The notes under the pieces were generated by a model that ran no database searches, was not told the DNA's origin, and worked only from the letters and a program-made list of their open reading frames with translations. A stretch of DNA of 64,000 nt from Owenia fusiformis (lineage: Eukaryota > Annelida > Polychaeta > Sabellida > Oweniidae): the NCBI GenBank assembly GCA_903813345.2, contig CAIIXF020000001.1:4526001-4590000 (forward strand). The letters are read 5' to 3'. Positions 1-64,000 of this stretch are shown here, piece after piece; within the stretch, counting starts at the first letter, position 1; each line of letters starts with the position of its first letter. Both the position numbers and the translations under genes were made by a program.

Positions 1-1990
1 CTCACGAGCTTATGTTGCTATAAAATGTCGAAAAAGGGAAATTCAGAGAATATTTCTTCTGCAACGTGTGTATGCGCAAACACCAGTGCGCAGCTTCCGG
101 TTCTGTAAAATTGGTATATTGTCAGCTCTACCTTCCAATAACTAGAAATAGGTCCTTCCGTGGGAGATAAGAGCCCGAAACAGGAGTGTGTGTACCATGG
201 ATTTATTCAGTTACATACTCCCCTGCACTATTATTACCCACCAAAGGGCAGGCGGGGGACACTCATATTAACCCCCATAATGAACTTGACATTTCAAACG
301 TGGGGTTTGGGCTGATATAAAGATGGCAGCAGCAGTAGAAAAAGTAAAGATACACAGATTTATTTTTCTAATACCATTTAGCCTGTGGATACAAAAATAT
401 GACAGTGACCTAAAAGCAATCAATTCATGACCCAGATACTTAATAATCACGACCTGCTAATTGACACAGACCTACAAATGTGATCAAGGTTAATGGTATA
501 TTTGTTCAACAAAAGTGGAATCAACACAAATATGAATGATTGCATATTTTATTTGATAAATTATATCAGTACAGTGTATATATATTTTAAATAATACAAT
601 ATTTTATAATCAAAAAATATATAATGATTACTTGCATTACTAATTCAAATTAAATTAAAATTTGATTTTTTCCAGATCCCTTCTGAGCAAAACACCTTGA
701 TGTCTACAAAATGTAACAAGCTGAAAGATTTTTTTATTAAAAATCAATACGCATCAGTGTGCAGCCAATCACTTAATGCATCACTTCTGGTGATATAGTC
801 TCCTGATAAGAGCATAAAAGGAAGATGGTCTTACTAATTATTGATGGGTTGAAATGCTTCCTAAGTCAATTTGAAATTCAAAAGTTGAAAGTTACAAAAT
901 AATTTCAATGATCTGCTATATGCTCAAGCTAAATACATCTATTCAATTATGACCAAGGATTCAACAATAATATTGGCAGAAAAATATACAGTTTTTACTT
1001 TTTATGTACAAAAACTCAAAAACATGAGTTTCCCTGAAATTCAATGTACATTTTTCATTGAAATAACGCCCATGGACGAAATAACTGAGGGATGAAAATC
1101 TGGTGACAAAACTGATACATCTGCATGAAGCCTACATTTGCACTACAAGAAGACAGACGTAGACGATTCAACTCGATTACATTACATTAGGTAATTATTA
1201 GGTTTCTATACTGATAAATATTTGTCTCACAAAAGAAAGATACCATTTAATGATATTAACAGTTGAAAATGAAGCCTTGATGTTTTTCACTCTAATATAG
1301 ATATACAATATATACAGGAACTTTGTAATGTATATATTTCATACAATAGGCTAATCAATAAAATTTTGTCTGCAAAAACTAGATACCTTTAAAAAAGACA
1401 TGAAACAGATAGTACAGAGAAACTTGTGATTTTAAAAGTATGATATTTAAATTCATACATATATGTATGTATGGTTGTCAATATGTTCATCATAAAATCA
1501 CCATGACAATCAAACTGTATTACTAAAATATTAAAAAATAAATTAGGCAAAAAACCAATTTGGACGGATTGAAAATATGCATATATTTGCATGCAAAATG
1601 AGATCTCAGATTCAAAACACTATGGAAGTTTTTTTCCAATTTACATTTTACACAAAGTACAGATGTTAACAAGAACAAGGCACATATGGTCCATGATACC
1701 AGTACCAGTAATATAATTGTCTTTGTATTATTGTATACCATATTTTTTCCATGACTATTTCTAAGTACATGTACACTGTTCAGTATATGTAGAAGCACTA
1801 CTAACATTCTCAATATATCCACAAAGTATAGTTAGCACTCAGTCTTCCTATATGTATAATCTCAGTTCTTTTCATACTGGCATGACGAGTAGAATTAAAT
1901 CTCTTTTACATAGTGGTGTCACTATACCACGATCATAACTATTTGGAGAGAAATCGCTGCCATGATAACTGTTACCACGGTGATTTGCTG
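1..1990. other. gene-free 3' flank of the coiled-coil gene
   Basis: No reading frame here has splice sites or recognisable protein similarity. The DNA is AT-rich and lies downstream of the minus-strand coiled-coil gene, so its lower part probably holds that gene's 3' UTR. Several reverse-strand AATAAA-like hexamers occur, but none can be picked out as the used signal. No repeat family from elsewhere in the window was recognised. Confidence 0.5.
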
Positions 1991-4900
1991 TTAGTTGTAA
2001 TCAAGGTGGCGGGGACTCGCTGCTGTGCGTGACATGGTATGTGATAGACTTCTCATACTGTCTGCTAGTTTTTCAAACTCTTCCCATTTTCTACTGTGCA
2101 TTTCAGTTTCAGTTTCTTTCATTTTCTCTATGCTACCAACTTTATTCTCAAGTGTGAATATGTGGTTCCTTAGTCGTAAAATCTCTTGTTCCTTGTCTTG
2201 TACCTGCAATTTAAGTATAGAACTTACAATTTTAAGTTTTAGAACTATTGATTGAACTATCCCTATCAATTTACAAATCAAGGAACCCATTTACATTTTC
2301 CTTGAATTCTTGTGGCTTGCTCCACTGAATGAGATATTTGTGGAACTTGAAGAATAAATTAGAAATTTACAGATTTGTATATAACTTTTTAATTTAGTTG
2401 AGCTTTAGGTTTTGTTTTATTATCAATCAGTCATTTCATTTCATTATACTGCAAAATTTCAAATGAAGTGGACCCCTAAGGTATGATTATTCAGCTTAAA
2501 CTTATATTTCTTTAAAGCTTTAAATATCTTCAATAGATATTTTTATACCAACAAACAAAAGAGACCCCTAGTCCCTTTGTACAATTTCCCACCTGTTTTG
2601 TGAGCTCAGAGACATGGTCTACAAGGAGCATCTTATCTCTACGCAGTGAAGTGTTCTCACTCTCTGTCACTGAGTGTACGCCTTGCACCTCTGCTAGCCG
2701 TGACTGTGTACTGGACTGATTAAGTTGGATGCTACTGTTCAGTGACTCAGCCTTGGATAGCTGAAACAGGAATGTGACTTGTAAACAACTTATGCACAAC
2801 ACATGATAACTTGACATAACATGTCGGTTTCCCAGAGAAACATCTATTAAGTATCAGCTGAAAAGCACAGCCTGGTCCCCATTAGCCCAACACATAAATG
2901 TTTTTCCCTGACTTGTTCATGACGTGGCAGCCCTGTACAAAGTGTACATGTACTATCAAACTGATACCTAATGTAATGGACTAGATACAAGGAGAAATTA
3001 TCTGATTTTTAATATTCAATATTTAGTAGGGATGGGACGGTTCGTTTCTGTTCGGTTCGGTTTTTCGGATCATCAGCCGTCGGTTCGTTTTTTTGGTTCG
3101 GTTCATTCATTTTAAGGATTTGTATTGATTGACATGATTAGCTGCTTTGTCTCTGACTTCACTGCTGACTATTCACAATATTTTATAGATGGAATTTTAT
3201 GTTATAGTATTTCATGAACAATACATATTATTTAGAATACACGACTAAAGAATATAGTACCAGGGACCACATGATTGATTACCGAGGGATACGAATACGC
3301 GGATACGAAACAAATCTAGTAAACGAGTGAGCTAGCAACAGACAAGACAGACAAGGTAGGGACTAGGAATATCAAAAATGTTGCTGTAAAACAGTGTTTT
3401 TAACTGTTTTATTGATACTTGACCAATGAAATATTAATCCGAAAAGGATCCGAAAAGCTGATCCGAAAGTAGGGCTGTGATCCGAAAACCGATCCGAAGG
3501 CTATGAACCGCGGTTTTTCGGTATTTCGGTTATCCGTCCCACCCCTAATATTTAGTCAAAGTGGTGTAATTTTTGAAATCTTGACACATAAAATCATATC
3601 TAGAAATGTGGTTTTCAAAATCATTTATATCTACTTCGAAAAGTGAATTATCGTTTCTTTTCTTGTACTGGCCAGATAATGTTTTCTTTTACTGGACATA
3701 TTTTCAAATGTATAACTATCAGATACATACGGATAGTTATGAAAAGTGACCTAATAAAATTAGTGAATATTAAACTTTAGAGGAACTTTTCCCTATATCT
3801 GCCACCTAATCTGACCTAAATTAACTACATGATGGTGAAACTGGAAACTTACTACTGGCAGCTTGGTAAATGAACTAGAACTAACCTGTTCCATAAGGCT
3901 CCTGCATCTGTCTTGCTCTGATTGTAGTAAAGCTTTGGTCTGGTTCACCTCAAACTGAATTTGTTTTATCTTCTCATTGGCGTGTACTAATTCTGTGATA
4001 TTCTGTGATTTTCGCACATCTATGTTTTCTCGTAAACTTCTTTCCTAAAATCAAATAAGATACAATTTAGATTATCTTCCCTATATGTGAACTGAAATCT
4101 ATTTCATAACTTAATCATGCTATAGTGTCAGGTCATATACAGTACTTCACATGAACATAAAGTGCTTTAAAATTTGAATAAATTGAGTGTTTGATTTTGT
4201 AACAATTCTGTGCAATTTGTGTTAAGGACATGCCAAAACACTGACAGTCCTCTCATGGACACATACCCTCTCTACTTGGTTCCTGAGCTCAATGACCTGC
4301 TGGTTGAGTAACGAGTTCTCAGATACAAGATGGGAGCTGTCATCTGAGAGTTTTGTGCGGAGGTATCGATCTTGATCTGCCTTCATCTCAGTCTCTTTAA
4401 GTTTCTGTCTTAGCATCTGGACTTCCTCCTAATCATTTAAACAAAACTTAATGTCAACATACATTGATATATCATATATTTTTTTTTTAATCACATTGTT
4501 CAATGTTTTCCGCTGTTCGGCTTTTTATAAAACAACTTTGAAATCACAATACTACTATGACATAGCACTGTATTGTTTCTTACCCTAAGATCATTGACTG
4601 TCTTGTCATGCAATATAACATTGCTGCTGTAATATTTCTCCTCTAGTTCTCGTAGATTAGATTCTGTTCTCAACATGTCTGACCTCTTCTCCTCAAGAGC
4701 AAGCTGAGTTAACTTGTGCTGTTCAATCCTTTGGTCCAACTGAAAATATAATAATATCGTCGTGGTGAATAATGGAATATGTATTTATTACAAATACAAG
4801 AAATCGATTGAAATACATATGCTAGACTGTATATCGATAACTAAAAATGTTAAACCAATAATCATATATTTAGAAAAATAGCCTATTAAAATGCTCAAAC

Positions 4901-7900
4901 ATAATGCATTGTTGTAGTATTCTAATCATACAACTGGAAAGACTTCACAAGTTTAACTGGTACACTCTTTGCGAAACTGCTAAAGTTAACCTAAAATCAT
5001 GCAATAATTTGCTCCAATGGTACTTTTTTCACTATGCCATGTATTTTTCATTTATATAGAAAATGGTCAAATAAAAGTGGACAAGTCGTTTTTGAGACCA
5101 AGGTTTAAGTTTTATTTACAAAATTGTATTTAGTGGCAAATTGATTAACTTTTGATGTGTCATTTTACAATAGTGCCATGTTGTTCTGAAGTTAAAATCA
5201 GATTTGCCGTGGAAACAATGTATGTGCTGACGTTATATCCCTCAAAACATGAAATTTGGGATTTTTTTGGCCTTCATAAGTTGACCAGATACTGTGCATC
5301 CAATCGTAAAAGCACCAGCCTTGCTGTATACAAAGAATAACTTGATCAAACCTACCTGGCTTCTAAGAATTGAGATCTTGTGTTCTGCATTCCTCAAGGC
5401 TTGGGCAGATTTATCCATCTCACTACGAGCCTCTATCATCTGAGTATCTTTCCTTGAGTGTTCCGTCTCTAACATGGTCTTCTCCTTCTTCAGATTCACT
5501 AAATCTTCCATTAAGAGTCTTTTTTCACGGTTGTGTGCATCTATAATGGAATAGTTAAAAGAGTCAGCAACACCGTATATTCAACACCTAGCTTAGATCA
5601 TTCATTTGAAAAATAGGGGGGATTGTTTAAGCTGATATTTGATTGAAAAATCTTATGTACTTCATTTCTATTTACCAATCCAACATATTGTCAAAGTGCA
5701 GACAGTGACTACTGCAGTATTTGTTGCAAAGCTATCTCGGTGGGAATAACATAATTAGTGCTTAATGTATAATATTCAAAACCATACAGTAAAATTTGTA
5801 AAATGAAACACCTCTTTAGTAGAACACATCTGTAAGTGGAACACTTAAGTGAACACTGAAAGTGTTCAACACTACAGGTTTTACTGTATATTAGTTAAAG
5901 TACCTTCCTCTTCCCTGAGACGGTCAAGAGCACGACTCTTTTCAGTAGAGATTGAGTTAAGATTAGAATCCTTCCTTGCAACCTCAAGATGGAGACCATC
6001 GACCTGGGCCTGCATTTGCTACAAAGATATCAACGTATCATCAATAATTATGAATATGGCATGTTTGAGTGCATCGATATAAATGTATTAATGCAAATGT
6101 ATTCACTTGTGAATATCTGACCTAGATTCTAAAGCAAAAATCCATGGGAAAGTGGTTTAAACCAATGGAAATGAAAGTATGAAATCATCAATTTTCATCT
6201 GCACTAATAACATGTTTTTTTCTATATGTATTTTTTTCTAGCAGGAATGCAAATGAACTTTGTACATATACTGGTACATGCTCAACTTACTCTTAGTTTG
6301 CCAAGCATTCTCTCAGCTTCAGCAGACATCTGTGGATGCATATCTGTTGCCTTGCGAGCCTGCTCACGCGTACACATAGTTAAGGAGAAATTATACTTCC
6401 AAGTACTATAGTATCACATGATAAGGTCGCTTCGAAATGTTTAACACTGACTTCTGACTTTTTTTATCATAATATATCTAAATAATTTTTATATTAGTAA
6501 AACAAATTTAGTAATGGATTTATTTAATCTTATTTAGAAGCAGAATGCATAATACAAAATCAAATGGGTTAAACATAACATGCAGTAGGCATGTCAGTAA
6601 ACTTTTTTTGTGAACAGCCAAAACCCATGCACTAATTATACATATAAATCAAGCAAACATGTGGGATGTGGCCGATTCCAATGCTGAGAATAGAGGATAT
6701 AGATGGTTGGCCTCTAGCTCCAGGAAGTAGACCTGCTGTTGTAAGTTCTTGATGTACTCACTCTCCACATCTTTACTGATATCACCCATGCTGTAAGCAA
6801 ACATTGGAACATACAACCGCTAAGCATAAACTAGATAATATGGAGGTAAAGGAACATGTTTTTGAGAGAACCTTTGATATATTAACACACTGCGTCAAAT
6901 TGTAATAATATGTTTTGTAAATAATTTGAATGGAACAATAAGCAATAAAAATATAAGAAATATGTATTATGACCCCAGGGATTACTGCCCCGTTCTTGTT
7001 ATTTTTCCAGGGGGAACTGATTATAACTATTTTTATAATCAATCGGGTAAGTTTATAGTGGGAATGAGATAAATAGTCTCCAAATGATCATAGTTCTACA
7101 ATTTCATGTACAAGTTCTCTTTAAAACGTGTAACTTAAATTCTCTAATATGATATTATAAATGAACTGGTTGGTATGTCTCATAGCATACAACTCCTATG
7201 CTTTAATAAGTTGTTTAAGGGACCATTAGTCAATATTTCTCTTTTCTCTCAAAATATTATTAGCAAAATTTTCAGAGTGACCACCTCCCTCTCCCAAAAT
7301 ACAATTGAACATTTATTGAGTTTTTTCCAATGAAGAGTTGATTCATGTATGTTGAAATCTAATATCTTTTTTTAGCCTTTTCCCAAAATGGAATTAATTT
7401 ATTTTATGGGTGTAGATTGAGCACATATTGACATTGTCCCTAGCCAAGATCTCATTATAACATGCAATTAAAGAAACTGATTTTTCTACTTATCATTCTA
7501 ACATGAGAATGACCTTGGAATCAGGAAAGATTAGCACCCAGTAACCATTTATCATGCTTTTCAGTATAAGAACAGTTTCTCTAAGTTCTAAACAATAACA
7601 TAATGATGAAAATAAACAAAATAGTTCTCATACATTAAAAAATAAAATATGAAAATGTTATAAACATTAAAACCATAACCCATGCTTATACTACAGTATA
7701 TCTATAATCTCAGTGTTCTCCCTATGATTTCCTTCTCAACTGGATGCAAATCTTCTATTTTGCCCTTTCTGACTAAGAAATGTCTAGGATTCCAGTTTTG
7801 AAATTAGATTACTGAATATTTTTTTACACGAATTTTCATTAAGATTTTAACTGCAAGAATACTTAAAAATAAATCTTGCAGCAGGTTCAATGCTGGGGAG

Positions 7901-10900
7901 ATCACTGAGCTTTCATATACTTACAGTACTGTGAAAAGTGAGGGTTACTTATTCAAGGATATAAATATTTGGTCTCAAGTTCAAGGTAGTAAACCTGTTG
8001 TTGAAGGTTTCTGATGTAGTCAGCAGTCACTTTATCAAGGGACTGATCATTTATGCTGGATGGGGACTTGAGCCTAACACGAAAAGTTTAACATAGAAAA
8101 TAATCCATCATCAAAGAATTTTTAAATGAATATTGTAAATGAACTATCATTATGAATACTACCAATATTCATGTCAGTTGTCAAGGGAAATGTGCTTTGT
8201 AGTGTAGGTTTAGGAGTCACAAAACATAGGTGTTTTAGTATGTAAAGACACTTAATATATACTGTTGTTTACAACCAAATATTTTTGGCTTTAGTTCCCC
8301 AAAGATTCAATGAATCACGTCTCACCTGCCAAAGCTTGCTGCCAGGTTACCAGATTTCCTCAGATTCCCACTGCTGCCACTTCTCCTCAAAGACTGAGAG
8401 CCACTTAGATTGTAGCTGTCTGTAACGTAAATAAAATGACACTTATCAAAGTGGACCAATTAAAGTGAGAAGGGTGGAACAATGTTGATACATACCATAT
8501 ATGAATTTGTAAATTACATTAGTGTGACTATATATGAAAGTTTTTTGTTGCCCAAGTCACTACACTCAACCAACATACGCCTTTAACTTTTTTAAACTGC
8601 TATCATGTTTTGTGTGTATTTCTCTAAAAGATCAAGAATTAATTTAGACCTACAGTACACTGTATTTCTGTCAGAGGAATTGCCAAAGATGACTTATAGG
8701 ATGAGCCAGCAAACGTGAAGTACCTGAGGTACTGTACATGTATGGACTTGCTAATATACATATATCAGTGTTTTCAGTAGGTTCGTCCAAGATTGTGTCC
8801 CTGGGACGTAATGATTTTCAAAAAATGCGTCTTCCCTCATAAACTGCGTCCCTTGAAAAAATGCTCCCGGGAATTCAAAGTCACGTTTTTACACTAATCG
8901 AAATAAAATTGATGAAATTTTGTATCGATTTTGCTATTTATCTGTCTAAATCAGTGTCCTGGCGAGTCTAGTACGTCATTGAATGATACAGATACCATCA
9001 CTTTTGAGGTATAACTTATATTCAACCATTAGAAACACATTTTCTTTGCTTTAGTTTAGGGGCAATCTGCGCGAGGTTCAATTTTTTGGTTCAGTTTCTT
9101 GCGCATGCGCATTCTTAAATAATGATCTTGTGATTGCACTTGACCAATAGAAAATGGATTAAATCTGGTCCTCAGTTAACTATTTGACCTATCACATTCA
9201 CGAAATAAAGAGACTGAAGGTAAGTGGATTCACGAAGTGATTTACGAAATTCAAATTGCGTTCCAAAAACGTAATTATTTTTTTAATTTACGTCCACCCA
9301 ATCTTGATTTACGTCCTCTCCATTGAAGGACGCCGTTAATGAAACCTCTGATATATGTACTGATTACAGTATCTACAGTATAGCAGTATATGTACATCTT
9401 GCTGCTTTACTTATAATGATCAGTGTTTTTACATGTATTGTCATGTAGTCTTTAAAGTAGGCTTTGTGAGTTTGTGTACTGTAAAAAACTGGGTGACCGA
9501 CTGAGTACCTAACATTTCTACCAGGGTTCGGGAATTAGAGTTTTCCATTTTATGCCTCAGTAATGCCCAACTGACCTCCAACTCAACGTACCAGGCATAC
9601 AACCAATCAAGCAAACAACCAACAAAGCAACCAACTAATCTAACCAACTGACAAAACAAACATCGATATTCTGTCAATCACACAGGTAATAAATCTAACG
9701 TTGTATTGTACATCGTACATTAATTGACAGATAAAAATGCCAATGATGTTTCATTTTATGCATCCCTAATATGAAACCATTTTTTCTGATATTGATAAAG
9801 TGGCTCATTATTTTAAAAAGTGCTCTTACAGGTTCTTGGTAAAATGATAACGTTTATCTTTAGATATCGAACGGTAGTCTAAACTTGGGAGGCTACATGT
9901 ATGTCTATTTAGTAGGACCTACTCGACAGGTCAATTAGTGACTATATTAGGGGAGAATGTGCAACTTTGAAAGTTGGTAACCCTGCTAGGAACGCTAGGT
10001 ACCCGGTGACCTGGCTACCCGGTTACCCAGTTGCCCAGATTTTTACACAAACAAGTAGTAAAATATGTTATTTAATATTAGGTTTAGGTAGCATGAAGAG
10101 AGGCAAGCGTTATTAGTTAGGCCTATTACAATAATCATTGGACCACTGTCACCTGATTAGTACAACACGGTAAGCTGAAAGTGCATGTACACTGTACATA
10201 TACATATATGTTCAACTGTGCATATAGATGTACATACACTTCATGCATTGCAGTAAGGGCTTTCTAATATAACTTGGAAACCCTTTGATTGTGCATAACA
10301 TCTCTAATACCAGCAATTACCAATGATTATTAAAATGCATAGAGTAGATTCGAAGGATGTAGTAACACATACTACTACATGCATTACAAGCCAGCTGAGC
10401 AAATGGCTAGGATTTAATTAGATAGAAAGCATTTTGTAGATGATGCAGGCGCCAATTGTGCAACACTTTAAGGTCTCATGGAAGTTAACAGGAAATGACA
10501 AAACAAAAAATGACAAAGCCATGCTGGATTTTGAAAATTTTTGAACCAAGATAACAGAGTTCTGTTTGGACCTCCAGTCAGTTTAACTAGTTCCACATAT
10601 CATTTACATGACCGGGAACACAATTGAAATGGTCAGAATGACCATAAACATGATAAAATAACCTTTTCAGCCCTCTGAAAATGTGACTGAAAAATAGCTA
10701 AAAGTAGGTGCTCAGGAAAGGTCAATCAACAGAATCTTTTGATTTTTTCAGAAAATGTGTCCAATATATTGCTCTAAATGACACAATCTTTGAAATTTAA
10801 AAAAATTGTCTGAAACAATAATGGCTGTTGTAAAAAGGAAAATAGATCGATTTTCAATTCAGTTTTTTTAAATTTTTTCTTTTTCTAAGAATGATATCAA

Positions 10901-11405
10901 ATTTGTTTAAATTGTATCATTTAGAGCAATATATTGGGCACATTTTCTGAAAAAGTCAAAAGATTCTGTTCAGTGACCTTTCCTGAGCACAGACTCTTAG
11001 CTATTTTTTAGTCACATTTTCAGAGGGCTGAAAAGGTTATTCTATCATGTTTATGGTCATTCTGACCATTTCAATTGTGTTCCCGGTCATGTAAATGATA
11101 TGTGGAACTAGTTAAACTGACTGGAGGTCCAAACAGAACTCTGTTATCTTGGTTCAAAAAATTTTCAAAATCCAGCATGGCTTTGTCATTTTTTGTTTTG
11201 TCATTTCCTGTTAACTTCCATGAGACCTTAAGCTAACCAACATACCATGCAACCCTAACTAGCTACGAAACATTCACCAACCTCTTGCAGGTGAGTTTGC
11301 AGACATTCTGGGGGACCTCAGTGATTCTTTCCAATTCAAAACAGTTGTGGATTGATCACCAAGTGGCATTGAAATTTCTCTGGAGCGTGACCTGCTTCTA
11401 CTCAT
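1991..11405 (-). CDS. coiled-coil protein with mutually exclusive U12-spliced exons
   Basis: Eleven coding exons per transcript on the minus strand: 11282-11405 (ATG at 11405), 8326-8419, then either 7963-8073 or 6701-6790, then 6291-6369, 5904-6018, 5356-5540, 4584-4739, 4267-4428, 3886-4044, 2593-2760 and 1991-2203 (TAA). All phases join, giving 521 aa with the first alternative exon and 514 aa with the second. The N-terminus is Ser/Arg-rich and disordered (begins MSRSRSRSREIS). From about residue 85 to near the end it is almost all heptad-like coiled coil rich in E, K, L and Q. The tail is short and ends RHLDYN. There is no signal peptide, membrane segment or catalytic motif. I do not recognise the family; a centrosomal, ciliary or cytoskeletal scaffold is only a guess from the composition. 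The intron after the alternative exon is U12-type AT-AC; the others are ordinary GT-AG. The gene is head-to-head with VPS11. Confidence 0.8.
3027..3547. mobile_element. hAT-like MITE
   Basis: A 521-bp non-coding element between two copies of the 8-bp target duplication ATATTTAG (3019-3026 and 3548-3555). The ends are imperfect inverted repeats, beginning TAGGGATGGGACGG and ending CGTCCCACCCCTA, and the interior near each end repeats TTCGGTT-type motifs. An 8-bp duplication with TAGGG-type ends is characteristic of hAT elements. It sits in the intron between exons 2593-2760 and 3886-4044 and has no transposase. Confidence 0.75.
5785..5888. mobile_element. MITE-like repeat with TACAGTAAAA ends
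   Basis: A short element in the intron between exons 5540 and 5904, starting TACAGTAAAATTTGTA and ending ACAGGTTTTACTGTA, so the ends are inverted. The interior repeats AAGTGGAACAC-like motifs. Three other members occur in this window (26285-26464, 29027-29265, 40876-40982). No coding capacity and no clear target duplication. Confidence 0.5.
6370..6386 (-). other. U12-type branch point and AC acceptor
   Basis: On the minus strand TCCTTAAC (6379-6386) is a perfect match to the U12 branch-site consensus. The intron ends AC at 6371-6370, about 11 nt after the branch adenosine, as expected for U12 introns. There is no polypyrimidine tract. The exon that follows (6369 downwards) begins G CGT GAG CAG and restores the frame from either upstream alternative exon. 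The matching donors are at 7955-7962 and 6693-6700. Confidence 0.85.
6701..6790 (-). other. alternative coiled-coil exon, downstream version (90 nt)
   Basis: The downstream member of the pair. It has an ordinary acceptor (TTACAG) above 6790 and encodes a stretch containing YIKNLQQQVYFLELEANHL. It ends immediately before ATATCCTC, one base from the U12 AT-AC donor consensus. Its phase matches the upstream version at both ends. Seventeen of the last 22 codons or so encode the same or a similar residue, so this is a tandem exon duplication kept under coding constraint. Confidence 0.85.
7963..8073 (-). other. alternative coiled-coil exon, upstream version (111 nt)
   Basis: The upstream member of a homologous exon pair. 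A normal AG acceptor sits just above 8073. The exon begins in the phase required by exon 8326-8419 and encodes a stretch containing YIRNLQQQVYYLELETKYL. It ends immediately before ATATCCTT, an exact U12 AT-AC 5' splice site; reading on would hit a stop at once. Joined to the exon at 6369 the frame continues as LREQARKA. It aligns with the 6701-6790 exon over its last 20-odd codons and differs in its first part. Both lengths are multiples of three. Confidence 0.85.
8768..9350. mobile_element. probable TIR element, non-autonomous
   Basis: The left end reads TCAGTGTTTTCAGTAGG; the right end in reverse complement reads TCAGAGGTTTCATTAAC, an imperfect terminal inverted repeat. Inside each end are related motifs built on ACGTCC and CCAAGATTG in opposite orientation. 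The flanks are AT-rich, so the target duplication is ambiguous. It lies in the first intron of the coiled-coil gene and encodes nothing recognisable. The superfamily is uncertain, perhaps hAT. Confidence 0.4.
10468..11232. repeat. long palindrome (two ~325-bp arms) in intron 1
   Basis: Arm 10468-10795 is repeated in inverted orientation at 10910-11232 with only scattered differences, around a spacer of roughly 115 bp. The whole lies in intron 1 of the coiled-coil gene, close to its start exon. Transcribed from either strand it would fold into a very long hairpin. There is no protein frame and no clear target duplication, so it may be a foldback transposon or a local inverted duplication. Confidence 0.85.
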
Positions 11406-12023
11406 GCTTGTTATTCAATATTATCAAGATGTGTATTCAGTTGAGGTAGCTAGCTCAAAAATCGACGTGTTAGAAAGTAATTTCAGGATTCACACAGATA
11501 ATTCCAAGCTTGGTCTTAGGCTTTGGATATAGTCTAAGTTTAGAGCTAGAGTAGAATTTGGATGCAGGCTAAAAATTTAGCAAAAAACAAAAAGTTATTT
11601 TCAGGAACGTGGCAACGGTTTGTGGGCATATCAAAGTATCAAATCTAATGCCAGGTGATTCAAAATAGATTACGAACCTCCAAATGACTTCTGAGAAGAC
11701 TTTTTCCCAGATGTTTTCCCAAATGTCGATGAAATTCTGGACATATTGTGGAAAATGTCTCACTTTTTAAGAGGACGCGTAGAGATAGGCAACCAAAAAA
11801 CTAAATCTCGAATGCAAAACAAGTGCACGAGAACCTGCGAGAGTTGAATTAAATACCAATTTTCGCCTTATTTACAAATATATGTTTCATCAAAATTTCC
11901 TGAGTGTATCTGTGTATATTGATGATTGTTCAAAAGTCTCTAAGATTATTGAATCACGTCCAGTATCATTAAAATACCCAAGGTTATGAACAGCGCATAT
12001 GACCTTGACCTACAAAATCCAAG
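11406..12023. promoter_or_regulatory. divergent spacer, likely bidirectional promoter
   Basis: This 618-bp interval separates the start codon of the coiled-coil gene (minus) from that of VPS11 (plus). It must hold at least part of both 5' UTRs, and the simplest reading is a shared promoter. No TATA box or other element stands out and no transcription start can be placed. It contains none of the repeats seen in neighbouring introns. Confidence 0.45.
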
Positions 12024-15000
12024 ATGGCCTTTCTGCAAGTGGGTGTTTTGCTGATTTGCTTACATTTTGGTTAATTGTACACGCAATGACATAATGAATT
12101 ACTAATAAATTATAACATTAGATAACTGACATATTATATTATGAGGTGTGCTATGTAATTAGTGAATACTTGTTTTTTTGGGATCGCTGATTCTGATTTC
12201 ATTGCTTCATATTTCTGTCAAAAAATCAGAAAAATCCAAAATCAAAACAAATATTGACAAAGATGAAAAATCAAAACATTAGCCACCGCCAGCATTTTAG
12301 TTAAGAATGGTTACTTGGACTGAGATTGATCTTTGTAGCATATGCGTTATGTTGTATGTGTTTTGTATGTGTACCTTTCATTACAGTGGCGGCGTTTTAA
12401 CTTCTTTGACAAGGAAGTAGTAAAGGATCCGCAAGATGAGCAAGTGTTCAGCAAATTAAAGGTAAAAGTTTGTCTACTATACAAATAACGAATGCCTGTA
12501 GGCTATTGTAGAAAAATGTAGAAGACAACTGATGTTTTAAACCTTTGTACATTTCTGTAAGTGGAACACCTTCCATCTTCATTCACCGTCTCGGCTCCTG
12601 TTGGTCGATGAACGCAGTAAAGACCGAGTGTACAAAGATGAACACCTTCCAAGTGGATTATTTTCAGAGGTTCCAGGGGGGGGGGGGGTTCGCTCGAACT
12701 CATCAAACTTCGAACTCCCTCCTGGCTACGGGCCTGTAAAACATGTACCTCCATTGCCTTCCATGCTAACAGAAATGAACACATCGAAGTAGACGTATCC
12801 ATTTGATTTTTTTCCCAATTACAAATAATATTCTCGGAATAATCTTTCAAAGTATATATATTTTTAGGACATCAATATATCAGCATGTGCATTTGGTCGA
12901 GGACAGATCATTGTTGGAGACTTTGAAGGACAATTATACTTCATCAACAGACAACTGAAATTATCAGGTTTCAAGGCCTATGAGATCAGAGTGTCGCATC
13001 TATTCCAAATGAAACAGCATAGTATTCTTATATCAATCGGGGTAAGATAATTATACTGCAAACATACATAGACTAACAAAATTGTTATCAGGAGGATCAT
13101 ATGATTTAAAATATGTAGTTTAATGACACACATATTGACAGCACAAAGTGTTCTACACAGGATTTTTCTCAAGTGGGTGCAGATCAAAATATGCCATTTT
13201 CTCATGATTTGCTCATTTTCAAGTGGGTGCAAATCTCAGCCGAGTGCTGCGCATATTTGCTTTAATGCTGGGGGGATTTCTGACACATTTAGTAAAGTGT
13301 TAGATTAAATTACATGTTAAACAATGCCATGATTTTATGTGATGTATTTATTCTTTTATTTAGGAAGATGAAGAAGGTGTAAATCCATTGATAAAAGTTT
13401 GGAATTTAGACAAGGTAATTAAAAATCATATTAAAAAGGTGTTATACATCCAAAGGCCTAAAACTGAATTAAAGATAAATTGTTATTTTGTGTTTCATTT
13501 ACTGATTTTATTTCATGCTTAAAAATGCAAAAACAAAAACACATGCATATTATATAGAGTAACATGTAATTGAAAGAAATTTAAGATATATAAGTTCAAT
13601 ATGAGTTACTATCAATGTTAACTATAATCCTTAAATGTCTGTTTAGGTTGATAAAATGGGAAACCCATCTTGCACCAGGATTGCAAGGGCATCACCCAGT
13701 AGCAAAGGATCAAGGGTGAGGACATGTTATGAATTAGAAATTTTGAGAACAACTCCAAATGCAAATGGATAATTTAAACTATATTTACCACAATATATGA
13801 GTGTATGAATAGAGTCATACTATTTGCATCCATATTAGTCAATTTAATTTTTTATCATCATAAAACATCTGTATTTTTTGGGAAAAAATTAAAAAATGAT
13901 GAATTAAACACTTATTGTTCATGAATATATTAACTACTTTCACAGATTTTTGCTATATAGTTTAGTTACACATGTTTTATTACAAGATACGTGATATTAA
14001 TTCATTATCATAAATTATAAAATCATTTTTATCAATTTTTGAAGCTGGCATTTGAACACTATAGTTTCAATGATAATATACATGTATACTAGTACATATA
14101 TGTATACATGCTATGTTTACTCTTTGTAGGTATCTTGCCTTACAGTTCATGAGAACCTGAACAACATGGCTGTTGGCTTTGAAGATGGGAGTGTGGTGTT
14201 GTTTAAAGGGGACGTCACAAGAGACAGGTCAGCTGCTATACTGTTTACTATAATCCTTTTAATCAAGCTACTTAATGTCTCATAAAGCATTAGTAATTTT
14301 CAACTATTTTTTATTATCATCTTTGCAACTTTATAAACCACAGGGAAGGCCAAAATAAGCAAGTGAGCAAAAATGAATTTAAATATTATTTTCATGTACA
14401 TGTAGTCCTTTATTGTTTTTACTTATCTAGGCACAGCAAGATCAAAATCATCCACCAAGACACCTGTCCCATCACTGGTCTGGCCTTCAAGTCTTCTGGA
14501 AAGAATGCAGTCTTGTTCATAGCAACAGGCTTTAAGATTATCAGTATCAATGTGTCTGTGAAGGACAAAGAGGTGAAATCAGAATTAGATGACCATGGCT
14601 GCCCCATTGGCTGCTCTGTAATGAGTGATCAGAGCCAAGACTTCCAGTTTGTCATTGGAAGGCAAGATGTAAGTACATGTATTGAGTGTGTGAGAAAGTT
14701 ATAAAATTGTCAGTGTTCTTGTGAGAAACTTTTCAAAGTGATATGTCGTCGTCATCTTGTGCTGCTGGGCATACAGGAGTGCTGGGGAAGGATGACTACC
14801 ATATAAATCTTGTTATTAAAACTCAAGGAAAAATGCTTACCTGTACAAATTGAAATTTTCACAGATGCAGACTAGTGCCAAGATCTGATTAGGTTTTGAG
14901 CGTGCTTGGTAAATTACTTGGAACCACTTTGAATTTTAAATGTGTGATATTTATAACAATAGTATATGTGTATTGTTTATTTATATAATTTTAGGCTGTG

Positions 15001-18000
15001 TATTTCTATCAGTCTGATGGTAGGGGCCCTTGTCTGGCTTTTGAGGGGGAGAAATTACAACTTCACTGGTTCAGGGGTTACCTAGTAATCGTAGGGAAAG
15101 AAAGTAAAGCAATGAGATCCTCAACCATGTGAGTAGATGTGAACATAATTTAATAAATCCTTAAAGCTTACATATTGAAGAACGAAGAAATAAAGAGCCT
15201 CAATCTGCACCAAAGTCAATTTTTTGGCAGAATTTTTGAGACCATTGTGTAGGTGATATGTTCATTTTGTTCATTATTTGCTTTCAGTGGGAACCAAACC
15301 ATTCAAATGAACATTGTGACTGTGTATGACATCCAAAATAAGTTTATTGCATATTCTGCTCCAATACCTGATGTCATTGATGTCCTCTGTGAATGGGGTT
15401 CTCTCTTTGTACTAGCAGGGGACAGAAAGGTATGTCAGTCATGTATACTGGATTTCAAATGTTGAACATGTCTAAATTCAGAAATTCAGAATAATGCTTC
15501 CATCAAATTTAATAAGAAAAGTTTTAAGAATATAATTTAACATGGTGTCTTTTAGTCTTTGTATGTACAGTCATGTATTATTATGAAGTTAATGCTTGTA
15601 TTACAAGCCAACTCTTACATTTGCTAAAAAAATAAATTTCAGCTTTATTGCATTAATTTGAAATTATTTACTTTGTAGTTGTACCACTTACAAGAAAAAG
15701 ACACACAGACAAAACTGGAAATGCTGTTCAAGAAAAATCTTTATGTACTTGCAATTAAGTATGTTTTATTCTTATTGATTATATTGTATAAATTCAATCT
15801 GTGAAACTACATTAAGACATAACAATTACTATTTGTAAAGAACGTTTTTTATTCCATTTTACTGACCCTGATGTCCTAATTCTGATGTCAACACAGGTTT
15901 TCTCTTGAAAGATATTACCATAACTTCCTCATCAGGATGTGAAATGAGCAACATTCGAAGAACACTAAAATACTTAAAAGAAAAAATGATATCAACCTTA
16001 TTACCTGTATCAAGCTCTGAAACTGCATAATCTCTGTTTTTAAATATTGCAGCCTAGCCAAGGGTCACTCATATGATGAGGATGGCTTGATTGAGATATT
16101 TCGTCAATATGGCGACCATCTTTACAGCAAAGGGGATCATGATGGTGCAATACAGCAGTATGTGAAAACTATAGGAAAACTTGAGGCATCATATGTTATC
16201 AGAAAAGTAAGCATTAACATGTAATTTCAGAGAATAATTTTAGAGAAAGGGCAAACATTTTGAAAGTATATGATATAAATGTTGTGCTGTACCACAAGAA
16301 TTGAATTGTTATTTTGTATTTTTTAATGTACGGTGATAATCACATGATAATACATGTAGGTATTAGTTTCTGTGAACAGATGTCTATTACACTTTTCATG
16401 TCACCACCAAAAGTGGTGACATATTGTTATTTCTATTTGTTTCAGTCTTAAGATGTGCAGATGGCCTAAAAATCTACCTCATGCTTACAGACGTTTTATA
16501 TTTTCTTGATTCTCATTCACAATACTATGCGTACAACAATCTCATTTGTTTCAGTTTCTAGATACCCAAAGGATCCACACTATATAAATAGTTTCTAGAT
16601 ACTCACTTTATCATGCACAGCATTCTTATTTGTTTCAGTTTCTAGATGCCCAGAGAATCCACAATCTGACTTCCTACCTACAAGCACTACATAAAGCACA
16701 ACTAGCTACAGAAGATCATACAACATTGCTGCTCAATTGCTACACAAAACTAAAAGATGTTTCCAAACTCGATGAGTTCATTATGGTAATGCATATAGTT
16801 TCTGCATCCTAATCATAGCATGTGTTTGCACATCTAACCTTAAATGAGTTTTATTTTGAGAATAATACATGTAGCAACTCATTTATGGCTCACACAGTGA
16901 GCCTATGGGATCATCCAGGCGTCCGTCCGTTGGTCCATCTGTTGATCCGTCCATTGGTCCGTCCGTCCGTCAACATTGGCCGCACAAATTAAAACTGCTA
17001 TTCGGATTGAGTCATATCCACATTCATTTTATGCATATCCATAATGCCTATTTGACCTATCATCGGCCATCGCCATTTCCCAAGTCAAATTTTCTGTAAA
17101 TACTAGACACTTTGTTGAAGTAGAACTTTCAAATAACTTGTAGTAGTTGCTGTATATGCAACTTATGTTCTCTGAAGATTTCAAAGCTCTTGGAATTACA
17201 GTTTTTGGTGTTTACTCTATATTTGACAAAAAGTAGGACTTACTCATTTTCAGGAAACTCTCTCATGTATAAAGTCAATGGCAGGTTTTGTGATTGACAA
17301 GTTTCTTAAAGTTTGCCTTATACTTGTTCATTTCTTGCAATGAATAACATCATTACTAGATTTAAGCATTCCCTACATATTGCTCAGTATATGTCAGCAT
17401 CAAATTTTTACTGTTTTTGAGATATTTGACATCAAAAAACAGTAAAAATAAGTTATTTTTCAACTTGCTTCAATTTAACCAATTTTTTTTGAAAATCATC
17501 TACAAGTTGCCAGGAGTTCAAATCTGACATTAGTTTTAGGATTTGACCTTTACTTAACCTTCAGTGACCTTCGAAAGGTCAAATAAGTTGATTTTTCAAA
17601 TTGACTTTTGGATGTAAATTTTGGTCAGCTTAATCACAAAAGACCGTACTGAGCTCTGAATAAGTAAACTTTTTAAGGTCAAAGCCCATCAAACTAGGTC
17701 ACACAACTGTGCTATCTAAGTTTCTCAAAGTTCCAGACTACAAATCCAAATCAATGTTTTTGTTTGAAAGTTAGGATATACATTCCTCTGAAGGTTCCAC
17801 ACTGTGTGAGCACAGGACCGTGGCTCCTTTATTATTGATGGTCAGCATTTTTTGTACTGGGAATGTAAAAATGTTACACCTGATTGAAAGTACATCTGTT
17901 CCATGTACATTATGTAGATTGATTAATTTTATCATGTAGCAAAATTATTTGAGATTCTTGAGAACATCTACCAATATCAAAAAGGTTTTTTTCACTCCCA

Positions 18001-21000
18001 AAGGTCTACATTGTACATGAGTAGTTGTACTTACATGTATTTCAGACTAAAGATCGGGAGGTTGACTTTGATGTTGAGACTGCCATCAAAGTGTGTAGGC
18101 AGGCTGGGTACTACAAACATGCTTTGTTCCTGGCTAAGAAGCACTCCCAGCATGACTGGTATTTGAAGATACAACTGGAGGACCACAAGGACTACCAGGA
18201 GGCATTGGAGTATATTGGAAAACTAGAGTTTGAGGCAGTGAGTTATAATATATTTGATGGTTGTCATATCACACTGTAAATGTAATAGTCTATGATGAAT
18301 TAATTGTGATGGTAATTACTATGAGTATGATTGCATTATACAAAATATAGCTGCAGAATGTAAGGGAAAAATGGATTTAAATCTTGAGATGCAAAAATTG
18401 TCTTGTCATGAAATGTTTTTGGTTGTTGCAGAACATCTGTCTGAGAGTCCAAGTTGTACTGAACCTAGTATATAATAACTCCATTGGAGATCATTATGTT
18501 CTTGAATCTAGTATTGTTATAGATTTATATTTCAAAACCATCATTCATTCCCTCTACTCTACAATGGTACATTTTTAGACAGAGAATAATGTGAAGAAAT
18601 ATGGTAAGATCCTGGTGTCTGAAGTACCTCAACAGACTACTGATCTTCTCAAACGACTTTGCACAGACTACAAGCCCAGTGATAGTAAGTGAACTAGATG
18701 TTTGTATTATTCAGATAGAATAGGAGACACTGTATATGGCCCATGTTCTGTGTAGACACTTTGCATGGAATTGCTTTTTTAAAATTTGAATTTAAGAAAT
18801 TGACTCTAAGCTTAAATTATTGCTCCTCTATGCATAGCAAAATAGTTTATATTTATTGTTTGTTATTGTACACTTATATGAATAGCACTCATACAGCAGT
18901 TGTACTCCAGCTATTTTCTAAGGGGAAAGTATACTTTTTGGGGTTGGATTTTGACCAAAATGTGTTCTGTCATCAGTTTTGGGCATTTAATTTGGAATAT
19001 GGCAAAAACAAATATTTTTTGGTAGATTTATCCTCAATTTTTGTTGAGAAAATATAACATGTGATGTGAAACCATGATTTTCATAGTCTAGCTACAAGTC
19101 CTTATGAGCCCCCCCCCCCTCCCCACTGCACACCTTCCAACATGTGTTGCGTTGGTGAAGTAGATGAGGGGGTCCACTACAATTTTTATTAAAAGAACAG
19201 TTGAAATTAAAATCGAATAGTCCAATCCTGCCCCCTGTGCCTAAGTAGATGTTATAGGAATCTATGTCATGAGCTTACAAGGTACTTGGTTACATTTTCA
19301 TAAATAACTTTATCACTACTTTATTACTTTTGACATTTTTTAGTTCCCATTGTGCATTATTTTATAAGCTCAGGCTCCAGGCCCAGTCTTAAATAAAATT
19401 TTTACTCTGTTTTTACATGCTCCTGCTTTATTGGGTGTTTGTTTATTGCATTGCGGGTCATAAACATTGAAAGTACATACCTGTTAACATGTATATGTTA
19501 TTATGTCACCACCACAATTGGTGACATATTGTTATTGTCTCCAACTTTTTTGTGTTCAACAGTTGGTGTCTGGCAGTCAGTGTGTGGTGTGTCTGTAACA
19601 AATGGCATGTGATCACATTTTGCATGTTAATGCCTTATACGGGGGTATATACATTGTATTCCAAAAATGATAGCTAGTCATTTGTGAAGTTAATTGGATA
19701 TTAACCAGCAAACTAGTTCTTTTTAAGTGTTTATGTCTCATCTTTGATTGTATGTTTGTGCATACATTGTATGTTTACTGAATGTGTTGTCTAACTTTTC
19801 TCTTTGCTTGTTGTTCTTCAGAACCTTTGGTGGATGCTAGAACATTAGAAGGTACATATATTTCCCTACTATGTACTTAAATTATTCTCTACATGTTGTA
19901 TTAGCTATAAGGTGTGGTTTTTAAGCTCTCACAGGAGGTATTTTATTGCCCTGTTTTATTGATATCAAATTATTTGATGAGTAACTTATCCTTATGTTTT
20001 CAGTCATATGAAAAAATATTGTTTTCATAATGGCCCCAGTTTTAACCTCAGGATTCAACATTTTCCAGTCTCATGAAAAATGATAACAATAAAACCTATG
20101 TGAGCTAAATAGCTATATGCTACTATCAATTTACATATGGTGTTGCATGCATGTTAAAACATAGCAATCATTCAAAAGTCTACCATACTTTTGTACTTCA
20201 ATGCATTTTTTATATAGTGATAATTTTTTGAACTTGCCTGAAATCACTTATTAATTTCTAAACTGTATATGCTTTTTAAGTCCCTTCAATGCATAATAGA
20301 TAGCAATTTATCTCCTGTTCCCCATTCATAACTGAAGTATTTTTTGTTTCCCCATTTGATATGTTCATATTACATTTTTTCAATGATTTTATGTCATTTA
20401 TAATCAATCTAATGTTGTTATTGCTTTGCCTTTTTCATTATTCATTTCTTATATACTGGTACATCTTTCTTATCTCTGTATGCAATTTGATATCCATGCA
20501 TGTGATAAATAATCTATTTTATTTATTTTTTGCATTGTATGTTCATGTATTGATGTAGTCAGGTTTCCTAAGACAAGGGAGTTGTTTAGCCCAATTTCGT
20601 GTTAGGGATGGGGCTTGGATTTTCTAATCTATCCATATTTTGTACTTTAACATCTGTACTGTTTGATTTTTTTAGGAGAAATTCCCAAAATATTAAAAGC
20701 CAATGCTGAGGAATTTATTCACATTTTTGTCAACAATTCGAAGAAATTGACAGAGTTTCTTGAGCATATGGTTAGGGTAGGTCATTTCCAATACATTCAG
20801 TCAACATACACGTATTTTCTGGATATTATTTTAAAGATGTGTCTTTTTTTTTAGTTATCATTTTGAAATTTAATTTTGAGATTCATTTTCCAAACATTCA
20901 TGACATAGTCAGAAACTTTAAAATTTGCAATTTCAAAAATTCAAAATCATGTACACTCATGTATGTATAGGACTTCCCTTTCTATCTTTTAGCTGCAACC

Positions 21001-24000
21001 AGGTTCTAACAGCCTTGTTTACAACACTCTGTTGGAGTTATATCTGCATGATTATGTACATGAACAGAATAAAACAGTAAGTTGATTGAGGTTGCCTCCT
21101 TTGTTTTACTACTAAATTCTGCACATAATCGCTTTCATTTTAATGCAATACAGCAGTGCAAAGTATAGGATTTAATATTGTAGAAGTCTAAAGTATACAG
21201 CATAACTATTGACAAATAATTTTTTATTTTATACTATACTATAGTATAAATGTATTGACTGCTGTCCTCTCATCAAGTTTTTATTTGTGAATATAATAAT
21301 TGAATCAACACATGTACATGTATATGGACTTTACTGTTTTTAGTACTGTTTTATGGTGACTCTGAACTTATTCTTATTTCTAGGTCCAGGAATCAAAGGG
21401 AAAGATAACATTAGACTTGCTTCAAAATCAAGATGTAAGTTCATCTTTTCAATGTAGTTGAGGAATATAGTTGCATTTCTGAATTGAACCATATAAAATC
21501 AACGAAGCTTAAAAGTTTAAAGATCCAAGTTAAAACTACACGTCCCTCAAATCTAAGCCATTGCATTTGCATTGAGTTTGGTATGTTATATATACTGTAC
21601 TTTTATATAATACAATGAATGATTCCAGGCTGGCTATGATATTGACCAGGCCTTAGTGCTGTGCCAGATGAATGACTTTAAACCTGGCATTCTTTACCTC
21701 TATGAGAAGGCTAAACTGTAAGTTGTGAGTGAATAGCAAGTACACATCCTTCTCATACATCTATTATATCACTATGTTAGGCCGTTTATTAGGTTCTATA
21801 AGTCAGTTACCCTTTCAGAAAAACATAATTTAATAATTAACAAAATATTTTGATCCTTCCTGTACCATGTATTCTACCATAATATGTAAATATCCACATA
21901 TGAGTTTGAAAAATATTACCTCTCATATTTTATTGCAAAAAGTAATCTAAAATTGACTTGATGTAAGATTATAAATGTCCAGCCACTGGTCCTTGGAAGT
22001 GATTAATTGTGCACACAGCATTGTCCGTAGGGAGTTATCTTCTCTCTGATGTATGCCTTATCAGTACATTCATACGCTTAGGATGTTCCACGGATCCTGC
22101 AATATGTCAAATTAAAAATACTATATGAGATTGTTGTTTGTGATATCCTTTCTTTATTTTTCTTTATTTTCTTATTTATCTGCAGGTTTAAGATATTTAA
22201 CTAATAAAATGTATGAACATAGAGATTATCATATATGAGGTTCCGGATATTGGAATTATCCTGAGGACCTACAGCCCTCGGGCAGATATATTATATTGGC
22301 CAAGGTCTGTTTATCCCATACCAATTGTACAGTAATTATGCGAACGTTACAAAAATGAACAAATATGCGAACGGCAATTATGACGTAGCGGGCAGATTAA
22401 AAGTGATCTTGTCTTTCAAGTGATCTGGTCTCACTTTTCTAAATTCTGTATCTTCTTTTAAGTATTACACTAGCCTGTTATTTTCTACATGCTCTTCTAA
22501 CATATTGTCTATACAGTGCATACAATTTGAAGAGTGTGAACTGTGAAATCCATTTTATCTCATTCCAGAGATCTATGACATCCTAATCGCATCACAAATG
22601 ACCTAAAAATGGTGGTCATTAGGACTTTGAAATTTTTCATTTTCATGATATTCCTGCTCATTTACTTTAACAATGGTTGTCTAAGGACCCCCTCTGTGAC
22701 TGTTACTGATTTTTTCATATACTCATTTTTCCAAAAATTAAAGATAAGTTCATACTTGATCTGTTCGGCATGCATATTGGACAGCATTTCCCTTTGGGAA
22801 TGTACAAGCGTCCATTACAATGGACATAAAGAGGACAGTTACTAATATGGCATTTTCGGCTCCGCTTATGTTGCACTGTAATTCCTGCAATATGATACAA
22901 ATATTTCATTCTGTTGAGATGAATTCTTTGTACAGTATAGCCCTACATGTAGGTATTCCCTTACATCTAAGAATGGCAAGGGAGTATCGCCTCATCTAGC
23001 TTCATTAACCATGTGACCCTGTTTTGACCAATCACACAATTACAAGATGATATTGATATACCGAATGTCAGATCATTTTGAGTGATATCAATTTTATTAT
23101 ACAAGTTAATATCAAATACATGTACCAACAAGAGTGAGCATAGCGAATGAATGTTAATATTTGATATCTACTATGTGATTAAATAATATCAGAAGAAATT
23201 ATTGGATATTGGGTTCATCCCATGATTACAATCAAAATTCAAATAGATATTTGCTTGTTTTACCTTCAAGCCCTGCAAGTGTTTTTGTTCTTTTTATAAG
23301 GCAGCCATTATAGTGTTTTGAATCTACCACCCAAAATTTGTTAGTTAATCTCATGATATCAAATGAACAAAAAATTATTCATGCATATTATTTTGCATTT
23401 TTCTGTGTCCCACCTTTTGATCAGACTAACCTTGGCATTCCATTAGGCAAAACACAATGCAAATTGCACCAATGAAGATCCTCATTGTACAGCTTCAATT
23501 AAGTTGAGTTGTGCCGTTTTGCGTTAACTTTCTCCTACAGGTATAACGTTGTTCTGAGTCAAAGTCAAAAATGAAATGCATCTGATTAATAAACCTTCTT
23601 TTATATTCCTCTACAAAGCTCTGAATTCTGTTGTATCGTGAATAAACATAATATTACTATTGTTCAGGTATTGTCTGTGACATTAGATAATTTCACTGTG
23701 TCATAGTTTTACTTGTATAACCCATCAAATAAGATATAGATAATGTTCCTGTCCATTTGTTTGCATTTATTTTATCCCCTCTGTAACTTATCTATTTATA
23801 TCCAAAAATTAACTCAAATATGGCCAGTCCAATATTCTGCCAAACTTTATTTGATTTGATTTTACAGCAAAGCTCTGATCAAGATGAATTTTCAAAAATC
23901 TTTTTTAAAAACTATTATGATTGTATGTTTTCTATGAGATTATATACACACTAGCATTGTCATCATTAAGTTGTGTAGTACTTTGGAAAGCTCATGTCAT

Positions 24001-27000
24001 GATTATTAGACTCCAGATGTTAGACTCCAGATGAAATCTGGAGTCTATTGTTTTCGTCAGTTTTCTTATTCTTATTCTTATTATTCTTTTTCTAAACCAG
24101 TTTTCTCAATAACCATACGGTCTTCAGTAAAGTCAATCATTTGGTCAATTTAGGTCCAGTATCTAGTTCCTCGCAAATTGGGTCAAATTTTTATATAGGT
24201 CAAAGGTCAAGAACTAGGTCAAATCCAGTACTTTGTCACTTTTTTCGATTTACTCGGTCGTCCTTCAATATTTTCGATCCGGGCTTTTTTCATTGTGTTC
24301 CTCATAAAAAAGTAGGAAATTTAGGGTGATTTAGTTTTTTGATATCTCAAACCGATTTCGAGATATCAGTGTCTGAAAACGAGGTCCAAAAAAAGCTCTC
24401 CGAATTAAATGTCTAGGATATCAGTCTTATAGGATATTTTCTCAGAATTCCGAATCTGAAAACCAAATTCGAATCAGACTTCCGGTTCGGAAGTTATGGC
24501 GTTTTGAAAGCTCAAAAATCGCTAAAGGACGATTCTCGGCTTGGAGAACAAAGTTCATCAATCTAAATGAGCATTATCCCTGCTTCGGACAAATTTGATT
24601 TTTTTACATAATATAGATTTGAATGTCTTCTTTTGAATAGTCATAATTTAATTTGGGTGATATTTCTAGATATTTTGCAAAAAAATATAAGCGCGGTACA
24701 CTGATGAACTTCTTTTCCAAAATCGAGACTTGTAATTTATTGAATCGGTCTAATTGAGCGTTATCCCTGCTTCAGACCAATTTGTTATTTTTACATCTTG
24801 TAGATTTAAATGTCCTCTTTTGAATATTCATAGTTTAATTTGGGTAATATTTCTATATTTTTCATGAAAAAAATTATTAGCCCAGGAGACTGTTCTCCAA
24901 ACCGAGAATCGTCCTTTGGTGCCCATGTTAAGTCAATGGGAAAAAAGATTTATTTGAAGTGAAAAATACGAAATATAGACTGCGTTCAGCTAAATATAAT
25001 GAAAGCTTTTAAAAGAATGGGACCTCAAAAGCCATCTAGCTTCAAAATTTGGACACCAAAATGCCTAGGTCAAAATCTAGGTCAAATTCAATGTTTTTCC
25101 TTATTTTTGCTATTCTGACACTACAGATTAATTATATTCTTCGAAATTTTGTATACATGTAGCCAAGAGTGCGCTTATAGTGTTAGCCTTTTGCCGTCAG
25201 AAAGTATTTTGCCCCATTTTTGAGATACGGTGTCCGAAAAGTAGGTCAAAATAAAAAATTCTCCAAATTTAACGTATGAGTTATGAATTAGGGGTAGAAT
25301 TTTGTCAGGAATCCGAATCTGCAAATCAAATTTCCATCTGACTATATTTTATATTCTATCCTATCCTTCCTTCCTTTTTAATCCATCCATCCATCCATCC
25401 ATCCATCCATCCATCTTTTGCTGGATGACTTAGCTTATTTTGGATGACTTGGCTTATTCTGGATGACTCGGCTAAAAAAAGTCTAGATCTGGAGTCTGAA
25501 ATTGAACTTGTTCAATTTCCAAAATCTAGTTATTATTTACTAGCATGACTTTGATATATGAAAACATACTAAACGAAGACATAAACTTTAATTGAATATG
25601 ATGAAATGCTGAGTATGCATGACATTGGCTTATAATTCAAGCTACAGTGATATTCAATTAAAGGATATCATGTCAAGTAAATGAAAAAACTTCAAACAAG
25701 GCAATTTATTTCAACAGGATATTTTATATGAGGATTATTATCCCACTGATCATAGTTCGGATATACAGTATATAGAAAAGCCCTCCATCCGTCCATCCAT
25801 TTGTGTGTCCGTCCGAAAAGCCCTCCATCCGTCCATCCATTTGTGTGTCCGTCCGAAAAGCCTTCCATCCGTCCATCCATTTGTGTGTCCGTCCATCAGT
25901 CTGCTCAATAACTTTAATGCCATTTCACAGATTTGGTTCAAATTCTATATGCTGATGCTTTATGGCCAAATGACTTGCTTGAGAAGGGATTTTGAATATG
26001 GTGGCTTAAATCGAAATGATACTATATCCATGGTTGTGTATAATTTCAGTTATCAACAGATCCTGAGGTACCATATGGAACACAATGAGTACACACACAT
26101 CATAGAGTCTTGCAAACGCTTTGGGTAAGTGAAGTTGTATTTAAAAATGATCTCTCTATCAGTGCTCTCTATTATTGTAGCAACTAGTTTATGCACAAAC
26201 TTGAATTCATGTACAATAAAACAAAATATAACAAAAAATTAACTGATCCCAAGCTACAGTAGCAGTGTGCCCTTAAGACAGACATACAGTGAAACCTGTA
26301 GATCTGAACACATCTCTTTGTGAACACTTTTTTCTTGGTCCCAAATTTTGTATCTCTCATTGACCCACAAATTTAAAAAGCTTGTTTTTAAAAATGTGAA
26401 CACCTACTAATCTGCACACTTTTGGCTAGCTCCAGTGTTGTTTGGATTAGACAGGTTTTACTGTACATAAAACTACCTTGCAATAAACTGAAAATCGGTT
26501 TGCCCCTGTCTTTTGACAATTTCAATGTGCATAAATAATTTGGATATTTTATGCCAAAATACATGACTCATGAATCATGACTCACTTTAAAGGATCGTGT
26601 TTATATAACTAACTAACTAACTAACTAACCAACCAACCAACCAACCAACCAACCAACCAACCAACCAACCAACCAACCAACCAACCAACCAACCAACCAA
26701 CCAACCAACCAACCAACCAACCAACCAACCAACCAACCAACCAACCAACCAACCAACCAACCAACCAACTAACTAACATACATGTAGTTGATTAATATCT
26801 ATGTCATATATTAGATGGTAATCTGATCCTGGTGTTAAAATGATGGAGTAATTCAATTATAGAGTGTCTGAGATTATATATGTCAGTTTGAATATACAAT
26901 GTATTTTATATTTGTATATTTTTGTTGCAGTACTGCTGATCCTCATCTTTGGGTGCAAGCATTATCTTACTTTGCCCGTAAGCAGGAGAACTGCAAGCCA

Positions 27001-29436
27001 CAAATAATGGAAGTGTTGTCACATATAGATAAGAAGAACCTACTACCACCTCTTCTGGTCATACAAACCTTGGCACATAATTCCACAGCTACCCTGGCTG
27101 TGGTGAAGGTACAATAAACTTAGATACTTAAGTACATGTGTTACTATTGTAATATAGAATCAACAAGATATAAGACATACTTACTATTTTGAAGTACCCC
27201 ACAATCCTCTGAACACAAAGAACCTAAGTCTAAATTGAAATGTGTACATCTGAGCTGATATAATATTCAGATGTTTGATTGTCATACCACAAAATTCTTC
27301 AAATTCATAATAATAGGTTGAGCATAAACTCTTTTACCGTTGATATTATATTTCAGGACTATATCATCCGACGACTCCAAGTAGAGAGCGATCAGATAGC
27401 TGAGGATGAGAGACTTATCAAACAGTATAAGGAAGAGACAGAAAAGACTCGTAAACAGATTGAGGAGCTAAAAACAAGGTGAGAAAAAAATTTTGGTCAA
27501 ATAAATTTTCACTTAAAAGTTATTATAAAGTGTTTGCTTTAAGTTATGTTTTTTGTGTAAGGCCTGTTTATACTTGTACAAGTTTTAAGTGCATCAAATT
27601 TAATGCCAGTTATAACTCAACCTGACATGACACAAATCCTTTACACCTCTTGTATCTCTACCCAAATCAATTGGATACCTGAATTGAAAGTGTACAACTG
27701 TATATTTAGACTGTATAATTACATTTCAGTGCAAAGATATTCCAAGTGTCAAAGTGCAGTGTATGTAACCATCCATTGGAGCTGCCCTCAGTTCATTTCC
27801 TCTGTCAGCATTCCTATAAGGTTTCATTGTAGGGTTGTAGTATATGTTAGACTGTATAATTACATTTCAGTGCAAAGATATTCCAAGTGTCAAAGTGCAG
27901 TGTATGTAACCATCCATTGGAGCTGCCCTCAGTTCATTTCCTCTGTCAGCATTCCTATAAGGTTTCATTGTAGGGTTGTAGTATATGTTAGACTGTATAA
28001 TTACATTTCAGTGCAAAGATATTCCAAGTGTCAAAGTGCAGTGTGTGCAACCATCCATTGGAGCTGCCCTCAGTTCATTTCCTCTGTCAGCATTCCTACC
28101 ACCAACAGTAAGTCATTCCAAAATAAAGAAATAATCACTCTTTCAGATTCTGAAGTTTATTCCACCTATTATATTCATTCTATGGCATTGACTTCCTTTT
28201 TGCATTAGAATTTTATATGTTAATAACGTGAATAATCACTGATTCAAAATTTGATGCTGACTTTAGTACAAAAGTTGGCATCATTGTTTCATCATTATAG
28301 TCTCTTAGGATAACTATAAGGAGTCTGACAAATGACATGTTTTTTTTTCTATTTTTCAGTTGTTTTGAAAGTTATGCTGAGAATGACTCTGAATGTCCTG
28401 CATGTATGCCAGAGAATAGGTAGGTTGTTTGTTTGTTTGTTGTTTGTTTGAGTATTGTTTGTTTGATCAGCTGGTTACTTTTTTGTGGCATGGTAGATAG
28501 CTTTCTCAACTTTCTCAACCAATAATTGCCACAAATGTTCAAAATAATCAATCAATTTTAACCTATTAACCCTTAGTTCATGTATATCGACATTAAACTT
28601 TCATCTCCATGTACATGTTCATGATTTTATTGCAGAAAATTACTAGACATAATCCGTGCTCAGGAGCAGAGTAAAGACCTCCATGAACAGTTCCATCATC
28701 AGTTAGAGCGTGCCTCGGATGGTTTCTCTGTTGTGGCTGACTACTTTGGTAGAGGAGTCTTCAATAAGGTTAGGATCATGTCTAGTCTTGCTTCAAGACC
28801 GTTGGCCTGGGTCTCTATCTAAACAACACAGTTGTAAGAGTAGATAGTCCTGGGTTAAGCGAGATTAAATCATGTCCAGATGTGTCTTTGCATTATTTAA
28901 TTCCAAAAGCCCCAAAATTGGATATTTTAATTGTATTGCAGCTTCCAACTTAGTGTTACCCTGATGAAAAATAGTTTAGCTTAATTTCTTATATTTCTCA
29001 ATTATTTGTAGAATTTACTGTTCAAGTACAGTAAAACCTGTATATCTGAATACTCTTGTGGCTTTCTTGTAATCTGAACTTTTCTCAATCTGAACATTTC
29101 CTTGGTTTCGTTGACTTACATACTAAGAACACTGAACACATCTTCTGGCCCCAATTTTGTTTTCTCTCACTGACTTACATACTAAGAAACCATCAAATGT
29201 GAACACCTGCTTATCTGAACACTTGGCTGGTCCCAGTAGTGCTCAAATTAGACAGGTTTTACTGGACATATGATTCATGTGTATCATAAATTGGTATTTT
29301 TTCTTGAATGTACTTCCAGGTGACACTTATTACTGACCCACCTGGTAAGGGCAGGACGTCTGAGAGTCTCATAGACAATAGTTTACAGAGAGATCTACTA
29401 TTAGCGCAACAATCTTTGAATCCGTTTGATGAATAA
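12024..29436 (+). CDS. VPS11: VPS11, HOPS/CORVET core subunit with RING-H2
   Basis: Twenty-six coding exons: 12024-12038, 12387-12461, 12868-13041, 13364-13414, 13647-13715, 14130-14227, 14431-14668, 14995-15128, 15288-15429, 15679-15758, 16053-16206, 16639-16785, 18046-18237, 18579-18684, 19822-19851, 20676-20776, 20993-21076, 21384-21434, 21629-21717, 26050-26124, 26931-27108, 27357-27478, 28012-28107, 28360-28419, 28636-28768, 29320-29436. All phases join, giving 936 aa (human about 941). The start MAFLQWRRF matches animal VPS11. Order: N-terminal beta-propeller (about 1-350), clathrin-heavy-chain-type alpha-solenoid (about 350-760), coiled coil (762-801), and a RING-H2 with C811, C814, C827, H829, H832, C835, C846 and C849, then [11 protein letters not shown]. 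Known role: VPS11 anchors the class C core tethering endosomes and lysosomes. The coding part of exon 1 is only five codons, so the start rests on protein similarity and splice fit. Introns carry several transposons. Confidence 0.95.
16398..16440 (+). mobile_element. head fragment of the GTCACC hairpin family
   Basis: A 43-bp piece matching the start of longer copies at 42252, 47662 and (reversed) 61845: a short perfect hairpin built on GTCACCACC and GTGGTGAC followed by ATATTGTTAT. It sits in VPS11 intron 11, directly before the decoy exon starts described below. Confidence 0.6.
16433..16600 (+). other. decoy acceptor and partial copies of VPS11 exon 12
   Basis: Intron 11 carries extra copies of the acceptor TTTGTTTCAG at about 16436-16445 and 16547-16556. 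The second is followed by TTTCTAGATACCCAAAGGAT, a near copy of the true exon 12 start at 16639 (TTTCTAGATGCCCAGAGAAT). Only the first 25 to 30 coding bases are copied, and no donor follows. This looks like local tandem duplication across the intron-exon boundary. Use of the decoy would break the protein. Confidence 0.65.
16886..17836. mobile_element. repeat element with GGCTCACACAGTG ends in VPS11 intron 12
   Basis: The left end reads TGGCTCACACAGTGAGCC. The right end contains ACACTGTGTGAG and closes with GTGGCTCC. It has a GTCC-rich microsatellite near the left end and an interior with repeated TTGACCTT and AAATCTGAC motifs, also found in the GTCACC-family elements, so the two families may share internal repeats. 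A truncated relative lies at about 29970-30060. No coding capacity. Confidence 0.5.
19502..19637 (+). mobile_element. short copy of the GTCACC hairpin family
   Basis: A compact member in VPS11 intron 14. It starts ATGTCACCACCACAATTGG and ends CATGTTAATGCCTTAT, matching both ends of the long copies but lacking the internal tandem array. Retained ends show that the family is defined by its termini and that the array is expendable. Confidence 0.6.
22756..22841 (-). pseudogene. isolated VWC-like exon, antisense in VPS11 intron 19
   Basis: The minus strand reads [20 protein letters not shown] followed by PICM, the half-domain spacing of von Willebrand factor type C modules (C, C, then G, then CCPxC). 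A plausible acceptor precedes it (AG just above 22841) and a donor GTATGA follows below 22756. No other exon of such a gene was found nearby. It could be a stray exon carried by a repeat, the relic of an inserted gene, or one exon of a nested minus-strand gene. Confidence 0.4.
24008..25508. mobile_element. element with AGACTCCAGAT ends in VPS11 intron 19
   Basis: Starts with AGACTCCAGAT (in two copies) and ends ATCTGGAGTCT, giving inverted termini about 1.5 kb apart. Inside, a segment of about 140 bp around GTTATCCCTGCTTC is duplicated in tandem (about 24565-24700 and 24755-24890). A reading flanked by AAAGGACGATTCTCGG recurs inverted at 24900-24920. An ATCC microsatellite (25381-25415) lies near the right end. 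No transposase frame. Confidence 0.5.
25776..25895 (+). repeat. 40-bp minisatellite, three copies
   Basis: Three head-to-tail 40-bp units, each starting AAAAGCCCTCCATCCGTCC, with one or two differences between units. They lie in VPS11 intron 19, about 150 bp before exon 20. The open frames on both strands here come only from the repeat. Confidence 0.9.
26285..26464. mobile_element. MITE-like repeat with TACAGTGAAACCTGTA ends
   Basis: Starts TACAGTGAAACCTGTA and ends ACAGGTTTTACTGTAC, inverted ends of the same family as 5785, 29027 and 40876. The interior has repeated TCTGAACAC-like words. It lies in VPS11 intron 20 and encodes nothing. Confidence 0.5.
26606..26777 (+). repeat. CCAA tetranucleotide microsatellite (~170 bp)
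   Basis: An almost uninterrupted run of CCAA units, with AACT-type variants at both edges, in VPS11 intron 20. Variant edges around a pure core are typical of slippage expansion. Confidence 0.95.
27709..28107 (+). repeat. tandem triplication of the VPS11 RING exon
   Basis: A 141-bp unit containing an acceptor, the RING exon and intron sequence occurs with exon starts at 27730, 27871 and 28012. Copies 1 and 2 look identical. Copy 3 differs at the start of the Cys pair codons and at the 3' edge, where it alone has the residues YHQ and a donor in the right phase (CA then GTAAGT). Copies 1 and 2 run instead into TATAAGGTTTCATTGTAG. Splicing to copy 1 or 2 would bring an early stop, so they are at best poison exons. 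Confidence 0.85.
28424..28465 (+). repeat. GTTT-type microsatellite next to a VPS11 donor
   Basis: About ten imperfect GTTT units directly after the exon 24 donor (28420). It is a simple repeat in the intron with no further structure. Confidence 0.8.
29027..29265. mobile_element. MITE-like repeat with TACAGTAAAACCTG ends
   Basis: Starts TACAGTAAAACCTGTA and ends ACAGGTTTTACTGG. It lies in the last VPS11 intron, just before exon 26. Inside, a segment containing TTGACTTACATACTAAGAA is repeated. Same family as 5785, 26285 and 40876. Confidence 0.5.
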
Positions 29437-31215
29437 ACTAAGTAAACATGACATTATATGATGGAATCCTGTGATGGAATATACCTACATGTTATTTTGC
29501 CAAAATTATCAACTGGCCTAGTATAAAAATGGCTGTCTCCAGGTCTCTGAGCTATAGTGAAAATATACAAGTCAGTGTACTATACATGTACCTACAGCTG
29601 TACTAAACAAAGTAAGAGTACAACTAATCCCTTGTAAATTGTACATGTACAATTGTATATTGTTATCTACCCTTGACACAGTAAGCATTTTTAGTAAAAT
29701 AATTTCTAACATGCAGATTTATTTAGAGCAAATCACTTGTGGACCATGCATCCATGCATGTCGGGTTTAGTTTTCTAGCAGCATGTTTCTTATAAGGAAA
29801 GCTGTCAAAGTACTGAAGCTTTAACGGAAAAATAAGTACATGTAATTTAGTTTTCTCCTACCCATTTTAAACTTAATTGCAGTGTTGCATTTGAAAAAGT
29901 GCTTCATAGTGATACAATGCACAATATCTGTCAAATTATTATCTTATTTCAACGAAAAGTTACAGTTTTGGCTCATATGCTGAGCCTATAGAATCACCCT
30001 CTTGTCAGTGCTGTCTGTCTTTCTGTTTGTCAACTCTTGACTGAGAACTTGACTGAGAACTGTAAAACACGAATGCTTCCTTTTTTCACCTCGTAAGATT
30101 GGTTTAAGCATGGGCTTTTAATTAGAGAGCCCATGGTTCAAGTTCACTAGTACATGTAGTATAACCCTTTATAGTAGAGGTCCACTGTTCTTTAAGTTAC
30201 AGTGATTATCCATATTACTGTACTAGCGTATTTTGGTCTGACTGTTGTTTGTCACTGTTGAACAATTACATTAATGTGCAATTTAAAGCTGAAAGTATGT
30301 GAGTACAATATGTATGTAAAATGATATGCTGTAGATGTAAAATAAATTATAATATTTATTTATAAATTATTGTTTATTTGCTATATTGTACAATAAGTTA
30401 TCTTTTGAAAGTGTGCTTATTTTTTAATCAAATCATTGAATAGCCTACATAACAAAATTCCAAGCACTTTTTAATGTGTCAATTAGCCTGATGGAGTGAA
30501 GCCTAGTAATGATGACATCATTGGTCGAGGTTCATTTGGTCATATTATACGAAGGAGGTCAAAGATGAAATAGTTTGAATTGGATCTTTGCTTCAAGATT
30601 TTAATAGCATCTCACCTGATCGTGTCACTGTAGGCTAAAGAGTTTAAATAAATTGAATTGTGGAAAATAGATGGCATCATGAGTGTTGGTAGGGCTATTA
30701 TATATTGGAATGTATTCGGAAGAGCCACTAATTTCATGATCTAACAACTAATTCCATCCTTGCCATCCATGCATGTTTGAATGTAGCCCAGGGTACAGTG
30801 ATGTCATGTTACCATTGCAACCATAACTCAAACAGATTTTTGTGGATATTCCTGAAACTGCAGTCAATGCATATAAACAAACTGTAACACTTATAAAAGC
30901 ATGAACTCTTGTTTATGTCCGTCCTTAAATTATAAAAGTGCATTCTAACTACATGTATACTTAGTATGAAAATTTTATAATATGATGATCAGTGCAGCTG
31001 ATGAAAGGGCAGTTTTGGACACTCTGTAATTTCTAGGTATTCTAGAATGCTGCATTATTTCTAAAATAGCATAGAATTTCATAGTCAAATAATAACCTAG
31101 AACAAAATGTTGTACGGTTCATTTGTTTTTTAAATTTCGCGCCAGAATTATTGAACCGGGAAATGACCGGAAATGACACTGAACGAAATGCAATGTGAAA
31201 ATCAGAAAATTCAAA
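29437..31215. other. VPS11 3' UTR and spacer to the AIG1-like gene
   Basis: No protein-coding exon is visible. The first kilobase probably contains the VPS11 3' UTR. A truncated GGCTCA-type repeat fragment occupies about 29970-30060. The final few hundred bases should hold the promoter and 5' UTR for the first alternative start of the AIG1-like gene, but no core promoter motif is clear. Confidence 0.5.
30341..30346 (+). terminator. candidate VPS11 polyadenylation signal
   Basis: AATAAA about 905 bp after the VPS11 stop, followed by an AT-rich stretch. Another AATAAA lies near 30645, so the actual cleavage site is undecided. Confidence 0.35.
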
Positions 31216-34200
31216 ATGGAAATATTAGTTTTTCTCGTCTACTTTGCCATTATGCTTGTATACCTGGTGGGAATGTACGGCTATCTCATCCTTATTGATA
31301 TGCCAGGAAGTAAGACATACGGTGGGCCGTGGAAATTCCTCACTTTCTTAGACTTGGTAAGAATACTAAGATATTCAATATTTTTCAAATAATTTTTCAA
31401 AACAGAAAACAAAATCATTTTGAAAATGTCATGAAAATATGCACAGACTGAGGGAAAAGAAGTTGTAAAGTAGTAAACAGAATTATAAAAGATCACAATT
31501 ATGGTGGTGCCCAGGCCCAGTATCAAGTGATTGTCGCACAAATGTCCCACCTCTAACCGAGACAGCCATGATTGCGGAATGTTTTCTGGCACAACCTTGG
31601 TGATTCTTGTGCAGGAGTCTGCTGTAACTATGGAACATTGTCATATTGTTTTATTTCGTGTAGTGCTTATTTTCTGGCACAATACCCGGGTAGTATCAAT
31701 GCCCAGATTTCACACAGTTTAAAACCATACTCGCCAGTGTCCATACTATTAGGCTAGATTGTCAATGTAATTACTGCAGATAGTACAGCTATACTAGTAT
31801 TTTGTATACTAGTATAGTATGTTATTTTGTCCGTTTTATCCATTTTGATTTCATATTCAGTTTTCTGAAGTTTTCATTTTTTATGACATTTTTTTGCTGG
31901 TATTTAGCATTGCCACGGTTGTGCAAGACTTTCTGTTGTTATTTAGCGTTGTCACTGTCGTGCCAGACTTTTTACTTGCATTTTGCATTGTCACAGTTGT
32001 TCCAGACTTTGTGGTTGTATTTAGCATTATCAGGGTAATACCTGACCTTGAATTGCAAAAAGTATGACACAACCCACATAGCTAAATACAGCCACAAAGT
32101 CTGGTACAACCGTGACAATGCTAAATAGAAACACAAAATATGGTACAACCGTGACAATGCTAAATACAACCACAAAGTCAGGTCTGTGACAATGCTAATT
32201 ATGAGCAAAAGTCTGGTACGACCATGACAATGCTATATACTAGCAAAATCTTTAGCGAAATGTGAGCTCAAACTCCTGACAAATGCATCATGCATATGCT
32301 GTTATGAAGCCTTGGAGACACTCATTTTGGTAATTTGATACGATTTACGTGGTACAGTTGTCTGTCTGTCTGCAGTTTAAGAGAGTGGGACATTAGTGTT
32401 AAAATTCAAGAAAATATGCCAAATGTATGACTTATCAACTATCTTAGGTTAACTCTTCTGTAGTTTACATAAGGATACAAGATATTTGCAATAAGTCAAT
32501 AAACTTTGTAGGTGTGTAAATGCAATGTGAATTATCAAAGTCCCTCTTTATCTAATGCGTGAGAGTTTTATGTGCATATTCTAATAGACAGCGAAGGCTG
32601 TGGATCCCACAATAACGAATATAAGGAGAGACTTCAAAAAGCTTCCATAACCCAACAAAAAAGAGTCCAAAAATGTGCTAAATGAATTTAGTTTTTTTAC
32701 CATTAACTACTCTCAGCCCCAGCATATGATCGATTTTTGAAGGCAACAAAATTAATAGTTCAATGAAAAAATGTAGTCTGCTGTAAATAGTGTACAGTGT
32801 TTTTATACTTACTATATAAATATAAATATTATTTGATTTTTAATTGAACCAGTGTTGACCGAGTTTATTGATATATTGTTATTGGAAGCTTCTGACAACA
32901 CTGGTTCAATTAAAAATCAAATAACCACAGTCTGATACTGGTTTCATTTGAGAGTTAGTCATTTAGTCCTTCATTTATTATCAAGTAAAGGGTGAGACAA
33001 AAATTGCCACCCACTAATTTTGGTACAACTTTTGTAATTTTTTAAGATAGAGTTTTCAATGGAGAAAATATTTTTGTAGTTGAATAGCATTAGCCCCAGC
33101 AACTTTGAGCAACTTTGAGATTTGGAGATATCACATTTTCCATTCAGGCATGCTCTCAGTGAAATCATCAAAAAATGTTCTAAAATACAATTTTCTGAAA
33201 TAAATTGGGATTTTTGTCTTCACCATTATTTAAGTTATTTCTGGGTTGCTATCACTACCTTACACATATATTATCAATAATATGTCATATCTACCCATTC
33301 GTCTGAAATTTTTTTTCAAATTTGATTAGCTGACTCACTTATTAGGTACATTTTAATATTTTCTAATTTATAGTTTTGGGTGATTTTGTGTCAGAGCATG
33401 CTTCCATGGGAAAGGAGATTATCTCTTAATTTCCAAGTTGTTGATGATATGCAAGCTTACCAATATTTTATCCATTGAACAATCTAATCAATCTTGATTA
33501 TTGAGAGTTATTTTGAAATTAGTGGGTGCCATTTTTTGTGTCACCCAGTACTCTATACTATTTATAGAACAACAATACCTGGGAATGTTCCATTTCTAAT
33601 AAATACACATAGACTTTGAGTTTGTCAACATGATTCTATGGGATTAACATTGAACAATACAGGCTTGTACTGGCCTCTTTTATACAGTTATAGACTGACT
33701 GTATAGAGCTATTAGTGCCTCACAAGAGAACAGGCATTCACCTGGTTACAGAAGCAAGAATTTACTTCATGTAGTAGGAGTGACAATTGGAGAATTATTG
33801 ATTTGCAATATTCTGCATTACATATGATATTATCGCGACCTGTAGACTTATATAAATGATTTCATATTGTGATATGTGACAGCTGCCTATTAGCGTACAG
33901 GGGATACCACACCAATATTAGTGTCTTTCATTTCATTTTCTTATCAATCAATATTGGCTAGAGGATTTAATATACTATTTATCAGGTGCGCTCACATAAC
34001 TGGACATTAGTAAAACTGATAACTCGTGAGTGCTATAAGGTCTATACTGCAAAGGGAACAGAATTAACTCAAAGATAAGGGTCGCTAACTTCCTAGAATA
34101 GTAGTACTAACCAATGGTATATTTCAACATTAGAATAGACTTCCTTATTCTGGATTAATCATAGTCACAAGCCACAGTACAGTGTAGGTGTATATCTCAT

Positions 34201-37200
34201 TTCACAGAGCACTAGAGATTTTAAGTATAGAGAAGTGAATTGGGAGACAACATGGGGTCTACAAAAACAGGGGACTCAAATGGAATATTAGGCAAATTCT
34301 TCCATCTTGCAGCAGCAATGTATTATATTGGTTCGTTCCAGTACCATTTTCGGCATATTCGCATGCCTTATCAGGAAGAGTGGACACTTTTAGAAAGATT
34401 TGGAGCTAAACTGTCATATTTGACAATCTGGAATTTTGTAAGTGCATGTATGTTAAACTCTGTTATTTTAAAGGCAGAGATGTAATTAATCATTAAAGGC
34501 CCCATGTAAAGTTTAAACCACTTTGGCTTATATTGTAGTCTTACCCAATGTTATCAAAGTGTGATATGTGAAACTTTTTTTTTAAATTTCAAAAAGTGGT
34601 TTTTGATAGACTTTTTGTTCCAAAATTTGTGAATTTATTTAAAACCAACTTTTAGAGATCACTCATATCTTCTAATTAGCCAAAATTCATACCAATGCAT
34701 AGCATTCATCCTCCCATGTTTTTTGCCGAAAAAATTAAGAAAATCGGTTGATAAACAAGCGAGAAATGAACTTATCAGTGCATGAAAATGGTTCTGAGAA
34801 AAATGCATTTCAAAATTTTAGTTCTCATAGACACCAATGGTACAATGATATCTAAAACATAATTTATTCTTCTTTTTAACATTGTTAGACAATCAACATT
34901 GGTTTTTTATGAAAGTCTAGCATATTTAGAAAAGATTGACATCGAAAAAAAAATTTCAATTTTTTTCAAAAAGTTTTTGTTACCTTAGTGACATCACTAA
35001 TGTTTCAAAATATTTTTGATATGCTAAAACATTGAAGTGGCTCGTTAAATATGGAATTTTATTATTGAAATAGTGTGTCCTTTTTTCAATCTTTGCATTG
35101 GTGTTAAAAAGATAATCTTTTTTGAAATGCATTAAGAAATATTTGATGATTAAGAAATTTCAATTTTTTTTGAAATATGGCGGGAAATTTGAATATTTGA
35201 GAAATGAAATGCTCACAACTTTTTTTTCAAAAATTTTTTTTTGTTCAAAAATCTCTAAAATCACTTTTTAAGTCCTGACAAATAGGAAATGAATGATAAA
35301 AAAAAATTTCAAACTTGTGACGGGGACTTTAATCCTACTGCAATGCTTTATTGATGCCTGATTTCATTTCAATGCATATTGCTTCAGCAACATATATACG
35401 AGGGGGGATTCATAAGTAGTGGGACAAATGCTATAACTTCACTTATATCAACCAGATTTTATTCAAACTTGGGACACAGAACCACAAACATGTGATAATC
35501 ATTGTGTGAAAATTTCAAAAAGTTACACCCAACTTCAGTAAAGTGAGAGTTCCAATCATGACGTCACAACAGGGTTCACAGAGCACATTGTTTGTCACTA
35601 ATTGCAAGTTAATTATACAAGTCTCAACTGATATTCAGGACGTGATCTAATCTGTGACTTCTAGCGAGTCCTTTTGTGGAGCAAATCAATTTTGTGCAAG
35701 ACTATTGATTCCTTATCCTTCTGGTGCAATCTCACTCTTTCTCAAAGTATTCGCCATGGCAATCAATGCATTTTTGGCATCTCCTCAACCATCCTCAAAA
35801 CCATATTTTCCAAGATTGGTCATCTCGGCTCTCATAGCATATTCAGAATACATATAGAGAATACCACCTATATACTGTAGACTTTATACTTCTTCTTTCC
35901 CATAGACTTCCAACAAACCTCTATAGGTCTCTAATACTGAAAACTTCTTCAAAGCATTAAATTTAATCACAGCACGGATGTTTATACGTGATTCTTACTT
36001 TTTCATTGATATTTTAATCAAATTTTGCTCCATCCAAGAAGGGCTGAAAATGGCAGTGTCCTGGTGTCACTACTTTGTGTGACATCACAATAGCATGATG
36101 ATGTAATATATGTTACAATTGTCATGACTACAAGGGTTGAGACAATATGAAACCAAATATTTGAAAATACCTGTCATTTTGAGATATTTATGAGCATATT
36201 TATGTTGAACGAGCCCTTCATTTTTTAACTGCTCCGTTAACCCCTACTTTTGGTTACCATAGCAACCGTTGTTGCTAGGGAACAAAATGAATTAAATTGA
36301 AATTTCAGTAAACAATGCCTTATATCCTAGTCCATTCATGTGCCAAATTTGGTTGAGATATGTACACAGGGACTTGCTGCCTCAGAAAAGTCCCACTACT
36401 TATGAATCCCCCCTCGTACAATCTATTGACAAGAAACGGTACAAGTTAGCAGAAAATGGGACTATTTGGTTGTTTTGATGGTTTCATTTTTATCAGAACC
36501 TTCTTTGGAAATTTAATGAAAAATTGAAATGAAATGAACTTTGATGAAAAATGACAAATTTAAAAAGAGAATGTTGCTACAAAAAATTATTGCATTAGAA
36601 ATATTATTCAAATGGATTCTTGTTTATGTTTTCAGTGTTTTCAAACTTTCTACTACAGCTTGTGTGTCATAAATCACATGACAGGGGGCACCTCAGGACC
36701 TGGGGACAAAAGGTCAAGGTCATCTCTGCAGAAGTTCAGGGACCTCTTCCATGCATGTGTAGCATACCCAATGGGCACGGTATGTGAAATCATAGATTTA
36801 GCCAATTATAATTAAAGTAATGCAAAACCCATTGAAGTAAATGCTATTATACCTACTTAAAGTGCATAAATACTTTTAAATATTTAATTTGTATATTTGT
36901 AAATGAAACAGAATTAATTTGTACTGTTTGTATTGATTTGTGAAGTCCATAGAGCTTTTCCTCTTTATTTGTTTTTATGTTTATGTTACAGTTAATTACA
37001 AAAGTTTGTTGAAACTAGGAACTAATTAATCCAGGTGTACATACAATTTATATCTACAGGGTGGTCCAAAAAGTGAACCCCTCAAACAGGCTATATTTTC
37101 CTTAATACTTGCATGAATTGACTCATATTATCACATTTATTCTCAGTCTTAAATTTTGAAGAAATTACAAGAGTTTTACTAGTCATATAAATCCGACTGT

Positions 37201-40200
37201 TTTATGCTGTTCTTCGATATTCCTTGTCCTTATTTGGATATTTATTTTTCATCATTTTCTTTGCATACACAGTCGTAGATATAATATGGAACAAATTGCG
37301 GTAAACGCTTTCCTGGCCTGTCTGGGTAACCATAGTTACCATACTAACCAAAGTTACACAAATTATCGAGTAATTATTTAGCTCCAACATCAAAGTGTTA
37401 AATCTTACCTTAGACATGTAAAACGCTTGATAATTGACGAAATATAATCAATTGAATTATATTTTCATTATCGCCCGCCATGTTGCTAAATGTTGTTTCC
37501 GGTAGTCTAAATGTAAAACAGGTAACGAAACGGAATCATAATTATTTATTACACAGAGATCGATTCCAAAGCCGTTCTCTCATACTTATCACTTTTCTTA
37601 TTTGAAACAATAACTTTTCTAAATAACTTCCGTTCTTAATGACACTGCTTCCCATTCAACTGAATCTTCGTGTAACAAATACTTATGATTTCGTTTGATA
37701 TAGTTTTACATCTAGACTCAGATTAACCTGGAAGTGACCTTGATATGGCAAAATGAAAAAATTAAAAAATTCAAGCGGCATGCTTATGTTTCTTCAATTA
37801 CCAAGCGTTTTACGTGCCTAAGGTAAGATTAAATACTTTATAGTTGAAGCAAAGAAATTTATTTATCATTTGTGTGAATTTGGTTGGGTAGACAGGCCAG
37901 GAAAGCATTTCCCGCAATATAGATGAGGCAAGTGTGTATGACGCTCGTATGCAAGAAAATAAGAAAAAATAAATATCCAAATAAGAAAAAATAACAACAA
38001 ATAACATCATACGAGGGTCAGATTTATATGACTAGAGTTTTACAAACATGCCTGAAAATTAGATATTGTGCAAAACACATTGGATGATCTTAAACAGTTT
38101 TCAGTTAGAGACTAAGAGTTTAAAACTCTACCATATGACAAAGGGGACACTGTTTAAGCAGAAAACACATTTCACACTTTCATTGATCATTTTGAGACAG
38201 TTTTAACTGTTCAACAGTTCAGGGGTATGTTACCTACACCAACAGTTAGAGGGCCTCTTGTGGAAGGAAGTTGCCCTCTGTGACCAGGAATCTGAGAAGC
38301 CCTTCATCAAATATCTTTAAAAAATCAAAAGAAAATCCAATATTCAATGTTTTGAGCCATATTTCATTAGAATTAGTCCATGATTTTTGAAGATATTGAC
38401 ATTTCAAGATCATATAGGTGTATGTTCGCGATTTCACTGGAAACTGTTTTCGTATATGGAAGCTTATAGAACATTTCTTTGGATCATAATAGATTTGCAA
38501 CGAACAAAGGAATGATGCTAGTTTTAAGCCATAATGTGCGGGATTCAAAATTTAACAAAGTCAGAAATATTAGTTCTTTAAGACTGCAGCTTTAAAAATG
38601 TCAGGGGAAGGGTGTTGAAGGGTTGAAGTATCGTGGATTTTGAAAATCACATTTTATCTATTTTCAGTAATAATTTCTGCAAATTTCAAGATTAAGAAAA
38701 ATGACTGGTACCAATACATATTTTAGACCTTCCTCTACAACATGTGAAAATAAAGAAGAATTCCTGCAAGTAATAAGGGAAATATGGCCTGTTGCAGGGG
38801 TTCACTTTTTTGGACCACCCTATAAGTATTGGAAGTTACATATATGGTATTGTAATATAACTGGAATGACACGTTGGAAAAAAATGAATGATACAATTTT
38901 CAGTATTTCTTCAAGCTAAATGAACATCTAAGCCCTTCCTGAACCAAAATATTACTTTCAGTTTGTAGTATTTTCATTTTGGGGCATATATGCTGTAGAC
39001 AGGGAGCTAGTATACCCCAAAGCCTTGGATGACATCATCCCAGCTTGGCTTTGCCATGTCACGGTAGGTTTGCAGGATATGATATCCTGTCCCTCAAAAT
39101 ACACAATCACTGATGTAGATAACACTACACTGGTGACTGGAGCTTTTAAATACTTGTTAAAGGATGCAGACCTGTTCATTAAGCATCATCCAAAGGTTTC
39201 CATGAGTTCCCCACATGGAGATGGTCAGGAAATTTGACACATAGAATTTTCCCAGGAGGTGGGATATTGACATAGTACTTCATCCAGGAAATAAGGATTT
39301 TGAAATGCGTATTCCCAGGAATCAGAATTTTGACTATATTTGACCAGCTATTATTGCTCCCAGGGCTGGGATATTGACTCGCTATGTTGCTCCCAGAGTA
39401 GGTACTTTGACAGCCCAATTTTTATTTTGTCAAAGATCCCAAACCCTTTCTGCACGGGGCCTCATTCAAACCTTTGAGTCGTGCAGTTCACATTATTCTA
39501 GCATAAGGCCTAAGCTAGTGAATTTGATGTTAACCCTTTGGATCAAGTGAAATAGGCATGCTTTGAGTACTTTTTTGATTGTATGCCTTTATGAATATGA
39601 ACTGAATTGGTCTGCTCCTTCACATTCTATACATGTATAAGATGCATACATTGGAATGATGACACGCTTTGACTGATGATATATCACTATTAAGTATATT
39701 CAAAAATGTACATTGATGCAAAATATTGAACTCTCTAAAGTATGGTACAATCACAAAAACTTGATATCAATGGTATGAGTGTCTCAACAGTAGGGACCAT
39801 CATATATCAATTATATGAGGGAGCTGAGTTAGTCTGAAAAAGTCATCAATTCTGTGTATTTGAAATCTACTAATTCAAATTTTCAATTTTTAGTTTTGAT
39901 GTTTGTGGCATTGGTTATATATTCAATGGATAAACTCCTTACAATGAATCCATTGGATATATTAACCAACAAGAATGCAGAGACATTACAGTATTACAGT
40001 GTTATGCAACTACTAATACAGCTATATAGCATATTGATTTGTACATCCTTAAAAAGTCATTAAAATACAAAAGTATAAATCAGTATTGCTCTCCCTTTCT
40101 TTAGGCCTAGTCACTTTTTACTATGCCCTATTTCCCCTTCTTTTAGATATACACTTGCATCTTCCCTTCCTCTCTCAAAGTTCCGAATTAATGTTTTCTA

Positions 40201-43200
40201 GTTTGTTGTTATAACATTTTGGGGCATATATGCAGTGGATCGGGAGCTTGTATACCCTACACACCTAGATAAGATTATCCCAGTCTGGTTAAATCATGTT
40301 ATGGTAAGTATCTTTTCACAGTGGTTGGAATCGAATTACTCCTCACTATTGAGTATACTCCCTTGACTATTAATTTACTCGAAGGAGGATTGGCATCCAT
40401 GATTCCCAAGTAATATTTGTCAGTGGAGGATATGCTCCCATAATTCCCAACCAACATTATTTATTTATGCAAATGTGACCTAGGCATAGATGAACTTGTT
40501 TCAAAGGTTTTGTACTTAATTCTTCGTAATTATTATCTTTTTCATAACTATTAGACCATCCACCCAGCCACTGAACAATTTTTTTATGAAATTGTTCCAA
40601 AAATGATTTTCTTCTATAAAGCCTCCGTCACATTTGCTTTATGGTGGCTATAGCTTCACAAAATCGATGTAGAAAATCTACATTGTACTGCTTATCCTTG
40701 TGATTTATGCTGCATATTTATCTCAATTTTGGGAACCTTTGGCTGCCTTACGGTTGCCATAGATCAAATTTGACTGATACCTCAGTGAAATAAAGTGAAC
40801 AGACATACTTCAGTGCAAAACATTCATCCACACTGAACCTGTTGATAGCTCACTATTTTATATAAAGACATCTATATAAAGTAAAACGTGTAAAGTGGAA
40901 CACCTCTATAAGTGGAACACCTCCATGTGGAACACTTCAGAGGTACCATTTTAGGTGTTCCACTTACATAGGTTTTACTGTATAATAGCACAATTTGTAT
41001 TATATTTAATTTGATAGAGGAAGCATAATCATCTACCATTTGCACTTGCTGTATATGTTATATATAAGAAAATGTTTTAAAATACATGTTATTAATATTT
41101 GAATTTGTATTTTCATGCAATAAGTTAACAATTAGTAATAATATAGAAAAATATCTATTCTGTTCGATTGAATTAAGTAACAGCCTACTTGTGTCACTTG
41201 ATGTATAAAATATCTGCACATCAAGGATCCTTTCATGACTTATTTTACACTTCCAGCATACTACAATTCTGCCAATCCTGTTGATAGAGAAGTACCTTGT
41301 CTACCATGAATACCCAACATTCAAGAAAGGGGTCACCATCACAGCAGGGGTTGGCCTAACATACCTAACATGGTAACATATTCATATATTTAATTTGATA
41401 TAAAAAATTGTCATCCACCAACTCTCATGAATTAACCAAGATACAGAAGTTTCTTTTGCACCATTTTATACTAAACAGGTTTATGAGCCAAACATATGTT
41501 CCAAATTTGCTTGTAATATGGAGCATAAGTAGTTTCCCAAAGATGGGTGCAAACTCAGTTTCTCATTTCTGATTAGACCTGATCAAAATATGCCAACTTT
41601 TGCATTGCATTATCAAGTGCATGTACATGGGTTTTGAAGTGGGTGTGAGTATTTTCTTGGATCAGTACCTTAATCACTGCAGACATCTCATTCTGTTTTC
41701 AGGGTATTCTGGATAGCATTCTACAAAAACTTCTGGGTGTATCCAGTGTTAGAAGTCCTAAGTTGGGGTGGACGACTTGCCTTTATTGGAGGACTTCTTG
41801 TAATGCTCATATTTATATACTCTTCTGGACAGGCATTTACTAATAAAATATGGAGTAAGTGAATCTTTATTAAACACAATCTCAAGTTTTTTCATTGTAA
41901 CTCTCTTTGGGAGGGAGGGGGTATAAAAGTACAAATATTTGGTTAGTTTGGTTTTCTGCTACTTGCACTTTATTTAACATGTAAAATATATTGTTGATGA
42001 CTCTATCACTCTTAAACAATCATTTTGTCCCTTTCCATTTTGTGTAGCAAAGTAATTAAATGATATCACTAGAAATGATCTGATATCCCATGATTACAAT
42101 CAAAAAGTCCAAAAATTTGAAAAATCAAAATTTGTTCGGTTGATAAACATTATGAGGCTGATAAACAATTTTCTAAAAAACATTACATGGATCTCCATAA
42201 TATCAGAAATATCATTGCACAGAAAACACAACAATAGTGGGATAACATTTTTATGTCACCATCAAAAAGTGTCGACATATTTTTATGGTCTCCATTTTTT
42301 GTGACGGCGGATTGTGGTTGGCAATCGGTGGGTGGCGGTTGGTGGTAGGTGTCTGTTACAATTTCTTAAAACTTCCAATAACTTAACAAATACTGTTTAA
42401 ACTTCAGTTTTTTTCAAAATCATCTACAAGTTTTCAGAAGTTTAAAACTGACTTTATGTTTAAGATTTGACCTTTCCAAGGTCAAGAAAAGGTAAAAAAG
42501 GTCTTTTTTCAACTAGCTTCAAATTGACCATTTTTTCAAAATCAATTAGAAGCTCAAAAGTTCAAATCTGACTATAGGCTAATTTTTTCAAGTTGCTTCA
42601 AATTGACCAATTTTTTCAAGATTGTCTACAAGTTCTCAGAAGTTCAAATCTGACTTTGGGTTTGAGATTCCACTTTCAATGACCTTCTCAGGGTCAAAAA
42701 AGTTTTTTCAAGTTGCTTCAAATCTACAACTTCTCAGAAATTCAAATCTGACTTAAGATTGAATAATATTGTGAGCAACTTGGTGGTGACATTTTGTCAT
42801 GTTAATGCCTTGTTTGTAAACATGTTGATATTTAGGTGTGTAACCAGGCACATGCAAGCAAAAAATAAATTGGTGTAAAAAATAAAAAAGTAAGGCAAAA
42901 TATTTTGTTTCATAATCTTTCCTTGAAGACTTCTTCATTACAAAGTCTGATATTGCTCAAAACGCACCATTTAAAGCTGGACTTTGCCCCGAAACACAAT
43001 CTTGGGTTGTTTCGGGGGTGAACTTTATCATTTTGAGCTTAATGAAAGATTATAGAATGATGAACAAATGGGGCAAATCTTGTGTAGAAATACTTACGAT
43101 AAATGTGTCATTTCAAAGATTTTTCATTGAATTGGAAAGGTTTCTAAATGAAGAACGTGACGTCACTTCCGAATCATAGCATTCAAAATAAGTAGCGTTT

Positions 43201-44104
43201 AATTACTTCCACCATACATAATATCACAGTGGTCTAGCGGTAGAATGCTCGCTAAGCACACGGGAGGCCCGGGTTCGAATCCCGTGATCGCCTTTTTATT
43301 TTTTTAACTAAATGATTGTTCTTTGATATTACGCTGAAAAAACAATTTTTATTTACATAAACTTTATATTAGAGCTTGAAAATGTAAAAACCATATATGT
43401 CAACATATTGCGTTTTGGAGCGATGTGCAGGTTTAAGGTCTAAAATCAAAAAATTTCTGAGAGCATCCCCCTAGTCTTGCTCGGCCTTCGGCCTCGTGTA
43501 CCTGCTATCAAAATCCTTGTTACACCACTGATATTAATTTCAAAACAAGTAAGGGCAGTTGATATTGACTGCAGTGATAAAAGAAGCATACAGAAAATCA
43601 TACTACAATGATATCAGAATAACCAGTATGAATATTTGTATAATTAATTAGAAATATGAATTTTATATTGAGATCTCCTTTTAGGCTCTTGGTACAAATA
43701 TCAATTGACTGACACCACCATACATATACATGTATGTGTGGAATAGTCATTAAAATCAAAATAATACACGTTTTGTCAAATTATTTCTAATGTAAACAAT
43801 TACAATCAATTTCAATTAGCTAATTGCCAAGGTTTTACAACATTAGGGGCAATTTAATATACATATGTTTGCAAATAAATAAATAATAAATAATGAAGGT
43901 TATCTCATGGGCCAGGATGTTAACAAAAGTTGAAGATGTTGGTCAATGCAGAAAGAAATCAATGCTGGTTATTATAAGATCATATTGGCATCATTTAGCC
44001 TATTTCCTCATGAATCATTTACATGTACATGTATTGTATTTGTTATTTCAGATGTATCTAAACAGAGACCTTCTAAACAAAGACAATTTCAGAAACAAAG
44101 TTAG
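31216..44104 (+). CDS. AIG1/ADTRP-family FAHFA hydrolase with alternative exons
   Basis: Exons: 31216-31356 (first exon a) or 34252-34437 (first exon b); 36636-36779; 38962-39063 or 40202-40303; 41257-41372; 41703-41854; 44052-44104. Phases join in every combination, giving 235 aa from start a and 250 aa from start b. It is an AIG1/ADTRP-type multi-pass membrane protein. The landmarks [39 protein letters not shown] and WVYPVLE match the human proteins. Human AIG1 and ADTRP hydrolyse fatty acid esters of hydroxy fatty acids using a Thr and a His. The Thr is T43 (start a) or T58 (start b); the His is H130 or H145, first residue after the duplicated exon. Both are present in all combinations. 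Which vertebrate paralogue is closest cannot be said. The C-terminal tail is short and basic. The last intron is about 2.2 kb. Confidence 0.9.
31791..32250. repeat. foldback minisatellite between alternative first exons
   Basis: A short perfect hairpin (12-bp arms of CTATACTAGTAT, 31791-31819) precedes an array of about 40-bp units around ATTGTCACGGTTGT. The units run in one orientation to about 32040 and then inverted to 32250, so the two halves can pair. Such inverted arrays are typical of foldback elements. It lies in the intron after first exon a. Confidence 0.6.
32829..32924. repeat. perfect 29-bp inverted repeat hairpin
   Basis: Positions 32829-32857 and 32896-32924 are perfect reverse complements around a 38-nt loop. 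Probably the remnant of a small inverted-repeat element or a stable hairpin. No target duplication is evident. Confidence 0.7.
32988..33548. mobile_element. Tc1/mariner-type MITE
   Basis: Terminal inverted repeats of about 33 bp, AAGGGTGAGACAAAAATTGC on the left and, reversed, CTGGGTGACACAAAAAATGG on the right, both followed by CACCCACTAATTT. TA lies at both borders (32986-32987, 33549-33550), the Tc1/mariner target. It is 561 bp long with no transposase. Confidence 0.7.
34252..34437 (+). other. alternative first exon b of the AIG1-like gene
   Basis: Encodes 62 residues beginning [20 protein letters not shown] and ending [11 protein letters not shown], then GTAAGT in phase 0, as in first exon a at 31216. 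It carries its own first membrane segment and the catalytic Thr (YLT), but the rest is very different from exon a and has a longer cytosolic start and a longer loop. Two diverged first exons imply two promoters. No second copy of the shared downstream exons exists between them, so a separate gene is unlikely. Confidence 0.75.
34497..35328. mobile_element. TTAA-flanked TIR element (piggyBac-like MITE)
   Basis: Bounded by TTAA at 34493-34496 and 35329-35332. The left end reads AGGCCCCATGTAAAGTTT and the right end reversed AGTCCCCGTCACAAGTTT. No coding frame. It inserted about 55 bp after first exon b of the AIG1-like gene. The TTAA target and AGGCCCC-type ends suggest piggyBac. Confidence 0.6.
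35399..36416. mobile_element. Tc1/mariner element, non-autonomous
   Basis: A 1,018-bp element with inverted repeats of about 27 bp beginning CGAGGGGGGATTCATAAG and TA at both borders. The termini are of mariner type. The open frames inside do not resemble a transposase that I can recognise, so it is decayed or non-autonomous. Confidence 0.75.
37057..38822. mobile_element. Tc1/mariner-like element carrying a nested insertion
   Basis: The ends are inverted: CAGGGTGGTCCAAAAAGTG at left and the reverse of the same with CCACCCTA at right, next to TA. Removing the nested element at 37180-38033 leaves about 0.9 kb without a recognisable transposase. It lies between AIG1-like exon 36779 and duplicated exon copy a; its right end is about 140 bp before that exon. 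Confidence 0.7.
37180..38033. mobile_element. Mutator-like foldback MITE nested in mariner element
   Basis: The flanks carry a 10-bp duplication AGAGTTTTAC (37170-37179, 38034-38043). The ends read TAGTCATATAAATCCGAC and its inverse. Inverted similarity continues inward for roughly 240 bp per arm (for example TTTCCTGGCCTGTCT near 37310 against AGACAGGCCAGGAAA near 37890). Long inverted repeats with a 9-10-bp duplication are typical of Mutator-like elements. It is clearly younger than its host element. Confidence 0.7.
38962..39063 (+). other. duplicated internal exon, copy a (34 codons)
   Basis: Phase 0 at both ends, AG acceptor and GTAGGT donor. Encodes [19 protein letters not shown] then [15 protein letters not shown]. 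Copy b at 40202 has the same length and phase. Using both would add an extra membrane segment and invert the topology of the rest, so they should be mutually exclusive. Confidence 0.85.
39894..39992 (+). pseudogene. possible third, decayed copy of the duplicated exon
   Basis: Between the two good copies lies a stretch preceded by TTTTTAG that reads [21 protein letters not shown]. It lines up loosely with [20 protein letters not shown], but one base short relative to the acceptor and with no donor in place. Similarity is weak and could be chance. If real, it is a broken exon copy. Confidence 0.3.
40202..40303 (+). other. duplicated internal exon, copy b (34 codons)
   Basis: Phase 0 at both ends, acceptor TTCTAG and donor GTAAGT. 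Encodes [19 protein letters not shown] then [15 protein letters not shown]. Nearly all changes from copy a fall in the second half, just ahead of the catalytic His. Copy b resembles human AIG1 (WLNHGM) more closely there. Confidence 0.85.
40876..40982. mobile_element. MITE-like repeat of the GTAAAAC family
   Basis: A short copy in the AIG1-like intron, from TAAAGTAAAACGTGTA to ATAGGTTTTACTGTA, with repeated AAGTGGAACACCTC words inside. Same family as 5785, 26285 and 29027. Confidence 0.5.
42252..42813 (+). mobile_element. GTCACC hairpin-family element, about 560 bp
   Basis: Starts ATGTCACCATCAAAAAGTG and ends GTCATGTTAATGCCTTGT. The interior has about four diverged units with TTCAAATTGACCA, TCATCTACAAGTT and TCAAATCTGAC. 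It lies in the last AIG1-like intron. A terminal hairpin, an internal minisatellite and no visible target duplication resemble non-autonomous Helitron- or pearl-like elements; that assignment is an inference. Confidence 0.65.
42975..43432. mobile_element. TTAA-bounded element containing a tRNA-like unit
   Basis: The left end reads AGCTGGACTTTGCCCC after TTAA (42971-42974). The right end reversed reads ACCTGCACATCGCTCC, preceded on that strand by TTAA (43433-43436 region). The ends are imperfect inverted repeats. The tRNA-like sequence at 43232-43293 lies inside. It has no protein frame. Confidence 0.45.
43232..43293 (+). tRNA. tRNA-like pseudogene with intact pol III boxes
   Basis: A good A box (TGGTCTAGCGG) and a perfect B box (GGTTCGAATCC) at tRNA spacing, followed by a T-rich tract starting at 43294 suited to pol III termination. 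The anticodon arm (CTCGC, loop, CGGG) has a mismatch or extra base, and the 5' acceptor strand barely pairs with the 3' side, so a charged tRNA is unlikely. The D arm and variable region look most like tRNA-Gly. It is probably a tRNA-derived unit inside the repeat 42975-43432. Confidence 0.5.
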
Positions 44105-44475
44105 AACATACAGTATTTATTAGAACAGTGTAAGAAAGGAAAACTCTACAGTATATGGATATTATGATTACATGGATTAGTGTTGCTCATAAAGGGACAA
44201 TTGGAGCAGCTATGGGTTATTGCAGCGTGAAAATTAAAATATTGTAAGAATTAAAAGTATTCTTTATTAAATGTCCATTCATTCCTTATGGGTGGTAGGG
44301 TGGTAAATCTAATTTTTTACATTGCATCTCAGATAAAGATAATCACATGCATATAGAAAATACAAGATGTAACTTGTGCATGTCTCTTTGCCTTTATATA
44401 GACTACTAAGTGGCTAATGTGTATTGTAAGAGTCTGAAGCCATTTGTATATAGAACAAGAGTGTTTTATATCATT

Positions 44476-44485
44476 AATAAATAAA
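44476..44485 (+). terminator. polyadenylation signals of the AIG1-like gene
   Basis: Two overlapping AATAAA hexamers about 370 bp after the stop codon at 44104, at the end of an AT-rich non-coding stretch. The position fits a normal 3' UTR. Confidence 0.5.
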
Positions 44486-44577
44486 ATATGAAATAATTCC
44501 GGAAAGTTTTGTTTTGTATCTTCGTTTCGTGAAGTTGTATTGATTTCTTTAGTAACTCTTTCAGCTCATATTAACAT

Positions 44578-44777
44578 ACTGTAAATTGCTTTTATTTGAC
44601 CGCTGTTTTAATTTGGCGGATTGATTAAACCGCCAAATTAAGTTTTCTCCAATTTTTTGAGAAATCCCTGGGGATTTTCATTCAGTGACTTTTCCATTTT
44701 GTTGAAAATCTGAACAAACATGGATAAAGTGTTCAATTGTCCAAATGAAATAGCCCCAAATGAAAGCAATTTACAAT
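44578..44777. mobile_element. 200-bp MITE with TACTGTAAATTGCTTT ends
   Basis: Starts TACTGTAAATTGCTTTTATT and ends with the inverse (AAAGCAATTTACAATA). An internal small hairpin is built on AATTTGGCGG and CCGCCAAATT. A related fragment lies at about 57490-57550. No coding capacity. Confidence 0.55.
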
Positions 44778-45386
44778 AAATCTAATTTCTATATGATTAG
44801 GCCTACTGTTTACTGTTATGGGTAAACCTTTCCTTGCTGATTTTCTATATTATGGTTTTCAAAAGGATTAAATTTCAAAATTGTCTTCTTTGTTTAAATG
44901 TCCTATCTGTGTACTTATTAATTGATTAAAACGATTATTTGAATGAAAGATATTGCTTAGCTATGAATCTTTTATTTTTTAATAAATGTGGTGATGTTGA
45001 AATGAACTGAGAAACTGTAGCCGATAATTAAAAACATATATTTTGCACACATTTGGAGCAAAGATTTGAGGGAGAAAAATGTTTGGTAGAAAAATGCCAA
45101 GTGCTACAGAAAAAGGTATATAGATGTAAACTGAAATATTCTCTCAAGACTGATTTCATATCGGAAGATTTTCCTTGGATTAAATCAGCTGCTAGTAAAT
45201 GTGCTCATTTTGAATGGAATTAAATGATTGTGATAAACTTCCTTTCAAGGTTCTTTTTGAAGGTGTTATATTTCAATAAAATTATACTGTACTATTGTGG
45301 TTATTATTCTAAGATTTTATTTTTGTAAGATTAGTGTCAGTGTTAAATAATTAATGATTTGTTAAAATTTGTACATTTTATTTCAG

Positions 45387-46290
45387 CGTTTTTCACTGTT
45401 TTTGTTGTTGCCAGCATCTTCTATGTGCTCTATGCTGTCATGATGGTACGTCGCTGGGAATTCACATTTCCTGTGGATTACACCTCAATAACCAATTGCT
45501 CACGATGTGGATGCACAGCAATGAAGAAGCAGCATTACATCATTTTGGCAATTCCTCGGAGTGGTTCAACTATGCTTAATGATATTATATGTCAGCATCC
45601 AGATATTGGATGCACTGACGAACCTCTACATATTGAAGAGTTGCTGCCAAGGGGCCTTATGGGAGCCTCCTCAGATAATGTAATGCAATACCTGCTACAA
45701 TCGGTTCATAAACTGGATTGTAATAAAGTTTATGGGTTCAAAGTTTTCACAGACCATTTATACGAGGCTAATATACCACTCAAAGATTTGATCAGGATAT
45801 TGAATAAACCTAAAATTATTTTACTTACAGAAAAAATATATTGGAGTCATTTGTTTCATTAAAAATCAGTCTAAGGACAAAAATTTGGAATATTCACTTG
45901 GATAGCCTGAAAAAAATTCCTCTCCCAACACCTCAAAATGTCACCCTCGCTTTGGACGAATATGTTTACTGGACAAGTAAAATTGAAAAGCGCTGGAAGG
46001 GGCCTCTTAAGGAGTTTGATACATACCCCAATAATATGAAAACCATGGTGACATATACGGACATAACTGAAAACAGGGATGTTATTATACCAAAACTTGT
46101 AGAGTTTTTAGGGTTCAAACCACAGTATTTTAGTCCAATGAATATTAAATTGAATCCAGCGCCGCTGGAAGATAAAATTGCAAATTATGGGGAGTTCATG
46201 GCTCAGTTAGAGAAACACAATGTTTCAATGTATCTAGATGTAGCACAAATGCTTCGATCAATTCATAAAACAAATGCTCGGAAACATTGA
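45387..46290 (+). pseudogene. Stf0-like sulfotransferase, frameshifted tandem copy
   Basis: Nearly identical to the intact copy at 48442. It retains the membrane anchor, the 5'-PAPS loop (IPRSGSTML) and the C-terminal part. At about 45826-45832 it has CTTACAGAAAA where the intact copy has CTTTATAGAAAA. That one-base loss shifts the frame inside the 3'-phosphate-binding region, so translation ends at 45862; the remainder lies in another frame to 46290. It also lacks the in-frame ATG upstream of the TTTCAG at 45381-45386. Either this is a young pseudogene or the shift is a sequencing error. Outside the shift the differences are modest, so decay is recent. AATAAA at 46604 could have been its polyadenylation signal. 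Confidence 0.8.
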
Positions 46291-46635
46291 ATTTGAAAAT
46301 ATACTTTGTCTCCACTGCAAATGAACAAATGTTGATGAATCAAAGTGCATGTAAATGTTTGATTTCATGTAGGTATAGTTGTACAGTATTTCAAGTGGAA
46401 CAAATGTTGAATCGAAGTACAGTACTGGTACATGTAAATGATTAATTTCATGTAGGTATTTATTTCTACAATTGATTTAATGACCTTTGCATTACAACTA
46501 TTTTCAATGAAAATGTAAATTCACTTTGTGTGAGCCTACTTCCAGTTTACTTAATCTGTAATCGTGTGTGGAGAGTGAAGTTATTTCCAAAAGAAAAATG
46601 TCAAATAAAAATGTTTCGGTATCAGATTATGTTAA

Positions 46636-46926
46636 CCTCTTGAATCCCAGGCTTTAAAATCGCTTGAAACCAGAGATTTTTTCATTTTTGCCACCTCTTT
46701 TCATTATACTACATACCTATACCACTTCAGATGCTCAATTAAGTAAAATTAGACGGCAGAGATCATTTCTACACATTTTAAAACACTTTTTGTGTAAATT
46801 GGATGAAAAATGTTCAAATAAGAGCAATTTTAGTGAAAAATTTTGTGACGGATTTTCTCGTCACTCTGGGTTTCAAGGTCATTTCTAAGGTGACGAGAAA
46901 TCTCGTCACTCCAGGTAGTCAAGAGG
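46636..46926. mobile_element. piggyBac-like MITE (291 bp)
   Basis: Flanked by TTAA at 46632-46635 and 46927-46930, with inverted ends CCTCTTGAATCCCAGG and CCTCTTGACTACCTGG. No frame of note. It lies just downstream of the broken sulfotransferase copy. Confidence 0.75.
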
Positions 46927-47661
46927 TTAACAATATTTTATTTATTTTGACCTGCTTCTTTAGGATTGATGCCATTTGTATGACATAAAACGAGTGTATA
47001 ATATCATTAAAATAAAACGTAACATTATTCATCCAGCAAGTTTTCTTTTGAAATTTCGTTTGATGTGGAATCAATTTTTAGTTAAAGTTTTGTTTGAAAT
47101 CATATCAACCCTTTCAGTCGGAGTCACCCTTGCAGCTCACATTCACATAAACCTGGATTACTGTTTACAGGTTTAACATTATCTTGCTAATTTTATACAT
47201 GAAGGGTTGCAAACAGGTTAAAAGGTCAGCATAATGGATGTTGTTTAAATGGAATTCAAATGTCACATATGTGTGAAATCTATGTATATCAATGATTATT
47301 TGATGAATAGATAATGGTTATCTATTGATCTTTTGATTTTAAAATATGGTGATGTTGAAATGAACTGAGGTATTAGTGAGATATTTACAATTAAGAACAC
47401 ATATTTTGTGTGCATAATAGTAGTAAAGATTTGAGGTATTGTAGAAAATGTTGGATAAGGGAATTTATTTCTGAGAAAATGCCGAGTGCTGCAGAAAAAG
47501 GTATATTAATTGAATTATTCTCTCAAGAATGATAACATCTTGGAAGATTATTCATAGGAACATTTGCTACATACACTTGTCCAAAAGGAATTAAATGATT
47601 CATATAAACTTGTTTTCATTGTACTTTAAAAGTACTTTTTTGATAACAATGTATAAATTTT

Positions 47662-48397
47662 TATGTCACCACCAAAAAGTGGTGACATATTGTTATGGTA
47701 TCCGTTTTTTTGACGGAGGTTGGTGGATGGTGATCGGCATCTGTAACAAATTCTTATTTGAACTTTTGATTAAAATTGAACTTCTAATCCAATTTCTTTT
47801 AAAATCATCTACATGTTTTAAAATGTTCAAATCTGACTTTATATTTAAGATTTGACCTTCAATGACCTTTTCAAAGTCAAAAAGGTCTTTTTTCAACTTG
47901 CTTCAAATTGACCAATTTTTTTACAAAATTATCTACAAGTTATCAGAAGTTCAAATCTGACTAGATTTGAGATTTGACCTCAACAAAAAGGGCCTTTTTT
48001 TAACTTGCTTCAAATTGACCATTTTTTCAAAATCATCTACAAGTTCTCAGGTTCTCAACGGTTCAAATCTGACTATAAATTTGACCTTAAATGACATTCT
48101 TAAGGTCAAAAAAGATTTGACCTTCAATGACATTCTCACGGTCAAAAAGGTCTTTTTTCATCTTGCTTCAAATTGACCAATTTTTTTTGAAAATCATCTA
48201 CAAGTTCTTGGAAGTTCAAATCTGACTTTGGATTCGAGATTCGAGGGTCAAAAAGGTATTTTTCAACTTGCTTCAAATTGACCAATTTATTTTTTCAAAA
48301 TCATCTACAAGTTCTCAGAAATTCTAATCTGACTAAGATTGAACTCATAATATTGTGAGCAACAAGGTGGTGACATTTTGTCATGTTAATGCCTTGT
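47662..48397 (+). mobile_element. GTCACC hairpin-family element, about 735 bp
   Basis: Starts ATGTCACCACCAAAAAGTGG and ends GTCATGTTAATGCCTTGT, with five or so internal units holding TTCAAATTGACCA and AAATCTGAC. It ends about 45 bp before the start codon of the intact sulfotransferase and has no counterpart at that position in the broken copy, so it inserted after the tandem duplication. It may now sit in the promoter or 5' UTR. Confidence 0.75.
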
Positions 48398-48441
48398 ATT
48401 TTTCTAAAAGAGCGACGCTATTACATTTTAAAATTATATTA

Positions 48442-49383
48442 ATGATTCGTTATAGGTTCATACATTTTATTTCAGCGTTTTTCACTGTGTTTGTTGTTGC
48501 AAGCATTTTATATGCACTTTATGATGTCATGATGGTACGTCGCTGGGAATTCACATTTCCTGTGGATTACACCTCAATAACTAATTGCTCACGATGTGGA
48601 TGCATAGCAATGAAGAAGCAGCATTACATCATATTGGCAACGCCTCGGAGTGGATCAACCATGCTCAACTACATTCTATGTCAGCATCCAGATATCGGTT
48701 GCACTAATGAACCACTGCATAATAAGTTAGAGTTGCTGCCAAGGGACCTTGTTGGAGACTCCTTGGATAATATAATGCGATACCTGTTACGATCGGTTCA
48801 TAAACTGGATTGTAATAAAGTTTACGGGTTCAAAGTTTTCACAGACCATTTATACGAGGCTAATATACCATTAAAAGATTTGATCAGGATATTGAATAAA
48901 CCTAAAATTATTTTACTTTATAGAAAAAATATCTTGGAATCATTTGTTTCAATGAAAATCAGTCAAAGGACACAAATTTGGAATATTCACTTGGACGGCC
49001 CAAGAAGAAATCTACATCTACCGCCTCAAAATGTCACGCTTACTTGGGGTGGGTATGCTCTATGGAGAAGTAAAATTGAAAAGCGCTGGATAGAGCCTCT
49101 TAAGGAGTTTAATACATACCCCAATAATATGAAAACCATGGTGACATATACAGACCTAACTGAAAACAGGGATGTTGTTATACCAAAACTTGTTAAGTTT
49201 TTAGGGTTCAAACCACAGTATTTTAGTCCAATGAATATTAAATTGAATCCAGAGTCGCTTGAAGATAAAATTGCAAATTATGGGGAGTTCATGGCTCAGT
49301 TAGAGAAACACAATGTTTCAATGTATCTAGATGTAGCACAAATGCTTCGATCAATTCATAAAACAAATGCTTCAAAACATTGA
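48442..49383 (+). CDS. Stf0/NodH-like sulfotransferase, type II membrane protein
   Basis: An open frame of 313 codons from the ATG at 48442 to TGA. Residues about 9-27 form a hydrophobic anchor after a short basic cytosolic end, as in Golgi sulfotransferases. PRSGST at 68-73 is the 5'-phosphosulfate loop for PAPS. YRKNILESFVSMKISQRTQI from residue 160 is the 3'-phosphate region and resembles bacterial Stf0. The end (FLGFKPQYF, ANYGEF, YLD) is family-typical. An NCS glycosylation sequon follows the anchor. Substrate unknown. TTTATTTCAG ends at 48475, so an upstream exon could replace the first 11 codons; the frame is open through it, so the start is uncertain. It is the intact partner of 45387-46290, in a tandem duplication with flanks (about 44900-46600 and 47300-50000). 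AATAAA at 50039 may end the transcript. Confidence 0.8.
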   Translation: MIRYRFIHFISAFFTVFVVASILYALYDVMMVRRWEFTFPVDYTSITNCSRCGCIAMKKQHYIILATPRSGSTMLNYILCQHPDIGCTNEPLHNKLELLPRDLVGDSLDNIMRYLLRSVHKLDCNKVYGFKVFTDHLYEANIPLKDLIRILNKPKIILLYRKNILESFVSMKISQRTQIWNIHLDGPRRNLHLPPQNVTLTWGGYALWRSKIEKRWIEPLKEFNTYPNNMKTMVTYTDLTENRDVVIPKLVKFLGFKPQYFSPMNIKLNPESLEDKIANYGEFMAQLEKHNVSMYLDVAQMLRSIHKTNASKH

Positions 49384-50131
49384 ATTTGAGTATATACTTT
49401 GTATACTACTGCACACTACATTCCTATCGAATAGAGGAGTTTCTATACAGCTTTGAATCCTTGCTAATTCTCGTTTTTTATGAGATTATAAGAGATTTGC
49501 ATATTAAACCTCTTATGACTTTCTTTTCCTTATTTTTAAGAACATATTTGAAACAAGTGAAAAGTTTTTTACAATAACTTTGAATCATACAGTTATGTTT
49601 TTAAATATTTGCCGTCTTTTTCAACTTTTCTAAGAAAAGTGTGGTGAAAAGCTCCACTGATACAATGTTAAAATTCTTTGGTTTATTCTTTTGAATAAAA
49701 GTTTTCATGATAAATCCCAATAAGTGCATTAACAGGGTCATTCCACAGTAGACCATTCAGACTTGATTGATAAATCTTTACTTTAAAGGGGCTATTGCAA
49801 ATTTTTACGACTTAAGCCTATGAAAATCTGGCCCACCAAAAAAACAAGTGCTGACATCTATCTATTCAGCTGTTAAGCAACTCCTTTCTTATTGGTGCAA
49901 CAAAATTATGAGACCTTTGCATTAAAACTGTTTTAAATGATAATGTAATTCCATTTTGGGTGAGCTTAATTCCATTACTTCCTCTGGTCTGGAATATGTT
50001 TTATTATCAGATTATTTTAATAATACTTGATATTATAAAATAAAACAACAAACTATTTTTTACTTATCTTTTATGAAGCATTTCTTTTATTCTCAAGTTT
50101 CCAAACATTTTCTCTCAATAATCAGCCGTTT

Positions 50132-50265
50132 AACCAACACCATAACGTCGACAGTAGTTGAAGCATTACACAGTTATAGTACACGCCTTGGACCTCGAGG
50201 TAGTTGGTCTGCTAATGTAGCAATTATTATCAAGTGTTATGACATAGGTTGTAGTTGCACCATTG
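50132..50265. repeat. 134-bp segment, identical copy 1
   Basis: Every base matches 57826-57959. Flanking sequence is recognisably related but strongly diverged on both sides, so the match has sharp borders. It lies about 2.3 kb beyond the stop of the downstream HSC70 block. A plus-strand frame stays open across it. It has no pol III boxes and no snoRNA boxes that I could find. Confidence 0.9.
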
Positions 50266-52346
50266 CAGAGAATAAAAACAATCTCTAGATTTTACATTAT
50301 TTAAGTTGCTTGAATTTTGTTGAAATTCTGCAAACACCAGAATTGTTGAATCGTTAAGGTTGCCATTAATTAAGTCTTGCTTCAAGCCCTTGTACTCCCC
50401 ACACATCTCATCTTGTAGATAGGGATGGGATTCAGAGACATGATACAAGACAAATCAAAATTTTGTCAGAATAGAAGATAAAAATAGCAACTAAGGTACA
50501 AAGTAAAATGTGTTCAAATGGTACACAGCTATAAGTCTCAGAAATCTATTTGTAACATTCTTCATTTTCAGGGTATTTGGCCAGTTATTAGAGAGGTTAA
50601 GCTACACATTAATATACAAATCATGGACCTGAATGTATGTGCTCATGCTAAAGGTTTTTATCACTGTTAGTCTAACTATACCATGGCCTATTGGTATCTT
50701 ATATTTTACAAGATGAAATAAATTGATCACATTTTTAAGTTGTCATTTCACCATTAAAAATATTCAAAATCGGTAATGAAGAACTAAACTTTATCATGTA
50801 CACTACAACTTAGCTAAAAGCAGTCACATAATGAGCTGCATACCAATCTCCACATGCTCTCTACTGACTTTTAGACTAATCTGATGTCATTTTTCTGTGT
50901 GTGCACTGAATTTCACGTCCACATTGTTGAATACCTGTAGCTTAACCTCTCTTAATTTCATTCTGTGTTTTGATTAATGCTTTAAAATATACAAATAATG
51001 TTTCCTTACAAATTGCAAATGTTGCATTAGGCATTGTGTATTCCAATGAGAGATGTAACTGTCATTAGATGGCAACCTTACATTGCATGAAATGTCCATC
51101 GAATAACAAAATCTCAAAATACAATGCACCACTATAACTATTAAAATATACTACTTGCTGAATGGTCATTCATGTAAGGATACAGGTTTCCACATAAAAT
51201 CTTGATTTAACCATCACAATGTACTTAATATTTAGTTTTATTAGAGTAATATTTACATATTTTTCCAATGTATCGGTTCATCTACAAATTGAATACACAG
51301 AATACAGTCTACCTGTAATATATCATAGAAACCAATTGATCATTTTTTATTAAGAAGCTTCTTATTGTCAAGATTGAAAGGTATTTTGAATAATTCTAAC
51401 CAGGTGCCATTTGAAAGCAGTTGCCATGCCTACCACAGTTACATGCACTGGTGCCATTTGAATGCACGCAAAAATGAAATTCATTTAGTCAATTCTAAAG
51501 GTTGCCATGCCTACCACGGTTACATGCACTTTGAATGGAGCAACTATGGCTGGTTGAATGATAATGCTTTAATGATTAAATTCTCTCAACGGGCAACTTG
51601 GAACTACTACTAACACTATTTTTTAATATTTTTTTGATTTTCAGATTTTTATCTATTAACTACAACGCTGTTATAAAATAAATACAATGCTGCAATAAAA
51701 TTTAAAATAAAATTTAAAAAAACAGAATACAAAGCTATACCTTTGTAACAAACAATACATACAATATAGAATACCATTCCAGTAAATTATGCTTCTTTTA
51801 TTAATAATAATGAATATGATGTCATTGTTGCAAGTTCCATTGTCAATAAGATACACAGTGCTCACCTTTCAAAACCTACTTCTTGCAAATTTTGTTCAGG
51901 ATTTATTGGAATGGTATCACAATAAGCCATGTCATTCCATTTCTCTTTGTTTAAGGTTTGTCCAAATTGATTGATCCCCAAATCCCAGGCTTTTTTAGAT
52001 CCGTTATCTCACATTTCATATAACTGAAACTTGTGGAGATGATATAAGCTGTGCCTGTTATTATACAGGGTGTCCATTACGTCTCTTAACACAGACTGTA
52101 TTGTAATTGTAGAGACTGTATGAATACCCTGTATGAATATGATGACCAACAGATCAATGTCTGTTACGCATGGGGAATAAATACATGATATCCATAACAG
52201 TTTACTTTGCAACACATTCAGATAAGCTCAGATAAAAAATAAACTACAGTAATAGTACCATAATATCAGAGCATGTTGCTAATGAAACAAAGATGAGATG
52301 ACTGAAAAGATATCTTAATACCATTAATTAACCTATGAACAAAGTG

Positions 52347-52424
52347 TGCAATGATGGCACAAGAGTGTACAATGATGGCACAAGAGTGTACAATGATGGT
52401 ACAAGAGTGTAGAATTATGACACA
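52347..52424 (+). repeat. 21-bp minisatellite
   Basis: Nearly four head-to-tail units of about 21 bp built on GTACAATGATGGCACAAGA, in the region downstream of the first HSC70 block. The last unit is degenerate. Confidence 0.85.
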
Positions 52425-52541
52425 AGGATAAGTAAACCTTGATCAAGGTTAGATGACAAAAATACACTAACACTGATGCCAATTACTAGTAATGTCTTAA
52501 TATTGTTCTACTGTTTTGATTAATGTTCTTTGTGAGGCATA

Positions 52542-55127
52542 TTAATCAACTTCCTCAATGGTTGGTCCTGAGCCTCCACTGCCGGCTCCTGGGGCTGCGC
52601 CACCCCCTGGCATACCTCCTGGCATACCACCAGGCATGCCATCTGGCATTCCACCGGGGGCACCTCCTGCAGCCTGGTACAATTTGGTAATGATTGGAGT
52701 ACACACACCTTCTACTTCCTTCTGCTTGTGTTCAAACTCATCCTTTTCTGCCAGCTGCAAATATGAACACAATAAAAAAAAAAAAAGAAAATGCTTGGAT
52801 AACCAATTTGATGCCCAGATCCCCTCTTACTTTGCTACTGCCTCTGCTGTTAGGCAATGATAATTACAAAGTTGTTTAACAAATTGAGGGAGGGATTAAT
52901 GAAGGGTTACTGAGCATAAAGCCACCTAAGTGTCTCGCAAATTGACTGCAATTGTGTGGACTGAACTAGACAGCGAGACAGCTGGGATGCACATGCTCAG
53001 TCAGAGACAAATCTTAATTATATCAAATTCAGATGAAGATGATTTTTACTTGACTAATAAAGGGGAGATTGATTTTACTAAAGTCATACTGATCAATGTG
53101 AATGAATGTACAATACATGTACCAAGATAAGAACTTTATGCCACATTATTCCATTAACTGAGAGACATTGAATATTTCATGTGGTAATTTTGTTCACCTT
53201 ACTTTGATAAGCAAAATAAACTGATATTTCTACAATCATCCAAGCATTACATTAAATTTTTCTCTGAAATAAAACAAAGATCACAAACCTGATTTGCATC
53301 GAGCCAGCTTATGACGTCATTACATTTATCTGTGATCGTTTTCTTGTCTTCTTCACTGATCTTGTCCTTCAACTTTTCATCTTCAACAGTAGACTTCATA
53401 TTGAAGGCATAGCTTTCAAGTGAATTCTTAGCACTAATTCTGTCTCGTTGGTCTTCATCCTCCTTTCTGTATTTTTCAGCATCATTCACCATACGCTCAA
53501 TTTCTTCCTTCGACAGACGACCTGAAATGCATTATGGTACATGTGTCGCAATAATTTCTCATTCAGATGTTCTGCAGCATCCAGCCAAAAGGCATGTAGG
53601 TTATCGCAGACAATTTCAAACGATTCTAACTTGAATTATGAATATTTTCTGATCTTGAACATTTGTGTATCTTTTAGATCCAATCATTATCTTCAAGAAA
53701 AGTAGCCTATACATAATGATAATTCAGTTAATTAGACCTAAGTGATATTGCTAGTTAAATATCTCCGAGTTTGTTTAACTTTATTATTACTGTATATAAT
53801 TTTCTTTTTAGATAATGAAGACAAGAAAATTCAACAACAAATCTTGAATATTTATTTTTTCAAGAGAAAGCTTACAATTGAATTGTTAAATGAATAGGCG
53901 CAAGGTATGGTAAAATATGTTAGGTCTTCTAGGATTTGTTGAATTTTCTTGCAGAAATCCCCAACTCCCCCTCCATCCATTTTGTCCGATCACCGGGCGT
54001 GGTCCCACTCTGGATTTTATATTTTTTTGAATATAACATATGGCCATTATTTCAATTTTGTGAGTCATTTTTTCTTAACTTAAAGTGTGTGCAAAACAAA
54101 GAATGAATTTCCAATGGCCAGCTTTTTAGATTGTGCATGGATCCTACATTACATCACCCAAAAGCCCCTATTTTAAAATTAAGTGTAATCTACTCACACT
54201 CACTTTGAGTAACTTCTGACCTGAGAACACTGTAACATCTCATATATGACATTATGGCACCTACCCTTATCGTTAGTGATAGTGATTTTGTTTTCTTTGC
54301 CAGTGCTCTTATCAACAGCAGATACATTCAGGATACCATTGGCATCAATGTCAAATGTCACCTCAATCTGAGGAACTCCACGGGGTGCAGGAGGGATACC
54401 AGTTAGCTCAAACTTGCCCAGAATGTTGTTGTCCTTGGTCATAGCACGCTCACCCTCATATACCTGGATCAGCACACCTATTGACACACAGAAAGAAAGG
54501 TATGGTATTATAAAATGAAGAATTCGAGAAGTTATTTCTAGAGAAAACACTCATCGAAACAACAACAGAACAGTCAACAAATGACCCTGAATAGAGACCA
54601 AGGATTTACCTGGCTGATTGTCAGAATATGTGGTGAATGTCTGTGTCTTCTTGGTTGGAATAGTTGTATTGCGCTTGATAAGAGCAGTCATGACACCTCC
54701 AGCAGTCTCAATACCCATAGACAATGGCGCTACATCAAGCAACAACAAGTCTTGGACAGCCTCATCTTTGTCACCAGACAAAATGGCAGCCTGTATGGCT
54801 GAAACAAGTTAAATAGAAGTGCATTTCTTGTCTTACATTAATAACACTAGTAGCAATCTAGATGCAAGGACATCTCTGTATCAAGCTAGACATCTAACTT
54901 GTGGCACCAACATGAGTTTGCCATATATGGGTGTACCAACCATGAGTTCAGAAACCTTAGCATGATCATCTAATATGCATACCTGCCCCATAAGCCACAG
55001 CCTCATCAGGGTTGATGCTTTTGTTCAATTCCTTGCCATTGAAGAAATCTTGCAGAAGCTTCTGGATCTTTGGAATACGCGTAGACCCTCCCACCAATAC
55101 AATATCATGGACTCCACTCTTGTCCAG
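52542..55127 (-). CDS. HSC70 3' exon block, downstream copy without ATPase exons
   Basis: Five exons on the minus strand: 54983-55127, 54610-54798, 54265-54477, 53289-53521 and 52542-52754 (TAA). They encode the last third of the nucleotide-binding domain (from [20 protein letters not shown]), the linker [11 protein letters not shown], the whole substrate-binding domain and lid, a GGMP-repeat tail, and the cytosolic HSP70 ending EEVD that binds TPR co-chaperones. All frames and splice sites are intact. No exon for the first 320 or so residues exists between 55128 and the next block at 58680, so as a free-standing gene it lacks its start. Differences from the upstream block are mostly synonymous; amino-acid changes are conservative, and this copy has one GGMP-type repeat fewer. 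It may be spliced to the upstream gene's 5' exons as an alternative 3' half, or be a truncated duplicate kept similar by gene conversion. Confidence 0.8.
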
Positions 55128-55763
55128 CTGAATAAAAATTCATAAAATATTTCCAGTAAGAATATGACAAAACATCGCTCCCTGACAGTGTGGTAGGCAT
55201 AATTTTGTTTTTACAAGCTGCGTCCGGGCACTTGCCAGGGGTTGGATAAATAGGTCAATTCAAGTTGTTTTTCATCTATACACATATAATTCACACATCA
55301 GATACACGAAGGTTATGTTATGGGAGGTTTTGGAAATGGGGTATATCCTGATGGAAATATAGATATCTTACGAAGGGCCAAGAGGGTTTGAAGTAAGATA
55401 TCATATCTCCCATGGGATATATCCCATATTCAAAACAGCATCATATAACTAACTTTACCTATGATAAGTGAGGTTTCACAAGTGAGGTTTTCAGGACACG
55501 CATCTCCAGGTTTGTTTTCTTTTTATTTTCCAAAAATCCATCAACATTTTGGTCAAGAAAATTCTACTGTCTGTTGCATCCATATTGACAATTTTGCGAC
55601 AGCAAGATATTCCAACAAATTGACTGTTTCTACACTGAACAAATTTTCCCTGGAATAATGGAATGGGAGATACAAAGTTGCCAAAGATATCAGTTCTATA
55701 TCCCGCTATTATGTAACTGAAACCTCGCTTGTCATTGGATAAACATCAGTATAAACCATAATA

Positions 55764-56347
55764 CAGAAGTCAAATAAGTCCTGTCCCCCATGCTACAGCT
55801 AAAACCTTAATAATAGATGGTACCTAGTGTAATATACCATTGGAAAGATCATCCAAAGTTACAATAACTCACCAAATCTCAGTCAAGTATTTTGGATGGA
55901 CATCTAGTTAGCTTGCCACTTCCAGCAGCTTTCACTGTTCATTGTGTCAAAATGACATGGATTCGACCTCAGCAATGTGTCAAAAAGTTATATTTTTCAC
56001 ATTGCACTTCTTACAAGTTTTCGTTACCATTGCTCCTCTGTATGTTACACAAATAACCCTATCCACAAATTGGTTAAATTAACTGCCATTTTTACAAGTG
56101 TTGTCATCTTGAGCTCCTTTGATTTTTTTGTGCCCGATTTTTTAAATCCTGCCAAATTCTAATGTTTCTAGGTCTATGGTCACCAAAATTGATACAATCA
56201 ATTTGGGACACTGATTGATAGTATCAGATGCATGCCAAACTTCGTTAACCTCTGATGATCTTTCCAATGATATATCACACTTGGTATATAAACCATATAT
56301 TTTGGTTTTGGCTGTAGATGGGGGGACAGCACTTATTGGACACCCTG
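55764..56347. mobile_element. Tc1/mariner-type MITE with long inverted ends
   Basis: TA at both borders. The right end reversed reads CAGGGTGTCCAATAAGTGCT and the left end is a diverged version. Inverted similarity continues about 75 bp inward to ATTGGAAAGATCA. It is 584 bp long with no transposase, and lies upstream of the first exon of the downstream HSC70 block. Confidence 0.65.
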
Positions 56348-56658
56348 TATATCCTAGGACTATCTTGTAATACACTTGCCAATCTGTTTTGCCATCCCTG
56401 AAGGTCAACACATCAATGCAAACCTACAAATGTAATAATCAATCACTTTCATGGGTGAAAGTTCAACAATTAGCAAACATTGATTACAGTTACTTGATAC
56501 CTACTTATCGATTTGAAAAAAAAAGATTCTGCTAGTGCCAGTGAACATTGTCATTACAAAAAGATTTAACCTGTTAACTGAGCCCATAACCCCACATTAA
56601 ATAGCCACAAACATGAAGAATTGGGAAATAGTGCAAAATTAATCTAAGTAACAGTATA

Positions 56659-57144
56659 ATAATAATCACCCTTGGTATATGCAGCTAACGAAAATTGACC
56701 GGTACGGGTCAAAAGCTGGACCGGTACGGGTTAACAGTTTTATTTGAATTTAAAACAGCCATAACTTGCTCAATATTGACTTCCTCGTGTCTAATTTGAA
56801 ATATATGATGCCTCCTGATGCTTTTAAGTACCCCAATTTTTTACAGATTTTTAAACGGACCAAAACTCTCTAAATGCGCATTTATGCTCTTTTCTCTCGC
56901 GAACGACTGTCTCATTTTCACGATAACTTTTATTTAGTACTTCTAACATATAAGATCTATTTTTCCCCATCAAGGTATGATGTAAATGACATGCTATTTA
57001 CATCTTGTGAGTTTCAATGACGCGAGTTTGATTTTATAAAAAATGCCAAACTTTGTGACAAAGAATTTCATCCTGCTTGCAGCAAGACGGACCGGTTCGG
57101 GGCAATGCGTATTATCACCCTTGGCGTATACCAAGGGTGATAAT
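56659..57144. mobile_element. TIR element with ATCACCCTTGGTATA ends
   Basis: The left end reads AATAATCACCCTTGGTATA. The right end is its inverse and is itself doubled into a palindrome at 57109-57144. The interior repeats GGACCGGTACGGG-type words. About 485 bp, no coding frame, superfamily unknown. Confidence 0.5.
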
Positions 57145-57825
57145 GAAGCGCCCTTTAAATTATAAAATCAATACAGTGCACTCGTGTATATAAAAAAAGG
57201 TACCACAAGGCATTACAGATGCAGAACACTGAACACAAAAAAGTTGGAGACGCCACTTCTGATGACAGAAAAACTAGTGATTACTGCATCGATTTACTTT
57301 TATGTACCATGATGCCACATTTCTTCTATTTCTATTTTCGACAAAATCATGTGACCATGGTTTATTTGAGCTATCCTGTAGATAGTTTTATCTAAACCAG
57401 CAAAGATATTTTAACGATCATTCAGTCCGGAACACATGAAAAAGGAAATGGATGATAAAGTCAACAGGAACTTCATTTTAAAATAAAATTGGTGGAGACT
57501 TAATTTGGCGATTTCTATCCATCCGCCAAATTAAAGCAATTTTCAGTAATGCCTTGGTCACATTTGCTCAGATTTTCACTACAACACCCAGGTAATTTGT
57601 TCAAATTTGAATACAATATTGAACAAAACACACAATCTACCAGGCGCCGGCCGATGGATCGGAACAAATGCGACCCAGGCATAACTGGTAAAGTAAACGG
57701 CCATACACATTCGATAAACTTCCCTTATTTACTCAATTCAACAACAAACTGTCAATTCTATTTATATAGTATTTCTTTTATTCAAGTTTTAGCGCTTTTC
57801 TCTTCTTTTGAGTAATCAGCTTTAA

Positions 57826-57959
57826 AACCAACACCATAACGTCGACAGTAGTTGAAGCATTACACAGTTATAGTACACGCCTTGGACCTCGAGGTAGTTG
57901 GTCTGCTAATGTAGCAATTATTATCAAGTGTTATGACATAGGTTGTAGTTGCACCATTG
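57826..57959. repeat. 134-bp segment, identical copy 2
   Basis: Identical to 50132-50265 over the full length. It lies about 720 bp beyond the stop of the upstream HSC70 block, so it may be in that gene's 3' UTR or just downstream. It contains the 10-nt palindrome ACCTCGAGGT. Sequence on both sides is related to the other copy but much diverged. Confidence 0.9.
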
Positions 57960-58679
57960 GAGTGATAACAATCCCTACACTTTGCATCATTAAAATGCAA
58001 GTAAAATGTTTCCTTAACTCAATGTATTGGATTTTTAAAATTTGTCTACTCGCATGGAATTCTTGCTGGATAAACAGAGGGATTGTCATCTTGAAAATAC
58101 ACCCACACAGCGAATACATTGGATCTTCCATTAGAAGTTTCAAAACCTCTATTAGGATTGATTGCTGCATGTTACCATGAACATTTGTACTTTTGAGGTT
58201 GTAACTGAGGAATGGTTGTCGGCAAATATCTTGAGAACAATCAATCGAGCTAATATCAGTATCACATCACACCACAACCAAAAATGAGAAGATTCTTCAG
58301 CAGTAAGCTCAAGTACAATGATCAACATGATTGATGCTGTTTGGATGTAATTTCAAAAACTCTCAATGGACAACTGTGAGCTACTACAAACACGATTTTT
58401 GAACATTTTACGATTTTTTTGAGTATTTTTGATTTTTTTGTTTCAGGACAGAACATTTAACCACAACATTATAAACATGATACAAAACAATAAATATTGT
58501 AAGTTACTGACAATGATAACTATAAGTAACTTGTACAATGGTACAAGGAAGAATTGAACTTGATCAGAGTTGGATATAACATAAATGATTCGTTGACATC
58601 AACAATCATGCGAATCAATGTCTATTAGTATTGTTCTATTATTTTGATGCTTGGAATAATGATGATTGTGATGCAAGTT

Positions 58680-61600
58680 TTAATCAACTTCCTCGATGGT
58701 TGGTCCTGAGCCTCCACTGCCAGCTCCTGGGGCTGCCCCACCCCCTGGCATACCTCCTCCGGGCATACCTCCTGGCATACCACCAGGCATGCCATCTGGC
58801 ATTCCACCGGGGGCACCTCCTGCAGCCTGATACAATTTGGTAATGATTGGAGAACATACGCCTTCTACTTCCTTCTGCTTGTGTTCGAACTCCTCCTTCT
58901 CTGCTAGCTGCAAACACAGACACACAAACCATTAAATATAACCAACTAATCCTAAGAGCAATCGCATTTTGAACAAAATGTACAACTAGAAATACTTAAT
59001 AATATCCTCATTAACACACTACCATAGGAAAGAAAAGTTGCAATTTAACATTCCGCTCAAATATGCATAATTAAAAAAAATAAGACAAATTTTTCAGAAC
59101 AGAAAACTGAAATGGCTCCTTTAAAATTCACCAAGCATGCCCGAAAAAATCCTTGGAATATCATATCCATCATTTTTCATACTAAGAAGCATTAAGAAAA
59201 TATCAGGTTCACAAACCTGATTGGCATCGAGCCAGCTGATGACTTCATTACATTTATCAATGATTGTTTTCTTGTCTTCCTCACTGATCTTGTCCTTCAA
59301 CTTTTCATCTTCCACGGTAGACTTCATGTTGAAAGCATAGCTTTCCAGAGAATTCTTTGCAGTAATTCTGTCTCGTTGGTCTTCATCTTCCTTTTTGTAC
59401 TTCTCTGCATCATTCACCATACGTTCAATGTCCTCCTTTGTCAGACGACCTGCAATGCATTATGGGAAATAATGTATATACATTTGAATATAATATACAT
59501 TTGTAAAACAAACAATTAGAACTCACAGCCAAAAGAAACATTAGCTCCTGGATAAGGATCACATTTAAAATAAATTCTGATAACACCCACACAAAACACT
59601 TACCCTTATCATTGGTGATTGTGATCTTGTTTTCTTTGCCAGTGCTCTTATCAGTTGCAGATACATTAAGGATACCATTGGCATCGACATCGAATGTCAC
59701 CTCAATCTGAGGAACTCCACGGGGTGCAGGAGGGATACCAGTTAGCTCAAACTTGCCCAGAATGTTGTTGTCCTTGGTCATAGCACGCTCACCCTCATAT
59801 ACCTGGATCAGCACACCTATAATCAACAAGAACAAAAATTATAAGAGAAATAGAAAATACTACAAAATACTGTAATTTCTAAATGTATAATAAATAGGGA
59901 CATAATTGAATTGGATGTGTTTTACACATATCTCGATTTTATTTGATCATTAATCACTTTGCAAACTGAAGATGGATGAAAACATCTGCCTCAATTCATA
60001 GCATAATGACTAGAAAAATAGCAAATTCTAACTAATACCCTCTTCTTATTCCCCGAGTTAAAGACGGGCTATCCCTAACAGCAACTACCAACAACAAAAA
60101 TCGTGCGACAAAAATATTAACTTATTTTGGGGTGGACTAATTCCTATACATAAATAAAATACCTAAAATCCCGAATTGAAATCCAAAATTTACCTGGCTG
60201 ATTGTCAGAGTATGTGGTGAATATCTGCGTCTTCTTGGTTGGAATGGTAGTGTTACGCTTGATAAGAGCAGTCATGACACCTCCAGCAGTCTCAATACCC
60301 ATAGACAATGGCGCTACATCAAGCAACAACAAGTCTTGGACAGCCTCATCTTTGTCACCAGACAAGATGGCAGCCTGGACAGCTGAAATGAAATATGCAT
60401 TTTGATATCAAATGAAAGCTCATTATCGCAGTGGCATTACAATCTCAAAAAATATAAACAAGGCACAAACATGCAAAACATCACCATTTGCCATTTGTTA
60501 AACACCCCCAGTGTTATTGGACGATAGGAACAGTGTCTCTTACACTGGTTTATTAAATCAAAATCAAACAAGGCATTAACCTGACAAAATGTCACCACCT
60601 AGTTAGGTCATTGAAGGTCAAATGTCAAATCTTAAGTCAAATCTAAAGTCAGATTTGAATTTCTGAGAACACGTAGATGATTTTGAAAATTTTTTTTAGT
60701 CAATTTGAAGCAAGTTGAAAAAAGACCTTTTTGACCTTGAGAAGGTCATTGAAGGTCAAAGGTCAAATCTAAAGTCAGATTTGAACTTCTGAGAACTTGT
60801 AAAGTCAAATTTGAACTTCTGAAAAGATGTAGCTGATTTTGAAAAAAAAATTGGTCAATTTGAAGCAAGTTGAAAACAGACCTTTTTGACCCTTTTTTAC
60901 CTTGAGAAGGTCATTAAAGATCAAATGTCAAATCTAAAGTCAGATTTGAATTTCTGAGAACATGTAGATGATTTTGAAAAAAAAAATTAGTCAATTTGAA
61001 GCAAGTTGAAAAAAGACCTTTTTGACCTTTTTTGACATTGAGAAGGTCATTGAAGGTCAAATGTCAAATCTAAAGTCAGATTTGAATTTCTGAGAACATG
61101 TAGATGATTTTGAAAAAAAAATTTAGTCAATTTGAAGCAAGTTGAAAAAAGACCTTTTTGACCTTTTTTGACTTTGAGAAGGTCATTGAAGGTCAAATGT
61201 CAAATCTTAAGTCAAATCTAAAGTCAGATTTGAATTTCTGAGAACACGTAGATGATTTTGAAAATTTTTTTTAGTCAATTTGAAGCAAGTTGAAAACAGA
61301 CCTTTTTGACCTTTTTTGACCTTGAGAAGGTCATTGAAGGTCAAATGTCAAATCTTAAGTCAAATCTTAAGTCAGATTTGAATTTCTGAGAACACGTAGA
61401 TGATTTTGAAAAAAAATTTAGTCAATTTGAAGCAAGTTGAAAACAGACCTTTTTGACCTTTATTTACCTTGAGAAGGTCATTGAAGGTCAAATGTTAAAT
61501 CTAGTCAGATTTGAAGGTCAAATGTCAAATCTAAAGTCAGATTTGAATTTCTGAGAACATGTAGATGATTTTGAAAAAAAATTTAGTCAATGTGAAGCAA

Positions 61601-62544
61601 GTTGAAAAAAGACCTTTTTGACCTTATGAAGGTCATTGAAGGTCAAATGTTAAATCTAAAGTCAGATTTGAACTTCTGAGAACATGTAGATGATTTAGAA
61701 AAAAATTGAAGTCAGTCTAAACAGTATTTGTTAAGTTATAGGAAGTTGTAAGAAATTGTTACAGACGCCGGACGCCAACCTCCAACCACCGTCGCAAAAA
61801 AACGGAGACCATAACAATATGTCACCACTTTTGGTGGTGACATAATAAACCAAACAATGACGAAGTTATAAAAGTCGAGTTGCAGTGTGCTATTAACCAA
61901 GATCTAGTAATTGTAAATCTTATCCAAATGACATTTGGTAAGTGTAATAATTACTGTACGTAAGGTAATTTAGTTTGCAAAGCTTAAAAATTCAGAGAAT
62001 AATGAAGTTTATTTTTTGATATCTGCCAAATTTATTAGCTGCAAAATCATAATTTCTCAAATTTCATGAAATTAACTAGGGGGTCATTAACAGAAATTTT
62101 GTAGAGTGACGAATTAGTAAATCAATTGTTGTAACCATGGATATAATGACGTCACAGTTAGAGAATAATGGATTTTATGAATTAAACTAAGAAGTTTCTG
62201 TTAATGGCCCCCAGGAGTACAGGATATAAAAGTACATATAACTGCTTGATTTTCCCTACATTTTTTCTCAAACATGTGAAACTTCTCATTTAAACATTTT
62301 AGAAAAATATTTTCTCATGTTGTCAACAAGTGTTCATCACCTAATTGCACCGAATCTACCAATACATACAAAATTATATAATAAATATTAGTTCTATACC
62401 TGCTCCGTAAGCTACAGCCTCGTCAGGGTTGATGCTTTTGTTTAATTCCTTGCCATTGAAAAAATCTTGCAGAAGCTTCTGGATCTTAGGAATACGTGTT
62501 GATCCTCCCACCAACACAATATCATGGACTCCACCCTTGTCGAG
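58680..62544 (-). CDS. HSC70 (cytosolic HSP70), 3' part of the gene
   Basis: Exons on the minus strand: 62400-62544, 60194-60382, 59604-59816, 59217-59449 and 58680-58907 (TAA), with the same lengths and phases as the downstream block except the last, which is 15 nt longer. It encodes the end of the ATPase domain from [20 protein letters not shown], the linker, the substrate-binding domain, the lid, GGMP repeats and EEVD. HSC70 is an ATP-driven chaperone that binds exposed hydrophobic segments. Phase 0 before LDK and a good acceptor mean earlier exons exist. None lies between 62545 and 64000, so the 5' part must be beyond the window. The multi-intron structure favours a constitutive HSPA8-type gene over an intronless heat-inducible one. 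A large repeat fills intron 60383-62399. Confidence 0.9.
60567..61845 (-). mobile_element. GTCACC hairpin-family element, 1.28 kb, long internal array
   Basis: The largest member, in reverse orientation in an HSC70 intron. It starts ACAAGGCATTAACCTGAC and ends with the hairpin GTCACCACTTTTGGTGGTGAC. The interior is about eight units of 120-150 bp, most containing AAGGTCATTGAAGGTCAAA, then TCTGAGAACATGTAGATG, then CAATTTGAAGCAAGTTG. Unit number differs widely between family members, so the array expands and contracts. No protein frame. Confidence 0.8.
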
Positions 62545-64000
62545 CTGAATATAAAAAAAAGTCGATTAGATATTATGAAATAAAAAACATATGTTAAGAA
62601 TTAACTCAATGGAATTTTGCAAATGTATTTAAAAACCATGAAATTTAGTACTGAAGTATGTTAATATATGTTAGGTAGCATCAGACATCCAAGGAAGAAT
62701 ATGTAACATTAACCAGTTAAGGTTTTCAGTAACTGCATATATGCAGGAGCTCTCCTCATTTACTACCTAACATTTACTATATCACTGCATTGCATGGTAC
62801 GTTATACTATATCTTGTATATATCAACATTTGCTCACCTGTCAAATCCCCAAAATTAAATTTGAAGAAATTCTTCAGAAGAAAACAGGATTTATTTTTGC
62901 AAGAGATTTCACTGGTTACAATAGTAATTCTATTCTTATTGTCTTCAATGGACATTGCAGTCATACGTGTCTCGGACTCTCCAAGGATGGATAAGCACCT
63001 CGACTTTTCACATGTCAAATTCAGTTTTTCTAATTGTTTTATTTTTATTGTCTTCAATGGACATTGCAGTCATTCGTGTCTCGGACTCTCCAAGGATGGA
63101 TAAGCACCTCGACTTTTCACAACATGTCAAATTCAGTTTTTCCAATTGTTTTATTCTTTATTGTCTTCAAGGGATATTGCAGCCATTCGTGTCTTGGACT
63201 CTCCAAAGATGGATAAGCACCTTGACTTTTCACGACATGTCTACGTGTAGTTTGAGATCAAACATATAACCCTTACAGGACACTTCACACTGGGTTTGTG
63301 ACTGTAATTAGGTCTAAAATCAATTAGAGAATTCTAAAAGGAGAAAGTGATGATTCACTTAAGATTGCAGGTGATTGATCAAGACTTATGATCTAGTTCA
63401 ACATTCTGCATCCATGTGATTGTGTAAATAAAAGATAACTAGAAAGAAATATAAAATGGTTTGCTTTATAAATGGTTAGAATTTTAGTTCTACTCTTGGT
63501 ATGTCTTCCAAGGAGACATCTGGCATTTGCATCTCAAACCCTTTAAAAAGACTGGCAAAGTTTCCAATTTTTTAACTTCACCTTTACATAACACTCCAAA
63601 CTGTGGGTCTGTGACTGTAATGTAAATGCAATTAGAGAATTCTAAAAGCAGAATCCATAAAGCAAGTCTTGAGTTAGTCAAACATTCTAATCACATTGTG
63701 TTAATACTTGTATGACTTTAAGTACTTTATGTCATAAAACTCGGCAAGAACTTCTTCAAGCCTGTTATTATAAGCATGTGTTTAACTTCGCAACTTCTTT
63801 GTTGATTGTCTAATTATTGACAATGCATGAGTTACTAATAACTAGACAACTGAAACTGATCATAGTCTTTTTTAACTTGTTGACCTTTTGACTGTTTGAA
63901 AGTGGACTTATCCAACTTAGTCAAGAATGAAGACAACTTCTTTTATGGCGTAATACTTACTACCTAATGTCCTTAGTTTATAAGCTTAGAAGTACAGTGC
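62545..64000. other. probable HSC70 intron at the window edge
   Basis: Apart from the three-unit tandem repeat (62935-63245), no feature is recognised. No exon of the HSP70 ATPase domain was found on the minus strand, so the preceding exon must be beyond 64000. AATTAGAGAATTCTAAAAG-like words near 63320 and 63630 hint at a diverged direct duplication of about 310 bp. Confidence 0.5.
62935..63245. repeat. tandem repeat, three units of about 120 bp
   Basis: Three units, each with TCTTCAATGGACATTGCAGT, then TCGGACTCTCCAAGGATGG, then AAGCACCTCGACTTTTCAC. Units one and two are almost identical, the third slightly diverged. It lies upstream of the last mapped HSC70 exon, probably in an intron. The open frames on both strands come from the periodicity and match no known protein. 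Confidence 0.85.

What the first reader, a model, noticed from the sequence alone, without database searches (positions are those of the whole stretch)
6291..8419. Mutually exclusive exons enforced by U2/U12 spliceosome incompatibility
Two homologous, same-phase exons (7963-8073 and 6701-6790) both have ordinary AG acceptors, so the upstream U2 donor below 8326 can join either one. Both end in U12 AT-AC donors (ATATCCTT and ATATCCTC), and the only U12 acceptor, with a perfect TCCTTAAC branch site and AC end, lies at 6370-6386. Exon-to-exon joining would need a U12 donor with a U2 acceptor, which is not expected to work. Skipping both would also mix types. Every transcript must therefore use exactly one exon. 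U2/U12 incompatibility has been proposed for JNK exons; a duplicated U12 AT-AC donor pair is rare. The swapped segment is a coiled-coil stretch, so partner choice could change.
Basis: partly seen in the sequence, partly recalled or inferred. Interest (0 to 1): 0.85.

Follow-up and report, generated by a model that had tools for sequence, protein, structure and literature searches.

The report
Either-or exons between two splicing machines
In the marine worm Owenia fusiformis, the most conserved exon of a little-known coiled-coil protein gene has been duplicated between one ordinary intron and one ancient rare-class (U12, AT-AC) intron, so the cell should be able to use only one copy at a time; this looks like a clean new case of a trick known from a few other genes.

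Summary
The window is Owenia fusiformis; the gene encodes an uncharacterised metazoan coiled-coil protein (minus strand). Exon A (8073-7963) and exon B (6790-6701) are homologous, same phase, both with AG acceptors and U12 AT donors (ATATCCTT, ATATCCTC); of the gene's acceptors only E3's is U12-like (TCCTTAAC, AC). The annotated Owenia protein equals the model with B joined to E3 across the AT-AC intron. That intron looks ancient: 63 of 107 short ORFs matching the exon, and a Branchiostoma and a Nematostella gene model, read through the donor as L-Y-P. U12 and U6atac genes are in the genome. Exon A keeps protein sequence while synonymous sites diverge (22-codon core dN 0.25, dS 1.69). Frame and intron length cannot enforce exclusivity, so U2/U12 incompatibility is the best explanation. 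Limits: no transcript or protein with exon A was found, nor the pair in a second species; 'every transcript must use exactly one' is too strong, since of eight U2-only bypass joins tried six stop early but two stay in frame. The mechanism is known (JNK, TMEM87A/B; 5 of 629 human clusters): a new member of a known kind.

The parts
11282..11405 (-). E1, possible first coding exon (124 nt), donor GTTGGT
   Evidence: ORF with ATG, phase fits E2; not in the annotated protein, which uses another first exon
11678..11744 (-). Alternative first coding exon used by annotated protein P0011, donor GTTCGT
   Evidence: with it the model equals P0011 letter for letter
8326..8419 (-). E2, shared upstream exon (94 nt); U2 donor GTGAGA from 8325
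7963..8073 (-). Exon A (111 nt), duplicated exon, AG acceptor
   Evidence: no transcript evidence found
7955..7962 (-). U12 AT donor of exon A, ATATCCTT
6701..6790 (-). Exon B (90 nt), ancestral-like copy, AG acceptor
   Evidence: in annotated Owenia protein P0011
6693..6700 (-). U12 AT donor of exon B, ATATCCTC
6379..6386 (-). U12 branch site TCCTTAAC, branch A 10 nt from the intron end
6370..6371 (-). AC end of the shared U12 intron
6291..6369 (-). E3 (79 nt), shared downstream exon, U2 donor GTAAGT
5904..6018 (-). E4
5356..5540 (-). E5
4584..4739 (-). E6
4267..4428 (-). E7
3886..4044 (-). E8
2593..2760 (-). E9
1991..2203 (-). E10 with stop codon
7919..7924 (-). Possible leak: U2-type GTAAGT downstream of exon A (use would include the stop after L-Y-P)

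Best explanation
The gene inherited an old U12-type AT-AC intron right after its most conserved exon, with an ordinary U2 intron before it. In the Owenia lineage that exon was duplicated in tandem. Each copy therefore has a U2 acceptor in front and a U12 AT donor behind. The major spliceosome joins E2 to A or to B; the minor spliceosome joins the AT donor of the chosen exon to the single U12 acceptor of E3. A cannot be joined to B (U12 donor, U2 acceptor) and E2 cannot be joined to E3 (U2 donor, U12 AC acceptor), so normal mRNAs carry one copy. Most failed products stop early (intron kept after A: stop right after L-Y-P). Shown: the sites, the B-E3 junction in the annotation, U12 and U6atac genes. 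Well supported by sequence comparison: the age of the AT-AC intron and selection on the protein of A versus B. Inferred: that A is used, that A-B joins are absent, that the duplication arose in this lineage, and what selects A or B.
For: Exact sites. Annotated Owenia protein P0011 equals E1alt-E2-B-E3-...-E10 letter for letter, so joins B to E3 at the AT-AC intron; that annotation was built with RNA-seq through STAR, Portcullis, Mikado and PASA, 99.29% of transcripts being RNA-seq supported (PMC9977687, passages). L-Y-P read-through in 63 of 107 short ORFs and in a Branchiostoma and a Nematostella model. U6atac twice at 100 bits, U12 at 128 and 126 bits. A versus B, 22-codon core: 8.5 of 12.7 synonymous and 11.5 of 53.3 nonsynonymous sites differ (all 31 aligned codons: dS 1.12, dN 0.37); 32 of 20,000 neutral simulations of the core keep as much protein without a stop. 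A+B joined and both skipped are in frame and the A-B intron is 1172 nt, so frame and spacing do not enforce the choice. U2 and U12 sites are generally incompatible, and JNK and TMEM87 use this (PMC3584512, PMC8329584, passages).
Against: No protein with exon A was found in three protein searches (lengths limited to about 0.55-1.75 times the query, proteins clustered at 90%), although the database holds the Owenia annotation; P0011 is the only member of its cluster. No A-like second exon was recognised in another species. Exon A departs from residues conserved in all or nearly all of 42 homologs (E63T, N82K, F76Y, E65D). U2-only bypasses exist, two of eight tried being in frame. Annelids vary: Helobdella and Dimorphilus have lost most minor introns (PMC10639083, passages). 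No RNA reads could be examined.
Confidence: 0.75

Rival explanations
1. Exon A is a rarely used or dying copy: B is the constitutive exon and A is at most noise or a poison exon whose stalled products (intron kept after A, stop right after L-Y-P) lower expression.
For: Only B is in the annotated protein; B is nearer to homologs (mean 17.6 of 21 core residues against 15.0 for A over the 224 of 231 proteins that could be scored); A lost a Glu present in 42 of 42 aligned proteins.
Against: A keeps an open frame, an AG acceptor and a full ATATCCTT donor although the surrounding introns no longer align convincingly (one 67-nt stretch, nearly all within the exons, aligns at E 4e-11; the other pieces are 9-16 nt with E 0.02 or worse); its core differences from B are largely synonymous or conservative.
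Confidence: 0.17
2. The exons are alternative but exclusivity comes from competing RNA structures or protein regulators, with splice-site incompatibility only a backstop.
For: JNK exon choice is itself steered by Nova in neurons (PMC8329584, passages); some regulator must choose A or B here too. One perfect 11-nt inverted pair links the last 11 nt of exon A (7963-7973) to the intron before it (8274-8284).
Against: 7 short inverted repeats of 11-15 nt in 6291-8419, none seen as a shared docking site with two selectors; perfect 11-nt pairs number 2, against a mean of 1.6 in 200 shuffles, 78 of which reach 2. One sequence cannot test covariation.
Confidence: 0.06
3. A and B are not exclusive: the minor spliceosome, or a hybrid reaction, can join the AT donor of A to the AG acceptor of B, giving a longer, in-frame isoform (551 aa).
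For: A+B is in frame; hybrid use of sites cannot be excluded from sequence alone.
Against: B's acceptor has no branch-site match above 6 of 9 in the 45 nt before it; AT-AG combinations are described as disfavoured (PMC3584512, passages); joining would double the most conserved helix start.
Confidence: 0.02

Closest known systems
MAPK8/MAPK9 (JNK) alternative exons 6a/6b (7a/7b)
   Same: Two alternative exons with competing U2-type 3' splice sites before and U12-type 5' splice sites behind (PMC3584512, PMC8329584, passages)
   Different: Different gene and phylum, so presumably an independent duplication; both isoforms and tissue regulation are shown for JNK and not here; whether the JNK donors are AT-AC was not established from the passages seen
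TMEM87A/TMEM87B exons 11/11a
   Same: Tmem87b exons 11 and 11a, both 72 bp, the second inside a minor intron; no reads joined 11 to 11a, and the minor spliceosome is needed for the intron after 11a (PMC6717393, passages)
   Different: Mammalian genes with RNA-seq and RT-PCR evidence
Human mutually exclusive clusters with U2/U12 incompatibility
   Same: Same principle; 5 cases, 0.79% of 629 clusters (PMC5740500, passages)
   Different: Human; the genes are not named in the passages seen
Staggered major/minor sites in other genes
   Same: A 2019 paper cites Letunic 2002, Chang 2007 and Janice 2013 for mutually exclusive exon choice by spliceosome choice (PMC6865273, passages)
   Different: The three cited papers were not read (Chang 2007 is not held), so further invertebrate cases may be in them
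prospero twintron (Drosophila)
   Same: U2 and U12 sites compete within one gene
   Different: Overlapping introns, not duplicated exons (PMC3584512, passages)

Membership tests
Mutually exclusive exons by U2/U12 incompatibility (JNK type) | Two tandem homologous exons of the same phase | tested here: met
   59% identity over 32 aligned columns; both multiples of 3
Mutually exclusive exons by U2/U12 incompatibility (JNK type) | Upstream U2 donor and U2-type acceptors before both exons | tested here: met
   E2 CAG|GTGAGA; both acceptors end in AG; before B no branch match above 6/9; before A an 8/9 match lies 37 nt from the intron end, outside the 8-21 nt range used here
Mutually exclusive exons by U2/U12 incompatibility (JNK type) | U12 donor behind both exons | tested here: met
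   8 of 9 matches to ATATCCTTT for both
Mutually exclusive exons by U2/U12 incompatibility (JNK type) | One shared downstream U12 acceptor with branch site | tested here: met
   TCCTTAAC, branch A 10 nt from AC; B-E3 junction in the annotation
Mutually exclusive exons by U2/U12 incompatibility (JNK type) | Minor spliceosome present in the organism | tested here: met
   U6atac and U12 found; U11 and U4atac searches did not complete; minor-spliceosome proteins not searched
Mutually exclusive exons by U2/U12 incompatibility (JNK type) | Both isoforms expressed | tested here: inconclusive
   B in annotation; A in no protein found
Mutually exclusive exons by U2/U12 incompatibility (JNK type) | No transcripts with both exons | not testable with these tools
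   No RNA reads available
Mutually exclusive exons by steric hindrance | Inter-exon intron too short to splice (donor to branch under 50 bp, PMC5740500) | tested here: not met
   A-B intron 1172 nt
Mutually exclusive exons by frameshift and NMD | Joint inclusion breaks the frame | tested here: not met
   A+B and double skip are in frame
Competing RNA structures (docker/selector) | One docking site complementary to a selector near each exon | tested here: inconclusive
   7 short inverted repeats, no such arrangement seen, perfect 11-mers no more than chance; no related DNA for covariation

The most novel reading that the evidence does not exclude
An exon between a U2 and a U12 intron is preadapted: any tandem duplication of it is born mutually exclusive with no regulator evolved first. 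Owenia shows this as an independent event in an old AT-AC setting, on the most conserved segment of the protein, where joining both copies or dropping both would stay in frame and probably do harm. If so, U12 introns would be seeds of either-or splicing, and duplicated exons should be enriched next to them across animals.
Probability: 0.4. Interest if true: 0.65.

Novelty: new member of a known kind. Interest (0 to 1): 0.47.

Why it matters
It appears to be an independent, invertebrate example of exon choice enforced by the division of labour between two spliceosomes, in a setting where the usual alternatives (frame, spacing) fail. By the read-through evidence the AT-AC intron predates the split of cnidarians and bilaterians, so the locus shows how one duplication next to an old minor intron can create an either-or switch. 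Owenia has staged and tissue RNA-seq (PMC9977687, passages), so junction counts can test it directly.

Tried and rejected
Pfam on the partial protein: 7 families at E 0.0075 or worse, all below their cut-offs; Pfam on five family members: none at E 0.001. PDB by sequence with the 126-residue stretch: none. Rfam on the window: none. Competing RNA structures: 7 short inverted repeats, perfect 11-mers at chance level. Third exon copy: none in the window; exon A DNA matches once in the genome. The genome protein search found B, E3 and E4 but missed exon A itself, so it is no test for further single-exon copies. A-type exon elsewhere: 10 of 224 scored proteins are as close or closer to A than to B over 21 core residues, most of them sharing T81 or R68 with A (P0190 and P0199 also the double Y), but none is known to be a second exon of one gene. 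The profile contained L-Y-P, so 63 of 107 leans towards that signature. The 22-codon core was chosen by me as the well-aligned part, and the simulation takes B as ancestor. Change of coiled-coil partner: not supported beyond one core A-to-T. Chang et al. 2007 is not held.
Full report
What is there. The window is from the annelid Owenia fusiformis: protein P0011, an 'unnamed protein product' of that species, matches the gene at 100%, and its contig length equals that of contig C1 of the window's own assembly. The gene lies on the minus strand. I modelled E1 11405-11282, E2 8419-8326, exon A 8073-7963, exon B 6790-6701, E3 6369-6291 and E4 to E10 down to 1991. With another first exon (11744-11678) in place of E1, the B version of the model equals P0011 letter for letter. 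The protein is an uncharacterised coiled-coil protein: 116 proteins matched residues 40-340 at E 0.001 or better among 4826 candidates, from sponges, cnidarians, molluscs, nemerteans, a brachiopod, echinoderms, amphioxus, tunicates, a lungfish and reptiles, with many unrelated names such as paramyosin or ELKS. Pfam gives nothing at E 0.001 for five members.

Checking the sites. Exon A ends at TTT|ATATCCTTG and exon B at TCT|ATATCCTCT; both match 8 of 9 positions of ATATCCTTT and 2 of 6 of GTRAGT, while the nine other donors scored are GT donors with 1 to 4 of 9. ATATCCT occurs 18 times in 128,000 positions. The E3 acceptor is CTCCTTAACTATGTGTAC, branch A 10 nt from the end. Of 11 acceptors scored, E3 alone ends in AC and alone has an 8 of 9 branch match within 8-21 nt; exon A has an 8 of 9 match (TTCTTTGAT) 37 nt away, and E4 a 7 of 9 match at 11 nt. 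Consensus strings are recalled; the usual branch distance of 11-13 nt is from PMC6717393 (passages).

Is the AT-AC intron real? Three lines. First, the annotated protein joins B to E3 exactly there, and the annotation was built from RNA-seq by STAR, StringTie, Portcullis, Trinity/GMAP, Mikado, Augustus and PASA, with spliced Capitella protein alignments as further hints (PMC9977687, passages); I did not see the reads. Second, an AT donor read through by a gene finder gives the residues L-Y-P. In a search with a four-row exon profile, 63 of 107 short ORFs read L-Y-P just there; of the other 44, 22 read L-R-E-Q, 10 another L-R, and 12 something else or could not be scored. L-R means the intron is absent or already spliced. 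Some of the 63 match named species closely over the exon, for example Porites (P0151, 100% over 37 of 39 residues) and Ostrea (P0186, 100% over 26 of 26). A Branchiostoma floridae model (P0089) and a Nematostella one (P0124) show the same read-through. The profile contained L-Y-P, which favours such hits. So the AT-AC intron most likely dates to before the cnidarian-bilaterian split. Third, the genome holds U6atac (two copies, 100 bits; both with AAGGAGAGA) and U12 (128 and 126 bits; sequences printed). U11 and U4atac searches did not complete.

Is exon A real? Its DNA matches once in the 498-Mb genome. A and B align over one 67-nt stretch at 77.6%, nearly all inside the exons; the introns around do not align convincingly. 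In the 22-codon core dS is 1.69 and dN 0.25, over all 31 aligned codons 1.12 and 0.37 (Nei-Gojobori, my script); of 20,000 neutral simulations of the core 32 kept as many amino acids without a stop, and 61% gained a stop. In a 42-member alignment the five most conserved 22-residue windows start at residues 63-67, that is, on the exon core and the first residues of E3; mean top-residue frequency is 0.92 for residues 63-84, 0.71 for E3 and 0.51 for the rest. Against this, A has T where all 42 have E, and K where N is at 98%. B is the ancestral-like copy. No A isoform was found among proteins. Use of A is therefore likely but unproven.

Why exclusive? A, B, A+B and neither all keep the frame, and the A-B intron is 1172 nt, so neither decay of frameshifted RNA nor crowding explains a choice. 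What remains is that A-B and E2-E3 would each mix a U12 with a U2 site. Reviews state that the two types are generally incompatible and describe JNK and TMEM87A/B as such cases (PMC3584512, PMC8329584, PMC6717393, PMC6071210, passages). Leaks exist: E2 to E4, GTAAGT at 7924, and GT sites within the exons. Of eight such joins tried six stop early; A cut at 7994 and B cut at 6732, each at CAG|GT and joined to E4, stay in frame. Those two donors are weak (5 of 9, against 6 to 8 for the nine used). A Capitella model (P0080) shows the same join, either a predictor's way round an AT-AC intron or a true minor isoform. E2 joined to the first four AGs inside E3 stops early in all four cases, and keeping the intron after A stops right after L-Y-P.

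What the swap changes. The AlphaFold model of P0011 (mean pLDDT 78.7, pTM 0.28) has a helix from 62 to 289; exon B encodes 54-84, so the exon supplies the end of the low-confidence lead-in and the start of the helix. The isoform with A was not modelled. The heptad core is I L V L A L in B and I L V L T L in A. The lead-in differs more and in A holds a KSPSS stretch. A change of partner is a guess.

Known or new. In humans 5 cases, 0.79% of 629 clusters, are of this kind (PMC5740500, passages). Seven literature searches gave listings in which I saw no report of an annelid case or of this protein family; passages of ten of the listed papers were read, no paper in full. Letunic 2002, Chang 2007 and Janice 2013, cited there for this mechanism, were not seen. 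It is a new member of a known kind.

Noticed in passing
11744-11678 and 11405-11282: Two alternative first coding exons ending in the same phase; the two Haliotis rubra isoforms (P0017, P0018) also differ in length and before the shared part.
   Followed up: partly
6732 (exon B) and 7994 (exon A) to E4 at 6018: CAG|GT inside the conserved QQQV codons could give a U2-only, in-frame join to E4 that skips the U12 intron; Capitella model P0080 shows the same join.
   Followed up: partly
P0001, P0003-P0009, P0191, P0193-P0196: ORFs that run through L-REQ towards the next GT donor: lineages that seem to lack the AT-AC intron; several resemble the bryozoan Watersipora (P0077) by eye.
   Followed up: no
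P0188: Reads ANYL-VCEC, as if a GT donor had replaced the AT donor in that lineage.
   Followed up: no
45347-46290 and 48343-49383: Similar sulfotransferase-like open frames in tandem on the plus strand, the first one split in two frames (named by eye, no family search).
   Followed up: no
59425-59838: HSP70-like open frame on the minus strand (named by eye).
   Followed up: no
26607-26777, 27700-28098, 60800-61705: Tandem repeats: (AACC)n over 171 nt, a 141-nt unit in 2.8 copies at 98%, and an array with units of 136, 148 or 284 nt.
   Followed up: no
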